NCBI GenBank assembly: GCA_017546145.1
Contig: JAFYXN010000004.1
Location: forward strand, 1 to 64,000
Direction of reading: 5' to 3'
Source: Clostridia bacterium
GTDB taxonomy: Bacteria > Bacillota > Clostridia > Monoglobales > Monoglobaceae
DNA length: 64,000 nucleotides
In this document: one piece after another, positions 1-64,000 of the stretch
Layout: each line of letters opens with the position of its first letter
Numbering within the stretch: the stretch's first letter is position 1
Notes under the pieces: generated by a model
What the model was told of the DNA's origin: nothing
What the model saw: the letters and a program-made list of their open reading frames with translations, nothing else
Database searches by the model: none
Program-made: the position numbers and the translations under genes

Positions 1-186
1 GCTTATTATGTTATTCTTCTGCAGTAAGGGTAGTTGATTCATTTTAAAGTTAGTGTTGGGGGCAAAGGGCAGATATATTCCGTCAGAAGAAAGTTCTTTG
101 CCGCAAATCGTTTCGTCGGTGTTTGTTTTATATTTTTTGCAGGGGTTTGCATCAGGATAGAGGAATATGCCCTTTATACAAGGTAA
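1..186. other. Left edge, no supported gene
   Basis: I see no gene I can support here. On the minus strand, the frame just after the stop of the deacetylase fragment stays open to the window edge and reads plausibly as protein (for example SSDGIYLPFAPNTNF), but I find no convincing start codon or ribosome binding site. It may be the start of a downstream minus-strand gene or untranslated sequence. Confidence 0.3.
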
Positions 187-549
187 TTATTCAACGGGAA
201 TAAATGCCGGAGCCGTGCTGTTGGCGGTGTTGGCTTTTTGCGTTTCTGAAGAAGTGGGGGACGGAGTTTTTGCGTCGGTTTTTGACGTTCCATTTTTTGC
301 TTCTGTGGTATTTTTGGGAGTTGGGATTTGCATTCCCGAGTTGTCAATGGTAAAGTTCTCTTTTAAGATAATTTGCGAAACAGGAACAATTTTGTATCCG
401 TCTTTTTGAAGGTTTTCAATTATGGTCGGAAGGGCTTCGGGCGTATGTAACGCGGCGTTATGGAACAGCACAATTGAGCCGGGCTTTACCTTTTTAAGCA
501 CTCGGTCAGAAATCTCACTTGCGGTAAGGTTCTTCCAGTCAAGGCTGTC
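187..549 (-). pseudogene. PdaB-like polysaccharide deacetylase, 3' half, cut by the element
   Basis: This is the C-terminal part of a NodB-fold polysaccharide deacetylase. It reads DSLDWKNLTASEI, then GSIVLFHN (the last conserved NodB motif), then a 50-60 residue tail rich in T, S, K and P that ends in FIPVE. It has no N-terminal motifs. The matching 5' half is at 48650-49177 on the same strand. Joined at the TC dinucleotide, the two halves total 891 nt, which is exactly 297 codons including the stop. The reading frame also continues a short way into element DNA (to 609), but those residues (MSIVLYFFVRKIPLEAVAIG) do not fit the family, and any product would lack the catalytic motifs. I therefore treat this as a gene fragment. 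PdaB/YbaN proteins act in the spore wall of endospore formers; that role here is inferred from family resemblance. Confidence 0.9.
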
Positions 550-563
550 CCCGATGGCAACAG
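548..563. other. attL: TC core plus left inner att arm
   Basis: The left junction. Bases up to 547 continue the deacetylase gene, 548-549 are the shared TC, 550-554 are CCCGA, and 555-563 are TGGCAACAG. The last is the exact reverse complement of the arm at the right end (48634-48642). Both arms lie five bases from the TC, as expected for a symmetric attP half-site of a large serine recombinase. Confidence 0.85.
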
Positions 564-602
564 CTTCAAGTGGTATTTTTCTAACAAAAAAATATAAAAC
601 TA

Positions 603-631
603 TTGACAAAAAACAATTTTTTGGATATACT
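603..631 (+). promoter_or_regulatory. Sigma-70-type promoter for the fic gene
   Basis: TTGACA at 603-608 and TATACT at 626-631 are 17 nt apart, a near-perfect housekeeping promoter. Two TGATAC hexamers (631-636 and 641-646) directly follow the -10 and could be an operator. The promoter lies about 55 nt inside the left end of the element and fires inward towards the gene at 669. Confidence 0.75.
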
Positions 632-668
632 GATACAAATTGATACTAAAATATATCAGGTGGTTTGA

Positions 669-1826
669 ATGGAAATTAAAATATTTGCAAAAATATTGAA
701 AGACAAAGCTTTTGTTGATTACAAAAAAATGAAATATAAATATGGTGAAGATTTTGATGCGTTTCTTAAAAATCTTGAAGAGCTGTATTATAAGCCGCTG
801 CCTATTTTGGATTTTGACGATGGAAATGTGGTTTTTATTGAAAATCATGCGAGGGTGAGCCAAAATACTGTAAAGCTTCTTTTAAGGGAGCAAAAACAAA
901 ATTACGGAATAAAGGCTGTAGAGGAAGAAATTATTGCGACATCGGCTATTGAAAGCATCGACTTCAGCCGCGACAGTGTACGGAATATCCTTAAAGGAAT
1001 GGCGCCAAAGGATGAGAACGAAACTCGAATAATGGGACTTAAAAAGGGTCTCGAATTTATTGCAGACACGGACAATAAAATCAGTGAAGAAAACCTTTAT
1101 AAGCTTTATATGATGACGGTTGGCGATTTTCTGGGGAAAGAGGACAGCCTACCGCATGGAAGTTTTTATCGTAATGATGCGGTTTATGTCGTTGGTGACG
1201 GTGTTGAACATACGGGGCTCAGTGCGAAGAAAGTGCCGGAATTTATGAAATCACTTATAGAATTTGCAAATGCTGAGGATGACATAAACGAGCTTATAAA
1301 AGCGGCAATTATTCATTTTTATCTTGCGTATGTTCATCCGTATTTTGATGGCAACGGAAGAATGGCAAGGCTTTTGCATTTATGGTTTTTGATTCAAAAA
1401 GGATATCGGTCTGCCTTGTTTATTCCGTTTTCAAGCAGAATAGAAAAAAGCAGAAAGTCATACTATGATGCCTATACCCTTATTGAAGAGAACAAAAAGT
1501 ACAGCGGCAAAATTGATGTTACCCCCTTTGTTTTGTATTTTATAGAAAATGTCTATGATAAAATGAATGAGGGAAACGCTGCCACCGAAACCTTTGAGGT
1601 ATATGAAGATGCCTTAAAACAAGGTAAAATAACCGAAAAGGAAGCAAAGCTTTGGAAGTTTGTGCTGTCATATTACGGCACGGACGAGTTTTCTACAAAA
1701 CAGCTTGAGAAGGATTTTGGAAATGCAGCTTATGCTACCATCCGCAGTTTCGTTTTGAAATTTGAAGAGCTTGGGTTGCTGACCTCAACTAAATACGGAG
1801 CGAGAATTAAATACAGGATTTTATAA
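669..1826 (+). CDS. Fic family protein
   Basis: A 385-aa Fic protein. Fic enzymes usually transfer AMP from ATP to a hydroxyl side chain of a target protein. The core motif HPYFDGNGR is at about residues 223-231, with the catalytic His at 223 and the anion-binding GNGR loop intact. An upstream TSAIES at 91-96 matches the inhibitory-helix pattern (S/T)xxxE(G/N) except that the last position is Ser, so autoinhibition is probable but atypical. The N-terminal 80 residues resemble the helical cap found before many Fic domains, and the C-terminal 80 residues look like a winged helix (DEFSTKQLEKDFG). It has its own promoter at 603-631 and a terminator at 1835. Fic proteins are common accessory genes on mobile elements, sometimes as toxins or phage-related factors. 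No antitoxin gene is visible beside it, and the target cannot be told from sequence. Confidence 0.9.
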   Translation: MEIKIFAKILKDKAFVDYKKMKYKYGEDFDAFLKNLEELYYKPLPILDFDDGNVVFIENHARVSQNTVKLLLREQKQNYGIKAVEEEIIATSAIESIDFSRDSVRNILKGMAPKDENETRIMGLKKGLEFIADTDNKISEENLYKLYMMTVGDFLGKEDSLPHGSFYRNDAVYVVGDGVEHTGLSAKKVPEFMKSLIEFANAEDDINELIKAAIIHFYLAYVHPYFDGNGRMARLLHLWFLIQKGYRSALFIPFSSRIEKSRKSYYDAYTLIEENKKYSGKIDVTPFVLYFIENVYDKMNEGNAATETFEVYEDALKQGKITEKEAKLWKFVLSYYGTDEFSTKQLEKDFGNAAYATIRSFVLKFEELGLLTSTKYGARIKYRIL

Positions 1827-1834
1827 TGCAATAT

Positions 1835-1870
1835 AAAACAGGCTGCCTCGTTATTGAGACAGTCTGTTTT
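1835..1870. terminator. Bidirectional terminator between convergent genes
   Basis: A 15-bp stem (1835-1849 with 1856-1870) has one G-U pair, one mismatch and a 6-nt loop, with an A-run on the left and a T-run on the right. It sits between the fic gene and the convergent minus-strand gene and suits both. Confidence 0.75.
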
Positions 1871-1871
1871 G

Positions 1872-3533
1872 TTATGCAAAGGATTCATACAATATTAACT
1901 CTGTCATTGACTCTATAAAATCAAAAAAGTCTTTGCTTTGAGAAGTGTTTTCGGATTTTTCGCTTATAAATTTCAATAGCTTTTCTTCGGAAACATCGAT
2001 ATCAATAAAGCATTTTTTGTTATTAGCTTTTCTGAGAACGGCTGTCGGGATGCCCGCTTCCTCAACCTCTTTAGCAAGTTTTGTGGGCTTTGACAACAAT
2101 TCAATATTATCTGATCCCATAGCAGCAGCGTAGCTTTTTAATGCGTTGCCAAATTTTTTTGTTTCTATGTACTTGCCTTGCTCTTTGTCACAGCAATCGT
2201 GAATAAAACTATGTATCAGTTCATCAAGTGCAAGGTCGCTATGCAGAGTCTGTCTTTCGCCATGTATTATATGTAAGCCATTTGCTGTTAAGTATAATTT
2301 CAGCCAGCTTATATCCTCGGTAGTTAAAAATTTCAAGTTGAAATTTTCAAGAGTGACAGTTTGGTAGGGTAAGTTCTTGAAAAATTCATTAAGTTCCGTT
2401 TCGTACTGAACAAGAGTAATCAAAGGACTATACTCACCATTTGTATACGGAATAAAGGGGTCTTCTTTTTCGGTTAGCTTTCGTCCATGCATAAGTTTCT
2501 TTACAGCAGAGTGGTTGATTTCTGAGAAATGTTTTTTGCTTACCATAAGACTGTTTATTTGAAGCAGTGAGTGATTTGCGTGATCCAAGGTTAGACTTTC
2601 AATGAGCTTTTGTCCCTTTTTTTCATAGATACTTGCAGAAGTTCTGTTGTCGCAAAGTATTGATAACAGTTTTGCAAAATTTTGTTTTCCTTTTCCGCAT
2701 ATACTCCATACGCATTTTGAGGGTAATTTTTCCACCAGCATTCTTGCAACAATTTCGGAAATAAGGTTTAATGTATCAACCGAGCCGCTCGTCATATCAT
2801 AAAGTGATTTCTTTATATTGTCTGAGGGGGTTCGGGATAAACTTCCAAGACTAATGTATGGGCTGTATGATAATTCTTTTGTTGCGTTTACATCGAATTT
2901 TGCAGTTTCCATAGCGGGGAGGTAGGACAGTTTACCTTCGGCAAAATTAACCGAATATTCATCTGTTTCAGTATCAGTTTGGGACTTATCCAACAGGTTC
3001 AAAAGCTCTTTTGCAAGACTTGATTTTGCAGCTTCACTTGCTACATAATGTCCTTTATTGTCTAAAACCAGGGATTCCATAAATTTGTCAGTAAGAAGCC
3101 TTTGTCCAACATATATTCTTTTATCATGGACGGAGATGTTTTGTATATCGTCAAAGAACGGCAACATAAATAAACCACATTGCCATTTGAAATTAAACAG
3201 GGCTTTGTAGTATGGTGTGATTTCCAGTTGTGATAAATAAAGATACAGGTTTTTGATTATACCTTCAATCAGCCCTTGGTGAAATGGAAGTCCCCCAAAG
3301 TATGCTTCGTGAAAGCGTAACAGGATTTTAGTGGATATTTCCTTGGTGCCAATTTCAATATTTGTTCCCAGGCATCTCAGGTTGTCACCCACCACATAAA
3401 AATATCTTTTGGGAGCATAAAGATATGAATTTTGATTCCCAATATATTGATGCAGACAGTTTTGATAATTTGCAAGGGCATTTTTGATTGATATTCTGCG
3501 TGCTGTATCTAACATGTTTTCCTTTTGAAACAT
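1872..3533 (-). CDS. Unrecognised 553-aa protein, possibly a divergent replication-type protein
   Basis: I do not recognise this family with confidence. The frame is open further upstream (to 3695), but the start is set at 3533 because GGAAGGTG lies just before that ATG and the upstream residues (IYKILYCIYPC) are not protein-like. The protein is soluble with no signal peptide. Its middle holds VWSICGKGKQNFAKLL (about residues 285-300), which has the look of a degenerate P-loop, followed by SLLQINSLMVSKKHFSEINH and a region around TLVQYETELNEFF. That order loosely recalls SF3-type phage or plasmid replication helicases, but the canonical GxxxxGK(S/T) is not present. It stands alone, convergent with fic and divergent from the recombinase. 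It could be a degenerate replication protein or an unrelated accessory protein. Confidence 0.6.
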   Translation of the reverse strand: MFQKENMLDTARRISIKNALANYQNCLHQYIGNQNSYLYAPKRYFYVVGDNLRCLGTNIEIGTKEISTKILLRFHEAYFGGLPFHQGLIEGIIKNLYLYLSQLEITPYYKALFNFKWQCGLFMLPFFDDIQNISVHDKRIYVGQRLLTDKFMESLVLDNKGHYVASEAAKSSLAKELLNLLDKSQTDTETDEYSVNFAEGKLSYLPAMETAKFDVNATKELSYSPYISLGSLSRTPSDNIKKSLYDMTSGSVDTLNLISEIVARMLVEKLPSKCVWSICGKGKQNFAKLLSILCDNRTSASIYEKKGQKLIESLTLDHANHSLLQINSLMVSKKHFSEINHSAVKKLMHGRKLTEKEDPFIPYTNGEYSPLITLVQYETELNEFFKNLPYQTVTLENFNLKFLTTEDISWLKLYLTANGLHIIHGERQTLHSDLALDELIHSFIHDCCDKEQGKYIETKKFGNALKSYAAAMGSDNIELLSKPTKLAKEVEEAGIPTAVLRKANNKKCFIDIDVSEEKLLKFISEKSENTSQSKDFFDFIESMTELILYESFA

Positions 3534-3768
3534 ATAATCACCTTCCTTTTTGAGTATATCACATCCCTCATCAAAAGTGTAGGAAAATTTGAAATGTAGG
3601 AAAAGTTTTTGTTTTCTATTATAGGATAGGCATGGATATATACAATACAATATTTTATAAATATACATACATATAGTTATAATATAAGATATCATATATC
3701 ACTTTCAAATAATTTGTAATGTTTTACAATCACACTTACATATTATTAAAATGAAGGAGGTGATATAT

Positions 3769-3882
3769 GTGGTTTTAACAAACACCTACATATCAAAAAA
3801 TAAAAAAGACTACGAGCAAAAACGTAATCTTATACATAGAAGATGCGTGCTGATACTTCGCTCAAGAAATGAGGGCAAGTAG
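3769..3882 (+). CDS. 37-aa micro-ORF ahead of the serine recombinase
   Basis: A small GTG-start frame (VVLTNTYISKNKKDYEQKRN and 17 more residues) has a very strong ribosome binding site, AGGAGG at 3755-3760, 8 nt upstream. It ends at a TAG only 2 nt before the recombinase ATG. The recombinase itself has only a weak GAGGGCA site, so coupled translation from this frame is likely. A competing ATG at 3767 would make only Met-Trp-Phe-stop. The peptide is basic with no known motif. It may be only a leader that sets the level of the recombinase. Confidence 0.5.
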   Translation: MVLTNTYISKNKKDYEQKRNLIHRRCVLILRSRNEGK

Positions 3883-3884
3883 TT

Positions 3885-5336
3885 ATGGATGCAATATACG
3901 CAAGACAGAGTCTTAATAAAAAAGACAGCCTCTCCATTGACGGACAAATTGAACTTTGCAAAAAACTTGCCGGAGAGGATGCGGCTATATTTAAGGACAA
4001 GGGCTTTTCAGGCAAGAACACAAAGAGACCTGCGTTTATGGAACTTATGGAGGCGGTTGAGGCAGGACAGGTGGAAAAAATTTATGTTTATCGCCTTGAC
4101 CGATTCAGCCGCTCCATTTCGGATTTCAGCAGAATCTGGGAATTGCTTGAGAAAAACGGTACACAGTTTCAATCCGTTACCGAGCAGTTTGATACATCAA
4201 CGCCAATAGGAAGGGCGATGCTTAATATCGTTATGACCTTTGCGCAGCTTGAACGCGAGACAACGGCAGACCGTGTAAAGGATAATTATATACATCGTTT
4301 TGATTTGGGGGCGTGGCCGGGAGGCCCTGCACCCTATGGTTTTGACCTTAATAAAATAACAGATGCCCTTGGAAAGGTAGCGTCTTCGCTTTCAATAAAT
4401 ATAGATGAAGCTGACATCGTAAAAAGAATTTTTGAAAGGTATGCCGAAAGGGGCACATCACTTCGTAGTGTCGCAAAAGAACTAATGGACGATAAAATTC
4501 ACGGACCCAAGAGAGCGGCTTGGGATAATGTGACTCTTTCAAGACTTTTGCACAGCCCCGTATACGTGAAAGCGAATGAGGATGTATATTGGCACTATAT
4601 TTCCTTGGGACTTAATATTTCAAATGACATATCAGATTTTGACGGAGTTCATGGATGCAACATCATGAGACAACGGGACAGAACAAGGAATAAGTATAAT
4701 TCACTTGAAAACCAACGACTTGCCGTGGCAAACCATGAGGGGTTTATAGATGCAAAGTTATGGCTCAGGGTTCAGGAAAAGCTTTCTTCCAACAAGCAGA
4801 TTTCTGTTGACAATGCGGGGAAATACAGTTGGCTTACGGGACTTTTAAAGTGTAAATGCTGCGGTTACGCGGTGAAAATAAATCACAGCAAGTCTGAAAA
4901 TCGGATATATCTCATCTGTTCAGGTAAGTCAAATCTGAAAATATGCAGCACAAAGATAAGTGTTGATATAAGAGAGCTTGAAGAAACGGTTGAAAAGGAG
5001 ATTGTTAAAGTCATAGACGAATGTTCTTTCGAGGATGTAGTGAATGTGGATACAGAAAGAGCGAGGGAAATTCTTGATATAGAGCAAAGGATTGATCGCC
5101 TTGTAAATGCACTGTCTGAGAGTAGCGAGGTATCTGCCGCTTACATATCAAAGCAGATTGACAGACTTCACAAGGAACGGGAAGGTTTGCTGTCAGAAAA
5201 GACACCAAAGCAAGGGGGAATTAAGAAAATTGATTTTGCCAAAGCATCTTTTGAGGATAAAAAGCTTATAGCAGCCCAATTCATTGAAAAGATTTTGCTT
5301 GATGGCGAAAACGCAGAAATTATTTGGAAAATATAG
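3885..5336 (+). CDS. Large serine recombinase (candidate integrase of the element)
   Basis: A 483-aa large serine recombinase. The N-terminal resolvase domain (1-140) has the nucleophile Ser9 in YARQS and the arginine cluster in YRLDRFSRS (Arg70, Arg73, Arg76). A recombinase domain follows (about 150-310). A zinc ribbon has candidate ligands Cys323, Cys325 or 326, Cys345 and Cys354. A C-terminal coiled coil starts near residue 365 (EELEETVEKEIVK, then IEQRIDRLV). All catalytic features are intact. These enzymes cut two short attachment sites with a 2-bp stagger and exchange strands by subunit rotation. The gene lies 3.3 kb inside the left end, and the element's joined ends show the palindromic 2-bp-core geometry this family needs. 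Direction reversal normally needs a partner; the HTH protein at 6030 is the obvious candidate. It probably depends on the micro-ORF just upstream for translation. Confidence 0.93.
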   Translation: MDAIYARQSLNKKDSLSIDGQIELCKKLAGEDAAIFKDKGFSGKNTKRPAFMELMEAVEAGQVEKIYVYRLDRFSRSISDFSRIWELLEKNGTQFQSVTEQFDTSTPIGRAMLNIVMTFAQLERETTADRVKDNYIHRFDLGAWPGGPAPYGFDLNKITDALGKVASSLSINIDEADIVKRIFERYAERGTSLRSVAKELMDDKIHGPKRAAWDNVTLSRLLHSPVYVKANEDVYWHYISLGLNISNDISDFDGVHGCNIMRQRDRTRNKYNSLENQRLAVANHEGFIDAKLWLRVQEKLSSNKQISVDNAGKYSWLTGLLKCKCCGYAVKINHSKSENRIYLICSGKSNLKICSTKISVDIRELEETVEKEIVKVIDECSFEDVVNVDTERAREILDIEQRIDRLVNALSESSEVSAAYISKQIDRLHKEREGLLSEKTPKQGGIKKIDFAKASFEDKKLIAAQFIEKILLDGENAEIIWKI

Positions 5337-5420
5337 CCTGATGATACTTAACGGTATCTGATGGCTTTATTTTTTATTAAATAATAAATGATATAACAAT
5401 ATAGTAAAATACAGGGCCCC

Positions 5421-5479
5421 GTGGGGAAGGATGTTAAATGCATTCTTCCCCGACTTGCGATCATAGATGGATAAATAAT
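5421..5479 (+). repeat. 59-bp imperfect direct repeat, copy A (gene-tail remnant)
   Basis: It matches 10266-10324 at 48 of 59 positions without gaps. In one frame it reads VGKDVKCILPRLAIIDG-stop, against VGKDVECIFPRLENISR-stop in copy B, where the sequence is the end of a small ORF. Both copies end in ATAAATAAT and both lie just downstream of a serine recombinase gene. Copy A has no start codon in frame, so it looks like the decayed tail of a second copy of the small gene at 10197. Confidence 0.75.
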
Positions 5480-5498
5480 ATATACAGGAGATGATAAA

Positions 5499-5985
5499 AT
5501 GGTAATATTAAAGATAGTAAACACTAAGGGTAAATACTATGATGAGAATTCAAGAGAACAGGTGTTAGGATATATATTAAATCATTATAAGACCCCCAAT
5601 GGATATATTGGAAGTATAGGGATAACAGGAGATAATTACGTTCAGGAAATGAAAGATGTGTCGCTAAACTTTGGGAAAGTTGATGGAGTACAGCTGAGAC
5701 ATTTTATAATATCCTTTGAAGGTTGGGAGGTAAAAGACCCAAAGATTGTATATGATAGGTCTTGACATTGCAAGATTTTTAGGTAGAGAATATCAGACGG
5801 TGTTTAGCGTACATGAAGATGCACAGCAGCTGCATATTCATTTGGTGATAAATTCTGTAAGTTTTATAGACGGACATAGATACAGGGGGACAAGAGCAGA
5901 GTTTTATGGACTTAAAAATTATATCAATATGGTTATTGGCAGATTTGGTATTGCTCCGGTAAGGTATATATCAGGTAAAGCATAA
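5499..5985 (+). pseudogene. Small relaxase/mobilisation nuclease, frameshifted
   Basis: Two overlapping frames make one relaxase-family protein of about 162 aa. The first (5499-5765) runs from MVILKIVNTKGKYYDENSRE to KIVYDRS. The second continues as IGLDIARFLGREYQTVFSVH and carries the metal-binding motif QLHIHLVINS (HxHxxxN). The switch falls at TATGATAGG near 5751-5759. Restoring one AT dinucleotide there gives KIVYDIGLDIARF, so a 2-bp slippage deletion is the simplest explanation. Relaxases nick oriT and lead the strand in mobilisation. Even repaired, this would be a short form lacking the long C-terminal region of conjugative relaxases. A good ribosome binding site (AGGAG at about 5486) precedes the start. 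If the shift is real, the element has lost this route of mobilisation; a sequencing or assembly error is the alternative. Confidence 0.75.
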
Positions 5986-6029
5986 ATTGTTTTTTACTTT
6001 CTTAACACAGAAATAAGGAGGTATGCATC

Positions 6030-6212
6030 ATGCAATCAGAATATATCGAATTAATCACAATAGATGAGCTTTGTGAGTTTTTGATGATAGGTCGCACAAC
6101 AGCATATAAGCTTTTGCAGTCACACGAACTGAAAGCATTCAAAATAGGCAAGGTGTGGAAGATATCAAAAGCATCTGTGGAGGAGTACATAAAAATACGC
6201 AGTAACCTGTAG
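6030..6212 (+). CDS. Excisionase-family HTH DNA-binding protein
   Basis: A 60-aa protein with a MerR-like winged HTH of the excisionase type. LITIDELCEFLMIGRTTAYK forms the recognition helix region, FKIGKVWKISKASVEEYIK forms the wing, and the pattern ends in the usual helix. It has a strong AAGGAGG site at 6015-6021. Proteins of this type bend att DNA and tip recombination toward excision, and many mobile elements keep one close to the relaxase, as here. It is the best candidate for the recombination directionality factor of the 3885-5336 recombinase, though that link is inferred from context. The gene ends inside a hairpin that probably stops its transcript. Confidence 0.85.
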   Translation: MQSEYIELITIDELCEFLMIGRTTAYKLLQSHELKAFKIGKVWKISKASVEEYIKIRSNL

Positions 6213-6224
6213 GGGGTTACTGCG
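6198..6224 (+). terminator. Hairpin overlapping the xis-like stop codon
   Basis: A perfect 10-bp stem, CGCAGTAACC (6198-6207) with GGTTACTGCG (6215-6224), holds the TAG stop in its loop. The run after it (TGTTGCGTTT) is only partly T-rich, so termination may be partial. Further on, 6292-6305 is the short palindrome CCGATTTCAATCGG ahead of the amidoligase gene. Confidence 0.55.
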
Positions 6225-6336
6225 TGTTGCGTTTATGCAATATTCCTTAAATTCACTTATATATTATCATTTTGTGTACATATACTGTGCATCCGATTTC
6301 AATCGGCAAATAGATAAAATATAGGAGGAAATTTAA

Positions 6337-7443
6337 GTGAAAGAAGAGAAATGCAGATACTGCGGAAAGGTGTTAACAAAAGAGGAACGTCATGAATTTG
6401 ACGGAAAAGTTATGTGTAAGACTTGTCTTGATGAAATGACATCGATTTGCACACATTGCGGTGAAAGATTGTGGAACGACGAAAATAGTGGTACGGGAGA
6501 TTTTGTATTATGCCAAAGATGCTATGACAATCATTATACGACTTGCGAACGGTGCGGACATATAATACACTATGATGCTGCACTGTATTTTGATGATGAG
6601 GATTATCCATATTGCAGCTGCTGTTATGATTTGGTGTCTAAGAATGAAATTATCCACGATTACGGATATAAGCCGGAGCCAATATTTTATGGCAATGACG
6701 ATATGTATTTAGGGGTAGAACTAGAAATTGACCGTGGCGGAGAAAGCTCTGATAATGCACAGAGGATTCTTGATGTCGCAAATTTTCAGGCAGAGCATAT
6801 TTACATAAAGCACGACGGAAGCATAGAGGACGGATTTGAAATGGTAACTCATCCTATGAGCCTTGATTATCATAAATCTGAAATGCCATGGCAAAAGATA
6901 TTTGATAAAGCTCTTGATATGGGTTACCGCTCCCATAAAACTTCAACCTGCGGGCTCCATATCCATGTGAGCCGTGATGCATTAGGTCCTGACCACGATG
7001 CACAGGAAGAAACAATAGCAAGAATAGTATATTTTGTAGAAGCTCATTGGAATGAGCTTCTTAAATTTTCCAGACGGACAGAGGCAAACATAATGCGCTG
7101 GGCATCGAGATATGGTATTGCAGAAGATACAAAGGCTACGTACGATAAAGCCAAGAAAGGCAGTTTTAACCGATATGTATGTGTAAATCTGCAAAATTAC
7201 AATACAGTAGAATTCAGAATTTTCAGAGGTACCCTCAAATATGAAACCTTTATGGCAACACTCGGGCTTGTGCACGAGATATGCGATAAAGCAATATCTG
7301 CAACAGATAAAGAGTTTGAAACTATGTGCTGGAGTGACTTTGTAAAAGGTATAAGCAAAGAGGACAAGCCTGAGCTTATTGCCTATCTCAAATCAAAAGA
7401 CATCTATATCAACGAGCCGGTAACCACAGGGGAGGAGGAATAA
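6337..7443 (+). CDS. Amidoligase with N-terminal zinc-finger array
   Basis: A 368-aa protein with a GTG start and AGGAGGA site. The first 110 residues hold four CxxC pairs with paired partner cysteines (CRYCGKVL, CTHCGERL, CERCGHII and others), resembling a LIM-like zinc array. From about residue 125 it follows the Amidoligase_2 family of the glutamine-synthetase/GCS fold: YLGVELEID (metal and ATP site), KHDGSIEDGFEMVTHPM, CGLHIHVS and VEFRIFRGTL. Family members are thought to use ATP to join a carboxylate to an amine, modifying peptides, cell wall or surface molecules. The next gene, a class-II glutamine amidotransferase 2 nt downstream, would supply ammonia or a matching amide transfer. This pairing is known from phages and mobile elements in Firmicutes, but the substrates are not established. 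All key motifs look intact. Confidence 0.88.
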   Translation: MKEEKCRYCGKVLTKEERHEFDGKVMCKTCLDEMTSICTHCGERLWNDENSGTGDFVLCQRCYDNHYTTCERCGHIIHYDAALYFDDEDYPYCSCCYDLVSKNEIIHDYGYKPEPIFYGNDDMYLGVELEIDRGGESSDNAQRILDVANFQAEHIYIKHDGSIEDGFEMVTHPMSLDYHKSEMPWQKIFDKALDMGYRSHKTSTCGLHIHVSRDALGPDHDAQEETIARIVYFVEAHWNELLKFSRRTEANIMRWASRYGIAEDTKATYDKAKKGSFNRYVCVNLQNYNTVEFRIFRGTLKYETFMATLGLVHEICDKAISATDKEFETMCWSDFVKGISKEDKPELIAYLKSKDIYINEPVTTGEEE

Positions 7444-7445
7444 AA

Positions 7446-8360
7446 ATGTGTTGTTTGTTTGGAATATATAATTACAGCGGAAGTGAAATAAAAGGACTTT
7501 CAAAGGTTACAAATTCCCTTGCAAGAGAAGCAACAGCAAGAGGCATGGATGCAACGGGAATTGCATATAACCACAAAGGCAATCTGCTTATACACAAAGA
7601 ACCAAAATCGGCATACAGTATTACATTCAGACATCCCGACAATGTAACGGCAATAATGGGACATACAAGGCATACAACCCAAGGGAATGAAAAGCATAAC
7701 TTTAACAATCATCCATTTCCGGGAAATTGCAAAAATTTGAAATTTGCCCTTGCTCATAACGGAATACTTATAAACGATAAATCTTTAAGATGGAATTTGA
7801 AACTGCCAAAGACCAAAATAGAAACCGATAGCTTTATTGCGGTGCAAATCCTTGAAAGCCAAAGGCAATTAAGTGATGAAAGCATAAAGTACATGGCGGA
7901 AAAGGTGGACGGCAGCTTTTCTTTTACCATTCTTGATACAAGTGATACCCTGTGGTTTGTAAAGGGGGATAGTCCTCTGTCTATTATTCATTTTCCAAAG
8001 CAAAAGGTCTATGTTTATGCCTCAACGGACGAGATTTTATACAAAGCACTTGTGGGAACGGAATTCTTTACAGAAATCAAAAACGGTGAATTTGAAGAAA
8101 TAGACATACAAGAGGGTCAGATAATGAAAATATTACCTGACGGCACGATTGTAACAAGCAGATTTAATTACATAAACGACTACTACGGTGACTATTGTTG
8201 GTGGCGATACGGAAGCAGCATATTGGGTGAGAGCACATACCTTGACGATTTAAAAAACATAGCCAAGGGTTATGGATATGATTCGGAAACAATAGATGAG
8301 CTTTTAAATTCCGGATTCACCACGGATGAGATTGAGGAGTATATTTATTGCTGTGAATAA
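7446..8360 (+). CDS. Class-II glutamine amidotransferase-like protein
   Basis: A 304-aa Ntn-hydrolase-type glutaminase domain (GATase class II, as in GlmS and PurF). Cys2 directly follows the initiator Met (MCCLFGIYNYSG) and would become the N-terminal nucleophile after Met removal. Further hallmarks are RGMDATGIAY, GHTRHTTQG (glutamine-binding arginine loop), LAHNGIL and TDSFIAVQIL. There is no synthase domain: after about residue 240 comes only a short acidic, tyrosine-rich tail. It starts 2 nt after the amidoligase stop and is surely co-transcribed and translationally coupled with it. The natural reading is that it releases ammonia from glutamine for the amidoligase or works on the same peptide substrate; that is inference. 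Confidence 0.88.
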   Translation: MCCLFGIYNYSGSEIKGLSKVTNSLAREATARGMDATGIAYNHKGNLLIHKEPKSAYSITFRHPDNVTAIMGHTRHTTQGNEKHNFNNHPFPGNCKNLKFALAHNGILINDKSLRWNLKLPKTKIETDSFIAVQILESQRQLSDESIKYMAEKVDGSFSFTILDTSDTLWFVKGDSPLSIIHFPKQKVYVYASTDEILYKALVGTEFFTEIKNGEFEEIDIQEGQIMKILPDGTIVTSRFNYINDYYGDYCWWRYGSSILGESTYLDDLKNIAKGYGYDSETIDELLNSGFTTDEIEEYIYCCE

Positions 8361-8386
8361 ATGGAATTTTATAAGGAAGAATGCAT

Positions 8387-8415
8387 TTTACTATACATTG
8401 CAAAAAGTATATAAT
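8387..8415 (+). promoter_or_regulatory. Promoter for the Mor-like gene
   Basis: TTTACT (8387-8392) and TATAAT (8410-8415) are 17 nt apart, in the 80-nt gap before the Mor-like gene. Confidence 0.55.
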
Positions 8416-8441
8416 CTAGACAGATTTTTCTGGAGGTGATA

Positions 8442-8696
8442 TTGATTGGCGTAAAAAATATCAATGCTTTAAATGAAGTGTATAGGGAAATGGTGGACCT
8501 TGTTGGCTATGACAATACCATGCTTATTTATACACACTTTAAAGGGCAGCAGGTGACCTTTCCAATAAAGCTTTATAATTCGGAATACATAAAGAAACTA
8601 CTAAAGGAGCAGTATGACGGAACAAATGTTAAGGCTTTAGCGCGAAGGTACAATTATTCAGAAAGATGGATAAAAGAATTACTAAAGAAAGGGTAG
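8442..8696 (+). CDS. Mor-family transcription activator-like protein
   Basis: An 84-aa protein resembling the C-terminal part of phage Mu Mor/C-type activators. A dimerisation-type region (REMVDLVGYDNTMLIYTHFK) is followed by the HTH TNVKALARRYNYSERWIKEL. I place the start at the TTG at 8442, 5 nt after GGAGG. The open frame also has a GTG at 8436, but that overlaps the ribosome binding site itself. Mor-like proteins activate phage middle or late promoters, and similar stand-alone copies occur on Firmicutes mobile elements near recombinase genes. Its target may be the adjacent resolvase or excision genes, but no binding site can be assigned. Confidence 0.75.
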   Translation: MIGVKNINALNEVYREMVDLVGYDNTMLIYTHFKGQQVTFPIKLYNSEYIKKLLKEQYDGTNVKALARRYNYSERWIKELLKKG

Positions 8697-8705
8697 AATG
8701 TAGAA

Positions 8706-9271
8706 ATGAAAGTATCAAAAAGAATTATTATAGCAATAGTAGTTTCGTTGGTTGTATTTTTGCTTTATCAATGCACAAAGCAGGAGGAAAATGTAGAGCC
8801 TGCCAAAAGTCCGGCTGAAATTGTGACATCGGCAGAATCTGTTTATGATGCATTAAAGGGATTGGAAAAGGCAGGCATTGAATTTGAAATGAAAAGATGT
8901 TCAAAGAGCACCCGGGGTACTATGACGGAAGTGATTCTGAAGATTCTCTAATGGACAGAATGGATTTTGCTCTCGCTTATGATGAGGTTGCGAATAACCT
9001 TGAAGAAAATGGCGACAAGCTTATACTTCTCCCAAATGTTTCTGTAATTTCAATAAGCAGAAGCGAAACAGAAACAGGAATGACAATGGTTGAACTTTTG
9101 GATGATGATTGGAATTATTATCTGATGGTATCGGCAGACAGATTTGAAAATGTGGAAGAGGGCGAATATATTGGCGGATTTTATACTCCAGCAGGCAAAA
9201 TGACCTTTGTTAATAAGGAAGGCGAAGTAAGTGAGGGTATAGTTGGAGCAACGGCGTTGCTTGGAAAATAA
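8706..9271 (+). pseudogene. Membrane-anchored or lipoprotein-like protein, frameshifted
   Basis: Two frames read as one protein of unknown family. The first (8706-8951) starts MKVSKRIIIAIVVSLVVFLL, a membrane anchor followed by a Cys (YQCTKQ) that could be lipidated, then a short helical region ending GIEFEMKR. The second (from about 8888 to 9271) continues MFKEHPGYYDGSDSEDSLMD to a C-terminal beta-rich domain. Adding one A in the A-run at 8892-8895 gives EFEMKKMFKEHPGYYDG, a smooth join, so a single-base deletion is likely. There is no ribosome binding site before the inner ATG at 8897, which argues against two separate genes. No canonical slippery heptamer for programmed -1 frameshifting is present. 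Function unknown. Confidence 0.6.
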
Positions 9272-9287
9272 CAAAGGGGGATTTTGA

Positions 9288-9458
9288 ATGAGTATCAAAA
9301 CATGGTGCATAATCGGAATGATTGTATCGGCGGTTGTAGGCTTTATCAGAACAAGAGGTCGTGAGGGGGCAGGCAAAACTGCGATAATAATATTACACAC
9401 AATAGCGTTTGTTATATTTCTTTTGGGTGCAATAGTGTTAAGCAATCAGGGAATGTAA
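9288..9458 (+). CDS. Small 56-aa membrane protein
   Basis: It has a good start (AAAGGGGG 6-7 nt before the ATG) and two hydrophobic stretches, WCIIGMIVSAVVGFI and IIILHTIAFVIFLLGAIVL, separated by a basic loop RTRGREGAGK. This is a helical hairpin membrane protein with the loop probably cytoplasmic. It starts 16 nt after the frameshifted anchored protein, so the two may work together. No family recognised. Confidence 0.65.
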   Translation: MSIKTWCIIGMIVSAVVGFIRTRGREGAGKTAIIILHTIAFVIFLLGAIVLSNQGM

Positions 9459-9471
9459 TAAATAATAAGAA

Positions 9472-9568
9472 CCAATAGGGTATACCCTGGTGGGACACTT
9501 GGGATGCGTTTCAATAAAGTCACATTCGGCTTTTTGGAACGCTCCTTTTATTTTTGTGACCCTATTGG
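9472..9568 (+). promoter_or_regulatory. Candidate res site or operator of the small resolvase
   Basis: Three related 14-mers lie just upstream of the resolvase gene: CCAATAGGGTATAC (9472-9485), TCAATAAAGTCACA (9511-9524) and, inverted, TGTGACCCTATTGG (9555-9568). The outer pair shares an exact 10-bp inverted repeat (CCAATAGGGT with ACCCTATTGG). The inner and right copies match at 11 of 14 positions as an inverted pair. A perfect 12-bp palindrome, AGGGTATACCCT, lies at 9477-9488. Resolvase res sites typically hold several inverted subsites beside the gene and double as its autoregulatory operator. Confidence 0.55.
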
Positions 9569-9586
9569 GACGGAGGAAGGATTTTT

Positions 9587-10162
9587 ATGCGTATTGGTTA
9601 TATAAGAGTAAGCACAGCAGAGCAAAATACAGCACGGCAGGAGTTGTTGATGCAGGAACTTGGCGTGGATGAAATATATATTGACAAAACAAGCGGAAAG
9701 AACAAGGATAGGCCTGAACTTCAAAAAATGATTGAGTATGTTCGAAGGGGTGATGTGGTAATTGTGGAGTCAATCAGCCGTTTTGCGAGAAACACCAAGG
9801 ATTTGCTTGAGCTTATCGAAAAACTTTCTGAAAAGGAAGCTGAGTTTGTGTCAAAAAAAGAGGCAATAGACACATCGACACCTACCGGAAAGTTTATGCT
9901 GACAGTTTTTGGTGCAGTTGCGGAACTTGAAAGGGAATATATGCTTTCACGGCAAAAAGAGGGGATAGAGATTGCTAAATTGGATGGCAAATATAAAGGC
10001 AGAAAGCCCAAAGAACTTCCTGCGGATTTTGAATCTGTAATAAAGAAATGGCAAAAGGGTGAGATAACTGCTGTCAAAGCAATAAAAAAGCTTGGAATCA
10101 GCAAAAGCACGTTTTATCGGTTGGTTAAGAAAACCAATAAAGGTATTGAGAAAATTATTTAA
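9587..10162 (+). CDS. Small serine recombinase (resolvase/invertase family)
   Basis: A 191-aa resolvase. Ser9 lies in GYIRVSTAEQ. The catalytic arginines lie in ESISRFARNTKDL. A long E helix includes FMLTVFGAVAELEREYMLSR, and a C-terminal HTH (AVKAIKKLGISKSTFYRLVK) binds DNA. The length is typical of Tn3-type resolvases and DNA invertases, unlike the 483-aa integrase upstream. The start is supported by GGAGGAAGG 8-10 nt before the ATG. Repeats at 9472-9568 are its likely binding sites. Possible roles are resolving multimers of the excised circle, inverting a segment, or being a relic of a nested element whose edges are the 59-bp repeats. All catalytic residues are present. Confidence 0.9.
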   Translation: MRIGYIRVSTAEQNTARQELLMQELGVDEIYIDKTSGKNKDRPELQKMIEYVRRGDVVIVESISRFARNTKDLLELIEKLSEKEAEFVSKKEAIDTSTPTGKFMLTVFGAVAELEREYMLSRQKEGIEIAKLDGKYKGRKPKELPADFESVIKKWQKGEITAVKAIKKLGISKSTFYRLVKKTNKGIEKII

Positions 10163-10196
10163 GCGATGTATAATGAGAAAACAGGAGGGATGTTCA

Positions 10197-10319
10197 ATGA
10201 AGGTACAGCTTTTACAGTGCAAGAGAGGGAAAAAAGAGTTTGCCCCACAAATGCCGATTCAGGCGGTGGGCAAGGATGTTGAATGCATTTTTCCCCGGCT
10301 TGAAAACATAAGCAGATAA
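10197..10319 (+). CDS. 40-aa small ORF after the resolvase
   Basis: The sequence starts MKVQLLQCKRGKKEFAPQMP, has an AGGAGGG site 8-9 nt upstream, and ends in VGKDVECIFPRLENISR. The tail is repeated, with the frame kept, at 5421-5479 after the other recombinase gene. A repeated and partly conserved coding tail suggests a real gene family linked to recombinases, or the surviving end of a larger gene. Two Cys residues are present; no known domain. Confidence 0.45.
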   Translation: MKVQLLQCKRGKKEFAPQMPIQAVGKDVECIFPRLENISR

Positions 10320-10324
10320 ATAAT
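10266..10324 (+). repeat. 59-bp imperfect direct repeat, copy B
   Basis: This is the partner of 5421-5479 (48 of 59 identical). It is the 3' end of the small ORF at 10197 plus five bases. The two copies enclose the relaxase-to-resolvase module of about 4.8 kb. Confidence 0.75.
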
Positions 10325-10378
10325 GTTGAAAAATAATTTTTATGTTGATAAAGCGTTTTTAAGGTGATTAGTGCATTA

Positions 10379-10437
10379 TTTCAACAGGTTTGGAATGATA
10401 TTTTATATTGAATTGAATTTTACTGTTTTGTAAAATT
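10379..10437 (+). promoter_or_regulatory. Shared upstream block of the glycan operons, copy 1
   Basis: This stretch shares ordered blocks with 23668-23725: TTTCAACAG, a gap of 11-12 nt, ATTTTATATTGAA, a gap of 8-10 nt, TACTG, and TGTAAAATT. It lies 44 nt before the first gene of the intracellular enzyme operon. The block probably holds promoter elements and an activator site, most likely for the AraC-family regulator encoded at 21338-23527. Confidence 0.65.
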
Positions 10438-10480
10438 ATAATAGAAAATTGTATATTGAAAATGATAGGAAGAGGGACAA

Positions 10481-12256
10481 ATGAGTATGGGGAAAATGCA
10501 CATAAATATTTTACACCGAATAGATACGGGAGACACAGAGTGCAGCGTTTTTGAGGCGCTCGTCTATCAACAGGACGCAGTTCATAAGCTTGGAATGAGA
10601 GCAACGTTGCTTTTAGGAACAGAGGCGTTGTACAGTGAGGCTTGTGTTGAATATGCTCTATTACAGGAAAAGACGCATGGTGATGAATTGGGTTTGAATT
10701 TGCACGGACTCACAGCGAATGGGCTTGGAGAAAGATTTGGTATTAAGGATTCGATGGTTTATCTTATGCCTTATGAAAGGAAGATAAAGCTACTGTTTTT
10801 TGTGATGGAGTTGTTTAAAGAAAAAATAGGACATTACCCTAAGTCTGTGGTATCTTATGTGCTTGATGCACGGACATTAAACTGGCTTCACCAAACTTAT
10901 CCGACAGTGAAAGCGGCAATAACAAATTGCTTTGAAGAAGGCGTAAAAATGTTTTACGGAAACCAAAATCAGTGGTACTTGTTCAGTGACGGAGGTCCAT
11001 GGGGGGCTTACTATCCGTCAAAAGCTAATTCGTTGGTTGAGGCAAAAGACAGAGAGGATTATTGCGGCATTGTGGGGCTTCCTCACTTAAACAGGGATAT
11101 GCTTATGGCTATCACCAGCCGTGATGATTTGTTTTCATCACATCCTCACAATGTAATGAGGGCAAAAGCCTATGATTTTGACAATATGGAAATGCCATAT
11201 ATGGACAGATTTGTTGACCAATGGGTTAAGCAGCTTGAATACAATGACTACATTTACTACAATGTGTTTGTTGGACCGTTATGGCTTACGGATGAGAGTA
11301 TGTTGGACGAATCCGGTGCGTTTGCAAGAGAACTATATACACAAAATATGACGTACTTAAAGAAAAAAGTGGATGAGGGCGTTGCTCAAATATCAACGAT
11401 GAGTGAATTTGCAGAATGGATGGAGGCAAATGTTGAGATTGGGACTCCTGAAGTAAATAAATGGCAGGATATTATTTGTGGCTCGAAGCGGGAGGTGTAT
11501 TGGTATGTTGACCCATATATAAGGGTGGCATTGGATGCTAATATTGCGGGGGCAATTTGCGATTTACGTCCACACGCAGGCAGATTGGTGAGAGACCTTG
11601 GAAATGATACACCAAATCTTTGTAATATGAACTATCCATTTTTGATTTCTTGTGAACACAGAGGAGGAGTGCATGATGGTTCAATTCATACATACAGGTT
11701 GGAAATTAACGGAAAAGAAACTGATTTAGCTCTTAAAAGGACAAGTATCAGCCCGGGGACGGATGAGAATGGCAACAAATTTGTTAAATTTGAACCGGTT
11801 ACATACACATTGGATAACATAAGGGCAACGGTTGAGAGCAAGTATACGTTTATGGGAAATGGTAAAATAAAAATTTCAAGAAAGCTTGTTTCGTGTTCTA
11901 ACCCTAATGCGGTTGTAAAAATAAAGGAATATCACTGCGGATGTTGGGGGACAACAACTTATCCTGAGGATATGCGGGGAATTGATTTGATTGCATATTC
12001 AAATGATGGTGATGAAGAAAAAATTAATTTTGAATATTTGGGCAGGGAACTGAGAACAGATACTCCAAAGACAATGAGAGCGTTAATCCCTCAATTAAAT
12101 ATAACAGTGGATATGGAGCCGATTACGGATGGCACAGAGGGGAAAGTTACAGAGGGGTGGATGTTCAGCCCATATTACCGTATGCAGTTGACAAAAGAAT
12201 TAAAGGAAAGTGAGGCACTTGAATCATGGTTGAAAATCCGACAGGCAGAATACTAA
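10481..12256 (+). CDS. NodB-like barrel protein of unknown glycan role
   Basis: A 591-aa cytoplasmic protein that heads the enzyme operon. The N-terminal half looks like a polysaccharide-deacetylase/GH57-like (beta/alpha) barrel: HRIDTGD near residues 12-18 is a possible metal or catalytic motif, GMRATLLLGTEAL follows, and HGDELGLNLHG at 66-76 matches the barrel's H-rich strand. Later come SYVLDARTLNWLHQTYP and GIVGLPHLNRDM. From about residue 370 the sequence becomes a beta-sandwich (CEHRGGVHDGSIHTYRLEIN). There is no signal peptide. I do not recognise the family, and the exact chemistry (deacetylation, hydrolysis or other) is open. The next gene overlaps its end by 31 nt, and the MBL, GH31, GH78 and GH42 genes follow in the same direction, so it probably acts on imported oligosaccharides. 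Confidence 0.7.
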   Translation: MSMGKMHINILHRIDTGDTECSVFEALVYQQDAVHKLGMRATLLLGTEALYSEACVEYALLQEKTHGDELGLNLHGLTANGLGERFGIKDSMVYLMPYERKIKLLFFVMELFKEKIGHYPKSVVSYVLDARTLNWLHQTYPTVKAAITNCFEEGVKMFYGNQNQWYLFSDGGPWGAYYPSKANSLVEAKDREDYCGIVGLPHLNRDMLMAITSRDDLFSSHPHNVMRAKAYDFDNMEMPYMDRFVDQWVKQLEYNDYIYYNVFVGPLWLTDESMLDESGAFARELYTQNMTYLKKKVDEGVAQISTMSEFAEWMEANVEIGTPEVNKWQDIICGSKREVYWYVDPYIRVALDANIAGAICDLRPHAGRLVRDLGNDTPNLCNMNYPFLISCEHRGGVHDGSIHTYRLEINGKETDLALKRTSISPGTDENGNKFVKFEPVTYTLDNIRATVESKYTFMGNGKIKISRKLVSCSNPNAVVKIKEYHCGCWGTTTYPEDMRGIDLIAYSNDGDEEKINFEYLGRELRTDTPKTMRALIPQLNITVDMEPITDGTEGKVTEGWMFSPYYRMQLTKELKESEALESWLKIRQAEY

Positions 12257-12417
12257 GATGCCCGGAATGCTTTGCAAAGGATATAGATGTGTTTTTGCAT
12301 TATGATGAGGCAGAAGACGAATTTTATTGCTGCAAATGTTGTTTTACGGGCGACATAGACCGTGTTAAAAAGAACATGGAGGACTTTATAGCAAAAAAAT
12401 ATCCAAAGCGAGGATAG
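12226..12417 (+). CDS. Small zinc-ribbon protein
   Basis: A 63-aa protein with CPEC (about residues 12-15) and CCKCC (about 35-39), a rubredoxin-like or zinc-ribbon knuckle pair, separated by an acidic stretch. The ATG at 12226 lies inside the 3' end of the preceding gene, so it is coupled to it by a 31-nt overlap. It could bind the NodB-like protein or nucleic acid. No family recognised. Confidence 0.6.
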   Translation: MVENPTGRILRCPECFAKDIDVFLHYDEAEDEFYCCKCCFTGDIDRVKKNMEDFIAKKYPKRG

Positions 12418-12441
12418 TATAAAAGGAGAGAGTGTTTGTTT

Positions 12442-13272
12442 ATGAAATATAAGTTTTACGGAACGGCAGCAGCCGAAGGTATTCCTGCGATATTTTGCGA
12501 ATGTGAAACATGTAAAAGGGCATGGGAAAAGGGCGGAAAGAATATAATGACAAGAAGTCAATCGGTAATTGATGATACATTGGGGATAGATTTTCCTGCT
12601 GATACCTATTTACATATATTGAATTATGGACTTCCTGTAACAGATATATCTACATTTATTATAACACATAAACATAGTGACCATTTTTATGTGAATGACT
12701 TTTTTATGCATTCTCCGGGATATGCGTATGTGCCGGAAGACAAAGAAATAGATATTTATACAACAAAGTTGGGATATGATTATGCTGCAGAAGCCTTGGT
12801 TGGTGCATTTGGAGTTAGTGTACGTTGCCATCTTATTGAGGACTTTGTTCCGTTTGTTACAAAGGAGGGGTATAAAGTAACGCCTCTCAAAGCGGACCAT
12901 TGTGTTGATGCGGTAATCTTTCTCATAGAAAAAGACGGAAAATGCGTGCTTCATTCAAATGATACAGGGTACTATCCCAAAGAAACATGGGACTGGCTTG
13001 AGAAGAACCGAACGTATATAAACTTTGCTGAGTTTGATTGTACAATGTGTGGATTTAATACTGAAAACGACAGACATCATAACCATTCAAATTTTTCAAC
13101 TGTGGAAAATATAAAAAGGCGACTTGAGAAAATGGGATGTATTAATGAACAAACTATTTGTGTTTTAAATCATTTTTCTCATAATTATGGAATGATTTAC
13201 GACGATTTAAAGAAATATGGTGATGCAAAAGGGTATCTTACTGCGTACGATGGTTTGGAAGTAAATTTTTAA
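12442..13272 (+). CDS. PhnP-like MBL-fold metallohydrolase
   Basis: A 276-aa metallo-beta-lactamase-fold hydrolase. It opens with GTAAAEGIPAIFCECETCKRA, the cysteine-containing N-terminus found in PhnP-like phosphodiesterases. It has the metal motif THKHSDHF (HxHxDH), a later KADHCVDA histidine, and NDTGYYPKE with the bridging Asp. PhnP enzymes open cyclic phosphates of ribose; this branch often sits in sugar loci, where its substrate is unclear. The ATG at 12442 is chosen; a TTG two codons upstream (12436) has slightly better spacing to the AAAGGAGAG site. It lies between the zinc ribbon and the GH31 gene in one operon. Confidence 0.8.
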   Translation: MKYKFYGTAAAEGIPAIFCECETCKRAWEKGGKNIMTRSQSVIDDTLGIDFPADTYLHILNYGLPVTDISTFIITHKHSDHFYVNDFFMHSPGYAYVPEDKEIDIYTTKLGYDYAAEALVGAFGVSVRCHLIEDFVPFVTKEGYKVTPLKADHCVDAVIFLIEKDGKCVLHSNDTGYYPKETWDWLEKNRTYINFAEFDCTMCGFNTENDRHHNHSNFSTVENIKRRLEKMGCINEQTICVLNHFSHNYGMIYDDLKKYGDAKGYLTAYDGLEVNF

Positions 13273-13298
13273 GTATGATAAAACAGGATGTGCAATAA

Positions 13299-15722
13299 AT
13301 GAGAATAAAAGAGAAATACCAATACAAAACTACTCCAAAAGCTGATGAAAAGGCAGTTATTGTTGGTGACAAATATCGTTTTACGGTTTTGACTTCACGG
13401 CTTTTGAGAATTGAATACAGTGAAACAGGATATTTTGAAGATCGTGCAACACAAACGGTTATAAACCGGTGTTTTGATGTTCCTGAATTTACCTGCTCAG
13501 ACAGTAATGGAATAGTTATAATTACTACAGAGAACGTAGAGCTTATATATACAAAGGAGGCTTTTTCGCAGAACAGCCTTAGCTTAAAGTATGTAGGGAA
13601 AAATTCCGGAGTAAAGGCGGGGTTAATGTCAACGCATTGGTACTTTGGCGTAAATGAAAATACTAATCTTAAGGGTACTGCCAGAACTCTTGATGGGGTA
13701 GATGGTGAGTGTTCTTTGGAAGACGGAATAATGAGCAAGGGTCCTGTTACAGTGCTTGATGACAGTAAAGCTCTTATTATTTGCGATGACGGATGGGTAG
13801 AGCCACGAAAAGAAAAGGTTATTGATCAATACCTGTTCTGCTATGGCGATATAGAGAAGAAGTATGATTATAAGGGTTGTCTTCAGGATTATTACAGATT
13901 AACAGGCAAGCCACCTATGATTCCAAGATTTGCACTTGGCAATTGGTGGAGCAGATATTATGCTTATACTCAAGAGGAATATCTGAAGTTGATGGACAGG
14001 TTTAAGAAAGAGGATATTCCGTTCAGTGTTGGTGTTATAGATATGGATTGGCATCATGTTAAAATTGACTCAGCTTTTGGAACGGGATGGACAGGGTACA
14101 CGTGGAATAAAGAGCTGTTTCCTGATCCTGAGTCCATGATTGAGAGCTTGCGTGATGCGGGGGTTACGGTAAGTCTTAATTTGCATCCGCAAGAAGGTGT
14201 CGGCCCTCATGAAAAGGCTTATGAAGAAATGGCAAAGGCTATGGGAATAAATCCTGTAAGCGGCAAAAGTGTTCCTTTTGAGATAGAAAATCCGAAATTT
14301 GCAGAAAACTATTTTGATATTCTGCATCATCCTCTTGAAAAACAAGGTATAAGGTTTTGGTGGATAGATTGGCAGCAAGGAAATACTACACGCATACCTG
14401 GTCTTGATCCTTTGTGGATGCTTAATCATTTTCACTATATTGATAATGATAATGAAAACAGAAGGGGGCTTTTGTTTTCGCGTTATGCAGGCCCGGGAAG
14501 TCACAGGTATCCGGTTGGATTTTCAGGCGATACACTTATTACGTGGGAATCTCTTAAGTTTCAACCGTATTTTACAGCAAATGCGTCAAATATAGGCTAT
14601 GGATGGTGGAGCCATGATATTGGGGGGCACATGTTTGGGTACAGAGACCAAGAGCTTGCTGCAAGGTGGGTTCAGTTTGGAACGTTTTCACCAATTAACA
14701 GGCTACATAGTACCGACAGTGAGTTTTTGGGGAAAGAACCTTGGAAGTTTAATAAGATTTCGGAAGCTTCCATGAAAAAGTTTTTGAAATTGCGGCATGA
14801 GCTTATTCCGTATATTTACACTATGAACTATCGTGCATCGGAATTTGGAGAGCCGCTTGTTCAGCCGTTATACTACAACTATCCCTACAACGAGGCATTC
14901 AGTGTGAAAAATGAATATTTGTTTGGAAGTGAGATGATTGTATCTCCTATTACTTCTCACTCAGATAGTCAGACAACTATGGGAAGTGTTAAGACATATC
15001 TTCCTGATGGGGTTTGGTATGATTTCTTTAACAATCTGAGGTATGAGGGAGGACGGTACATTACAATGTACCGTGATTTATATGAGATGCCCGTTTTGGT
15101 AAAGGCGGGAGGTATTGTGCCTATGACAAACCTGCACCATGTAAACGATATTGAAAATCCACAGGATATGCGAATAAAGGTTTTTGCAGGCAATAACAAT
15201 ATGTTTGAGCTTTATGAAGATGATGGTGAAACAAACCGATATAAAAAAGGACATTATGCTATTACAAAAATGCAGTTATGCTGGGGTGAAAATTCTACAT
15301 TTACAGTTTTTGCTCCAAAGGGAGAGCTTTCGGTTATTCCTGAAAACCGGAATTATGAAATAGAGTTTATTGGAATAAAGGATTGTAAAAATATTGCTGT
15401 ATCAGAGGACGGAAAGACAAAGCATTTTTCTGTATCAGTTGGCACAAGTTCAATATTTGTGTCGGTGGATAATGTGCAGGGAGAGCTGGTAATTTCGTTT
15501 AAGTCGCCTTTGGAATTAGCGGAAAACAATGTGGAAGATCGGCTGCATACTATTATTGAACGCTTTGAAAATATACAGAATTACTACAAGGATGAAATGA
15601 TGGCTATTATAAAAAGCGAAAAATCAACAGTTAATGTGTTGAGCCGATTGATGCAAGTGGATGTCGGAAAGAATATTTTAAATGCTATAACAGAAATTAT
15701 AACGGCGTCTGAGTATAGGTAA
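13299..15722 (+). CDS. Glycoside hydrolase family 31 (alpha-glucosidase/alpha-xylosidase type)
   Basis: An 807-aa cytoplasmic GH31 enzyme. An N-terminal beta-sandwich (1-200) leads to the (beta/alpha)8 domain from about 215 (FALGNWWSRYYAYTQEEY). The catalytic nucleophile is Asp357 in FWWIDWQQGN and the acid/base is Asp411 in GFSGDT. Substrate-shaping residues include GVIDMDWHH, GYGWWSHDIGGH and FSPINRLHS. C-terminal beta domains follow, then a 70-residue helical extension (EDRLHTIIERFENIQNYYKD) that is not usual in the family. GH31 enzymes act on alpha-linked glucose, xylose, galactose or sulfoquinovose. WIDWQQG rather than the common WxDMNE marks a divergent subgroup, so the linkage cannot be named. 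It lies in an operon with rhamnosidase- and galactosidase-type genes. Confidence 0.9.
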   Translation: MRIKEKYQYKTTPKADEKAVIVGDKYRFTVLTSRLLRIEYSETGYFEDRATQTVINRCFDVPEFTCSDSNGIVIITTENVELIYTKEAFSQNSLSLKYVGKNSGVKAGLMSTHWYFGVNENTNLKGTARTLDGVDGECSLEDGIMSKGPVTVLDDSKALIICDDGWVEPRKEKVIDQYLFCYGDIEKKYDYKGCLQDYYRLTGKPPMIPRFALGNWWSRYYAYTQEEYLKLMDRFKKEDIPFSVGVIDMDWHHVKIDSAFGTGWTGYTWNKELFPDPESMIESLRDAGVTVSLNLHPQEGVGPHEKAYEEMAKAMGINPVSGKSVPFEIENPKFAENYFDILHHPLEKQGIRFWWIDWQQGNTTRIPGLDPLWMLNHFHYIDNDNENRRGLLFSRYAGPGSHRYPVGFSGDTLITWESLKFQPYFTANASNIGYGWWSHDIGGHMFGYRDQELAARWVQFGTFSPINRLHSTDSEFLGKEPWKFNKISEASMKKFLKLRHELIPYIYTMNYRASEFGEPLVQPLYYNYPYNEAFSVKNEYLFGSEMIVSPITSHSDSQTTMGSVKTYLPDGVWYDFFNNLRYEGGRYITMYRDLYEMPVLVKAGGIVPMTNLHHVNDIENPQDMRIKVFAGNNNMFELYEDDGETNRYKKGHYAITKMQLCWGENSTFTVFAPKGELSVIPENRNYEIEFIGIKDCKNIAVSEDGKTKHFSVSVGTSSIFVSVDNVQGELVISFKSPLELAENNVEDRLHTIIERFENIQNYYKDEMMAIIKSEKSTVNVLSRLMQVDVGKNILNAITEIITASEYR

Positions 15723-15758
15723 ATTAAGAGCCATATATTTTAAAGGGATGATAAGGTT

Positions 15759-17888
15759 ATGAATAACTCAAAATGGATTTCAAATCCGCAGTCAAGAACA
15801 AATTCAAAGGAAATTGAAGGAAGCCTGCTTCTTAGAAAAAGCTTTATAATTGAGAAGAAGCTCATTTCTGCCACGGTTGAGGTTGCAGGACTTGGATATG
15901 GGGTTTATACCTTGAATGGAAAGGGAATAACAGATGACGTGCTTTCAACGCCTTTTACTGCATTTGACAAAAGAGTAATATATAATGTATATGATATTAC
16001 TGAAAAAATTAGAACGGGTGAAAATGTATTTGGGGCTTTTTTAGGAAATGGGTGGTATAATGATGTCGGTGCTACATGGAACTTTCAGTGTGCTGCATGG
16101 AGATATAATCCAAAGCTCGCGGTAAAAATACTATTATTCTTTGAGGACGGAACAGAGACGATTATCGGTACAGATTCGTCATGGAAGGTTTGTGACGGGC
16201 CTTGTGTTTTTAATCATCTCAGACAGGGCGAAATATATGACGCACGTTTAGAAAAGGATGACTGGGATATGCCCGGTGCTGACGTATCTAATTGGGAAAA
16301 TGCCATAGTTGTTCGTCCTCCCGGTGGCGTTATGGAGCCTATGAATATGCCGCCCATAAGAATTGTTCGTACGCTTGAACCGATTGGAAGAACGAAGGAA
16401 GGGTACTATGACTTTGGTGAGAATATAAGCGGTTGGGCAAGAATTATCTTAAAGGGAGAAACTGGAAGAGAGGTAGTTGTAAAATACGGTGAGCTTATCA
16501 ATGATGATGGTGAGTTTGACCAAAGAATAAATCTGATGACACATCTTGAAAAACAACCGCTTCATCATGAAAACAGATATATTCTAAAGGGTAAGGGTGT
16601 TGAAGAGTATGCGCCTAAATTTTGTTATCACGGATTCAGATACGTAAGTGTGGAAAATGCGCCGAAGGATTTCAAGATTGTTGCAGAGGTTGTTCATACA
16701 GATTTAAAAACAATAGGATTCTTTAAGTGCTCTGACAGAATGCTGAATTTAATTCATGAAGCAAGCGTAAGGTCTACTTTAACAAATTATCACAGCATCC
16801 CGACTGATTGTCCGCACAGGGAGGAAAATGGTTGGACAGCGGATGCAATGCTTTCATCCGAACAGGCGCTTATGAATTTTGATTTGAAAGCGGCATATAA
16901 AAAATGGATGAATGATTTCAAGGATGTTCAGCGGCCAAACGGACAGATTCCGGGAATAATTCCTACTTCTGCATGGGGGTATAACTGGGGCAGCGGTCCT
17001 GCATGGGATGTAACCATGCTTCTGATACCCTGGAATGTATATCAAAATACAGGTGATACAGAATTGATTGTACAGATGTGGGATAACAATGTAAAGTATT
17101 TTGAATATATGAACTTAATGTCCGAGGATTATATTGTAGATTACGGTCTTGGAGATTGGTGTCCGCCGCCCGATTGCAAGCAGTGTCCGACAGAGATAAC
17201 GGATACAGCGTATTTCTTTGTATTTGCAGATACAATGGCCAAGTGCGCACAGCTTTTGGGAAAGGAGTCACAGTACTATATTGAAAAATCAAAAAGAATA
17301 AGAGAATCATGGAGAAAACATTTTCTTAACCGTAGGGAGCTTGAAGAATGCCAGACATATCTTGCATGTGCGGTTTATCAGGGTTTGCTTGATGAAGATG
17401 AATGTGTAAGGTTTGCTGAAAAACTTGCCAAGCTGGTTGCTGAGAAGGATTATCATATAGATTGCGGGATTCTTGGAACAAAATATATTTTTACGGTTCT
17501 TTCAGAATACGGATATGCTGATGTGCTTTACAAAATGGTAACAAATCCGACAATGCCCTCATATACTTACTGGATAAATCAAGGGATGACAACCTTTTGT
17601 GAAAACTGGCAGATGGGACATTCATGCAATCATCACATGTTCAGCGAGGTGGACAATTGGTTCTATAAGTATTTGGCAGGTATCAGAGTTTCACCGGATG
17701 GTGTAACTATTAAGCCTGTGTTTATCAATGAGGTTTCCTCGGTAAGTGCATCGCACAGAGGAATATCGGTAGATTATAATAGGTCTGATTTGGTGGTAAA
17801 GACGGACAGGAACTGCAGGGTTATATTATCGGACAAGGTATATGATGTTGTTCCCGGAACTTATAAATTTACACTGAACAGAAGTTAA
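15759..17888 (+). CDS. Glycoside hydrolase family 78, alpha-L-rhamnosidase-like
   Basis: A 709-aa enzyme of the bacterial rhamnosidase family. The N-terminal beta domains contain FLGNGWYND and the usual carbohydrate-binding module. The (alpha/alpha)6 barrel carries the family signature DCPHREENGWTADA, with Asp350 and the Glu pair at 355-356 corresponding to the acidic catalytic cluster. Downstream are WNVYQNTGDTELI, GLGDWCPPPD, MTTFCENW and a C-terminal beta-sandwich (GIRVSPDGVTIKP). It has no signal peptide, so it acts on imported rhamnose-containing oligosaccharides, as from pectic rhamnogalacturonan, gums or glycosylated plant metabolites. The spacing to its neighbours is 36 and 25 nt. The family's standard motif is ERLGWTGD; the variant EENGWTAD here suggests a less-studied branch. 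Confidence 0.88.
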   Translation: MNNSKWISNPQSRTNSKEIEGSLLLRKSFIIEKKLISATVEVAGLGYGVYTLNGKGITDDVLSTPFTAFDKRVIYNVYDITEKIRTGENVFGAFLGNGWYNDVGATWNFQCAAWRYNPKLAVKILLFFEDGTETIIGTDSSWKVCDGPCVFNHLRQGEIYDARLEKDDWDMPGADVSNWENAIVVRPPGGVMEPMNMPPIRIVRTLEPIGRTKEGYYDFGENISGWARIILKGETGREVVVKYGELINDDGEFDQRINLMTHLEKQPLHHENRYILKGKGVEEYAPKFCYHGFRYVSVENAPKDFKIVAEVVHTDLKTIGFFKCSDRMLNLIHEASVRSTLTNYHSIPTDCPHREENGWTADAMLSSEQALMNFDLKAAYKKWMNDFKDVQRPNGQIPGIIPTSAWGYNWGSGPAWDVTMLLIPWNVYQNTGDTELIVQMWDNNVKYFEYMNLMSEDYIVDYGLGDWCPPPDCKQCPTEITDTAYFFVFADTMAKCAQLLGKESQYYIEKSKRIRESWRKHFLNRRELEECQTYLACAVYQGLLDEDECVRFAEKLAKLVAEKDYHIDCGILGTKYIFTVLSEYGYADVLYKMVTNPTMPSYTYWINQGMTTFCENWQMGHSCNHHMFSEVDNWFYKYLAGIRVSPDGVTIKPVFINEVSSVSASHRGISVDYNRSDLVVKTDRNCRVILSDKVYDVVPGTYKFTLNRS

Positions 17889-17913
17889 GCAGAGCGGCAA
17901 AGGAGCGATTTTA

Positions 17914-19944
17914 GTGGGAAACAGATTAAGCAAATTAGATATATTGCTGCATGGTTGTGATTATAATCCTGAACAATGGTTAGGCTATCCTGAAATACTC
18001 AAACAGGATATAGAATATATGAAAAAAGCCCATTGCAATGTGATGTCGATCGGCATTTTCTCATGGGCATTTTTAGAGCCGGAGGAAGGCGTGTATAATT
18101 TTGGTTATTTTGATGAGATAGTTAAAAATCTTACAGAAAATGGGATAAAAATTATACTTGCAACGCCGAGTGGTGCAAAGCCAAGATGGCTTGCTGAAAA
18201 ATATTCTGAAACATTGAGGGTAGGTAAAAACAATATAAGAGATATATATGGATTCAGGCATAATCATTGTTATACTTCGCCGGTTTACAGGGAGAAAATA
18301 ACAAAGCTTGACAGATTGCTTGCGCAGAGATATGGAAGCAACGAGAATGTTATTTTGTGGCATATATCCAATGAGCTTGGCGGAGAATGTCATTGTGAGC
18401 TTTGTCAGGAGGCATTTCGCAATTGGCTTAAGCAAAAATATAATAACAATTTGAATAAGCTCAATCATGCGTGGTGGACAGGATTTTGGAGCCATACGGT
18501 TACGGATTGGGGGCAAATTCATTCTCCTACAGAAAACGGTGAGCCCAATGCAATTTTAACCGGGTTATATTTAGATTGGAAGGATTTTGTTACATATCAG
18601 ACAACAGATTTCATGAATGAGGAGATTAAAGCCGTAAAAGCTGTGAACAAAGAAATTCCGGTTACTACAAATTTTATGGGACCTTATCAGCAGCTTGATT
18701 ATCATTATATGAAAGACTTTGTGGATATAATTTCGTGGGATTCGTACCCTGAATGGCACAGTAGCAGAGGTAATGTGTTTGAGGCACACAGTATAGCGTT
18801 TGCACATGACCTGCACAGATGCTTAAAAAATAAGCCGTTTCTTTTGATGGAAAGTTCGCCAAGTCTTACGAATTGGCTGAGTTTTAATAAGCTTAAAAGG
18901 CCGGGAATGCATAAGCTTTCATCTATGCAGGCAGTAGCTCATGGTAGTGACAGTGTACAGTATTTTCAGTGGCGCAAAGGCCGCGGAGGAAGTGAAAAAT
19001 TTCATGGTGCTGTAATTGACCATGACGGTAAGGCGGAGGGTAGAGTGTTTGAAGATGTAAAGGAAGTCGGTGTTTTGCTTGAAAAGCTTAGTGGGGTTAT
19101 GGGAAGTGAAACCAAAGCTGATGTTGCTATTGTGTATGAATTTAAAAACAGATGGGCAATAGAAAATGCACAGGGCTTTTGTAATATTGATAAGAAATAT
19201 AAACGTACTTGCATAAATCATTACAGAGAGTTTTGGAAGCGAGGAATAAACGTTGACGTGATAGGGATAGACAGCGATTTATTAAAGTATAAAATTCTTG
19301 TTTTGCCTATGTTGTACTCAATTTCGGATAAGACAATAGACAGAATTGAAGAATTTGTTGCAAACGGAGGCACTGTAGTAGCAACGTATGCAACCGGATA
19401 TGTTAATGAAAATGATTTATGTTATATGGGTGGCTTCCCGGGCGGAAAGCTTAAGGAAATATTTGGGATTACAGCAAATGAGATAGATACACTTTATGAG
19501 GACGAAGCCAATTTTGTTATAATGAATGATAAACGATATAAAGTAATAGATTACTGTGAGCTTATTACTCCGGCTTCGGCTAAAGTATTGGGAACCTATG
19601 AAAGGGATTTTTACAGCGGAAAGGCTGCTGTGTTAGAAAACAGCTATAAAAAAGGCAAAGCATATTATATAGCAGCTCGTGATACGGGGGAGCTTTTGAA
19701 TGACTTATATCAACAGATAATTATAAGCGAGGGGCTTGAGTATTTGCAGCTGCCCTATGGTGTGACCATTCACACCCGCCAGAATAAAAAAGAAAAGTAT
19801 GTATTTGTGGAAAACTATACCGAAGAAACACAGACAGCAAGCCTTTGCGGTGTGTATACAGATGTTGAAACAGGACAGATATATTCCGACCCGAAGGTTT
19901 TTCTTGATAAATATGATATAAGAATATATAGAGAAAATCTGTAA
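17914..19944 (+). CDS. Glycoside hydrolase family 42 beta-galactosidase
   Basis: A 676-aa enzyme, starting at GTG with AAGGAG 8 nt upstream. It opens with CDYNPEQWLGYPEILKQDIE, the typical GH42 start. Acid/base Glu154 lies in WHISNELGGECHC and nucleophile Glu313 in LLMESSPSLTNW. The cysteine cluster ECHCELC after the acid/base, together with an earlier Cys, may form the structural zinc site seen in many GH42 enzymes. The trimerisation and C-terminal beta domains follow (DVAIVYEFKNRWAIE, then GVYTDVETGQIYS). It is cytoplasmic and would remove beta-galactose from short imported oligosaccharides. It is the last gene of the operon, ending 2 nt before a strong terminator. Confidence 0.93.
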   Translation: MGNRLSKLDILLHGCDYNPEQWLGYPEILKQDIEYMKKAHCNVMSIGIFSWAFLEPEEGVYNFGYFDEIVKNLTENGIKIILATPSGAKPRWLAEKYSETLRVGKNNIRDIYGFRHNHCYTSPVYREKITKLDRLLAQRYGSNENVILWHISNELGGECHCELCQEAFRNWLKQKYNNNLNKLNHAWWTGFWSHTVTDWGQIHSPTENGEPNAILTGLYLDWKDFVTYQTTDFMNEEIKAVKAVNKEIPVTTNFMGPYQQLDYHYMKDFVDIISWDSYPEWHSSRGNVFEAHSIAFAHDLHRCLKNKPFLLMESSPSLTNWLSFNKLKRPGMHKLSSMQAVAHGSDSVQYFQWRKGRGGSEKFHGAVIDHDGKAEGRVFEDVKEVGVLLEKLSGVMGSETKADVAIVYEFKNRWAIENAQGFCNIDKKYKRTCINHYREFWKRGINVDVIGIDSDLLKYKILVLPMLYSISDKTIDRIEEFVANGGTVVATYATGYVNENDLCYMGGFPGGKLKEIFGITANEIDTLYEDEANFVIMNDKRYKVIDYCELITPASAKVLGTYERDFYSGKAAVLENSYKKGKAYYIAARDTGELLNDLYQQIIISEGLEYLQLPYGVTIHTRQNKKEKYVFVENYTEETQTASLCGVYTDVETGQIYSDPKVFLDKYDIRIYRENL

Positions 19945-19945
19945 A

Positions 19946-19975
19946 AAATACGGAGGATATTAATCCTCCGTATTT
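19946..19975. terminator. Bidirectional terminator
   Basis: A perfect 13-bp stem (19946-19958 with 19963-19975) and ATTA loop, with A-run and T-run flanks, separates the GH42 gene from the convergent Gfo/Idh/MocA gene. Confidence 0.9.
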
Positions 19976-20001
19976 CTATATGTAGCCATCAATAATAAGT
20001 T

Positions 20002-21297
20002 TTAAACAGATAAGCTTTTTTCAAATTCATCCAAATCAATAACGGTTCCGTTAAGTCTGGATTCTTCGCCTGCAAAGGAAAGAAGGTGATTTTTTGCGGA
20101 AATACCGATTTCGCTTACTTCGTTTGCGCTTCTTAGTCCGGTTATGTAATCGTAAAGTGTTTCAACAATTCCGTTATCGCCGCCGCCGTGACCGCTATTG
20201 ACATCGTTGCCTGCGGTAACACAGTCCGAAATTTTGATTTCCTCAACCTCGCCGTAAAATTCGCCTTTTTCAAAATTAGTAAAGGTAAGAGTGTCGGAAT
20301 TTATTGTGGAGGCAAGTTGTCCGCGCGTGCCGTAGATTATGGTCTGACGGGTGCCTCCGCTGAATGCGTTCATTGTGAATACTCCGGTGGTGCCGTCTTC
20401 AAATTCCATATTTACTGTTTGGTGGTCAACTACATCATTGTCGCATTTGAAAACGCACTTTCCGTATTGAGTTTCCTGTAATGCTTTTTCAACCAACTCA
20501 TCCGACGGATTAACGCTCATTGTTGCGGCTTCTCGGAACCACAGGCTGTCGCTTTCCAGATATGCTTTGACGGAGTTGAAAATGCAGCTATCGGCAATTG
20601 GACAACCACCGTCAATGCACCGTTCAGGTGCTCCGTTTGGGGCATTGTCCTTTGTAAAGTATGTAAGTCCTCCGAAGGATTGAATTTTTTTCACATTTTT
20701 GCCTACAAGCCATTGAATAATATCCATATCATGGCAGGATTTAGCCAAAAGCATAAAGGTACTTCTTGATTTATTTCCCCAATTTCCTCTGACAAAGCTA
20801 TGCGCCTGATGGCGGATTCCTACTTCTTCAATGTGATTTATTGACATTACTTTTCCAAGTTTGCCGCTGTCAATAAAGCTTTTAAGAGCCCTGAAGTAGG
20901 GTGTAAATCTCAGGACATGGCATACCATAATTTTTACGCCCTTTGCTTGCGCGGCACTTGCAAGCTGCATACACTCTTCTGCGGAAGGAGAAATGGGCTT
21001 TTCGAGAAGAATGTCATATCCCAGTTCAATTGCTTTCATGGCAGGCCCAAAGTGCATTTTGTCCATGGTTGAGATAATTGCAACATCTGCAAATTTTGGT
21101 CTGTCTAAAATTTTCTCCCAGCTGTCGAAACAAAATTCCTGTGAAAATCCATGTTTAATACGAATATCCGTACACCTTTCGGGGACGGGGTCTGCGACAC
21201 CCACAACTTTAAATTTGTCAGGCATTTTCAGCATAACATCTGTATATGCCTCGCCTCTGTTGCCTGCGCCAATTAGAATTACGTTTAAAGTTTTCAT
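20002..21297 (-). CDS. Gfo/Idh/MocA family oxidoreductase
   Basis: A 431-aa NAD(P)-dependent sugar oxidoreductase. The Rossmann motif is GAGNRGEAY (residues 10-18), LLEKPIS is near 97 (the conserved EKP lysine), and CHDMDII is the catalytic His/Asp region. An unusual Cys-rich insert, RCIDGGCPIADSCIF (about 222-236), is seen in a subset of the family near the active site. Family members oxidise or epimerise sugar hydroxyls, and some support alpha-glycoside cleavage by oxidation and elimination. It is co-transcribed with the regulator upstream (40-nt gap), so it probably handles a sugar produced by the locus. Substrate unknown. Confidence 0.88.
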   Translation of the reverse strand: MKTLNVILIGAGNRGEAYTDVMLKMPDKFKVVGVADPVPERCTDIRIKHGFSQEFCFDSWEKILDRPKFADVAIISTMDKMHFGPAMKAIELGYDILLEKPISPSAEECMQLASAAQAKGVKIMVCHVLRFTPYFRALKSFIDSGKLGKVMSINHIEEVGIRHQAHSFVRGNWGNKSRSTFMLLAKSCHDMDIIQWLVGKNVKKIQSFGGLTYFTKDNAPNGAPERCIDGGCPIADSCIFNSVKAYLESDSLWFREAATMSVNPSDELVEKALQETQYGKCVFKCDNDVVDHQTVNMEFEDGTTGVFTMNAFSGGTRQTIIYGTRGQLASTINSDTLTFTNFEKGEFYGEVEEIKISDCVTAGNDVNSGHGGGDNGIVETLYDYITGLRSANEVSEIGISAKNHLLSFAGEESRLNGTVIDLDEFEKSLSV

Positions 21298-21337
21298 AAT
21301 AAATCTCTCCTTAAATGTTTTATATATATGTCAACAG

Positions 21338-23527
21338 TTAATTGCTGTTTTGATTTTGTGAGCGTGCGGCATTCTTTCGGTATACAGTTGGTGTACAGTT
21401 AAAATGCTTTTTAAAAATAACCGTAAAATAACTTTTGTCAACAAAGCCGCACTTTTCCACTATTTTTGTAATGCTGTCGTTTGTGTCGGATAACATGGAT
21501 GCTGCCTCTACGAGTCTTTTCTCGCGTATTAGTGTTGATAATGAAGTGGGTGTTTCCTCCTTAATTTTTTTTGCAAGATAGGACGGAGATAAACCGATTT
21601 TTGAAGCAATGCTTTCGGGCGTGAGAAGCGGGTCGGAATAGCTTTCATCAATAATTTTAATACATTGAACAAGGTAGTTTCTGGATTTACCCAAATCGTT
21701 CTTTGATATATTATCATATAAAATCTCTACAATGCTTTCAAATACCTGCTGTGCCTCGTAAATATTTTTTGCAGAATTTAATGTTTTTGTATACTCCAAA
21801 ATGTCAATTTCAGGAATGCGGTAAAGATTTTTTGCTATCATCGTTTTTAAAGTGTAATAAAATTCATAGAACATTGATAAAATTTTCTCTCGCGCTTCGG
21901 TGTATTCCATGGAAGCAATAATTTCAAAACAAGAACGAATCTTTTTAAGAATGTCCTCCTTGCTGCCCGAGTTTTCACTTATAATGACGTTTAATTCTTC
22001 CTTTTGGCATTCAAAGCCTTGTGTTGCGGAAATTGAAGTAGTGTGAATATCTTTGCTGCTGAATAGAACTACATTTGTGTTATAGAAAAACTGGTACTTT
22101 CTGAGTTCTATTATTTGAAGATACGCATCTGTGTGGTTGCTGGCAAAGAAAACATCTGAGATATATATTGACGGAAGTAAATTGATATATGCGTTACTTG
22201 CATTTATAAACTTTTCACACAATACTTGCACGTTGTTTATGTATGAGGGGGAGTGAATGCCTTCGACTGCATAGATTAGTTTATCTGCTCCCGTATAAAT
22301 ATTAAAAGCCCTATATGCGTAATTGCTGACCAACTCTGAAAAAATATTGTCAAGACCATATAGATACAGATTTTTGTCATCCTGTACGCATAGCCTGTTG
22401 CTAAATTCTTCTGCTTGTATATATACCAATATGTAACGTGAGGTTGGAGAAAATTTCTGACTAAGTGCACTTTGCAATATCATTGGGTCTGAGATACCTG
22501 TAAGAGAATTATACAGTGAATCCTTGTTTGCAATATCAATAAAGCTGCCGGATGTAATAAGAGGGGTTGCTTTTAATGATGCTTGTTTATGAGATTTAAA
22601 CATATATGAAATCAACACCATTATACCGACAAGTGAAAGTATAAATCCGTATATAGACATTGCAGAGCTGTTTTTTGCAGGGGAGAAAACATTTGAGTAT
22701 GGTGTCATTATGTAGTAGTTTTTCCCAAGAGATTCATAGTGAAAACTGCTGAGTATTTGTTTTTCTCCGGCATCCTTGATTGTTTTTAGTTCGCCCTGAA
22801 GATTTGACAATGGGTCAATATTTAGGTTTGAGTAGTTTGATATATTGCCTCCAAATGGATAATTGTCAGCATTTGAGTAGATTATATCCCCGTAAGCGTT
22901 GGTTACTATCAAGGAGCTTTCAAAGTCGTCCTGATAATTTTGATATTGAGGCTGATTGTTTATTGATATTTGCACAATAATTGCATTGTTGATGTGTGTA
23001 TTTACAGATGAAAATATTACATAAAATGCCTGATTAAAGTTGTCTTTTGAACAGGGAAGAAAGTTTTTTCTGTTATTGACCTTTTTTAGCTCATCATAAA
23101 GCTCTGATTGAATAAAATCGGTTGATACGGTAGTAAATTCGCCACAGTTGTAGAGTATGTTATAAGCAGAGTTATATAAAAAGATATTATTGACCTCCCC
23201 GGAGTTTGATTTGCACTGCATTAAAAGTGATGATACCTCAAGCTGCGCAAGGCTGTCCGAATATCCCTTCGGTGTTGTAAGAATATTTATCACAGAAGGA
23301 TTTGCAGAGAAGGAAACAATAAAGTTTTGAAGAGTTTTAGCCGACATATCATCTTGGTTTGCCAACATCTGGACCTTTGAACGAAGGGTAGTTTTATAAT
23401 TTGATATATAGCTGTTATAAAGCGAATAAATTGTGCACAGCAATATACTTGCTGCCAATACAATTATACATACAACAGAGTAGCTGGGTTTTGATTTATG
23501 GAGTATACGTTTTATATTCAGTCTCAT
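21338..23527 (-). CDS. Membrane-bound AraC-family sensor-regulator
   Basis: A 729-aa one-component regulator. A first membrane helix (about 17-38, VVCIIVLAASILLCTIYSLY) is followed by an extracellular sensor of about 250 residues, then a second helix (FILSLVGIMVLISYM), a long cytoplasmic region and a C-terminal AraC domain. In the AraC domain, ESIASKIGLSPSYLAKKIKE is the first HTH and ITKIVEKCGFVDKSYFTVIF the second. This layout is common in Firmicutes glycan loci, where the sensor reads extracellular sugar or a binding protein and the HTH activates a neighbouring ABC operon. It is divergent from the ABC permease operon. The shared block upstream of that operon and of the 10481 operon is the obvious candidate target. 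Confidence 0.9.
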   Translation of the reverse strand: MRLNIKRILHKSKPSYSVVCIIVLAASILLCTIYSLYNSYISNYKTTLRSKVQMLANQDDMSAKTLQNFIVSFSANPSVINILTTPKGYSDSLAQLEVSSLLMQCKSNSGEVNNIFLYNSAYNILYNCGEFTTVSTDFIQSELYDELKKVNNRKNFLPCSKDNFNQAFYVIFSSVNTHINNAIIVQISINNQPQYQNYQDDFESSLIVTNAYGDIIYSNADNYPFGGNISNYSNLNIDPLSNLQGELKTIKDAGEKQILSSFHYESLGKNYYIMTPYSNVFSPAKNSSAMSIYGFILSLVGIMVLISYMFKSHKQASLKATPLITSGSFIDIANKDSLYNSLTGISDPMILQSALSQKFSPTSRYILVYIQAEEFSNRLCVQDDKNLYLYGLDNIFSELVSNYAYRAFNIYTGADKLIYAVEGIHSPSYINNVQVLCEKFINASNAYINLLPSIYISDVFFASNHTDAYLQIIELRKYQFFYNTNVVLFSSKDIHTTSISATQGFECQKEELNVIISENSGSKEDILKKIRSCFEIIASMEYTEAREKILSMFYEFYYTLKTMIAKNLYRIPEIDILEYTKTLNSAKNIYEAQQVFESIVEILYDNISKNDLGKSRNYLVQCIKIIDESYSDPLLTPESIASKIGLSPSYLAKKIKEETPTSLSTLIREKRLVEAASMLSDTNDSITKIVEKCGFVDKSYFTVIFKKHFNCTPTVYRKNAARSQNQNSN

Positions 23528-23667
23528 TGTTTATATGTCTCCTTCCTTTGAAGTCTTTAGTTAACTATATACCAACAAAAATTCAAAGTCAATGGCAAAA
23601 AATGAAAAGAAATATTGAATACTGCTTTTTTTGTTGAAAATCAATTTTTTTCTTTGAAATGGCGGTA

Positions 23668-23725
23668 TTTCAACAGCAAAGGAAATTATTTTATATTGAA
23701 ACGGCATTTGTACTGCTGTAAAATT
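23668..23725 (+). promoter_or_regulatory. Shared upstream block of the glycan operons, copy 2
   Basis: It holds the same ordered blocks as 10379-10437: TTTCAACAG (23668-23676), ATTTTATATTGAA (23688-23700), TACTG (23711-23715) and TGTAAAATT (23717-23725). It sits in the divergent gap between the AraC-type regulator and the ABC permease operon, 37 nt before the permease start. The rest of the 234-nt gap is AT-rich, with no other structure I can support. Confidence 0.65.
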
Positions 23726-23761
23726 GAAATAAGAAAAAATAAAGGAGGTTTTCCTGCAAAA

Positions 23762-24715
23762 ATGAAAAAAGAAAAAAAGGAAAATGGTTTTAGGACAGAA
23801 TGGAAGAAAAGGAGAAAAACCTTCATAAAAAACGGCGAGCTTTCTTTGCTGGCATTGCCGACCATAATATGGGTTGTGATATTTTCATACATCCCGATGT
23901 TTTCGATTATCCTTGCTTTTAAAGATTATAACAGCATGAAAGGCGTATTTGGGAGTGAGTGGAATGGTTTGGATAATTTTAAATTCTTATTTTCTTCAAA
24001 TGATGCAGCAATAATTATTCGTAACACGGTGCTTTATAATTTGGCATTTGTGATTCTTGCTACAGCGATTTCCATTATAATTGCGTTGCTTCTTGAAACT
24101 ATTACAAAAAAGTTTTTTATTAAGCTTTATCAGACGGTGCTTATGCTACCCCACTTTGTTTCGTGGGTTGTTGTTGGTTTTGTAATGATGGGCCTCTTTA
24201 ATTATGAAAATGGTGTTGCAAATAACCTGATTTCTGCACTTGGCGGAGATAAAGCAATGTGGTATTCGACGACAAAGCCTTGGCCGTATATCATTACGTC
24301 TTCGTACTTATGGAAGCAGGTTGGGTATCAGGCGTTGTTTTATTATGGAGCAATTCTTGCTATAGACGATTCATTGTATGAGGCGGGCAAAATTGATGGT
24401 GCAAACAAGATTCAAGAAATATTTTACATAACACTTCCTATGATGAGAACGACAATCTGTACACTTCTGATAGTATCCATTGGCAGTATGATGAGAGGCG
24501 ATTTCGGATTGTTCTATTATGTTCCCAATAATATGGGTTCGCTATACCAGGTTACTGATGTAATTGATACATATATCTACAGAATGATGCGAGTTGTCGG
24601 AAATGTGGGTGTTTCATCGGCGGTTACGTTGTTTCAGTCTGTTGTTGGATTTATTTTAGTGTTGGTTTCAAACGCTGTTATTAAGAAACTTGATTCAGAC
24701 AGTGCAATGTTTTAG
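23762..24715 (+). CDS. Sugar ABC transporter permease, LplB type
   Basis: A 317-aa inner-membrane permease. The frame is open upstream to 23615, but the ATG at 23762 is the first with a ribosome binding site (AAAGGAGG) and gives the usual family N-terminus, a basic stretch followed by LSLLALPTIIWVVIFSYIPM. Six membrane helices are visible, and the coupling motif is DSLYEAGKIDGANKIQEIFYITLP (about residues 205-228, EAA-type loop). It forms the channel together with the next gene and takes oligosaccharides from the lipoprotein at 25637. No ATPase gene is found in the window. Confidence 0.92.
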   Translation: MKKEKKENGFRTEWKKRRKTFIKNGELSLLALPTIIWVVIFSYIPMFSIILAFKDYNSMKGVFGSEWNGLDNFKFLFSSNDAAIIIRNTVLYNLAFVILATAISIIIALLLETITKKFFIKLYQTVLMLPHFVSWVVVGFVMMGLFNYENGVANNLISALGGDKAMWYSTTKPWPYIITSSYLWKQVGYQALFYYGAILAIDDSLYEAGKIDGANKIQEIFYITLPMMRTTICTLLIVSIGSMMRGDFGLFYYVPNNMGSLYQVTDVIDTYIYRMMRVVGNVGVSSAVTLFQSVVGFILVLVSNAVIKKLDSDSAMF

Positions 24716-24732
24716 ACGGGGAGGTGAGGCAC

Positions 24733-25602
24733 ATGTTTAAATCTGTCAAGATAAGCAGTATTGTTATTAATATGATATTTATATTACTTTGCCTGGTTGT
24801 ACTGATTCCCTTTATGATTATTGTTTTCTCATCCTTGGAGAGTAAAACCGGTTTTCTGAAACACGGATACGTTATATTTCCAAAGGAAATAGATTTCTCG
24901 GCTTATATGCATGTTTTTAGAAATCCACACCGGATTTTAAGCAGCTACGGAACAACAATAGCGGTTACAGCAATCGGAACAGCCATTAGCATGGTTCTGA
25001 TGACCACCTTTGCGTACGTTATTTCCCGAAAAGATTATCCATATAAGAATTTTTTGTCGTTTTTCTTATATTTTACAATGCTTTTTTCCGGCGGAATGAT
25101 TGGAAGCTATATTTGGATTGCAAAATACCTTCGTCTTACAAATACAATATGGGCGTTGATTTTGCCTATGTTGGTATCACCGTTTAATGTATTTGTTCTC
25201 AGAAATTCATGCAAGGAAATTCCATTCTCATTGATTGAGAGTGCCAAAATAGAGGGCGCATCAGAGACATGGGTGTTTATTAAAATAATAGTTCCGCTTG
25301 CAAAGACGGGCATAGCAACTGTTGCGTTGCTTCAGATTTTTGCATACTGGAACAGCTGGTTCCAGAGTATGTTGTATATTAATGACGGCAGCTACATTAC
25401 TTTACAGTATTATTTGATGGAAATGTTGTCAAATGTCAAATATGAGTTAGAGAATGCAAGAAATTCAGCGACGATAAGTGTATCGGAGGAAGCGCTTCGT
25501 ATGGCACTTTGTACATTGGCAATTGTTCCTATGCTGTTTGTATTTTCTTTCTTACAGAAGTATTTTGTAAAGGGTCTGACCGTTGGTTCAGTTAAAGGAT
25601 AA
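24733..25602 (+). CDS. Sugar ABC transporter permease, YtcP type
   Basis: A 289-aa permease, partner of the preceding gene. The ATG at 24733 is preferred over the GTG at 24724 because GGGGAGGTG lies directly before it. Six helices are present, and the coupling loop reads FSLIESAKIEGASETWVFIK. The usual C-terminal ending QKYFVKGLTVGSVKG is present. It starts 17 nt after the first permease stop and is followed 34 nt later by the binding protein, the standard order for Gram-positive CUT1-type importers of complex oligosaccharides. Confidence 0.92.
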   Translation: MFKSVKISSIVINMIFILLCLVVLIPFMIIVFSSLESKTGFLKHGYVIFPKEIDFSAYMHVFRNPHRILSSYGTTIAVTAIGTAISMVLMTTFAYVISRKDYPYKNFLSFFLYFTMLFSGGMIGSYIWIAKYLRLTNTIWALILPMLVSPFNVFVLRNSCKEIPFSLIESAKIEGASETWVFIKIIVPLAKTGIATVALLQIFAYWNSWFQSMLYINDGSYITLQYYLMEMLSNVKYELENARNSATISVSEEALRMALCTLAIVPMLFVFSFLQKYFVKGLTVGSVKG

Positions 25603-25636
25603 TAAAATTTAAATATATAAAAAAGGAGATGTAAAA

Positions 25637-27115
25637 ATGAAAAAAATTATTTCCATGGTTTTGATTTGCGTTATGTGTGTTTTGTGCCTGGTCGGTTGCG
25701 GCAACGGCGGAGAGAAGGATGGAATAACCATCAAATGGTATCTTCCCCTTGATATGAGCGCAAATAATAAGGATGTCTTGGCAAAGGTTGCTGAGAAGGT
25801 GTACGAGAAGATAGGTGTAAACCTTGAAATCGGCATAATCTCAATGAGCGACTACGACAAAAAAATTCAGGTTATGAATGCTGCAATGGAGGATATGGAT
25901 ATTGTTTACACAAGCTCTATTGTAAACAATTACTATACTGCTGTTGACAATGGAAGACTTCTGGCGCTGGATGATTATCTTGAAACAGCAGGTGCTGATA
26001 TGTACAAGGCAATTCCCGAATATATGTGGGATGCTACCAGAGTTGACGGCAAGATATATGCTGTACCCAATCAGCAGATTGTTGCGAGAGGTGTGTGCTT
26101 CTGGACGCCAACACAGAATGTAGAGCTGCTTGGAATCAATCCTGAAGAATATCTGAATGCGGATGATGATTATAAGTCACAGCTTGGTGCAATAGAGAAG
26201 TATCTCAGACTTCTTAACGGAAAAACAGGAACATATACTCCCATTTCTGATTTGTGGGGACAGTCAGCTATGTATCTGTATGGATTTGATAATGTGCTTG
26301 GACAGAGCCTTCCCGGCGCAATTAACGTAAATGCAGAAGACCCATATAAGATTGTAAATCAGTATAAGAGCGAAGAGTTTAAGTATTATATTTCTGAAAG
26401 GAATGAATGGGTAAAGGATGGACTTATTCAGCCCGAACGAGATGCAAAGGTGGATTATCTAACCTATCTGGAAAACGGAGAGGTTGCTCCTGAATTTAGC
26501 AGAAATCTTACATACAAGCCCGGACTTGAGGCGTACACTAAAACTTCAAGACAGTATGATCCCACACTTCTTATAAGAACAAAGCCGCTGGTAACACGCA
26601 ACGGTATTATTGCTACAATGAATGCGGTATGTGCGCAATCGAAGAATCCTGAGGCAGCAGTAAAGGTACTTAATCTGATAAATACAGATAAGGAAATTTA
26701 TAATCTGCTTGCATTTGGTATTGAGGGTGAGCATTATGAAAAGATTGGTGAAAACAAGGTAAGAACCTTTGAGAATACCACATACTCAACCAATCACCAG
26801 TACGCAATCGGTAATTCCTTTAATTTATATATAAGAGAAGATGAGCCGGATGATATTTGGGAGCAGACAAAGGCTTTAAATGATAACAGTGAGAGATCAC
26901 CGTTGCTTGGATTCAGTCCCTCCACAAAAAATATTACTCTTGAGATAGCTTCATGTCAGGCTGTACTTGACCAGTATATGGACAGCTTGATTTACGGAAC
27001 AGGAAATACAGAGCAGATTTATAACGATTTTATTGCAAAACTGGACGCAGCCGGCGTAGAAAAAATTGTGACAGAGCTACAGTCACAGGTGGATGCTTGG
27101 AGAGCTAATCAATAA
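25637..27115 (+). CDS. Extracellular solute-binding lipoprotein
   Basis: A 492-aa binding protein of the LipO-like type that pairs with LplB/YtcP permeases. The signal peptide has a clear lipobox (CLVGCGNGG, lipidated Cys near residue 22), anchoring it to the outer face of the membrane. The mature part begins ITIKWYLPLDMSANNKDVLA and has the usual two-lobe pattern, with VPNQQIVARGVCFWTP and GFSPSTKNITLEIA. It would catch oligosaccharides released by the surface proteins encoded downstream. It has AAAGGAGATG before the ATG. Confidence 0.92.
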   Translation: MKKIISMVLICVMCVLCLVGCGNGGEKDGITIKWYLPLDMSANNKDVLAKVAEKVYEKIGVNLEIGIISMSDYDKKIQVMNAAMEDMDIVYTSSIVNNYYTAVDNGRLLALDDYLETAGADMYKAIPEYMWDATRVDGKIYAVPNQQIVARGVCFWTPTQNVELLGINPEEYLNADDDYKSQLGAIEKYLRLLNGKTGTYTPISDLWGQSAMYLYGFDNVLGQSLPGAINVNAEDPYKIVNQYKSEEFKYYISERNEWVKDGLIQPERDAKVDYLTYLENGEVAPEFSRNLTYKPGLEAYTKTSRQYDPTLLIRTKPLVTRNGIIATMNAVCAQSKNPEAAVKVLNLINTDKEIYNLLAFGIEGEHYEKIGENKVRTFENTTYSTNHQYAIGNSFNLYIREDEPDDIWEQTKALNDNSERSPLLGFSPSTKNITLEIASCQAVLDQYMDSLIYGTGNTEQIYNDFIAKLDAAGVEKIVTELQSQVDAWRANQ

Positions 27116-27141
27116 ACACGCAGCTGAGTGGAGGAGCGAAT

Positions 27142-30100
27142 ATGAAACGTAAATTGTTAATATTCACAATTATTGCAGCTTTGATATTGCCGAGCTTTGG
27201 AATGTATGGCTTTGCTGAGGAAAACATCTGGCGTGAATATTATGTGGCTTTGGACGGTGATGACAGTAATGATGGTATAACTACACCGTTTAAAACGATA
27301 CAGCATGCAATAGAAGAAGTGAGCAAGGTATCCGATGAAATGACGGGCGATATTATAGTTAATATCGCCCCCGGAGTATATCATTTGGAGGATATGCTCA
27401 GGTTTCATCCTGAGGATTCAGGAAAGAACGGATATAGAGTTGTCTACCGCGGAATTGACAGACCTGTAATTTCGGGCGGTGTGACAGCGGAGGGTTTTGT
27501 CAAATCGCAAAAATATGAGAATTTGTGGGAGCTTAAGCTTGATGGTGTTGACACAGTAACGGATTTGTATATTGACGGAAAGCGCGCTTATATGGCCAAC
27601 TCAAACAGGCGTATTACTGCACTGGGTGAGTATAATGATCCCAATACATCTCAGAAGAAGGACGGACTTTATGTCAGCTCAAGCGATATAGCCATGTATG
27701 AAAATGCAGAGCGTATCTGGCTGGGATTCCCTATTGAATGGAACTTTATGACGGCAAGGGTGTCAAAAATTGAAAAAGACCCCGAGTCAACAGACAAATA
27801 CATTTTGAGAATGGAACAGCCATACTGGAACAGCTATTTTGATTACTGGAATCAGGTCCCGGGGGCAAAGGACTCATTCTTTGTTATGAATGCATTTGAA
27901 CTGCTTGATGTGCCGGGAGAATATTATTTCAACGAAACAGAGCGTAAGCTTTATTATTTCCCCCGTGAAGACGAGGACATGACGAAGGCAAAGGCTGACA
28001 TCCCCCAAATAGATATACTGATGACGATTACCGGAAACGGTATTGAAAATCAGGTGAAAAATATCTCATTTGAAGGTCTTGACTTCAGATATGCCAAAAA
28101 CACCAGTATAGGTGAAATGGCTATGTATTCGTCAAAGCAGGGGCAGAATGTTCCTGATGCGGTACAAAGCGTTCATCTGAACAAGAGCATACTTGTTGGT
28201 GCGATTGAGCTTAACCACACAAACGGCATTTCATTTGAGGACAACAGCTTTGTGGGACTTGGCGGTGTCGGAATCTATATGATAGAGGGTGCGTTTAATA
28301 CCACTATAAAAGGAAACGCATTTTCTGATATAGGTGATACGGCGATAGGCGTAGGGCACACTGCACATTCTGACGGTACGATTGGCAGAGATGGCGTAGA
28401 TGACCCGCCGCCGGAAAATGCAAAGCTTGATTTGGCAAATATGGCAATTATAGATTCGTCAAATGTTTTGACTGCCAATACAATGGTGTTCCATTTTACT
28501 GGCACAGGACTTTATACCTGGGGTGCAAAAAAGTTTATTACGGAAGAAGAATTCAACCATATCAACACTGAGGTTCCATATCTTAGCAACTGGAACAGTG
28601 ATACGAAATCAGAGAAACCTCAATATGTAAGATACGACTTTTTGGATTACTATTCGGTTGATAAGATAATGGTTGCCTTTAATCCGTCCATAGCAAGGGA
28701 AAAACGTTCAGAATTTGAAATCCTGTTGTCAAACGACCCTGACTTTAAGGACGAAAGCACCATAGTTGCTGTAAATCAAAAGCCAGCAGCGGAAATAAAG
28801 AACACTTATGAAATTGATACCGATCAAAAATTCAGATATGCAATGCTGCGAGTTGAGCCTAAGAAGGAATTTTCTGTTACAAGAATTGCATTTTTGACAG
28901 ACGACATAAAACCGTACACTGATATTGTAAGATGCAACGGTGTCGATATTGAAAATAACTATTTTACCAGAATAGCTACCGGTAATGGTGTTGTAGGCTC
29001 AGGTGCGGCGATATGTTCGTACGGTTATGAGGAAGGCATCCGTATTTCTCACAACGAAATAACAGATTTGGGTTACGCGGCAATACAGATAGGCTATGGT
29101 TGGCGTAAGTGGCTGCTTGGTAACAGAAACAACTATATCGGTTATAACTATTTTGAAAACATTTGTCAGGAGCTTCCCGACGGCGGTGCGATTTATACCA
29201 TTGCCGACCAGGAGGGATTCTTAGCTGAAAGAAACTATATAGAAGGTCTTGCGTCATCCTATGGTGCAATTTATGCTGACCAGGGCAGTGCAAATATGCT
29301 GATTCGGGATAATGTGGTTGTGGATGTAGGCCGTACAAACTTTTCAAATAATGGTACAGAAAATGTTGTGTTTGAGAATACCTTCTCTACAAGCTCTGTT
29401 AACATAGACTATGGTTTATCAAACAATGTACTCGAAGAAATTCGAATGATGAAGTTTGGAGACCTTCCTGAGGAAGCAGCACAAATTAAAGCTGAGGCAG
29501 GCATTGAGGAGGAGTATGAACACATAAAGAGCTATGTTCCCGTTTTGCCGATTAATGTAACAGAGGAGCGACAGTCGCTTACTGACTATACACATGCGGA
29601 ATCATTAACCAAGGCAGACGCTGATGCTGCATCAAAGGCCGTGTCAGAGGTACTTGAGGGCGAATTTGGAATCCTTTTTGGTCAGTATCCTGATTCTGTA
29701 AAGGCAAAGCTTAAAGAATACAAGCCTTATGCAAATGCATCCGGGGACAAAGTGAAGGCGGTTGATTTGCGAGTGGGTGTTAAGGATTACCTCAGAGAAC
29801 TGTCTGTAAGAAGGTATGATAGCTTTGATGAGATGCTGAGCTTTTGTGAAACCGAGATAGATAAGGAAACAAAGCGATGCGTTGCTGAAAATGATAAAGC
29901 AGCTGCAAAGAATAAGAAAACATCTTACGGAACATTTACCCAAAAGGCAATTGACGATTTTTCGGCTGAAGTAAGTGAAGTGAAGACGAATGTTGCTGAA
30001 AAAAACATTACAGAGGTAGCTGCGATTTATAGGCTTGAAGCTGCTTATAACGAGTTTTACGGAAGCCGTCTGGGCGGAGGAATAGAGTCAGCATACATAA

Positions 30101-30834
30101 ATGGTATGATTAAATCAGAAATTGATATGGATGCAAATACTGTAACATTTTCTGTTCGTCCCGGCGACAACCTTAAAGCAAAAACGCTTGAGATTCGAGC
30201 TTTAGGCAGGTCTTCATTGGCAAAGATTTTAAAAAAACAGTATGATTTAACTGCAAGTGTTAAAATTCCTGTGTATTGTCCGGCACTTAAAACCTATACT
30301 TACTGGACAATTAAAACCGAGGAGTATACGGAAAACAGCGGCAAGTACGTTCAGGCGTTTTCAAATGAAAATATTATTAAGGAAATAACTGAAGGTGAGT
30401 TTTTGCTTCAGCCAAGAATGACGGCTTATATGAAAGAGGAGTACAAGGGCGCATCAGGAAAGCTTGATTTTAAGCCGGTTTGTGTTAATGACGAGAGTAA
30501 GTTTACCATTATAATAGGTGCAGGCGCGGCAAGTGATTTTGTGTATAACGGAATTGAAAGCTACAACGACAGACTTGAATTGGTTTTGTCGGACAGCAAG
30601 GCAGAGCTTTACAGTGTAGTATCCGGCAAGAGAAAGAAAGCGTCAGAGAGCGCAGTTTCGTTTACACCAAACAAATGGAATTCACTGACATACAAAGCCT
30701 ACAAAGAGGGCAATGTTGACAGATTTAAGGTATATCTGAATAATACCCTGTCAATAGACGCTGCGGTTCCTGTAGGAATGACAGAAGGATACAGCGGTAT
30801 ATATACAACCGATATAGCTATCCGTGTTAAATAG
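27142..30834 (+). CDS. Secreted right-handed beta-helix protein, GH141-like, with nested discoidin-like insert
   Basis: A 1230-aa secreted protein with a signal peptide ending at GFAEE. From about residue 32, YYVALDGDDSNDGITTPFKT starts a parallel beta-helix of the pectinase-like superfold; LEDMLRFHPEDSGKNG, SGGVTAEGF and many N-ladder turns (ENNYFTRIATGNGVVG) follow. The opening resembles GH141 and related plant-polysaccharide enzymes. Between about 455 and 595, part-way along the helix, an F5/8C-like domain is inserted (YDFLDYYSVDKIMV, FEILLSNDPDF, KFRYAMLRVE), after which the helix resumes. The C-terminal 400 residues are a helical linker and a beta-sandwich. There is no SLH or LPXTG anchor. 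A clear paralogue follows. The catalytic residues cannot be assigned, so hydrolase, lyase or binding protein all remain possible. Confidence 0.78.
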   Translation: MKRKLLIFTIIAALILPSFGMYGFAEENIWREYYVALDGDDSNDGITTPFKTIQHAIEEVSKVSDEMTGDIIVNIAPGVYHLEDMLRFHPEDSGKNGYRVVYRGIDRPVISGGVTAEGFVKSQKYENLWELKLDGVDTVTDLYIDGKRAYMANSNRRITALGEYNDPNTSQKKDGLYVSSSDIAMYENAERIWLGFPIEWNFMTARVSKIEKDPESTDKYILRMEQPYWNSYFDYWNQVPGAKDSFFVMNAFELLDVPGEYYFNETERKLYYFPREDEDMTKAKADIPQIDILMTITGNGIENQVKNISFEGLDFRYAKNTSIGEMAMYSSKQGQNVPDAVQSVHLNKSILVGAIELNHTNGISFEDNSFVGLGGVGIYMIEGAFNTTIKGNAFSDIGDTAIGVGHTAHSDGTIGRDGVDDPPPENAKLDLANMAIIDSSNVLTANTMVFHFTGTGLYTWGAKKFITEEEFNHINTEVPYLSNWNSDTKSEKPQYVRYDFLDYYSVDKIMVAFNPSIAREKRSEFEILLSNDPDFKDESTIVAVNQKPAAEIKNTYEIDTDQKFRYAMLRVEPKKEFSVTRIAFLTDDIKPYTDIVRCNGVDIENNYFTRIATGNGVVGSGAAICSYGYEEGIRISHNEITDLGYAAIQIGYGWRKWLLGNRNNYIGYNYFENICQELPDGGAIYTIADQEGFLAERNYIEGLASSYGAIYADQGSANMLIRDNVVVDVGRTNFSNNGTENVVFENTFSTSSVNIDYGLSNNVLEEIRMMKFGDLPEEAAQIKAEAGIEEEYEHIKSYVPVLPINVTEERQSLTDYTHAESLTKADADAASKAVSEVLEGEFGILFGQYPDSVKAKLKEYKPYANASGDKVKAVDLRVGVKDYLRELSVRRYDSFDEMLSFCETEIDKETKRCVAENDKAAAKNKKTSYGTFTQKAIDDFSAEVSEVKTNVAEKNITEVAAIYRLEAAYNEFYGSRLGGGIESAYINGMIKSEIDMDANTVTFSVRPGDNLKAKTLEIRALGRSSLAKILKKQYDLTASVKIPVYCPALKTYTYWTIKTEEYTENSGKYVQAFSNENIIKEITEGEFLLQPRMTAYMKEEYKGASGKLDFKPVCVNDESKFTIIIGAGAASDFVYNGIESYNDRLELVLSDSKAELYSVVSGKRKKASESAVSFTPNKWNSLTYKAYKEGNVDRFKVYLNNTLSIDAAVPVGMTEGYSGIYTTDIAIRVK

Positions 30835-30845
30835 GGAGTGTATAT

Positions 30846-33800
30846 ATGAAAAAAAGATTGATTATCATATTTATGATAGTCGAAATTCTGTTGAATTTAT
30901 CTGTTTGCAATATAAATGTTGCTGCTGATGCCGAAGTAAATGTTGCTTCGCCTTACACCAATATGAAGCTAAGTGTTTCATCGGTGACTCATCCCCAAGG
31001 CGGAAAGATTAACGGCTCAGAAGCATTGGTGCCGCTTGGCAGAATATATGATGATGATGTATCGTACAACGGACTTGTGTACTTATCGTTGGTCCGCAGT
31101 ACATCAGCTTCATATTATGATGAAGTATATACCCCTCAAAGTACAGGAATGCCTGTTCATATATGCCTTGATTTGGGAGCATCGTATGACATAAGTAAGA
31201 TTGTAATCAAGGCAAGAACAGACGCAGGGACTAACTTTAAGGATGTAATGCTTCGTGCGAGCAATGACCCAAGATGTGTGACATCTGAGTGGGAAAGTGC
31301 TGATATGTACACAGTTTTTGACTGGCGCAACACAGAGAAAACTCTTGAAAAAGGTGTTGATATTTCTGCCGGACTGTCAGAAGGAAGCAATAAGTTTCGA
31401 TATATCGTAATTTCAAGAGAGTGTGCAAAGGGCTCTGAAACATACCTGTCATTTGGTGAGCTTGAGGTATATGCTGACCCTGCATCAGAAACAAGCAGTC
31501 TTGTTATAGGTGCAAAGGAGTATGCAGCCCCGGGTGAAAGCTTTAATGTATCGGTGCTTAAATACAGCGGACTGTGCAAAACAGATGAAGATAAAATAAG
31601 CCTTATAAAGGCACAGTATTCAAGTGATAAGTTTTTGGGTGTTGAGTGTGTTGAGCTGGATGAAGCTTCGATAAACGGCGGCACCGGCTTAACTGCCCAA
31701 ATCCCTGCAAACAGGGAGGAAGCGGCGCTTTACAGATGGAAGTTTTTTTTGCTTGAGAACTTTAAAACGCTAAAGCCTTTATCACCATCGAAGCTGACAT
31801 ACGGGTACTGTACACAGTATTATGTTTCAACATCAGGTAATGACGAAAACGACGGAATGACAAAGTTGACCCCATTCAAAACGATTGGACGGGCGATTGA
31901 AGAAGTAAGAAAGCTGCCTGACTCAACGGATGACGATATTATTGTAAATATTGCCGCAGGAACATATTATCTTGAAGATATGCTTAGGTTTTATCCTGAG
32001 GATTCAGGAAGATGCGGACATCGGGTAATTTACCGTGGTGAAGGAATGCCAACGATTTCCGGGGGTATTCCGATAGGCGGCTTTCAAGAATCAGAGACTT
32101 ATGCAAATCTATGGGAATCAAAGCTTGAGGGCATGAATGAGGTATATGATTTGTATATAAATGACAGGCGTGCTCAAATAGCAAGCGCAGAGCGCGAGAT
32201 AACAGCATTTGCAGAGCTTGATGATGCAAATACAGCTTATGTTAAAGATGGTTTATATGTCAACGCGTCCGATGTAGGCTTGTATGAAAACGCAGAGGAT
32301 GTCTATTTGAACTATAGCTCGGACTGGACATTTACCAAGGCAAGAGTTGCGGCAATAGAGACAGATCCCGGCTCTGCAAGCTTGCATATTGTAAAGATGC
32401 AGCAGCCGTACTGGAACTCATATTTTGGCAGTGACAATACCAGAGCTCCACAAATATCGGATTCATTTACCGTATCAAATGCTTTTGAGTTATTAGACGA
32501 GCCGGGCGAGTTTTATTACAATAAAAAGACAAGGATTCTTTATTACTATCCTCACGCAGACGAGGATATTTCAACAGCTGAGGCTGTTGTTCCAAGCCTT
32601 GACATTCTTGTAAAGATGGACGGCCAAGGCACTCAAAAGCCGGTATCAAACATAACCTTTGAGGGAATGCGTTTTGCACATACCGACAATTCAGCACTTC
32701 ATCAGACGGATTATTACCAGTCTGAGCAAGGACAGGGTTTGCCGGAAAAGATTGTGCAGAGCTCAAGATTTAACAAGTATTCTCTTATAGGTGCGGTGGA
32801 TATGAACCACACGGACGGTATAGAGTTTTTGAATAACGACTTCGTAGGTCTGGGCGGTGTGGGTATTAATATGGTAGAAGGCGTAATGAATACCAAAGTG
32901 TGCGGCAATGCCTTTGCAGACATTGGCGATACAGCGGTAGCCTTCGGTCATGTTACACATTCTGACGCTGTAATCGGTGATGACGGTGAAGGTGATGAAC
33001 CCGCTGACGGTGCTATGCTTGACTTAACGCAGGGCGCGGTTGTAAGATCGTCAACCGGCGGCATGTATTGGGATGTGATGAGAAACAACTTCACAGACCA
33101 AGGCAAATACGCCTTCGGCGCGGCAAAGTTTGTATCTGCAGAAGGTGATTTGAGCCTTTATGACACCGACGGAAGCTATATACCTGCTTGGCAAAGCTCA
33201 TCAAGTCCTACACAAAAACAGTATATTATGTATGACTTTTTGGACTATTATACGATAGACAAGATTAAAATTTTGTTTGATTTGGGTGCATTTTCGGCAG
33301 AAAAGAGAAAGAATTTTGAAATTCTGCTTTCAAACGACCCCGATTTTGAGGACGAAAGCACCTTTACGGTTGCAACCTGCAGGGAAGAGGTAGGCGGAAC
33401 AAAGACCTTTAATGTAAAAGCAAAAAGGAAGTTCCGCTATGCAATGATAAGAACTCTTGAAACAACAGGCCAGCTGGCTTTAAACAGAGTACAGATTTTG
33501 TCAGGTGATATTGAACCGTATATTGATACCGTAAGATGCAGAAATATTGACATAACAAATAACTATTTCACCAGAATTGGTACGGGTAACGGCGTTGTCG
33601 GTTCAGCTGCCGCTATATGCTCGTACGGATATGAGGAGAGTATAAATATTTCGCATAATGAAATATATGATTTGCCTTATGCCGCAATTCAGATAGGTCA
33701 CGGCTGGGATAATACACTTACAGGAAGCAAAAATCACTATGTGGGTTACAACCACATAGAAAAGATTTGTCAGACCCTTTATGACGGCGGTGCAATTTAT

Positions 33801-34406
33801 ACCATATCCGACCAGACGGGATTTGTTGCAGAGAAGAATTATATTGAAAATCTGTTGGCAACAGTGGCTGCTTTATATAATGACAACGGGAGCACAGGTG
33901 TTGTGTGGCGTGATAATGTGGTCTATGATGCAAACCGCACACTTTATGTGGGTTATCTGACTGGCAAAAATTCATTCAGTAATACACATACAACGTGCTC
34001 TGCAGCGGTTGACAAATATGAGAATGCGGCTATTGAAGACCTGAAGCTTTTGACATACGGCAGCCTGACGGAGGAAGCGGCGGCAATCAAAGCCGGAGCA
34101 GGGCTTGAGGAAGAATATGTTTCTGTAAAAGACAGAGTGCCTGCAAGGGCTCTGAATTTTGCAGACGAGGACGAGGTGCTTATGCGGAGCAGATACGCAG
34201 GTCATGTGACTTTGATAGAGCAGATGTTGACCGAAAATATTGACAGAATACTTGAAAGCGATGGTCAGTATCCCGAAGAAGTAAAGACTCGTCTTGAGGA
34301 GCTGAAACAGTTGCCCTATAAGGATGACGATGTAACGCCCCTTGAAACAAGGGTTCGGCATATAGTTTACATACGAAATTATCTGCGTGGACTTTCAGTT
34401 AATTGA
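30846..34406 (+). CDS. Secreted beta-helix protein, discoidin N-terminus, paralogue of the preceding gene
   Basis: An 1186-aa secreted protein, 11 nt after its paralogue. The signal peptide ends near NVAADAE. Residues 30-215 are an F5/8 type C (discoidin) module with VSSVTHPQGGK and VHICLDLGASYDISKIVIKA. From about 325, YYVSTSGNDENDGMTKLTPF begins a beta-helix that matches the upstream protein block for block (LEDMLRFYPEDSGRCG, GGVGINMVEGVMNTKV). It has the same nested discoidin-like insert (about 740-885, FLDYYTIDKIKI). It lacks the long C-terminal beta-sandwich of the upstream protein but has an added N-terminal binding module. This is a tandem duplication that diverged by domain exchange. 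It probably cuts or binds the same polysaccharide at the cell surface. Confidence 0.78.
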   Translation: MKKRLIIIFMIVEILLNLSVCNINVAADAEVNVASPYTNMKLSVSSVTHPQGGKINGSEALVPLGRIYDDDVSYNGLVYLSLVRSTSASYYDEVYTPQSTGMPVHICLDLGASYDISKIVIKARTDAGTNFKDVMLRASNDPRCVTSEWESADMYTVFDWRNTEKTLEKGVDISAGLSEGSNKFRYIVISRECAKGSETYLSFGELEVYADPASETSSLVIGAKEYAAPGESFNVSVLKYSGLCKTDEDKISLIKAQYSSDKFLGVECVELDEASINGGTGLTAQIPANREEAALYRWKFFLLENFKTLKPLSPSKLTYGYCTQYYVSTSGNDENDGMTKLTPFKTIGRAIEEVRKLPDSTDDDIIVNIAAGTYYLEDMLRFYPEDSGRCGHRVIYRGEGMPTISGGIPIGGFQESETYANLWESKLEGMNEVYDLYINDRRAQIASAEREITAFAELDDANTAYVKDGLYVNASDVGLYENAEDVYLNYSSDWTFTKARVAAIETDPGSASLHIVKMQQPYWNSYFGSDNTRAPQISDSFTVSNAFELLDEPGEFYYNKKTRILYYYPHADEDISTAEAVVPSLDILVKMDGQGTQKPVSNITFEGMRFAHTDNSALHQTDYYQSEQGQGLPEKIVQSSRFNKYSLIGAVDMNHTDGIEFLNNDFVGLGGVGINMVEGVMNTKVCGNAFADIGDTAVAFGHVTHSDAVIGDDGEGDEPADGAMLDLTQGAVVRSSTGGMYWDVMRNNFTDQGKYAFGAAKFVSAEGDLSLYDTDGSYIPAWQSSSSPTQKQYIMYDFLDYYTIDKIKILFDLGAFSAEKRKNFEILLSNDPDFEDESTFTVATCREEVGGTKTFNVKAKRKFRYAMIRTLETTGQLALNRVQILSGDIEPYIDTVRCRNIDITNNYFTRIGTGNGVVGSAAAICSYGYEESINISHNEIYDLPYAAIQIGHGWDNTLTGSKNHYVGYNHIEKICQTLYDGGAIYTISDQTGFVAEKNYIENLLATVAALYNDNGSTGVVWRDNVVYDANRTLYVGYLTGKNSFSNTHTTCSAAVDKYENAAIEDLKLLTYGSLTEEAAAIKAGAGLEEEYVSVKDRVPARALNFADEDEVLMRSRYAGHVTLIEQMLTENIDRILESDGQYPEEVKTRLEELKQLPYKDDDVTPLETRVRHIVYIRNYLRGLSVN

Positions 34407-34508
34407 CGGAAATTTAAATAATATTCTGCAGGCTATGCTATGCAGGGTTAAATATAAAATATAATTAAATTCAACCATTATTAAAGGTTGTAAATTAAGG
34501 AGGATTTT

Positions 34509-36599
34509 ATGAAAAATTCAGTTAAAAAACTCATTATAGCAGTTTTGGCTGTTTGCATGACTGTCCCCGCATTTTCGGGAATAGTTTTTGCTGATGCCGC
34601 AACAAATGTAGCTTTGAATGCAGCCGTTAGCTCAGCTACGCATCCGCAGGGCGGTAAAGATGGAAACAGCATTAAGCCGCTGTCTTATTTGGTTGACGGT
34701 TCGACTTCTAATTACCTTCGTACAGCTGTTTATGGAGGAGCTACGGGTGATTATTTAGTGTATGAACCAAACACTTCTGCAGATATTCATTTGTGTGTAG
34801 ACCTTGGCTCTACTTATGCAATTGAAAAATTAGTTTTCCAACCCCGTAGCGGCAATGCCCTTGCAACTAAGAGAGCTTTTACCGTGTACGGTTCAAATGA
34901 TTCTTTGGCAGCAACTGCTGATTGGGCGTCGGCGTATGGTTTGACATCACTTTATACAGCAGAGTCACTGAGCCAGACTACAGCTTTGGAAATACCGCTT
35001 ACAGATAAAAGCTATCGTTATATTGTAGTTACTATGGCGGGTAAAGCGGAATACGGAGCTATGACCATAGGTGACTTAGAGGTATGGGCAGATGCGTCAA
35101 CGGCGACGACCGTTTCTGTGCCCAAGAACATGGCGCTTGCTTCAAACAATGCAAATGTTAATGTTTCATCGGTAACACATCCTAATGGTGGAAAAGATGG
35201 TGTAGTAAAACCCCTTTCAAATCTTAATGATGGAAAAAGCAGCAATTATTTTTGTTTGACATATTTAACAAGTGGCGGCGATGAATATGCACCTGTCGGA
35301 ACAGGAAAGACAATTCATGCCTGCCTTGATTTGGGAGATATTTATGATATAAGTAAGATTGTAATAAGTCCCAGAAGTGATATAGCAAGTCCGGAATCAT
35401 GGCTTATGCAGGGCTTTACCGTATACGGAAGTAACGATCCGGCTGTTAAAGGCGAAAACTGGGAAAATGCTGATTTATATACTATAAAGAAAATTACAGA
35501 GGCAGACGGCTTAACCAGTACCGGTAACTATAGCTATCTTAAAATAGCAGACGATTATGAAATAGATTTATCACAGCTGCAAGCTAAAAATAAGAAGTTC
35601 AGATATATTGTTCTTGCACAGCCATTTGAAAATAATAAATATCAGTATTATTATATGAAGTTCGGTGAAATGGCAGTATTCGCAGACCCGGAGGCTGTAG
35701 ATGGTGCGCTTGTAACTACATCAAGCAAGTATCCAAGTCCCGGAGCAGGCTTTAATGCATCAATTTCAGACAGCATAGGCTACACCGGTATGTTTACCGA
35801 TATGGACAGTGTAACTCTTATTGCTGCTCAGTACAGAAATAATGTTCTTGAGGATGTTAAATATATTGATGTAGCAGAGGCAAGCCTGTCTTCGTCAAAG
35901 CTGGAGCTCACTATGCCAAGAGATACAGCAAATGTAAAATACAGATATTACATCTGGAATGATATGGAAGACTGTGTTCCTGTTATGATGAATGAGGTTT
36001 ACACATACGGACTGAAGAATGTGGCAAGCGGCAAAACAGTTGATTCGGTTGCTTTTGATGAAAAAGCCGATGGAACATGGAGCATATTTGGAAATACAAA
36101 TACCAATTACTGTCAGACCGCGCATTTTGGTCTATGTGACGGCTCAGCTTATATGGTTACAGAAAATGGAGTTAAAACAGCCACGGTATTTTACGCAAAC
36201 AATGCAGGTTACAATACAACGATGCTTGACGCGTATGTTGACTTAGGTGCTCAGTATAACATAGAGTGTATAAAGATACTTCCCAGAGGTGATATGCAAG
36301 CTAATAATATTCAGGGAATGGCAATATACGGATTTAATGACATTGCATGGATTAATAATATTGCTTCGGGCAGTGCTATTACGCAGGAACTTCTGGATGC
36401 AAACGCAACACTGATTCACGAGTTCGGCAGCAGCGAAACACTTACTCAGCTTACAACAGGCACTTCAATAACTGATGCAAATTCAAAGGTTATTGATGCA
36501 CAGGGACAAAGCTTCAGATATATTTTGTGTGTAAGACCAAGTAATGGATACAAGGCTTGGGGCTTTGGTGAGATGGAAGTATACGCAAAAAATAATTAA
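34509..36599 (+). CDS. Secreted three-module discoidin-like protein
   Basis: A 696-aa secreted protein made almost only of F5/8 type C-like modules, at about residues 30-195, 205-395 and 505-696, with a beta-rich linker between the second and third. Modules 1 and 2 carry the signature SATHPQGGKDG or SSVTHPNGGKDG, then PLSxLxDG, xSNY and FRYIVxxxx near the end. The third is more divergent. No catalytic domain and no anchor are visible, so it is probably a carbohydrate-binding adaptor in the wall or medium. The 102-nt gap before it is AT-rich with small inverted repeats (34472-34476 with 34486-34490). A strong AAGGAGG site suggests high expression. Confidence 0.8.
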   Translation: MKNSVKKLIIAVLAVCMTVPAFSGIVFADAATNVALNAAVSSATHPQGGKDGNSIKPLSYLVDGSTSNYLRTAVYGGATGDYLVYEPNTSADIHLCVDLGSTYAIEKLVFQPRSGNALATKRAFTVYGSNDSLAATADWASAYGLTSLYTAESLSQTTALEIPLTDKSYRYIVVTMAGKAEYGAMTIGDLEVWADASTATTVSVPKNMALASNNANVNVSSVTHPNGGKDGVVKPLSNLNDGKSSNYFCLTYLTSGGDEYAPVGTGKTIHACLDLGDIYDISKIVISPRSDIASPESWLMQGFTVYGSNDPAVKGENWENADLYTIKKITEADGLTSTGNYSYLKIADDYEIDLSQLQAKNKKFRYIVLAQPFENNKYQYYYMKFGEMAVFADPEAVDGALVTTSSKYPSPGAGFNASISDSIGYTGMFTDMDSVTLIAAQYRNNVLEDVKYIDVAEASLSSSKLELTMPRDTANVKYRYYIWNDMEDCVPVMMNEVYTYGLKNVASGKTVDSVAFDEKADGTWSIFGNTNTNYCQTAHFGLCDGSAYMVTENGVKTATVFYANNAGYNTTMLDAYVDLGAQYNIECIKILPRGDMQANNIQGMAIYGFNDIAWINNIASGSAITQELLDANATLIHEFGSSETLTQLTTGTSITDANSKVIDAQGQSFRYILCVRPSNGYKAWGFGEMEVYAKNN

Positions 36600-36617
36600 T
36601 TGTATTTTGGTTTTTAA

Positions 36618-36650
36618 GTTTTGGGGGCAAATATAATTTGTCCCCAAAAC
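36618..36650 (+). terminator. Intercistronic hairpin before the SLH protein gene
   Basis: A 15-bp stem (36618-36632 with 36636-36650) with a single G-U pair and 3-nt ATA loop lies between the discoidin gene and the SLH gene. There is no strong T-run after it, so it may act as a partial terminator or as an mRNA-stabilising or processing structure that sets relative levels of two surface proteins. Confidence 0.65.
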
Positions 36651-36677
36651 AGTATTGATTTTAAAAGGAGAGGAAAT

Positions 36678-39600
36678 ATGACTAAAAAGATACTAAGATT
36701 GATTTCCCAGGTGACATTGGCTGTGTTTGTAGTAATGCAGCTGAGTATTCCTCCCGTTTTTGCTGATACCCAAATGAATGTTGCCTTGGGTGCAGCGGTA
36801 ACCTCGTCAACACATCCCAATGGAGGATATGATGCAGGAGTAAAGCCACTTTCGTATCTGAACGATAATTCGGCGGCAAATTATCTTCGTGTAACAGTAA
36901 ACACAGGTCAGACAGCAAACAACGAGCCGAGCATCTCGTCACCGATACATTTATGCATGGACCTTGGCTCTACATATACAATTGAAAAATTGGTATTGCA
37001 ACCGCGTCAGGGTTATTCTGTGTGGTCACACAGAGCTGTTACCATATACGGAAGTAATGACTCAACAGCGGCAACTGCGGCATGGGCATCTGCGTCGGAT
37101 TTGACAGAGATGTATCAGAGCAATCAGTTAAACCAGACAACAGATTTGGAGATTCCGCTGACGGATAAAAGTTTTAGGTATATTGTGGTTACTATGGCAG
37201 GAAGCAGCTCGTACGGTTGTCTGACTATTGGCGACCTGCAGGTATGGGCAGACCCGTCAACGGCAACGGTGGTGAAGGTGGCAAAGAATATGGCACTGCC
37301 TTCAAACAACCCCAAGGCTGTGGTTAGTTCGGTATCACATCCTCAGGGCGGTATGGACGGTTCGACTTCAAACTTAAGACCGCTTTCAAATCTGATAAAC
37401 GGAGTATCAAGCGGCTCAAGCTATTTCAGATTGTCTACGGCGGCAGGTACAGGGGCAAGCAACGGGTATCATGAAGTTTATAATCCCGTAGGCGGCGATG
37501 ATGTTATTATTCATGCTTGTCTTGATTTGGGGGATATGTATGACCTTACCAAATTGGTTATTACTCCAAGGGACAGCAGTGGAACAATAAAATCTACTCT
37601 TATAGAGGGACTGACCTTTTATGGATCAAATGACCCCAAGGTGAAGACAACAGACTGGCAGAATGCAGAAATGGATATAATCAGGCAGTTTACGGCTGAC
37701 GACTGTCCAAACAGCGGAAATTACAAATATTTGGATATTGAGAGTGATTATACAATAGATGTTGACCCAAGCAACAATGCTTACCAATACATTGTGTTGG
37801 CGCAGACAAAGGGGAACAACAAATATAATTATTACTTTATACAGTTTGGAAACCTTGCGGTATATTCAACGGGAATCAACGAGGAATATCAGAAGAAAAT
37901 AGACTTTTATGCAGATATTGAAGATGTTGCCGGCAGCAGCTTTGAAGGTCTTATAAATACGGCGGTAAGTGATGGCGTTATTACGGAAAGCAGTGTAACA
38001 GATATTGTGGCACTCAGCGAGCTTGGAGCTTTGTCAGAATATTTTGTTTGGGGCAGAGATGCTGTGCTTAATGATTCTGTTGATGCAGGATTTGATGCTG
38101 TTTCAAGTGAAGAGAATGTTTTATATCTGCTTAAGCTTGCGGTTGTTCTTAAAGCGGCAGCCGGGGGCGTAAACGATGAACTGCAGACTGCCTGTGCGGC
38201 TTATGCGGCAGAGCTTTCAGGGTTGTTTTCTGAAGGAGTAAATCTTCAGAAGTTTGAGGCGGCATACAGAGTTCCGCAGACGGTGAATGCAGCAAATGTT
38301 ATAGGTGCGATTAAATTTGCGGATGCAATCTCGTTTATAAACGGAGCGACAGCTGAAAAAATTGCACAGGTTCTTACTGAAAGATATGAAGACTTAGGCT
38401 TTGATATTACTTATCTTACAAACAGAACAACTGCACTTGAGGTTGCAAAAAGAATTGATAATACCATTCCTGATGCATATCTTACCGGATTTGGGACGGT
38501 TATTGTTGGTATAGTTGACCAGATTGCGCTTGAGGTTCAGGAGCGTATACGTAAGGGTACTATAATAGAACCGTCAGAAAAAGGGATTAAGATTTCAATT
38601 CCTGTAACAGGGGATTTTGAAAACTGTACATTTAATATAACCGTTACCGACCCAAGCGGTGATGTATGGCATACTCAAAGTACAAACTCCGACGGTCTTA
38701 CAAGCCCTGTTGAAGTTGAGCTTTTGTATACAAATAACGGCGACGAGCTTGGCGAATACTCGGTATTGGTGACTGTTGTGAATAATGTAACAGGCATCAG
38801 CACGCCGGTAACTGTAAAGGGGTGGTGTGTTGCAGAGGCTACTGCGGGCAGTTGCTATGCAAATCTTAACACGGTAGCGGCAACTGGATTTAAGCAGGCA
38901 ATAGAAAATGGAATAAGTGTTGACAAGGTGCTTTCTCAGGAGGTTGTTGAAAGAATTATACCGCTTGCGGATATGGAGGCGAGCAGTGAATTTTTTGTAA
39001 CTGCAAGAGCCGGAATGGCATCGGGGCTGCTTGGGGGCAGTGCTAAATCAATTTCTGATTTGGAAACCTTAAAGACCTGTTTGCAGTACACATATTTGTT
39101 AAAAGCCCTCGATAGTGAGGATTCGGCTAAAATAACCGAGGCTTACAATAGATACGGCAGTATGATTTCAGGCTTTATTACGCCCACATTTAGTATTGCT
39201 GCGTTTGCAGAGAGCTACCGTACGGTTGAGGGCGGAGCCGACAAAATAACGGCAAACATTGGCTTTTGCGATGCGTTGTCACAGATAAAGGGAAAAACGT
39301 ATCAAGGGGTTGCGGATATTTTAAACAACTATTCGGTATTTCTTGGTATTGACCTTGCTTATTTCACCCAAAAGGGTGTTGAAGTTATTGAGGTTGCAAA
39401 AAAACTTGACACAAATATTCCGGATACCTACTACAATGATTTTGGCGGAATGATAAGGACCATGGTTGACGGATGCGTAACTCCCCCGGACCCGAATACA
39501 CCTCCCGTATATGACGGAGGCGGTGGCGGTGGTGGCGGTGGAGTCACCATTGGCAGCGAGACAAAGAAGGAAGACGATAACAAGACGGAGCAGACAGCTC

Positions 39601-40190
39601 CTGCGGCTTCTGCTGTTAAGCCTGCGTTTTCTGATTTAAAGAATGTTCCATGGGCAGTTGAGGCGATTAACAATCTTTCAAAGCTTAATATCATAAGCGG
39701 AGTTGGAAATGGTGCGTTTGAGCCTGAAAAGTCGGTAAAAAGAGAAGAATTTGCAAAGATGATAGTTCTTGCGTTTGCGTTGCACAGCGCAGATGAGGAT
39801 CATAAATGCACCTTCCTTGATACCGCAAGTGAGGATTGGCATTATACCTATATTAATGCTGCCTGCGGAAACGATGTAACCAACGGTATAAATGAAAATA
39901 CCTTTGGTGTAGGTGAAAATATAACCCGTCAGGATTTGGCGGTGATGTGCTACCGTGCTGCTTTGAAGAAGGGCTTGGCTCTTGAAGCAAACAGCACAGG
40001 GAACAAATTTGCAGACGGTCAAAAAATAGCGGATTATGCATGGGTTGCAATAAATGCTTTAAATCAAAACGGAATAATTAACGGATTCGATGATGCAACA
40101 ATCAGGCCGGAGGCAACTGCAACGCGTGCAGAGGCAGCGGCAATTGTGCACAGACTGCTTATGTTGCTTGAACAGGAGGGGCTGGTATGA
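36678..40190 (+). CDS. S-layer-anchored discoidin surface protein
   Basis: An 1170-aa cell-surface protein. The start is placed at the ATG at 36678 after AAAAGGAGAGG, which gives a proper signal peptide (TLAVFVVMQLSIPPVFADT); the open frame extends to 36621 without support. Two discoidin modules follow (about 30-195 and 200-390, with SSTHPNGGYDAG and SVSHPQGGMDG), then paired helical regions around a beta-sandwich (ISIPVTGDFENCTFNITVTD). A nine-glycine linker is at 948-956, and three SLH repeats run from about 983 to 1165 (AVEAINNLSKLNIISGVGNG, REEFAKMIVLAFAL, GFDDATIRPEATATRAEAAA). SLH repeats bind pyruvylated secondary wall polymer. This is the anchor of the system, holding the polysaccharide or partner proteins at the wall. 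Confidence 0.9.
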   Translation: MTKKILRLISQVTLAVFVVMQLSIPPVFADTQMNVALGAAVTSSTHPNGGYDAGVKPLSYLNDNSAANYLRVTVNTGQTANNEPSISSPIHLCMDLGSTYTIEKLVLQPRQGYSVWSHRAVTIYGSNDSTAATAAWASASDLTEMYQSNQLNQTTDLEIPLTDKSFRYIVVTMAGSSSYGCLTIGDLQVWADPSTATVVKVAKNMALPSNNPKAVVSSVSHPQGGMDGSTSNLRPLSNLINGVSSGSSYFRLSTAAGTGASNGYHEVYNPVGGDDVIIHACLDLGDMYDLTKLVITPRDSSGTIKSTLIEGLTFYGSNDPKVKTTDWQNAEMDIIRQFTADDCPNSGNYKYLDIESDYTIDVDPSNNAYQYIVLAQTKGNNKYNYYFIQFGNLAVYSTGINEEYQKKIDFYADIEDVAGSSFEGLINTAVSDGVITESSVTDIVALSELGALSEYFVWGRDAVLNDSVDAGFDAVSSEENVLYLLKLAVVLKAAAGGVNDELQTACAAYAAELSGLFSEGVNLQKFEAAYRVPQTVNAANVIGAIKFADAISFINGATAEKIAQVLTERYEDLGFDITYLTNRTTALEVAKRIDNTIPDAYLTGFGTVIVGIVDQIALEVQERIRKGTIIEPSEKGIKISIPVTGDFENCTFNITVTDPSGDVWHTQSTNSDGLTSPVEVELLYTNNGDELGEYSVLVTVVNNVTGISTPVTVKGWCVAEATAGSCYANLNTVAATGFKQAIENGISVDKVLSQEVVERIIPLADMEASSEFFVTARAGMASGLLGGSAKSISDLETLKTCLQYTYLLKALDSEDSAKITEAYNRYGSMISGFITPTFSIAAFAESYRTVEGGADKITANIGFCDALSQIKGKTYQGVADILNNYSVFLGIDLAYFTQKGVEVIEVAKKLDTNIPDTYYNDFGGMIRTMVDGCVTPPDPNTPPVYDGGGGGGGGGVTIGSETKKEDDNKTEQTAPAASAVKPAFSDLKNVPWAVEAINNLSKLNIISGVGNGAFEPEKSVKREEFAKMIVLAFALHSADEDHKCTFLDTASEDWHYTYINAACGNDVTNGINENTFGVGENITRQDLAVMCYRAALKKGLALEANSTGNKFADGQKIADYAWVAINALNQNGIINGFDDATIRPEATATRAEAAAIVHRLLMLLEQEGLV

Positions 40191-43100
40191 AAAAATTCTT
40201 ATCTCTTTTTGCAGCATTAATACTGGTTGTACTGAGTATCCCTCAGGGGATTGTATTTGCGGATGACGAATACAAACCACCGATTGTCTATACTTCAAGC
40301 GCAAATACAAATGGTTATCCCAACGATAATGCATTTGACGGAAAGCTTAATACTATTACTTCAATAGAGACCGGAAGCTCGGTTGGCGGAGCAAAGGTTT
40401 ATCTTGCGGTTGACCTTGGTATGCCGTTTGTTATCAATTCGGTTGTGGCAAGGTCAAGGCGCGATATTGATCAGGAAAACGGCAGAAAGTTATGGGAAAT
40501 TCAGGTTGCCAACAAGGATGATTTTTCTGATGCAATTGTAATAGGTGAAAAGCCTGACGCAGGGGAACGAAACAGCGACCTTGAAGTGAGCTTTGGAGCA
40601 AAGACTACATACCGCTATGTGCGTCTTATTTCAAATATGACATACATGGTTGTGTCTGAGTTTGAAATTGACTATGATTACCCTGTTGCAGAGGGACTTG
40701 ATACCTTTGATGATTTAGAGGGAACTGAGCTTGGCGAATATGCAAAGCTTTTGAAAATACTGGGTATAGTTGACGGAATTAATGAAAACGAATTCGGCGG
40801 ACATCTTTTGGTGGGCAGGGGATATGCTGCAGATATTGTTGCAAGGCTGATGAATATGCCTGATAACGAAAACCCAAGAAGTGTTTATGCTGATGTTCCG
40901 TCGGAGCATGAGTATGCGGCAGCGGTTGAGTATCTAAATGGTTTGGGGATTCTTGCGGATGCAGAGCATTTTTATCCTGAAGAAGATGTGCGGTTGATTG
41001 ATTTTCTGAAAATGGTAAGCTATGCTTTGGGATATTCGGAATATATCAGGGTAATAGGTCCTTATGAAAACAGTATTCTTAAGGTGACAAGAGATTGCGG
41101 TTTGCTTTCGGATGTTGAATATGAAAACTATTACGAGCCAGTAAACAAGGCACAGGCGGCACGGATTGCCTATAATGCGCTTATGGCACATCCGATGATA
41201 GTAAATTCTGTTGCGTTGGATGATAAACAGGAGAATATTGACGTAAATTACCGAGAGAGTGATAAGACCTATCTGGAACAGATGTTTAATCTTTTCTTTG
41301 GTGAGGCTGTATTTAACGGAAATGCTGCCACAACACTTATTTCAGAAAGCAGCAGAGATGAGGGTGTTGTTATTGTAGGGGGCAGGGAGTTCAATGATGA
41401 CCAAAATATTTTAAACGGATATTTTGGTAAAAATGTAATGTACTTTTACAATGACAGCAAAGAAATTGTCTGTGCGTGGGAGCAGGATAACAATGAGGTT
41501 TATATAAGGTCAAATCAGCTGGTAAGTGCGGATGTTTCGGGAAAGAAGGAAATCAAATATTATAACAATAATAATAAATTGATTTCTGCATCGCTTAAGG
41601 CCGGTGTTGATGTAATACGCAACGGCGTTTGCGACCTTGAATGGGTAAATGCGGATTTTCAAGCAGAAAATGCAGAGATTACACTTATTGATAATGATGA
41701 TGATAGGGTATATGATGTAATTATGCTTGATGTACCGCAGATATTGGTTTTGGACTACGGACGGGCATCGGGCGGAGTGATTACATTTACTGCAATTGAC
41801 GGTTCGTTTGTAAGTCTGCCGGATGTTGCAAGAACAAATGTTCATAAAAACGGAAACTACAGCAAGGTTTCAAGGCTTGCAAAAAATGATTTGGTTTATA
41901 TTTATGCGTCAAAAAGCGGCAAGACGGTTCGTATTGAATCGTACAGCACAACGGTAACCGGAAGGGTACAAAGTATTTCAGCTGATTCGGTTGTGGTAGA
42001 CGGTATTTCGTACAAGCTGTCGGAATACTACAAAAACCATAAGGCAGAGATGACGGTTCTTAAGGCGGGAACGGATATTAAGTTTGCTGTTAATAATTAT
42101 GATGAGCTGGTTTGGATTTTTGATGATTCTGTGTTTGAACAAAAGGATATTCTTGCCTATATATGTGACGCAGATGAAGCTGACGGTGCGTTTATGCCGG
42201 ACAGATTGAAGATTTTCACTGAGAATAAAGAGTTTTTATATCCTGAATTTGCAGACCGTGTGTTAATTGACGGTACTCTTTGCAAAACTGCAAATGCGGT
42301 AAAAAGCTTAGGAGAATCGTATTTTAAGGATAAGGTTGCTGTTGTAAAAATGCGTGACGGTAAGATTACAGCATTAGATACTGAATATTATAATGCTGCA
42401 CGTGAGCCTGAGAGCAACATGGTTGACTGCGGATACGATGACGGAGGAACCTACAGGTATAACAGCACTGCAGGCGGAATGTTCAAGGATAACGATATTA
42501 TGGCTTTACCACTGTTGTCCTCAACAAAAATGTTTGTTATTCCGCAGGATATGGGTGGAAGCATTGCTCCAAACAGTGGATATGACAAGTATTTTGATGT
42601 GGTGAATGCAAGCGGAATTTTGAAAACCAGTCAGAGAAGTGCTTATCTGAAGAAACTTAAGTTTTTCTCGGCAGACGATTTTGGGTATCCTGAATTTGGT
42701 GTAGCCTACAAGACATTTAAGGGAGGACATACAACGACCATAAGAAGCACCTCCGCACCTGCTATGCTTTTGAATGAAGTAGAGCACACCTTGCTGGAAA
42801 GCGGTGATGTTGCTATAAGGGTAACAGGTATTAATCTTTCTAACGGTGAGAAGGTTTCATATATAGTGAGAGATTATATAACGGATATATATGATTCCGG
42901 CAAGCTGCAGCAGGCTAAGGATACTACACTTCTTGAAAGTACGTACCTGCTTTATGAATCGTCAGATTTATCGGCTTATGAAATTCCGATTACGTCTTTA
43001 AAGACGGGTGATATTATCAGGTATTCCTTGTCGGGAGACGAGATATATGAAATAGAGCGTGTTTTTGACGTAGCTGATAAAGAATCATTAGGGTATTCGG

Positions 43101-43393
43101 CTCTTACGGGATATTATTATGCGACTGCTGCCAACACCAGTCCATGGCAGCCTGATGCACAGTTTAAGCTTATATATGCGCGCGTTGACAAGATAACAGC
43201 AGACCGGCTTTCCGTTAAACTGGACAGTACAGGCTCAAGCCGTGTGTTCAGTATAAAGGAAAAAATATTTATACACAAGGAAGGCGACGAATACAAAAAG
43301 TACACGGCGGTAAGTGATATTAATATTAAACCCGGACAAAAGGTTATGATACTGACAACGGGTGCAAGCTTAAAAAGTATTATCGCATATTAG
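40187..43393 (+). CDS. Secreted discoidin and SLH-like protein of unknown role
   Basis: A 1068-aa secreted protein whose ATG overlaps the stop of the SLH gene by 4 nt (ATGA), so the two are translated together and probably act together. The signal peptide ends near GIVFADDEY. Residues 30-165 are a discoidin-like module (YPNDNAFDGKLNT, VYLAVDLGMPFVINSVVA, FEIDYDYP). Residues 170-285 carry two SLH-like repeats (YAKLLKILGIVDGINENEFG, YAAAVEYLNGLGILADAEHF), but without a standard third repeat. The last 750 residues are beta-rich with no domain I recognise (EIKYYNNNNKLISASLKAG, VTGRVQSISADSVVVDGISY). It could be a structural surface layer protein or an assembly partner. Confidence 0.75.
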   Translation: MKKFLSLFAALILVVLSIPQGIVFADDEYKPPIVYTSSANTNGYPNDNAFDGKLNTITSIETGSSVGGAKVYLAVDLGMPFVINSVVARSRRDIDQENGRKLWEIQVANKDDFSDAIVIGEKPDAGERNSDLEVSFGAKTTYRYVRLISNMTYMVVSEFEIDYDYPVAEGLDTFDDLEGTELGEYAKLLKILGIVDGINENEFGGHLLVGRGYAADIVARLMNMPDNENPRSVYADVPSEHEYAAAVEYLNGLGILADAEHFYPEEDVRLIDFLKMVSYALGYSEYIRVIGPYENSILKVTRDCGLLSDVEYENYYEPVNKAQAARIAYNALMAHPMIVNSVALDDKQENIDVNYRESDKTYLEQMFNLFFGEAVFNGNAATTLISESSRDEGVVIVGGREFNDDQNILNGYFGKNVMYFYNDSKEIVCAWEQDNNEVYIRSNQLVSADVSGKKEIKYYNNNNKLISASLKAGVDVIRNGVCDLEWVNADFQAENAEITLIDNDDDRVYDVIMLDVPQILVLDYGRASGGVITFTAIDGSFVSLPDVARTNVHKNGNYSKVSRLAKNDLVYIYASKSGKTVRIESYSTTVTGRVQSISADSVVVDGISYKLSEYYKNHKAEMTVLKAGTDIKFAVNNYDELVWIFDDSVFEQKDILAYICDADEADGAFMPDRLKIFTENKEFLYPEFADRVLIDGTLCKTANAVKSLGESYFKDKVAVVKMRDGKITALDTEYYNAAREPESNMVDCGYDDGGTYRYNSTAGGMFKDNDIMALPLLSSTKMFVIPQDMGGSIAPNSGYDKYFDVVNASGILKTSQRSAYLKKLKFFSADDFGYPEFGVAYKTFKGGHTTTIRSTSAPAMLLNEVEHTLLESGDVAIRVTGINLSNGEKVSYIVRDYITDIYDSGKLQQAKDTTLLESTYLLYESSDLSAYEIPITSLKTGDIIRYSLSGDEIYEIERVFDVADKESLGYSALTGYYYATAANTSPWQPDAQFKLIYARVDKITADRLSVKLDSTGSSRVFSIKEKIFIHKEGDEYKKYTAVSDINIKPGQKVMILTTGASLKSIIAY

Positions 43394-43414
43394 CCATTGA
43401 CGGGAGGCAGAGTT

Positions 43415-44320
43415 ATGAACAAAAAAGTAAGTTTTTCAACAGGACCACTGCAGGTCATTTATGGTGATGAGCAGGCGATAAAAATTGCAAAGGAAATCGG
43501 GGCAGACGCCATAGATTTTTCTACTTTGCGTATGGATTACAGAAATACAGATTGTATCTTCAGTAAAAGTGAGGATGAGGTTGCGACCTATTTTGCCGGG
43601 CTTAAAAAACTTGCTGATGACATAGGAATAGAATTTGCTCAGACTCATGGCAGAATAGAAGGCTTTAGAAATGACGAGGCACAGGATAAGGCTTTGATAA
43701 AAAATGCACAACTGGATTGTCTTGCGGCAAGTGTTCTTGCCGCACCGGTTTGTGTAATTCACAGCCCTTCCCCGGTGTGGCTCGGAAACATTGACACAGA
43801 GCCTGCTGTTATGCATAAACTGAATTTCGAAATGTTCTCAAGTATCATTCCCTTTGCAAAGAAATATAAGATAAAGCTTGCGATGGAGACCTTTGGTGAT
43901 GCTACCGGGTTTAACTGCTGTGATTTCTTTGGTATTATAAAAGAGTTTATCATTGGATATAACAGGCTGTGTTCCATAGACGACAATGCAGAGTATATGA
44001 CAACCTGTGTTGATACGGGTCACTCAAACAAAGCGGTCAGATACGGACAGCCGTCAGCTGCGGATGTTATCAGAATGCTGGGACACTCAGTCAGCACCCT
44101 TCACTTAAATGACAATGACGGAGTATTTGACCAGCATAAAATTCCTATGACAGGAACAATTGACTGGAATGATGTATTTGATGCTTTGGATGAGGTTGGA
44201 TATAATGGCGTGTACAACATGGAACTGGAATTAAATCACTTTGGTAAGGGTTTTGAAGTTGAAACTGCGCAGTTTGCAGTAAAGATTATGAAGAATATGC
44301 TGTCAGATAGATATGCATAG
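43415..44320 (+). CDS. Sugar phosphate isomerase/epimerase-like TIM barrel
   Basis: A 301-aa cytoplasmic protein of the xylose-isomerase-like/AP-endonuclease-2 fold. The ATG at 43415 follows GGGAGG; an in-frame TTG at 43397 has no site. Metal and barrel motifs are KLAMETFGD, CVDTGHSN, LHLNDNDGVFDQHKIPMTGT and YNMELELNH, with Glu, Asp/His and His ligands in the expected order. Family members interconvert ketoses, aldoses or keto-inositols. As the last gene of the long plus operon it probably feeds a released or oxidised sugar to central metabolism, possibly with the Gfo/Idh/MocA enzyme. The substrate is not assignable. Confidence 0.85.
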   Translation: MNKKVSFSTGPLQVIYGDEQAIKIAKEIGADAIDFSTLRMDYRNTDCIFSKSEDEVATYFAGLKKLADDIGIEFAQTHGRIEGFRNDEAQDKALIKNAQLDCLAASVLAAPVCVIHSPSPVWLGNIDTEPAVMHKLNFEMFSSIIPFAKKYKIKLAMETFGDATGFNCCDFFGIIKEFIIGYNRLCSIDDNAEYMTTCVDTGHSNKAVRYGQPSAADVIRMLGHSVSTLHLNDNDGVFDQHKIPMTGTIDWNDVFDALDEVGYNGVYNMELELNHFGKGFEVETAQFAVKIMKNMLSDRYA

Positions 44321-44335
44321 TTGTATTGAAATATT

Positions 44336-44388
44336 AAAAGAGACCTTGATTTGTCTATATGTGATATAGGAAATCAGGCTCTCTTTTT
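44336..44388 (+). terminator. Terminator ending the long surface operon
   Basis: A long stem (AAAAGAGACCTTGATTT region, 44336-44352, pairing with 44371-44388) has small mismatches, a loop of about 18 nt and a T-run. It separates the surface operon from the esterase operon. Confidence 0.75.
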
Positions 44389-44411
44389 GTGGAGACGGTG
44401 GAGGTGAAGGC

Positions 44412-45188
44412 GTGTTGAAGACAGATTATAAGGCAATAGTACCCGATATAAGCGTAATATATAAAAATGTAAATGGTTTAGAGCTGCCTTTGCGCATATA
44501 TTTGCCCAAGGGGTTTAGTAAGAAAAAAAAATACACTGCGGTGATATGCATACATGGCGGAGGATGGACAACCGGGATAAAAGACAATGAATTATGGAAT
44601 GGCGGTGATATGAGTGCGCACAGTGCTTACTATGCGGCAAAGGGATTTGTGGGAGTTTCCTTCAGCTATAGAAGTGTAGCCTTGGATGGAGTTGATTTGA
44701 GGGATATTATTGAGGATTGTAACGATGCTGTGAGATTTATTGCCGAAAACTATAGGTTTATAGACCGCAAAATTGTAATGGGTGATTCGGCGGGCGGATA
44801 TTTGGCTGTCAACCTTGCGATGGCTGAGGATGAAACAATTCGGCCTGACTTTGTTGTAGCCTGCAATCCGGTTTTGCAGTTAAAAGAGAAGTTTTTATAT
44901 GCGGCATCAAATAACAAGAATTTGGCAGAAAAGCTTAATCTTCTGAGTAGAAAAAGTAAAAAATGTTCTAATATTTTATTTGTTCATGGTTGTTCGGATA
45001 AGGTAGTAGATGTAAGGGACAGCATCCGTTTGAGCCAAAGGCTTAATCTGGAAGGGTTTAATTCTGAAATTGAACTGTTAGAAGAGACAGACCATGCATT
45101 TATACTGTTTGATTATATATATGACAATAATAAGGTTTTAGAGTTCCTTTTGCTTATAGATAAATATATAGAGGAGGCAATCTTATGA
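44412..45188 (+). CDS. Alpha/beta-hydrolase, carbohydrate esterase-like
   Basis: A 258-aa cytoplasmic hydrolase of the hormone-sensitive-lipase/BD-FAE-like group. The oxyanion motif HGGGW is at residues 48-52 and the nucleophile Ser126 is in MGDSAGGYL. An Asp in GCSDKVVDV and a His in EETDHAF complete the triad. Related enzymes remove acetyl or feruloyl groups from plant oligosaccharides, which must come off before the glycosidases can act. The start is the GTG at 44412, near GGAGGTGAAGG. It overlaps the GH36 gene by 4 nt (ATGA), so the two are coupled. Confidence 0.85.
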   Translation: MLKTDYKAIVPDISVIYKNVNGLELPLRIYLPKGFSKKKKYTAVICIHGGGWTTGIKDNELWNGGDMSAHSAYYAAKGFVGVSFSYRSVALDGVDLRDIIEDCNDAVRFIAENYRFIDRKIVMGDSAGGYLAVNLAMAEDETIRPDFVVACNPVLQLKEKFLYAASNNKNLAEKLNLLSRKSKKCSNILFVHGCSDKVVDVRDSIRLSQRLNLEGFNSEIELLEETDHAFILFDYIYDNNKVLEFLLLIDKYIEEAIL

Positions 45189-47332
45189 TTTTAAAGAACG
45201 GAAACACTTTTCATTTACAAGGGAGAAGTACAAGCTATATCATATTAATAAACGAATATGGTGATTTAATTCATTATCACTATGGCAAAAAGCTGGCAGA
45301 TATGGATTACTGTGCAAGGATTGCAAACGAGTCAAGAAGTGTGATGTCTTATGATGAAAAGGGCATTTGTCTTGAAATATCATTGTTGGAGTATCCGGCA
45401 TACGGCTATACAGATTTAAGAAGCCCTGCTTATTCGGTAAAAAATAAATATGGAAACAGCGTTTCGCGGCTTTTGTATAAGGATTATTGCATTATACAAA
45501 ATGAGGTTCAGCAGATAGAGGGTATGCCCTGTGTGTTTTCAGGCGACAAAAAAGCACAGACTTTGGAGATTACATTGAGAGATAACATAATCAATCTGGA
45601 GGTGATTTTGTCATATACCGTTTTTGAGGAGTATGATATTATTCTTCGAAGTGCGAAGTTTATTAATACTGCTGATGAAGTCATGACCGTGGAGACTTGC
45701 TACAGTGCAAGTATTGACTTTGAAAAGGGAGAGTATGATTTAGTTTATTTTCCCGGTGCATGGATAAGGGAAAGAGAGTTTATCCGTACGGAAATCAGGC
45801 TTGGCGAAAAGCTTGATATATCAAATGCCAGAGGAGGCAGTGGTCATGCTGTGAATCCTTTTGTGATGCTTTGCTCAAAGGATGCAACAGAGAGAAAAGG
45901 CGAAGTGTATGGGTTTTCACTTATATACAGCGGAAATCATTCGACTGTTGTGGAATGTGATATATATGGAAATGTAAGGGTAAAACAGGGAATAAATCCG
46001 TTTGAATTTGAACATGAATTGAGGCCGGACGAAACCTTTTACACGCCGCAGAGTGTTTTATGCTATTCGGACAGCGGCTTTGGAGGATTGTCCAGAGAGA
46101 TGCATGATGTATATCGAAATAACCTTTGCAAAAGCAAATGGGCAAATATGGACAGACCAATTCTGATAAATAACTGGGAGGCTACATATTTTGATTTTGA
46201 TGAAGAAAAGCTGATGGAGATAGTTAAGAAGGCAAAGGCTTTGGGGATAGAATTGTTTGTTTTGGATGACGGCTGGTTTGGAAAGCGGAATGATGATAAA
46301 TCCTCTCTGGGTGATTGGTTTGTAAATAAACAGAAATTACCTTCAGGAATAAATGGTCTTGCGAAACGGGTAAATAATGAGGGGTTAAAGTTTGGTCTTT
46401 GGTTTGAACCTGAAATGGTTAATCCCGATTCAAAGCTTTATCGCACTCACCCTGCCTGGGCTATTTCTGTTCCGGACAGACGGCCCGCATTTGGCAGAAA
46501 TCAGTATATGCTTGACTTATCCAACAATGATGTTTGTGACTACATCATCAAGTCTTTAAGTGATATTTTGGGGAATGCAAATATTTCGTATGTTAAATGG
46601 GATTACAACAGAATGATGACAGATATGCCGTGTAAAGGCTATAATCACAGATATACACTGGGTCTTTACAAGGTGCTTGATGCATTGACGGAAAAGTTTC
46701 CGGATGTTCTTTTTGAAGGTTGTGCAAGCGGCGGCGGACGCTTTGATGCAGGGATATTGGCGTATTCTCCGCAAATTTGGACAAGTGATAATTCTGATGC
46801 GGTATCAAGACTTAAAATTCAATATTCAACATCTATGTGCTATCCTTTAAGTACAATTTCTGCACATGTTACTGCGTCGCCAAATCATCAGGTTGGCAGG
46901 ATAACACCGCTTAAGACGAGAGCGGATGTTGCTTATGCAGGAATATTTGGATATGAGCTTGACATCACACAAATGGATGCTGTAGAAACAGAAGAAGTAA
47001 AGAAGCAAATTGAATTTTATAATGAAATAAGAACACTGGTAAGAACGGGTGACTTTTACAGATTGCAAAGTCCGTATGATGGAAACTATTGCAGTTGGCA
47101 GATTGTGGCAAAAGATAAGTCTGAATTTGTCTTATTTGGCTGCAGGGTTTTGGCTTTGCCGAATACTAAGGATGCCATATTAAAATTGGAGGGTCTGGAC
47201 GAAAGCCTTCAATATACGGACATTGATACAGAGGAACAATTCGGGGGAGCTGAACTTATGTACAGAGGTATTTTACCCAAATATAAAAATTATGACTTTT
47301 CTACTTTTGTAAGGCGGTTTAAGAGTAAATAA
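45185..47332 (+). CDS. Glycoside hydrolase family 36 alpha-galactosidase
   Basis: A 715-aa enzyme, close to the usual length of bacterial GH36 alpha-galactosidases. An N-terminal beta-supersandwich (HYHYGKKLADMDY) leads to the catalytic barrel: DDGWFGKRNDDKSSLGDW, GLWFEPEMVNPDSKL, the nucleophile Asp473 in YVKWDYNRMM, CASGGGRFDAGILAY, and acid/base Asp535 in IWTSDNSDA. All family landmarks are intact. It is cytoplasmic, releasing alpha-1,6-galactose from raffinose-type sugars, galactomannan or pectic side chains. It follows the esterase in a coupled pair and precedes a transporter. Confidence 0.95.
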   Translation: MILKNGNTFHLQGRSTSYIILINEYGDLIHYHYGKKLADMDYCARIANESRSVMSYDEKGICLEISLLEYPAYGYTDLRSPAYSVKNKYGNSVSRLLYKDYCIIQNEVQQIEGMPCVFSGDKKAQTLEITLRDNIINLEVILSYTVFEEYDIILRSAKFINTADEVMTVETCYSASIDFEKGEYDLVYFPGAWIREREFIRTEIRLGEKLDISNARGGSGHAVNPFVMLCSKDATERKGEVYGFSLIYSGNHSTVVECDIYGNVRVKQGINPFEFEHELRPDETFYTPQSVLCYSDSGFGGLSREMHDVYRNNLCKSKWANMDRPILINNWEATYFDFDEEKLMEIVKKAKALGIELFVLDDGWFGKRNDDKSSLGDWFVNKQKLPSGINGLAKRVNNEGLKFGLWFEPEMVNPDSKLYRTHPAWAISVPDRRPAFGRNQYMLDLSNNDVCDYIIKSLSDILGNANISYVKWDYNRMMTDMPCKGYNHRYTLGLYKVLDALTEKFPDVLFEGCASGGGRFDAGILAYSPQIWTSDNSDAVSRLKIQYSTSMCYPLSTISAHVTASPNHQVGRITPLKTRADVAYAGIFGYELDITQMDAVETEEVKKQIEFYNEIRTLVRTGDFYRLQSPYDGNYCSWQIVAKDKSEFVLFGCRVLALPNTKDAILKLEGLDESLQYTDIDTEEQFGGAELMYRGILPKYKNYDFSTFVRRFKSK

Positions 47333-47355
47333 TTTATGGAGGAAAGTGATATAAA

Positions 47356-48555
47356 ATGGTTGTTATAAAAAATACAAAGGCAAGAAATGCATTTATAATA
47401 GGAGGGCTGTGTTCATTATCATATTTTGCTGTATATATTGCAAGGAATATTTTAGGTGCCGTTACTCCTCAGATGATAGAACAAACCGATTACACAACAG
47501 AATACATTGGAACAACGTCATCTATGTATTTTATCTTTTATGCTGTAGGACAACTGCTAAACGGCGCAATAGGGGATAAAATAAAAGCAAGATATATGAT
47601 AAGCTTTGGATTAATTCTTGCAGGTATTACCAATATAGTGTTTCCGTATATGTCAGAATACCCGTTTTCTGCGCAGATTGTTTATGGAATGACCGGATTT
47701 TTTCTTTCTATGATATATGGTCCTATGACAAAGGTTGTTTCGGAAAATACTGAACCTGAATATGCAGTGAGATGTAGTCTTGGTTATACCTTCGCGTCGT
47801 TTTTCGGTTCTCCCATTGCAGGCTTAATGGCAGCTTTTTTTGCATGGCAGACGGTTTTTAGGATAAGCAGTATTGTACTTTTTTCAATGGGTGTTTTTTG
47901 CTTTGTATCATTTTTGTTTTTTGAGAGAAGCGGTATTGTTAAATATAATCAGTACAAAAAAGAGAAGGAAACGGGCGGGGTAAAAGTATTAATTGAAAAT
48001 CGTATAATAAGATTTACATTTATCTCAATTATCACAGGAGTTGTTCGTACAACTGTTGTTTTTTGGATGCCTACTTATGTTTCTCAGTATCTTGGTTTTT
48101 CAGCAGAATTGTCAGCAGGTATATTTACGGTTTCTACATTGATAATTTCTTTCACAACATTTATTGCCGTGTTTGTCTATGAACAGTTGGGAAGAAATAT
48201 GGAGCTTACTATATTTCTTTCGTTTGTTACTGCGGCAATAGCTTTTCTTGCGGTATATTTTGTTAAAATGCCTATACTTAATATTGTATTTTTAGTAATT
48301 GCAATTATGGCAGCAAATGGTGCAGCCTCAATGATATGGAGCAGATATTGTCCGGGTTTGAGGGATACGGGAATGGTATCTACTGCTACGGGTTTTCTTG
48401 ATTTTGTAAGTTATATGGCGGCCTCTGCATCAAGTATGTTGTTTTCTAATGCTGTTGCTGTAATAGGTTGGGGAAATCTGGTATTGATATGGTTTGGACT
48501 TATGATTGCGGGCATTGCTGTATCGGCACCCATGAATAAACAAGTAAAGGGTTAA
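47356..48555 (+). CDS. MFS transporter
   Basis: A 399-aa major facilitator with about 12 membrane helices. It starts in the manner of the organophosphate/glycerol-3-phosphate antiporter branch (SLSYFAVYIARNILGAVTPQ) with the motif-A region GQLLNGAIGDKIKARYM. The amphipathic central loop (KYNQYKKEKETGG) is normal. Family members exchange sugar phosphates or related anions. Here it may import or export a sugar, sugar acid or breakdown product of the locus. It has GGAGGAAAG before the ATG, and it is the last cargo gene, ending 94 nt before the right att core. Confidence 0.88.
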   Translation: MVVIKNTKARNAFIIGGLCSLSYFAVYIARNILGAVTPQMIEQTDYTTEYIGTTSSMYFIFYAVGQLLNGAIGDKIKARYMISFGLILAGITNIVFPYMSEYPFSAQIVYGMTGFFLSMIYGPMTKVVSENTEPEYAVRCSLGYTFASFFGSPIAGLMAAFFAWQTVFRISSIVLFSMGVFCFVSFLFFERSGIVKYNQYKKEKETGGVKVLIENRIIRFTFISIITGVVRTTVVFWMPTYVSQYLGFSAELSAGIFTVSTLIISFTTFIAVFVYEQLGRNMELTIFLSFVTAAIAFLAVYFVKMPILNIVFLVIAIMAANGAASMIWSRYCPGLRDTGMVSTATGFLDFVSYMAASASSMLFSNAVAVIGWGNLVLIWFGLMIAGIAVSAPMNKQVKG

Positions 48556-48605
48556 AACCGGAGTATTAGAACAGCTATTTAGCTTTGCACCGATATTCTA
48601 TTTAT

Positions 48606-48649
48606 CAACCCCTTGTGTGGCAAGGGTTTCCAACTGTTGCCAGTGTTTC
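48606..48649. other. attR: right inner att arm and TC core
   Basis: The right junction. The arm CTGTTGCCA is at 48634-48642, GTGTT at 48643-48647, then the shared TC (48648-48649), after which the deacetylase gene resumes. A further imperfect inverted repeat (AACCCCTTG at 48607-48615 with CAAGGGTT at 48621-48628) lies just inside and may be an accessory site or a terminator for the last operon. Confidence 0.85.
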
Positions 48650-49177
48650 AACATCCCATTGGATTGTGAAGTGTCCGGTATCACGCATTGCACCGACAAC
48701 GGCGTTGTTATAGTCGCCGTAGGGTGCGCGGAAAAGGGTGGGCTTTACGCCGGTTATTTTTTGGATTTTATTGTCGCATTTTTCCACTTCTTCCTTCATC
48801 TTGTCAACTGAAAGTTGCGTCATATGGGGGTGGGTGTTTGAGTGGTTCATTATTTCGTGACCTGCATCGTGGAGCTGTTTGACGGATTCAGGGAACTTAT
48901 CAACCCAGCCACCCACCACAAAGAATGTGGTTTTTACGTTGTATTTTTTCATAATGTCTATCAGCTGACCTGTGTCCTCGTTGCCCCATGCGGCGTCAAA
49001 GCTGAGAGCCACCACCTTTTCGGTTTCAGGTTTTTGGACGCAGTAAATGGGTAAATCGCGTTTTGCGCCTGATACCGGCAGTATGTCGCTTTTTCCTATG
49101 TAAACCAGAGACAGAAACAATATTAAGCACACAAGACAAAGTGCTCCGGTCTTTTTGGTGATTACAAAAATCTTCAT
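48650..49177 (-). pseudogene. PdaB-like polysaccharide deacetylase, 5' half, cut by the element
   Basis: The N-terminal 176 residues of a NodB-fold deacetylase: a membrane anchor (LCLVCLILFLSLVYIG), motif 1 as ALSFDAAWGNEDT, VKTTFFVVGGWVDKFPESVK, the zinc motif MNHSNTHPHMT, and FRAPYGDYNN. The canonical second Asp of motif 1 is replaced by Ala, as in PdaB-type relatives. After TIQWDV the frame enters element DNA and ends in an unrelated tail (ETLATVGNPCHTRG) at 48605, so any product lacks the last barrel strands and the LFHN motif. The 3' half is at 187-549. A ribosome binding site (AAGGA) and start are intact, so a truncated protein could be made. PdaB is a sporulation-linked protein in Bacillus; that function here is inferred. 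Confidence 0.9.
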
Positions 49178-49304
49178 ATAATATCGTGTCCTTTCTTTGA
49201 ATTTACATTAATTAATATAAGTATATTTTGTTTTTAATGTATTTAGAATAATAAAAATAAACAGTACGGCTTAAGGGAACTACAGCAAATTGTATAGTTT
49301 GGAT

Positions 49305-49333
49305 TGACAAGCATTTTTAAAAAAGGTATACTT
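49305..49333 (+). promoter_or_regulatory. Promoter of the malic enzyme operon
   Basis: TTGACA (49305-49310) and TATACT (49328-49333) with 17-nt spacing, 33 nt before the start codon. The rest of the gap from 49178 is AT-rich with nothing else I can support. Confidence 0.75.
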
Positions 49334-49366
49334 ATCTTATTGATTTATTAAAGGAGCGTCATTTTG

Positions 49367-50545
49367 ATGGATATAAAAAAGGCTGCACTTGAAAAGCACT
49401 ATGATTGGAAGGGAAAAATTGAGGTTGTTGCCCGCGCAAAGGTTGAAAACAGCATGGACTTGTCAACGGCGTATACTCCGGGGGTTGCGGAGCCTTGCCT
49501 TGTTATAAAGGATGATGTGGATAAATCCTATGAGCTTACAAGAAGGCACAACCTTGTAGCTGTAATTACTGACGGTTCGGCAGTTTTGGGACTTGGGGAT
49601 ATTGGACCTGAGGCAGGAATGCCGGTTATGGAGGGCAAGTGTGTTCTGTTTAAGGAATTTGCCGATGTGGATGCGTTTCCGCTTTGCATAAAGACAAAGG
49701 ACGTTGACGAGCTGGTACAGACAATCTATAATATCTCAGGCTCGTTTGGCGGAATTAATCTTGAGGATATTTCGGCGCCGAGGTGCTTTGAAATTGAAAG
49801 ACGGCTTAAAGAGATTTGTGATATACCGGTGTTCCATGATGATCAGCACGGTACAGCCATAGTTGTTGCCGCTGCGCTTTTGAATGCACTAAAGGTGGTT
49901 GGAAAAAAGCTTGATGAAATTAAGCTTGTAATAAACGGTGCAGGAAGTGCCGGTACGGCGATTGCAAATCATCTTCTCAGGCTGGGGGTTAAAAATCTTA
50001 TTCTTTGCGATAAGTTTGGTATAATATGCGAGGGAATGTCAAATCTTAGCGAGGCTCATGCCAAAATGAGTAAAATAACCAATCCTGAAAAGGTGCAGGG
50101 CAGCCTTTCGGACGCGCTTTGCGGTGCAGATGTGTTTATAGGAGTTTCAGCACCGAATATTGTGAAAGCCGAAGATATAAAGAGCATGGCAAAGGGAGCG
50201 GTTGTGTTCCCCATGGCAAATCCTGTTCCCGAGATTATGCCGGATTTGGCGCTTTCGGCAGGAGCGGCTGTTGTCGGAACGGGACGCTCGGACTTCCCAA
50301 ATCAGATAAATAACGTTTTGGCCTTTCCGGGAATTTTCCGCGGTGCGCTTGACGTACGCGCGTCTGACATAAATGAAGAAATGAAAATGGCGGCATCGTA
50401 TGCTATTGCGGGTCTTGTTTCGGATGAGGAGCTTTGTGCAGAATATATTTTACCCAAGGCGTTTGACCAGAGAGTTGGAAAAGCAGTTGCCGCGGCAGTT
50501 GCAAAGGCGGCTGTTGAAACAGGGGTTGCGCGGGTAGAGGCTTAA
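49367..50545 (+). CDS. NAD(P)-dependent malic enzyme
   Basis: A 392-aa short-form malic enzyme that decarboxylates malate to pyruvate. [12 protein letters not shown] holds the N-terminal catalytic Tyr region. [15 protein letters not shown] is the substrate loop, [16 protein letters not shown] and [10 protein letters not shown] bind the metal, and [16 protein letters not shown] is the nucleotide-binding Rossmann motif. The ATG at 49367 is taken as the start, one codon after an in-frame TTG. The cofactor cannot be fixed from sequence. It is chromosomal, next to the split deacetylase gene, and is followed 1 nt later by the folate gene. Confidence 0.95.
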
Positions 50546-50546
50546 T

Positions 50547-51113
50547 ATGAAGCACGAAAAAAGTGAGATTAGAGATATAAACAAAGCTGCACGTGCTAAA
50601 GTGAACAGCAAGGCGGTTGCTCAAAAGAGCCGCGTGGCGGCGGAAAGCTTTCTTAAAAGCCGGATATATAAAAATTCAAACTGCATTATGCTGTATATGC
50701 CGCTTGGCAACGAGGTTGACACTGCGGAAATTATAAAAGCCGCATGCCGCGACGGAAAACGCTTGGTCTTTCCTGTGACCGACAAAGATACAGGGGAGAT
50801 AACTCCATACTATGCCGCGGAGGATACCCTTTTTAAAAGGGGTGCGTTTTCGGTTTCTGAGCCATGCGGCACCGAAGCTGCTGAACTTAAACAAATTGAT
50901 GCGGTTATTGTGCCGGGGATTGCATTTGATAGATTTGGCAACAGAGTGGGGTTTGGAAAGGGCTGTTATGACAGGCTTTTGCAGAGGATATCAGCGGTTA
51001 AAATCGGGCTATGCTATGACTTTCAGGTTTGTGATGAAATTGCGGCAGACCTGTATGATGTAAAAATGAATTTTTTGATTACGGAAAGCGGAATGGTTAA
51101 AGCGGAAAGATAA
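50547..51113 (+). CDS. 5-formyltetrahydrofolate cyclo-ligase
   Basis: A 188-aa enzyme that converts 5-formyl-THF to 5,10-methenyl-THF with ATP. An N-terminal basic helix (INKAARAKVNSKAVAQKSRV) is followed by MLYMPLGNEVDT, VFPVTDKDTGEI, VIVPGIAFDRFGNRVGFGKG and CYDRLL, the conserved folate and ATP site. Full length. It starts 1 nt after the malic enzyme stop, so it is co-transcribed with it. No sign of transfer or damage. Confidence 0.95.
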   Translation: MKHEKSEIRDINKAARAKVNSKAVAQKSRVAAESFLKSRIYKNSNCIMLYMPLGNEVDTAEIIKAACRDGKRLVFPVTDKDTGEITPYYAAEDTLFKRGAFSVSEPCGTEAAELKQIDAVIVPGIAFDRFGNRVGFGKGCYDRLLQRISAVKIGLCYDFQVCDEIAADLYDVKMNFLITESGMVKAER

Positions 51114-51295
51114 GTAAGGCGCAAAGCGGATAAAACGTTTCTATTCGTAGTTGTTAATTAGATGTGCAAAAACCGCCATCGAAAAGGTGCGATACAGATG
51201 TTTGCGATGATTTTTTTGTTATATAATAGTACAAATCACGGCAAGAATAACAAAGCGGTGGTAATATATGCAATATGTTTAGTTTAATTTTACAG

Positions 51296-51331
51296 TTGCA
51301 AAATTTAAAAAAGTATGTTAAAATAATAACA
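51296..51331 (+). promoter_or_regulatory. adhE promoter with Rex-like operator
   Basis: TTGCAA (51296-51301) and TAAAAT (51319-51324) are 17 nt apart. The -10 lies inside the inverted repeat TGTTAAAATAATAACA (51316-51331), which resembles the Rex redox-repressor site TTGTTAAnnnnTTAACAA. Rex repression relieved at high NADH is established for clostridial adhE genes, so the same control is likely here. The remainder of the gap (51114-51295) is AT-rich with no gene that I can support. Confidence 0.6.
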
Positions 51332-51420
51332 AAGTGAGTATTGGAGTAATGGAGAATACTTGTTTCAGGCACGGAAGAGGTGTCGTTTGGATATAAATAT
51401 TAAATATGGGAGGAATTGAG

Positions 51421-54027
51421 ATGGAAAACAAAAGCTATGTAATTGTTGACAGCGTTGAGGCACTTGAGAAGAAAATTCTTAGAGTAAGAGAAGCTCAAAA
51501 GAAGTTTGCCAAGTACACTCAGGAGCAGGTTGATGAGATTTTCTTAGCGGCTGCGATGGCGGCAAACAAGGCAAGAATACCGCTTGCTAAAATGGCGGTT
51601 GAGGAAACCGGAATGGGTGTTGCCGAGGACAAGGTTATAAAAAACCATTATGCATCTGAGTATATCTACAATGCGTACCGTGATACCAAAACTTGCGGTG
51701 TTGTTGAGGAAGACAAGGCTTACGGAATTAAAAAGATAGCAGAGCCTATTGGTGTTGTTGCTGCGGTTATTCCCACCACAAACCCAACATCTACTGCGAT
51801 TTTTAAGTGTCTTCTTGCGCTTAAGACAAGAAATGCAATTATTATATCACCGCATCCAAGGGCAAAGAACTGTACAATCGAGGCGGCAAAAATTGTTCTT
51901 GAAGCAGCGGTTAAGGCAGGCGCACCTGAAGGAATAATCGGCTGGATTGATGTACCGAGCCTTGATATGACCAATACTGTTATGAAGGAAGCAGACATAA
52001 TTTTGGCGACAGGCGGCCCCGGAATGGTTAAATCAGCATATTCAAGCGGAAAACCTGCTCTTGGTGTTGGTGCAGGAAACACTCCGGCGATTATTGATGA
52101 TACAGCGGATATTACACTTGCGGTTAACTCGATTATTCATTCCAAGACCTTTGACAATGGTATGATTTGCGCATCAGAGCAGTCGGTTATTGTGCCTGAC
52201 AGTATCTATAAGGCAGTAAAGAAGGAATTTGCTGATCGCGGCTGTTACTTCCTGAAGAAGGATGAGATTGACAAGGTAAGAAAGACCATTATTATAAACG
52301 GCTCGCTTAATGCAAGAATTGTTGGTCAGACTGCATACAAAATTGCGGAGCTTGCAGGTGTTAACGTTCCTGAAGAAACAAAAATTCTTATTGGAGAGGT
52401 TGAAAGTGTTGAGCTTTCAGAGGAATTTGCACATGAGAAGCTTTCTCCGGTGCTTGCGATGTATAAAGTAAAGAGCTTTGATGAGGCACTTGACAAGGCA
52501 GAAAGACTGGTTGAGGATGGCGGTTTTGGACACACATCCTCGGTTTATCTTAACGAGATTTCAGAGCAGGAAAAGCTTGAAAAATTTGCAGACAGAATGA
52601 AGACCTGCCGTATTCTGGTTAATACACCTTCATCTCAGGGCGGTATCGGTGATCTTTATAACTTCAGGCTTGCTCCGTCGCTGACACTTGGTTGCGGCTC
52701 ATGGGGCGGCAATTCGGTTTCGGAGAATGTCGGGGTTAAGCATCTTATAAATATAAAGACTGTTGCCGAGAGGAGAGAGAACATGCTTTGGTTCAGAGCG
52801 CCTGAAAAGATTTATATAAAGAAGGGTTGTCTTCCTGTTGCCCTTGACGAATTGAAAACGGTTATGGGCAAGAAAAGAGCAGTTATTGTTACTGATAACT
52901 TCCTTTACGAAAACGGGTATACAAAGGCTATCACACAGAAGCTTGACGAGATGGGAATCCAGCATGCGACATTCTTTAATGTTGAGCCTGACCCGACACT
53001 TGCTTGTGCAAAAGAGGGCGCGGCACAGATGACTGCGTTTGCTCCTGACTGCATTATTGCACTTGGCGGTGGCAGCGCGATGGATGCTGCCAAGATTATG
53101 TGGGTTATGTACGAGCATCCTGAGGCAGACTTCATGGATATGGCGATGAGATTTTCAGATATAAGAAAGAGAATTTATACCTTCCCCAAGATGGGTGAGA
53201 AGGCGTACTTTATTGCAATTCCTACATCTGCCGGAACAGGCTCGGAGGTTACACCGTTTGCGGTTATTACAGACGAGAAGTCAGGGGTTAAATATCCTCT
53301 TGCGGATTACGAGCTTATGCCCAACATGGCAATTGTGGATACAGATATGCACATGACAGCTCCCAAGGGTCTTACTGCGGCATCGGGTATTGATGCTGTG
53401 ACACACGCGATTGAGGCTTATGCTTCCATGCTTGCGACAGACTACACCGACGGACTTGCACTTAAGGCTCTTAAGGTTATTTTTGAGTACCTTCCCAAGG
53501 CGTACGAGAACGGACTTACAGACGTGAAGGCAAGAGAGAAGATGGCAAATGCGGCTACAATGGCAGGTATGGCTTTTGCGAATGCGTTTCTTGGTATTTG
53601 CCATTCAATGGCTCACAAGCTTGGAGCGTTCCATCACCTTCCTCACGGCGTTGCAAACGCGCTGATGATTGAAGAGGTTATGAGGTTCAACGCATCCGAA
53701 ACACCTGTTAAGATGGGTACGTTCTCTCAGTATGACCATCCGCACACAATGGCTCGCTATGCTGAGATTGCTGAGTATCTTGGACTTGGCGGCAAGACTG
53801 ATGCAGAAAAGTTTGAGAATTTAATCAAGGCTATTGCAGAGCTTAAGGAAAAGGTTGGCATTAAGAGAACGGTCAAGGATTACGGAATAGATGAAAAGGC
53901 GTTTATGGACGGACTTGACGAAATGGTAGAACAGGCGTTTGACGACCAGTGCACGGGTGCGAACCCCAGATACCCGTTGATGAGCGAAATCAAGGATATG
54001 TACCTTAATGCATATTACGGAAAGTAA
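51421..54027 (+). CDS. adhE: Bifunctional aldehyde/alcohol dehydrogenase
   Basis: An 868-aa AdhE that reduces acetyl-CoA to acetaldehyde and then ethanol, regenerating NAD. The N-terminal aldehyde dehydrogenase half has AVIPTTNPTSTAIFKCL and the catalytic Cys in FDNGMICASEQS. The C-terminal iron alcohol dehydrogenase half has IIALGGGSAMDAAK, PTSAGTGSEVTPF and the iron-binding histidines in GICHSMAHKLGAFHHLPHG. The start is the ATG at 51421 after GGGAGG. AdhE forms filaments (spirosomes) in the cytoplasm. It is monocistronic or shares its transcript with the kinase-like gene 30 nt downstream. It shows fermentative metabolism in the host. Confidence 0.97.
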   Translation: MENKSYVIVDSVEALEKKILRVREAQKKFAKYTQEQVDEIFLAAAMAANKARIPLAKMAVEETGMGVAEDKVIKNHYASEYIYNAYRDTKTCGVVEEDKAYGIKKIAEPIGVVAAVIPTTNPTSTAIFKCLLALKTRNAIIISPHPRAKNCTIEAAKIVLEAAVKAGAPEGIIGWIDVPSLDMTNTVMKEADIILATGGPGMVKSAYSSGKPALGVGAGNTPAIIDDTADITLAVNSIIHSKTFDNGMICASEQSVIVPDSIYKAVKKEFADRGCYFLKKDEIDKVRKTIIINGSLNARIVGQTAYKIAELAGVNVPEETKILIGEVESVELSEEFAHEKLSPVLAMYKVKSFDEALDKAERLVEDGGFGHTSSVYLNEISEQEKLEKFADRMKTCRILVNTPSSQGGIGDLYNFRLAPSLTLGCGSWGGNSVSENVGVKHLINIKTVAERRENMLWFRAPEKIYIKKGCLPVALDELKTVMGKKRAVIVTDNFLYENGYTKAITQKLDEMGIQHATFFNVEPDPTLACAKEGAAQMTAFAPDCIIALGGGSAMDAAKIMWVMYEHPEADFMDMAMRFSDIRKRIYTFPKMGEKAYFIAIPTSAGTGSEVTPFAVITDEKSGVKYPLADYELMPNMAIVDTDMHMTAPKGLTAASGIDAVTHAIEAYASMLATDYTDGLALKALKVIFEYLPKAYENGLTDVKAREKMANAATMAGMAFANAFLGICHSMAHKLGAFHHLPHGVANALMIEEVMRFNASETPVKMGTFSQYDHPHTMARYAEIAEYLGLGGKTDAEKFENLIKAIAELKEKVGIKRTVKDYGIDEKAFMDGLDEMVEQAFDDQCTGANPRYPLMSEIKDMYLNAYYGK

Positions 54028-54057
54028 AAGCCGATTTTTTGAAAAGGAGGAACGAAT

Positions 54058-54807
54058 ATGAAACTTGATAATGTAATTGCGGTAAGAACAAATAAGACAG
54101 TGTATCGCGAAGGCGATACTGCGGTAAAACTGTTTGATGCGGATTTCTCAAAGGCTGATGTTCTTAATGAGGCTCTTAATCAGGCAAGAATTGAAGAAAC
54201 CGGACTTAATATACCCAAGATTGAAGCGGTAACAACCTTTGACGGAAAGTGGGCAATTGTATCGGAGTTTATTGAAGGCAAGACGTTGGCGGCAATCATG
54301 GACGAAAATCCTGAAAAGCTTGACGAGCATCTTGAAATGTTTGTTGACCTTCAGATAAAGGTACATTCAATGACTGCGCCTGCCCTTAACAGCCTTAAGG
54401 ATAAGATGGACAGAAAGATTTCAATGGCAGACCTTGATGCTACAACACGGTATGAGCTGCATACAAGACTGCATTCCATGCCCAAGCACAACAAGGTTTG
54501 TCACGGTGACTTTAACCCCAGTAATATTATAATTACTGCTGACGGCACACCGTATATACTGGACTGGTCACACGCAACACGCGGCAATGCATCTGCGGAT
54601 GTTGCAAGAACTTACCTTTTGTTCTGCCTTGCAGGCAAGGAAGAGCTTGCTAAGAAGTATCTTGAGCTGTTCTGCAAAAAGAGCGACACAGCAAGACAGT
54701 ATGTTCAAAAGTGGATGCCTATTGTTGCGGCATCGCAGTCGGTAAAGGGCAACCCTGAAGAAAGAGAGTTTTTGCTCTCGTGGGTTGATGTTGTGGATTA
54801 CGAATAG
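54058..54807 (+). CDS. Aminoglycoside-phosphotransferase-family protein
   Basis: A 249-aa protein with the APH/choline kinase fold. The N-lobe begins VYREGDTAVKLF, with the ATP-binding Lys in VKLF. The hinge is SEFIEGKTLAAIM. The catalytic loop CHGDFNPSNIII and the metal-binding YILDWSHATRG are intact. It is shorter than choline kinases and lacks clear substrate residues. Members phosphorylate small molecules or sugars; an antibiotic role is unlikely here, since it sits in a core region directly after adhE. A GGAGG site is 8-9 nt upstream. Confidence 0.8.
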   Translation: MKLDNVIAVRTNKTVYREGDTAVKLFDADFSKADVLNEALNQARIEETGLNIPKIEAVTTFDGKWAIVSEFIEGKTLAAIMDENPEKLDEHLEMFVDLQIKVHSMTAPALNSLKDKMDRKISMADLDATTRYELHTRLHSMPKHNKVCHGDFNPSNIIITADGTPYILDWSHATRGNASADVARTYLLFCLAGKEELAKKYLELFCKKSDTARQYVQKWMPIVAASQSVKGNPEEREFLLSWVDVVDYE

Positions 54808-54823
54808 TTTTTATGGAAATTTA

Positions 54824-54866
54824 AAAAGGGGCTGTTTAAAAACATAGTTTTTAAACAGCCCCTTTT
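54824..54866. terminator. Strong bidirectional terminator
   Basis: A 20-bp perfect stem (54824-54843 with 54847-54866) and 3-nt loop, with A- and T-runs, lies between the plus-strand phosphotransferase-family gene and the convergent upp gene. Confidence 0.95.
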
Positions 54867-54876
54867 GTATTTTAAA

Positions 54877-55503
54877 TTAAAGTGTACCGAAAAGACGGTC
54901 GCCTGCGTCGCCCAGACCGGGTACTATATACGCGTTTTCGTTAAGACATTCGTCAAGCACTCCTACAAACAAATCAACGTCGGGATGGTCTTTCTGAAGG
55001 ACTTCGATGCCCTCGGGAGCGGCAATCATGCAGGCAAAGCGGATGTTCTTTGCGCCGCGTTTTTTAATAAATTCAATTGCCGCACTGCCGCTGCCGCCTG
55101 TTGCCAGCATTGGGTCAAGAACAATGACCTCACGCTCTGCAATGTCGGTTGGAAGCTTGCAGTAATACTCGGAGGGAAGATGGGTATCATGGTCGCGTTC
55201 AAGACCTATATGACCCACCTTTGCGGCAGGAATAATATCAAGAAACGGCTCGACCATTCCAAGACCTGCACGCAGTATTGGAACAAGAACAGGCTGCTTT
55301 TCAACAAGCTTGCCATTTGTTTTGCACAGGGGAGTTTCGACGGATACCTCCTGCATGGGCAGTTCTTTTGTTGCTTCGTATGCGATAAGTCTGCCGATTT
55401 CGTATACAAGATTTCTGAAATCCTTAACGTTTGTGTCTTTGTTTCGAAGAAGAGTGAATTTATGTGTCAAAAGACTGTGGTTTAAAATATTAACACGGCT
55501 CAT
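54877..55503 (-). CDS. upp: Uracil phosphoribosyltransferase
   Basis: A 208-aa enzyme that makes UMP from uracil and PRPP in pyrimidine salvage. The start is set at 55503 ([20 protein letters not shown]) after AAAGAGGTTT; the frame is open 15 codons further up without family support. PRPP-binding motif [15 protein letters not shown], flexible loop [14 protein letters not shown], and C-terminal uracil site [14 protein letters not shown] are present. Full length and intact. It marks the last host gene before the prophage. Confidence 0.96.
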
Positions 55504-55571
55504 ACAAAAAACCTCTTTCGTAAAATGTAAATTTAATATATTATACAATATAATTTTGGCTTTGTCCAGTA

Positions 55572-56231
55572 TCAGTCTTTAAATTCGCGAATAAGGAGCT
55601 TGGGAATACCAAGAACCCGACAATGCTCCAAATCCTCGTTTTCAATTTTTACCGTCGGGTGGTTGGGGTTAATCGGAACAAGCCTTAGCCAGTCCTCGCC
55701 AAATTTGTATTCGATGCGTTTAAGGGTTGCGTTTTCGTCGCCGTATATCACAACGCCTGTCTGACCGCTGTAATCCATGGTGGACTGCTTCAGCACAAGA
55801 ACCTTGTCGCCCTCCTGATATTGCGGATACATGCTGTCGCCTTTTACGCGCAGCACAAAATAGTCATCTTTGCCGTGACCGGTAAGATATTCTGATGGAA
55901 TTTTTATTTTGTCGCCTTCCCAGTCCTCAACGGCAATATGCTCATATCCTGCCGCGACTTCGCCGATAACGGGAAATTCGACATATTCTTCTGTAATATC
56001 GGGGGAATGGAGGTTTTTATAAAGTTCCTCTTTATCCCAGCCCAATAATGTGCCCGAAGATAAATTCAGTGCCTTTTCTATCATTGAAATTGCCTCAACG
56101 GGAATTTTTCTGGTATCTCCGGTTTCGTATCGCTGTAGGGTTGATTTAGCAATACCTGTAAGCCGTGACAGTTCTCCAAGACTTATTCCCTTTTCGTTTC
56201 TTGATTTTTTTATTAGTTCATTGTGTAACAT
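55572..56231 (-). CDS. CI/LexA-like phage repressor with S24 autoprotease
   Basis: A 219-aa repressor. An N-terminal XRE HTH ([20 protein letters not shown], residues 16-35) is followed by a linker and an S24 peptidase domain. The domain has the self-cleavage site Ala94-Gly95 (GEVAAGYEH), the catalytic Ser133 in VKGDSMYPQ and the Lys171 base in NATLKRIEY. This is the design of repressors that cleave themselves with RecA help after DNA damage. The gene faces away from the phage genes, and four operator copies lie in the 220 nt upstream. It therefore maintains lysogeny and allows SOS induction. Confidence 0.92.
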
Positions 56232-56267
56232 TCAGGTTCACCGCCTTAAGATTATTATATCCTAAAT

Positions 56268-56443
56268 GTTTCATTTTTGCAACACTTTTTTAAAATTAAT
56301 CAAGAAAGTTTCAAAAATGGGTTGACAAGTCAGGAAAATTCTGGTAATATATGTTTGTCCCAAAAATGAAACGGCAGGAGGGAAAATGAAAGTAATTTAC
56401 AAAACAAAATATTTTTTTAACTTAAAAGTCCCAAAAATGGGAC
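56268..56443. promoter_or_regulatory. Four-copy phage operator array
   Basis: Four 16-bp sites share the pattern GTYYCA-nnnn-TGRRAC, some with a degenerate half: GTTTCATTTTTGCAAC (56268-56283), GTTTCAAAAATGGGTT (56308-56323), GTCCCAAAAATGAAAC (56357-56372) and GTCCCAAAAATGGGAC (56428-56443). The last is almost a perfect palindrome. They bracket the divergent promoter, and the fourth lies inside a small ORF, so a looped or cooperative repression complex is plausible. The cognate protein is presumably the repressor at 55572. Confidence 0.82.
56322..56350 (+). promoter_or_regulatory. Rightward phage promoter
   Basis: TTGACA (56322-56327) and TAATAT (56345-56350) with 17-nt spacing, lying between the second and third operator copies, facing the phage genes. 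Confidence 0.8.
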
Positions 56444-56460
56444 AAAAAGAGGCGGTGTAG
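56386..56460 (+). CDS. 24-aa phage micro-ORF
   Basis: It starts MKVIYKTKYFFNLKVPKMGQ, has a strong AGGAGGG site and is the first frame after the rightward promoter. The fourth operator is inside it. It ends 1 nt before the next ORF, so it may serve mainly to couple translation. No family recognised. Confidence 0.4.
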   Translation: MKVIYKTKYFFNLKVPKMGQKEAV

Positions 56461-56461
56461 A

Positions 56462-56671
56462 ATGGAGTTGACGCACCCTAATATTTTGAGGACAGAAAAA
56501 TTTGGAAGCTATGAACGGAATGAGGAGGCTTGTGTTTGTGTAAAATGCAAAGGAAGAATTGATGCGGCAGATGATGAGCCGTGTGAGGATAGGGAGAAAA
56601 GGATTTTTTGCTCTGAGGAATGTTTTTTGGAGTTTTACGGATACAGAAGGCTGAGGCTTGATTCAATATAA
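56462..56671 (+). CDS. Small phage zinc-finger protein
   Basis: A 69-aa protein with CVKCKGRI and IFCSEECFLEFY, a treble-clef-like CxxC...CxxxC pair typical of small phage early proteins. Function unknown. It is followed 16 nt later by the ArpU-like gene. Confidence 0.65.
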   Translation: MELTHPNILRTEKFGSYERNEEACVCVKCKGRIDAADDEPCEDREKRIFCSEECFLEFYGYRRLRLDSI

Positions 56672-56687
56672 AAAACGGAGGGTTAAG

Positions 56688-57062
56688 ATGACAAAAAAAG
56701 AGCTTATGCAGGTGTACTACCTGAATAAAGAAATCATAAATGAAACAGAGGAGCTTGTGGAGCTTAAGATTAAGGCAAGGCGCAGAGCGGGGGAAACGCG
56801 CAATCCCAAGCTGGAGAGCTTGATTGCATTAAGAGAAAAGGAGATTGTCGAAAAGGTAAGACGGTGTACGGCGCTGAGGGATAAGATTAATGAGTTTATA
56901 AACAGCATTGACGACAGCCTAACACGGCAGATAATTTATTATCGCTATGCAAAGTGCATGACGTGGCGGCAGGTTGCATACATGACAGGCGGCTATAACA
57001 CCGAGGAAGGGGTTCGCAAAATTTCGGAGAGGTATTTAAAAAAGGTTACGTCCGTGGATTAA
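56688..57062 (+). CDS. Phage late-transcription regulator-like protein (DUF1492/ArpU-like)
   Basis: A 124-aa helical protein. The ATG at 56688 follows GGAGGG; the frame is open upstream to 56658. The C-terminal half, RQIIYYRYAKCMTWRQVAYM followed by YNTEEGVRKISERYLKK, is a sigma-region-4-like HTH as in RinA/ArpU/DUF1492 proteins that switch on phage late genes. The N-terminal half is a coiled helix (LRDKINEFINSI). Its position directly before packaging genes fits that role. Confidence 0.75.
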   Translation: MTKKELMQVYYLNKEIINETEELVELKIKARRRAGETRNPKLESLIALREKEIVEKVRRCTALRDKINEFINSIDDSLTRQIIYYRYAKCMTWRQVAYMTGGYNTEEGVRKISERYLKKVTSVD

Positions 57063-57138
57063 ATTTGTTTAAGTTTGAAAGTTGTCCGCAAAGTCCGTTT
57101 TGTCCGTGTATAATTTGAAACAAGAAAGAGGCGAGGAA

Positions 57139-57402
57139 ATGAAAACACAAAAAAACAGCAAGGCAAATTCAGAGGACCGTCTTGTTACGGATTATATACT
57201 TTCAAAAAAGAAAGAGGCGTGCGACATTGTTGATAAAATAATGCAGGAATTTAAAAGCGAAGAACGCATAGCCAATGCGCCTCTTAATCAGCTTTCGTCG
57301 GTGATGGGGACTTTGCTTGAAAGGTTTGGCGCGGACGAGAAGGAAAAGGCGTCTGACGGTACGCTGGCAGAAATATTTGGAGATTTTGAGGATATAAGGT
57401 GA
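57139..57402 (+). CDS. Small phage protein before terminase (possible small subunit)
   Basis: An 87-aa acidic, helical protein. The ATG at 57139 follows GAGGCGAGG; the frame is open to 57082 without a site. It lies 4 nt before the large terminase gene, where the small subunit usually is, but it lacks a clear HTH (MQEFKSEERIANAPLNQLSS is the central part). I call it a candidate only. Confidence 0.55.
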   Translation: MKTQKNSKANSEDRLVTDYILSKKKEACDIVDKIMQEFKSEERIANAPLNQLSSVMGTLLERFGADEKEKASDGTLAEIFGDFEDIR

Positions 57403-57406
57403 GCAG

Positions 57407-58609
57407 ATGAGAAAGTACAAAAAGCTTACAGAAAAGCAAAACGAGCTTTTAGAGATTGCCAAGGGCGGACTTCGGAGGATAAATATTCTTCATGGGAGCG
57501 TCAGGTCGGGCAAGACGTGGATAAGCCTTGTGCTGTGGTGTATATGGATAAGAAATATGCCTGCTGATAAGGCGTATATAATGACAGCAAAGACGCTGAC
57601 TACGCTTAAACGAAATTGTCTGGATTTGCTTGAGGTGCTGGCAGGAAAGAATAATTTTAAATATTCACTGTCAAAAAAAGAAGGAGAGCTGTTTGGCAGA
57701 AGGATTTATCTGGAGGGGGTAAACGATTCGGGGGCAGAGAGTAAAATTCGCGGGATGACCCTTCAGGGAGCGTATTGCGATGAGATTACTCTTTTTAATG
57801 AGGATTTTTTCAATATGTTGCTTTCAAGACTTTCAGAATCCGAGGCAAAGCTGTTTGGAACAACCAACCCCGACAACCCCAATCACTGGTTTAAGATAAA
57901 TTATATTGACCGACGCGACGAGCTTGACTTCTTTATAATGGAGTTTTTAATAGACGACAATACGTTTTTGGACGAAAGGTATGTTGAGGAGCTGAAAAAG
58001 GAGTATACAGGAGTTTTTTACAAAAGATTTATTCTTGGCGAGTGGTGCAGTGCTGAGGGGCTTGTTTATCCCATGTTTGATAAAGAGAAGCATATTGTAA
58101 GTGAAATACCGGAGCAATTTGGAGAGGCAGAGTATTATATTTCAATAGACTATGGAACTCTCAATCCGTGCAGCATGGGCTTGTGGCGCCTTGATAATTC
58201 GTGTGCGGTCAGAATTTGCGAGAGTTATTACTCGGGAAGGCAGAAAAGAGAGCAGCTGACGGATGAGGAGTATTATAGGATGCTGGAGGATTTGGCAGGG
58301 GACAAGGCTATAAAGTGTGTAATAGTTGACCCGTCTGCGGCAAGCTTTATCACCGCAATACGGCGGCACGGGCGGTTTGCCGTAAGAAAGGCAAATAACA
58401 ATGTTCTTGACGGAATCCGAATCACCGGCACGCTTTTGCAAAGCGGCAAGCTGCTGTTTTCTGAAGACTGTAAGGATGCCATAAGGGAGTTTGGGATATA
58501 TTCGTGGGATGAAACCAAAGAGGAAGACCGGGTGGTAAAGGAGTCGGACCATGCTATGGATGATATAAGATATTTTTGTGCAACGATTGCCGCAAAGAGG
58601 TTGCTTTAA
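57407..58609 (+). CDS. Terminase large subunit (PBSX type)
   Basis: A 400-aa DNA-packaging motor and nuclease. Walker A is HGSVRSGKTW (residues 29-38), Walker B is in GAYCDEITLFNED, the coupling region is GTTNPDNPNHWFK, and the RNase H-like nuclease begins YISIDYGTLNPCSMGLWR with IVDPSAASF. Full length. It cuts and pumps phage DNA into the head through the portal encoded next. PBSX-type terminases occur in headful phages and also in defective particles that package host DNA. Confidence 0.93.
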   Translation: MRKYKKLTEKQNELLEIAKGGLRRINILHGSVRSGKTWISLVLWCIWIRNMPADKAYIMTAKTLTTLKRNCLDLLEVLAGKNNFKYSLSKKEGELFGRRIYLEGVNDSGAESKIRGMTLQGAYCDEITLFNEDFFNMLLSRLSESEAKLFGTTNPDNPNHWFKINYIDRRDELDFFIMEFLIDDNTFLDERYVEELKKEYTGVFYKRFILGEWCSAEGLVYPMFDKEKHIVSEIPEQFGEAEYYISIDYGTLNPCSMGLWRLDNSCAVRICESYYSGRQKREQLTDEEYYRMLEDLAGDKAIKCVIVDPSAASFITAIRRHGRFAVRKANNNVLDGIRITGTLLQSGKLLFSEDCKDAIREFGIYSWDETKEEDRVVKESDHAMDDIRYFCATIAAKRLL

Positions 58610-58624
58610 AAAGGAGAAAAAATT

Positions 58625-59950
58625 ATGTTTGAAGGATTAAAAGAGATTTTTGGAAGGAGAAAAGTGGGAATGTACGATAAAAATTCGCTGAAGAGTATTT
58701 TGGGAGCAGAGATTGCCATATCACCTCAAATGGCAGAGCAGCAGCGTGTATGGAACGAGCTGTATGAGAATGAGGGAGGACTGCATTTGCCTGCGGCAAT
58801 TTCTTTTGAAATGGCAAGAATGATAACGCTTGAATTAAATTCAAAAATTACAGGCGGAAAAAGGGCAGAATACCTGAATGACAGCTACAGGCAGGTGATA
58901 GAGAACATCAGGATTCCTGTGGAATACGGATGTGCCAAGGGCGGACTTGTAATGAAGCCCTATGTTGCAGGAGGCAAGATAAAAGTGGATTTTATCAATG
59001 CGGACGAGTTCTTTCCGACGGCTTTTGATGAAACAGGACGTATAACAGGTGCAGTCTTTGCGCAAACGCTTACGAAGGACGGTGCGTTTTATACAAGGCT
59101 GGAGATGCACAGGCTTTTGGAAGGTCAGTATGAGATTACAAACCGTGCCTTCAGAAGTATAACGCGCGGAAGCATCGGGCGCGAGATACCTCTTAAGTCG
59201 GTTGCGGAGTGGTCACAGCTTGCAGAAAGTATTGTAATAGGAAACGTCAAAAAGCCGCTTTTTGGCTACTTCAGACCTGCGGTTGCAAATGTTTTGGAGC
59301 CCGGGGCGCCGGTGGGCAGCTCGGTTTTTGCCAATGCGGTAAATCTGATACGTGATGCAGACCGACAGTACGAGAGATTTTTATGGGAGTTTGAAAGCGG
59401 AGAGCGCGCGCTGATTGCAAACGCCATGGCGTTTAAGCGTGACAAGGACGGCAGACCCAAGCTTCCTGACAGAAGGCTTTATAAAACACTTGACGTTGAG
59501 GATGTGGATTTCTTCCGTGAATGGTCTCCGCAAATTCGTGAGGAAGCCTTTGCAAACGGACTTGACAAGATATTCAGGCAGATAGAGTTTAACTGCGGCT
59601 TTGCGTACGGTACGCTTTCGACCCTTAATAACAACGACAAAACCGCTGAAGAAATCAGGGTATCAAGGCAACGAAGCTATACTACTGTTACCGATAACCA
59701 GAAGGCACTGAAAAATGCTCTTAACGATTTGATTTATGCGATGGATGTATGGTGTACGCTTTACAATCTGGCGCCAATAGGCGAGTACAGTGTTGAATAT
59801 GACTTTGATGACAGCATTGCGGCAGACAGAAAAACCGAGTTTGATGAGAAAAGTCAGCTTGTTGAAGCCAAAATCATGCAGCCGTGGGAGTTCAGGATGT
59901 GGTATTTTGGTGAGGACGAGGAAACCGCAAAGCGAATGATTGCGGGTTAA
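58625..59950 (+). CDS. Portal protein (SPP1 Gp6-like)
   Basis: A 441-aa head portal. It forms the 12-fold ring through which DNA enters, linking the terminase, head and tail. Landmarks are ISFEMARMITLELNSKITGG, VEYGCAKGGLVMKPY, NEADEFFPTA-like INADEFFPTAFDE, and LSTLNNNDKTAEEIRVSRQR near the crown. It starts 15 nt after the terminase. The next 155 nt hold no gene, where a minor head protein would normally be. Confidence 0.9.
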   Translation: MFEGLKEIFGRRKVGMYDKNSLKSILGAEIAISPQMAEQQRVWNELYENEGGLHLPAAISFEMARMITLELNSKITGGKRAEYLNDSYRQVIENIRIPVEYGCAKGGLVMKPYVAGGKIKVDFINADEFFPTAFDETGRITGAVFAQTLTKDGAFYTRLEMHRLLEGQYEITNRAFRSITRGSIGREIPLKSVAEWSQLAESIVIGNVKKPLFGYFRPAVANVLEPGAPVGSSVFANAVNLIRDADRQYERFLWEFESGERALIANAMAFKRDKDGRPKLPDRRLYKTLDVEDVDFFREWSPQIREEAFANGLDKIFRQIEFNCGFAYGTLSTLNNNDKTAEEIRVSRQRSYTTVTDNQKALKNALNDLIYAMDVWCTLYNLAPIGEYSVEYDFDDSIAADRKTEFDEKSQLVEAKIMQPWEFRMWYFGEDEETAKRMIAG

Positions 59951-60105
59951 GTAATAATTTTGATGCTTTAAAGGGGCGCGCAAAAATATCAGAAGAAGAT
60001 TTCAAAAACCAAAATATAGTTTTGGTGTTGGTCCGGAATGACGTTAAACTATCGGATAAATGCAGAAAGCAACTGCGATAACAAACTGAAAGGAGTTATA
60101 AGCTT
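59951..60105. other. Gap between portal and scaffold, no minor head gene
   Basis: It holds an inverted repeat (AACCAAAATATAGTTTTGGT region near 60008-60027) and AT-rich sequence. No ORF with a site is seen. Related phages encode a minor head protein of several hundred residues here. Confidence 0.5.
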
Positions 60106-60669
60106 ATGACAAGAGATGATTTAAGAGGGATTGTTGAAGGAATTACAGACGAACAATTAAAGCAAATTCTGGATATACATTCCCGCGGAATCGGAAAGGC
60201 AAAGGGAGAGGTTGAGGAGTTAAAGCTCAAGCTCTCAAAGGCAGAGGAAGATCTGGCTGCAGGCGTTGATACGGCAAAGCTGCTTGAGGAAAGTCAGTGT
60301 GAGGCAGAAAAATTAAGGGTAAGAATTGAGGAGCTGCAAAAAGTCATTGACCAAAACGAGGCAGAGGCGGCATCGGCAAAAAGCCGTAAGGAGCAGGAAG
60401 AGCGCTTTGAGTGTGCGGCAGGAAATGCGAGGTTTATAAATGATTTTACCAAACGCGGATTGCTTGCAGAGTTTTTGGACGCGGTTAGGGACGAAAAAAA
60501 TGCGGGCAGAGCTGACGGTGAGATATTTGAAGAGCTTGCAAAGGGACGCGATAATCTGTTTATGCCAAAGGATGACGTTCCGTCAGTAATATCGTCGACC
60601 ATGGGGTTTGGCGGGCAGATTACTGATGGTGACGTGCGCGAAATTATGGGGCTTGGGCCTCAGATTTAA
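60106..60669 (+). CDS. Phage scaffolding protein (Gp20-type)
   Basis: A 187-aa protein with an N-terminal helix (LRGIVEGITDEQLKQILDIH) and a long coiled coil (VEELKLKLSKAEEDL, then AEKLRVRIEELQKVIDQNE). A C-terminal region binds capsid in this family (FGGQITDGDVREIMGLG). It guides capsid assembly and is then lost. AAAGGAG precedes the start, and it sits directly before the capsid gene. Confidence 0.85.
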   Translation: MTRDDLRGIVEGITDEQLKQILDIHSRGIGKAKGEVEELKLKLSKAEEDLAAGVDTAKLLEESQCEAEKLRVRIEELQKVIDQNEAEAASAKSRKEQEERFECAAGNARFINDFTKRGLLAEFLDAVRDEKNAGRADGEIFEELAKGRDNLFMPKDDVPSVISSTMGFGGQITDGDVREIMGLGPQI

Positions 60670-60699
60670 AAACTAATATAAAAAGGAGATATTTTAATT

Positions 60700-61572
60700 A
60701 TGGCAAATGGTATTGAAAAATTCAAGCAGTACATAAACGTACTTGACGAGGTTTATAAGGTTGCATCTGTGACATCCGTGCTTGACGGCAACAACCGTCT
60801 TGTAAGAATGGGTGCAAATGCAAATGAAATTATTATCCCCAAGATGTCAATGGACGGTCTTGCGGATTACAGCCGTGAAAACGGCTATGTGGGCGGTGAC
60901 GTGACGCTTACAAATGAAACGGTTACTTTTAACTATGAAAGAGGCCGTTCGTTCACCATTGATGCAATGGACAATGAAGAAAGTGCAGGCGTTGCATTTG
61001 GTCAGCTTTCAGCCGAGTTTATCAGAACTAAGGCTGCACCCGAGATTGATGCCTTTCGTTTTGCTCAGTATGCTCAGACAGAGGGTATCGGCTGTGCAAG
61101 CGGTAATCTTGCGGACGCAAATGACACTCTTGCGGCACTTATTGCAGCGCAGAACGCAATGGACGAGGCTGAAGTTCCTACAGAAAGCAGAATCCTTTTC
61201 ATTACCCCGACACTTTATAACGGTGTAATGAATATTGACACCACAAAGTCAAAGGCGGTGCTGGATTCTTTTGCTCAGATTGTCAAGGTTCCGCAAAGCA
61301 GATTCTATACTGCTATTGACCTTTATGACGGCGCAAAAGAAGGCGAAACCGCAGGTCACTTTGTAAAGAATGCAAACGGCAGAAATATTAACTTTATGGT
61401 TGTTGAGAAGTCGGCGGCAATTCAGTATCAGAAGCACCTTGTAAGCAAGGTTGTAACACCTGAGGAAAATCAGACTTCGGATGCATGGAAGTTCTTCTAT
61501 CGTTCTTACGGTATTGCAGACGTATATGAGAACAAGGTAGGCGGAATTTATCTTCACAAGGCGGAGGCATAA
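60700..61572 (+). CDS. Major capsid protein
   Basis: A 290-aa HK97-fold capsid protein. It reads VDLVY-like INVLDEVYKVASVTSVLDGN at the start, then IIIPKMSMDGLADYSRENGY, TFNYERGRSFTIDAMDNEE, FIRTKAAPEIDAFRFAQYAQ and KVVTPEENQTSDAWKFFYRS, a common capsid pattern of Clostridia prophages. A good AAAGGAG site is present. It builds the head shell around the scaffold. Confidence 0.9.
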   Translation: MANGIEKFKQYINVLDEVYKVASVTSVLDGNNRLVRMGANANEIIIPKMSMDGLADYSRENGYVGGDVTLTNETVTFNYERGRSFTIDAMDNEESAGVAFGQLSAEFIRTKAAPEIDAFRFAQYAQTEGIGCASGNLADANDTLAALIAAQNAMDEAEVPTESRILFITPTLYNGVMNIDTTKSKAVLDSFAQIVKVPQSRFYTAIDLYDGAKEGETAGHFVKNANGRNINFMVVEKSAAIQYQKHLVSKVVTPEENQTSDAWKFFYRSYGIADVYENKVGGIYLHKAEA

Positions 61573-61602
61573 TTGACGCCCAAATAAGAAAGGGGGAATC
61601 TC

Positions 61603-61701
61603 ATGCGGACAGTTGGTCTTGTTGAAAAAAAGACAAAGCCTTCCGGAACAAAAAAGGCAACCAAAAAGTCGGAAGGCGGTGGTAAAGATGCAAAAAATTG
61701 A
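61603..61701 (+). CDS. 32-aa lysine-rich phage ORF
   Basis: A short basic frame (starting MRTVGLVEKKTKPSGTKKAT) with AAAGGGGG upstream. It overlaps the next gene by 14 nt. It is typical of small proteins after the capsid gene, but its function is unknown and it may be only a coupling leader. Confidence 0.4.
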   Translation: MRTVGLVEKKTKPSGTKKATKKSEGGGKDAKN

Positions 61702-62044
61702 TATAAGCTTTGCGTTTTACTATAATGAACTTTGCTGTGGCGGAGAGACAACTCTCCCCGCAGAGGAGTTTGAAAAGTATATCCGAAGGGCAGAAAATGT
61801 TCTTGGCGGTTTTGGCGTGAGCTATTGCGGCAGCTTTGACAGGGAAATAAAGCTCTGTTTGTGCGAAATGGCGGAATTGATGTATTTAGAGGAAAAGCGT
61901 CAGGGAATCAAGGCTGAAACCATTGACGGATATTCGGTTACATTTGCAGAGAAACAAAATGCTAACAATGAGCTGTTAAAAGTTGCCTTGCGCAGACTTG
62001 AGAAGTCGGGGCTTATGTATGCGGGGGTGGACGCTCATGCCTGA
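61688..62044 (+). CDS. Phage head-tail connector-like protein
   Basis: A 118-aa protein. The ATG at 61688 is chosen because the frame upstream (to 61613) overlaps the lysine-rich ORF and GGCGGTGG lies 5-8 nt before it. It reads AEEFEKYIRRAENVLGGF and IKLCLCEMAELMYLEEKRQG, the helical pattern of Gp6/Gp15-type connectors that join portal and tail. It overlaps the next gene by 8 nt. Confidence 0.7.
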   Translation: MQKIDISFAFYYNELCCGGETTLPAEEFEKYIRRAENVLGGFGVSYCGSFDREIKLCLCEMAELMYLEEKRQGIKAETIDGYSVTFAEKQNANNELLKVALRRLEKSGLMYAGVDAHA

Positions 62045-62354
62045 GAATGGTGTTGTGACAGTCTTTTGTCTTGACGAAGCCCGTAAAAGCTTTGTGCGAA
62101 AAGGCTGCTTTGGCGCATGGATTCACAAGCAGAAGCGTGTGCGTGAGCAGACTTCCGGAGTGCGGCGCTGTGATACGTTTGATGTTAGAATAAGCTTGCC
62201 TCTGCTTGATGAGGTAAATCCGGGTGACCTTTTGTATTTTGGCAAAACTGATGTACTGAAAATGTCAGAGTGCAGGCGGATTGCTGCGGTAAGAAAAAAT
62301 GATTACGGCACATTTCGGCACTGGCATATTGAGGCAGAGTATGTTTACAGATAA
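62037..62354 (+). CDS. Phage minor head-tail protein
   Basis: A 105-aa protein (ATG at 62037; the upstream frame to 61983 lies inside the previous gene). It has RCDTFDVRISLPLLDEVNPG and LLYFGKTDVLKMSECRRIAA, as in stopper or head-closure proteins of Firmicutes phages. It lies in the usual stopper position. Exact role by position only. Confidence 0.6.
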   Translation: MPENGVVTVFCLDEARKSFVRKGCFGAWIHKQKRVREQTSGVRRCDTFDVRISLPLLDEVNPGDLLYFGKTDVLKMSECRRIAAVRKNDYGTFRHWHIEAEYVYR

Positions 62355-62374
62355 GACGGACAAGGAGGAAAAAT

Positions 62375-62785
62375 ATGATTGTTGAATTGGCGAGATTTCT
62401 TTCCGACTGTCCGTTTCTGGACGGCGAAAGAGTATGCGTAAATTATCTTGACGGCGCGGCTCCGGCGTATTCGCTTGAAGCGACCAAAGAAAAAGGGCAA
62501 AGCAGAAAATATACCGACGGCGGAAGGCTGCTTAGCAGAAAATTTGTGTTTGCCATGCGCGGCGAATACTGCGGTGCAGACAGTATAAACCGTCAGACTG
62601 CAAAAAAATGCAGTGATATTGAGAATTGGATTAACAGCAAAAGCCATGCAGGACAATTGCCTGAACTGGGCGACAAAAAAACTGTTATTTCATGCGAGGT
62701 AACAAGAGGGTTTGCTCCGGACTCGACGGCAAGTGTTGATGCAAGATATGAAGCGGAGATTGAAATAATTTTTTACAGTGCGTAG
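62375..62785 (+). CDS. Phage tail-completion/minor capsid protein
   Basis: A 136-aa protein with GERVCVNYLDGAAPAYSLEA, SRKFVFAMRGEYCGADSINR and a final DARYEAEIEIIFYSA strand, the pattern of tail-terminator proteins that cap the tail tube before joining the head. It lies just before the major tail protein gene. AAGGAGG precedes the ATG. Confidence 0.7.
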   Translation: MIVELARFLSDCPFLDGERVCVNYLDGAAPAYSLEATKEKGQSRKYTDGGRLLSRKFVFAMRGEYCGADSINRQTAKKCSDIENWINSKSHAGQLPELGDKKTVISCEVTRGFAPDSTASVDARYEAEIEIIFYSA

Positions 62786-62854
62786 CACAACTGCGGCAGA
62801 TTTAAATTTTGGGACATTTCTGCTGCAAAAGAATAATTTTTAGGAGGATGGATA

Positions 62855-63337
62855 ATGTCAGCAGTGGTAAAGAGATGTAAAAAGCTTGCCTTTTACGGCG
62901 TTCCTGAAGGAAGTTCGGGAGAGTATGTTTTTTATCGGATGAAGGGCTTTGATGAAATCGTGACATCAAAGAACCCAAGAGAATATTCCAGACAGTATGT
63001 TGACGAGGAGTTTGAACAGACCGACGTTGTGGGATACAATCCGTCAATTTCGTTTGGGTTTGACAGGTTTTCTCAAAATGCGGTGCATGATGATATTATA
63101 AGCATATTCAATGAGGAAAAGGTTGGCGCGGAGGCGGTAAGACCAATAATAATGGTCGACCTTGAAAGTGAAGAAAAAACCGCAATTAAGCGCGAGTTCT
63201 CGGTTGTTGCCGAGAGTGAGGGCAGTGGCGTTGACCTTTACAAGTACAGCGGAAGCTTTCGCGTGAAGGGCGAAAAGGTTGTTGGCAAGGCTGAGTCTTC
63301 GGATGACTGGCAGACCTGTACCTTTGTGGAGGCATAG
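62855..63337 (+). CDS. Major tail protein
   Basis: A 160-aa tail-tube protein: FYGVPEGSSGEYVFYRMKGF, NPREYSRQYVDEEFEQTD, VGYNPSISFGFDRFS, and a C-terminal strand region KYSGSFRVKGEKVVGKAESS. It follows the common Firmicutes siphophage tube pattern. A strong AGGAGG site fits high expression. The phage is therefore a siphovirus type with a tail, non-contractile as far as seen. Confidence 0.85.
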   Translation: MSAVVKRCKKLAFYGVPEGSSGEYVFYRMKGFDEIVTSKNPREYSRQYVDEEFEQTDVVGYNPSISFGFDRFSQNAVHDDIISIFNEEKVGAEAVRPIIMVDLESEEKTAIKREFSVVAESEGSGVDLYKYSGSFRVKGEKVVGKAESSDDWQTCTFVEA

Positions 63338-63342
63338 CCAAA

Positions 63343-63696
63343 ATGTTGGGAAGACATAAGAACGCAGACGCCATAATGCAGCTTGTATTGTGCGGCAACT
63401 CATTTTATGTACAAATCAGCAACAAAACTTTATTTAAGTGTCGCAGGCTGCAAAAAGGGATAAAAAAGCGGCTTAGCTTGATTGGGCGTGGCGCAAATAA
63501 AAAGAGTGTGTCAGATTCGGGCATCTGCAAACTTTTATGCAGAGGTATAGACAGCCTGCTGGGAAAGGGTGCAGCTCAGAAAATCTTTGCTGAAAGACAG
63601 ATTAATTCTGCCGACCTTTCACAGCTTGCCTGTTATATTATATCAAAGCTAAGCGAAGAGCTGAATAAAAACAAGGCGGCACCAACAGCCAAATAG
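63343..63696 (+). CDS. Phage protein of unknown function after the tail tube
   Basis: A 117-aa basic protein (MLGRHKNADAIMQLVL, KRLSLIGRGANKKSV) that starts 5 nt after the major tail protein. Position suggests a tail chaperone or assembly role, but I do not recognise the family. The lysine-rich middle is unusual for a tail chaperone. Confidence 0.55.
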   Translation: MLGRHKNADAIMQLVLCGNSFYVQISNKTLFKCRRLQKGIKKRLSLIGRGANKKSVSDSGICKLLCRGIDSLLGKGAAQKIFAERQINSADLSQLACYIISKLSEELNKNKAAPTAK

Positions 63697-63733
63697 ATGC
63701 GGCAAAATTGATACAGGCAGGTGTGAGAAAGAA

Positions 63734-64000
63734 ATGAAAGGCTTACTTAACGGACTTTGCAATAAGGTGGAGATAGACGGAACGGAATACGAGATTAACA
63801 CTGATTTTTCGGTGTGGATAGAGATTGAGCATATTATTTTTGCAAGAGAGCATGAGGACGCAGTGGCTTTGGCAAAAATTCTTGCACTTGCCTTTCCTGT
63901 GCTTCCTGCAAATCCCGAAAAGGCGCTTGAGCGGTTGTTTTGGTTCTATTCGGCAGGTGAGGAAACCTCAAAAAGTGAAGGAACTTCGGCGGCAAAGTAT
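63734..64000 (+). CDS. Bacteriophage Gp15-like protein, partial
   Basis: The first 89 codons are in the window. MKGLLNGLCNKVEIDGTEYE, INTDFSVWIEIEHIIFARE and LALAFPVLPANPEKALERLF match the Gp15 family encoded between tail tube and tape measure genes. The window ends before the stop. It supports a normal siphophage tail order. Confidence 0.8.
   Translation, partial: MKGLLNGLCNKVEIDGTEYEINTDFSVWIEIEHIIFAREHEDAVALAKILALAFPVLPANPEKALERLFWFYSAGEETSKSEGTSAAKY

Follow-up and report, generated by a model that had tools for sequence, protein, structure and literature searches.

A conserved amidoligase and class-II glutaminase gene pair on an integrated element of a Clostridia bacterium

Introduction

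The 64,000-nt stretch of DNA analysed here (the window), from a gut bacterium, carries neighbouring genes for an amidoligase (AL) and a free-standing class-II glutaminase (GAT), located near one end of a 48-kb integrated element. The two form a real, conserved pair under strong purifying selection, and many other mobile elements and phages carry such a pair. The reading preferred here, with moderate confidence, is that AL and GAT work as a single unit, most probably an amide synthase of two subunits that depends on glutamine and acts on a carboxylate of a peptide or protein.

The pairing itself is already known. Amidoligase–GATase neighbours have been described in LUZ24-like phages (PMC3890496), in OM43 phages (PMC10580990) and in Pseudoalteromonas phages, where a role in peptidoglycan was proposed (PMC5498523); amidoligases have also been reported in prophages of Clostridium clostridioforme (PMC11318856). 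As cited in PMC5498523 and PMC10580990, the pair has been predicted since 2009, and the phage proposals mostly trace to that study (Iyer et al. 2009). Phage papers citing it place the pair in podoviruses, Marvin and OM43 phages, the usual guess being peptidoglycan modification. The literature searched names no substrate for the family, and the few open-licence papers found for DUF960 or for the Amidoligase_2 name or accession gave no sign of a finger-bearing Clostridia form with DUF960. This form differs in the zinc fingers of its ligase and in having no ATP-grasp, cyclotransferase or second ligase gene nearby. It often has a DUF960 gene upstream and a small serine resolvase gene downstream and, at some loci including the window, an operon-specific leader that is absent from Rfam.

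The integrated element

In the window a pdaB-type polysaccharide deacetylase gene is split by an integrated element of about 48.1 kb (about 553-48650; Table 1). The same gene is uninterrupted in the host's closest relatives (G007, G006, G005, G004 and G002), so the intervening DNA is regarded as one integrated unit. The junction sequences form an imperfect palindrome, matching what is expected of serine-recombinase att sites, and the large serine recombinase is the probable integrase of the element. Other insertions or remnants lie at the same site in G001 and beside the AL-GAT-resolvase cassette of locus L070. The pair had been placed on an integrative element in a preliminary description; this is confirmed, and the element is now given its full extent.

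Several further features of the element were observed. A 59-nt direct repeat (81%; 5421-5479 and 10266-10324) flanks the relaxase-AL-GAT-resolvase segment, its second copy forming the end of the 40-aa ORF. A Fic-domain protein (669-1826; PADLOC SoFic, 4e-39) is encoded at the attR end, and the recombinase gene is adjoined by that of a 607-aa protein (1872-3695, minus strand) without a Pfam or convincing NCBIfam match. The long cargo at 10481-48555, its genes judged by eye, resembles a set for carbohydrate use, with glycoside hydrolases, SLH-domain surface proteins, an alpha-galactosidase-like protein and an MFS transporter. The split gene, with flanks at 187-552 and 48605-49177, encodes a PdaB-type sporulation deacetylase and the host genome has spo0A; the element may be a skin-like element that is excised in sporulation.

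Table 1. Features of the integrated element and its junctions (window positions)
Feature	Position	Strand	Basis or remark
3' remnant of pdaB-type deacetylase gene (attR side)	187..552	-	aa 177-250 at 328-549(-)
Whole integrated element	553..48650		ends from split pdaB-type gene
Large serine recombinase (XisF/Ccr-like)	3885..5336	+	Pfam Resolvase + Recombinase + Zn_ribbon_recom; NCBIfam XisF 3e-43, below cut-off
Short relaxase-domain gene, broken into two frames (5499-5765, 5746-5985)	5499..5985	+	ORFs and Pfam
HTH_17 excisionase-like protein	6030..6212	+	E 1e-14
Operon leader motif TATATATTAT-N5-TG-arm-CCG..CGG-CAAATAGA	6252..6318	+	copies upstream of operon in relatives; no Rfam family
Amidoligase AL: LIM-like zinc fingers and GS/YbdK-fold ligase	6337..7443	+	PF12224, PHROG 16683, model fold
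Three four-cysteine zinc knuckles of AL (residues 6-96)	6352..6624	+	conserved CxxC pairs, LIM-like matches
GS/YbdK-fold ligase domain of AL (residues 119-358)	6691..7410	+	predicted model; VIA-align Z 12.8 to 1tt4, rmsd 3.9 over 215 residues
Free-standing class-II glutaminase GAT	7446..8360	+	GATase_6; Cys2 at 7449-7451; tail ends in EIEE-x-Y-like motif
Mor-like transcription regulator	8436..8696	+	Pfam Mor, E 4e-8
Small serine resolvase	9587..10162	+	related gene often directly after GAT in relatives
40-aa ORF	10197..10319	+	start common to relaxase-like gene of sister genome (L023:8642-9118), then diverges
5' remnant of pdaB-type deacetylase gene	48628..49177	-	aa 1-179 at 48641-49177(-); includes attL half-site CACTGGCAACAGTTGGAA (48628-48645)

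The amidoligase

AL is a protein of 368 aa, read from a GTG start preceded by AGGAGG at 6323-6328. It matches Amidoligase_2 (PF12224) at 29.9 bits against a cut-off of 22 and PHROG 16683 at 7e-92. Its AlphaFold model (mean pLDDT 91) has the glutamine-synthetase-like carboxylate-amine ligase fold of Amidoligase_2: in structure alignment the ligase domain also resembles YbdK (Z 12.4) and glutamine synthetases (Z about 12), and GmaS and YbdK are among its Foldseek matches at E of about 1e-4. Profile-profile alignment with glutamine synthetase (hhalign) gave no significant match. The motifs GVELE, DGS-x5-E, CGLHIH and EFR are invariant or nearly so in 70 sequences, as is N284; among their residues E128 and E130 (GVELE), E168 (DGS...E), H208 and H210 (CGLHIH) and E292 (EFR) are invariant, and R294 (EFR) is at least 90% conserved. 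None of these motif residues is missing from AL. The motifs resemble the metal and ATP motifs of glutamine synthetase, so far as individual residues can be mapped by motif and overall fold.

The N-terminal region contains six CxxC pairs (C6/9, 27/30, 38/41, 59/62, 70/73 and 93/96), whose spacing is that of three four-cysteine zinc knuckles. The pairs are at least 90% conserved among 70 diverse homologues and invariant in 12 close relatives. The AL profile matches LIM domains in the PDB at 3e-4, and the finger region of the predicted model resembles LIM pairs. The zinc-finger array of the preliminary description is thus borne out, but it is not, as had been supposed, unusual: nearly all bacterial and most viral relatives in the clade have fingers.

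The class-II glutaminase

GAT (304 aa) matches GATase_6 at 38.7 bits against a cut-off of 27. It begins with the Cys nucleophile of a class-II glutamine amidotransferase (Met-Cys start), and its glutamine site has the expected Arg (R75), Asn-Gly (within H104-N105-G106) and Asp (D128). All these residues are unchanged across 42 homologues, and the catalytic residues line up with those of human GFAT. The best PDB relatives are GFAT and PurF. No synthase domain was found, in agreement with the preliminary description, which had also taken both active sites to be intact; judged by their conserved residues, the two proteins indeed look catalytically competent. The C-terminus of GAT (about 8240-8357) is a conserved tail (IDELL..GF..DEIEEYIY) in the bacterial clade.

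Pairing, co-inheritance and selection

AL and GAT lie on the same strand, 2 nt apart, as first described. Their pairing was surveyed in two scans, the first covering bacterial and archaeal genomes and the second viral contigs; the best 80 loci of each form a sample that leans towards close relatives. GAT lies directly downstream of AL on the same strand at 72 of the 80 bacterial loci, and at 76 when tblastn is included, which recovered GAT genes missed in ORF calling at L082, L092, L122 and L125. One of the remaining loci is too short; at L109 GAT is present and the AL frame was missed; at L071 AL and GAT share one frame; and at L046 AL stands without GAT. The L071 arrangement was considered as a fusion, and is probably a frameshift, since the Cys of GAT would not be N-terminal. 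In viruses GAT adjoins AL at 61 of 72 loci with a deeper profile, leaving about 15% of AL loci without a recognised neighbouring GAT. The partner is therefore kept in most relatives, although the single closest copy to the window (L046/L023) has lost GAT; the 3' end of its AL is also altered.

The two genes have diverged together (r = 0.88 over 66 loci). Where a resolvase is present (45 loci), the distance correlation is 0.91 for AL and GAT, compared with 0.38 for AL and the resolvase. In close pairs dN/dS is mostly 0.02-0.12, for AL and GAT alike, and is 0.08 for the window AL against L046; the near-identical L112 and L114 carry too few changes for a judgement. AL is found in 19 of 391 Clostridia genomes, a patchy distribution of the kind expected for mobile genes. 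A membrane-like small protein of about 50 aa is encoded between AL and GAT at the Ruminococcus loci L083, L084, L095, L104, L106 and L112-L115. A simple complementary pattern in phages, with zinc knuckles on either AL or GAT, was looked for and not seen; many phages have knuckles in both.

A proposed reaction and its main rival

In the proposed mechanism GAT would use its N-terminal Cys nucleophile to convert glutamine to glutamate and ammonia, while AL would phosphorylate a carboxylate with ATP; the ammonia, or another amine, would then attack the activated carboxylate to form an amide. The LIM-like fingers of AL would bind the target, which is probably a protein or peptide. The two proteins would presumably form a physical complex, with ammonia passing from one to the other and the chemistry running in the direction of synthesis.

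Enzymes with the GS/YbdK ligase fold are able to take free amines as direct substrates, and some class-II GATase-like proteins act as amidohydrolases (EgtC, DUG3). Both points count against an amide synthase, as do the AL genes that lack a neighbouring GAT, in L046/L023 and in viruses. The main rival is a ligase-plus-hydrolase pair of the EgtA/EgtC or PuuA/PuuD type, in which AL would attach a gamma-glutamyl or similar group and GAT, as an amidohydrolase, would remove or trim it, one writing or protecting and the other erasing or deprotecting. EgtA/EgtC, of ergothioneine synthesis, combines a GCS2-type ligase with a class-II GATase-like partner, although, unlike AL-GAT, it belongs to a metabolic pathway with further genes. 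Such a pair would suit the fold of AL, which is nearest to YbdK/GCS2 and GmaS, enzymes acting on glutamate or amines, as well as its nearest NCBIfam model, YbdK (below cut-off), and the wide divergence of viral GATs (16-23% identity to the window GAT). Against this, the best matches of bacterial-clade GAT are the true glutaminase domains of GlmS and PurF, and the ligase-plus-hydrolase explanation is considered possible though unlikely.

For the amide synthase, a functional analogy is offered by MurT-GatD, a two-subunit, glutamine-dependent enzyme of peptidoglycan amidation that joins an ATP-using ligase to a separate glutaminase (PMC3267633). The likeness is one of working principle and homology is not claimed: MurT belongs to the Mur ligases and GatD to the class-I GATases, whereas GAT is of class II.

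Associated genes and the operon leader

A DUF960 gene lies directly upstream of AL at 34 of 74 testable bacterial loci, and also at 4 viral loci. Among the 391 Clostridia genomes, nine of 17 DUF960 genes neighbour AL and a tenth neighbours a broken AL. The C-terminus of DUF960 (E-Y) is invariant in 24 sequences, and the depupylase Dop is among the fold matches of AL. These observations would fit a peptide-tagging system in which a small protein is attached or amidated by AL and DUF960 serves as modifier or substrate. The window pair, however, has no DUF960 beside it, nor is there one over the cut-off in the host genome; DUF960 also occurs without AL, two such genes lying in SCC-like contexts (L214 and L216); its distance correlation with AL is 0.77, below the 0.93 of AL-GAT; and its fold search gave only one clear match, 2r41 from Enterococcus faecalis (Z 14.9), and no ubiquitin fold. 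Tagging of the Pup/PafA/Dop type, moreover, uses a small modifier with a C-terminal Gln or Glu, whereas the DUF960 of the relatives ends in Tyr. A tagging role is considered highly improbable. DUF3846-like genes were seen near AL-GAT at the DUF960-free loci L082, L088, L092, L097, L108 and L123.

A small serine resolvase gene is present at 49 of the 80 bacterial loci, often right after GAT. In one genome the arrangement leader-AL-GAT-resolvase occurs in three copies of about 3.08 kb, 79-83% identical and with different flanks, two of which have a recognised DUF960 ORF; the cassette may be an independently moving unit.

The leader motif (TAYATATTAT-N5-TG-arm-CCG-loop-CGG-CAYATAGA) is found upstream of the operon in the window and in about a dozen relatives. 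A regular expression for it gave 11 matches in 2.0 Mb, all adjoining the operon, and none in a Markov control; because it was built from the motif copies themselves, the majority of the 11 give no independent support, and the informative part is that no match lies away from the operon. An Rfam search returned no family. The sequences look hairpin-like by eye, but RNAalifold on a MAFFT alignment gave no pairs and the arms align poorly, for which reason no RNA structure is claimed.

A more specific form of the amide synthase reading may be drawn, in which a glutamine-dependent ligase, directed by the LIM-like fingers to a specific protein of the host or the element (DUF960, perhaps, or one of its partners), would amidate that protein or link it by an isopeptide bond. 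The system would be controlled by its own leader and would have spread as a cassette of about 3 kb that is complete in itself and includes a serine resolvase. This reading is speculative and, taken as a whole, improbable.

Roles in host defence and in element maintenance had also been suggested for the pair and have found no support here. No PADLOC model (2023 library) matches AL, GAT or DUF960, although absence there does not exclude defence, and restriction-modification genes are only occasional neighbours. An association with defence islands was considered and set aside: the neighbours are very diverse, and in a count of these neighbours alone each methyltransferase model matches at most 3 of 125 proteins.

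Relation to phage systems

The podovirus cassette (LUZ24 gp16-gp22 and phiEco32-like phages; Iyer et al. 2009 and Hardies et al. 2013, as cited in PMC5498523 and PMC10580990) has an Amidoligase_2-type ligase followed by a class-II GATase, the same order as in the window. LUZ24 gp18 shows AL-like ligase motifs by eye (GFEVELE, GDGSL, CSTHLH and SIEFRG), and the LUZ24 GATase matches the window-type GAT profile at 54.5 bits. The LUZ24 ligase, in contrast to AL, has no zinc fingers and is unmatched by the AL profile, and its GATase, at 510 aa, is longer and has a C-terminus rich in cysteine. Relatives of AL occur in Marvin (gp105/gp106) and the OM43 phages (MEP401/402), at 27-30% identity, that of MEP402 being directly followed by an annotated GATase; these ligases are longer and lie in a phage context, in which DUF960 or a resolvase was not seen.

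For phiEco32-like and other podoviruses the published guess is that the pair modifies the cell wall (PMC5498523, PMC10580990 and PMC11318856). Applied to the window, AL and GAT would keep out competing phages by changing the peptidoglycan, or some other surface polymer, of the host. The COOH-NH2 ligase, RimK-like ATP-grasp and cyclotransferase genes that accompany the pair in LUZ24 are, however, not seen here: a Pfam scan found no ATP-grasp, gamma-glutamyl cyclotransferase or second COOH-NH2 ligase among the window genes at 3.9-10.2 kb, nor are they among the 25 commonest of the 90 Pfam families in the 125 neighbour proteins. The LIM-like fingers, furthermore, suggest a macromolecular partner. 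Wall modification is regarded as decidedly unlikely for this pair.

Implications

With two genes, or in some cases three, the Clostridia form is compact. It is also strongly conserved and often met on gut mobile elements, which makes it well suited to a search for the substrate. Concrete handles for that search are provided by its conserved fingers, the link to DUF960 and the leader.
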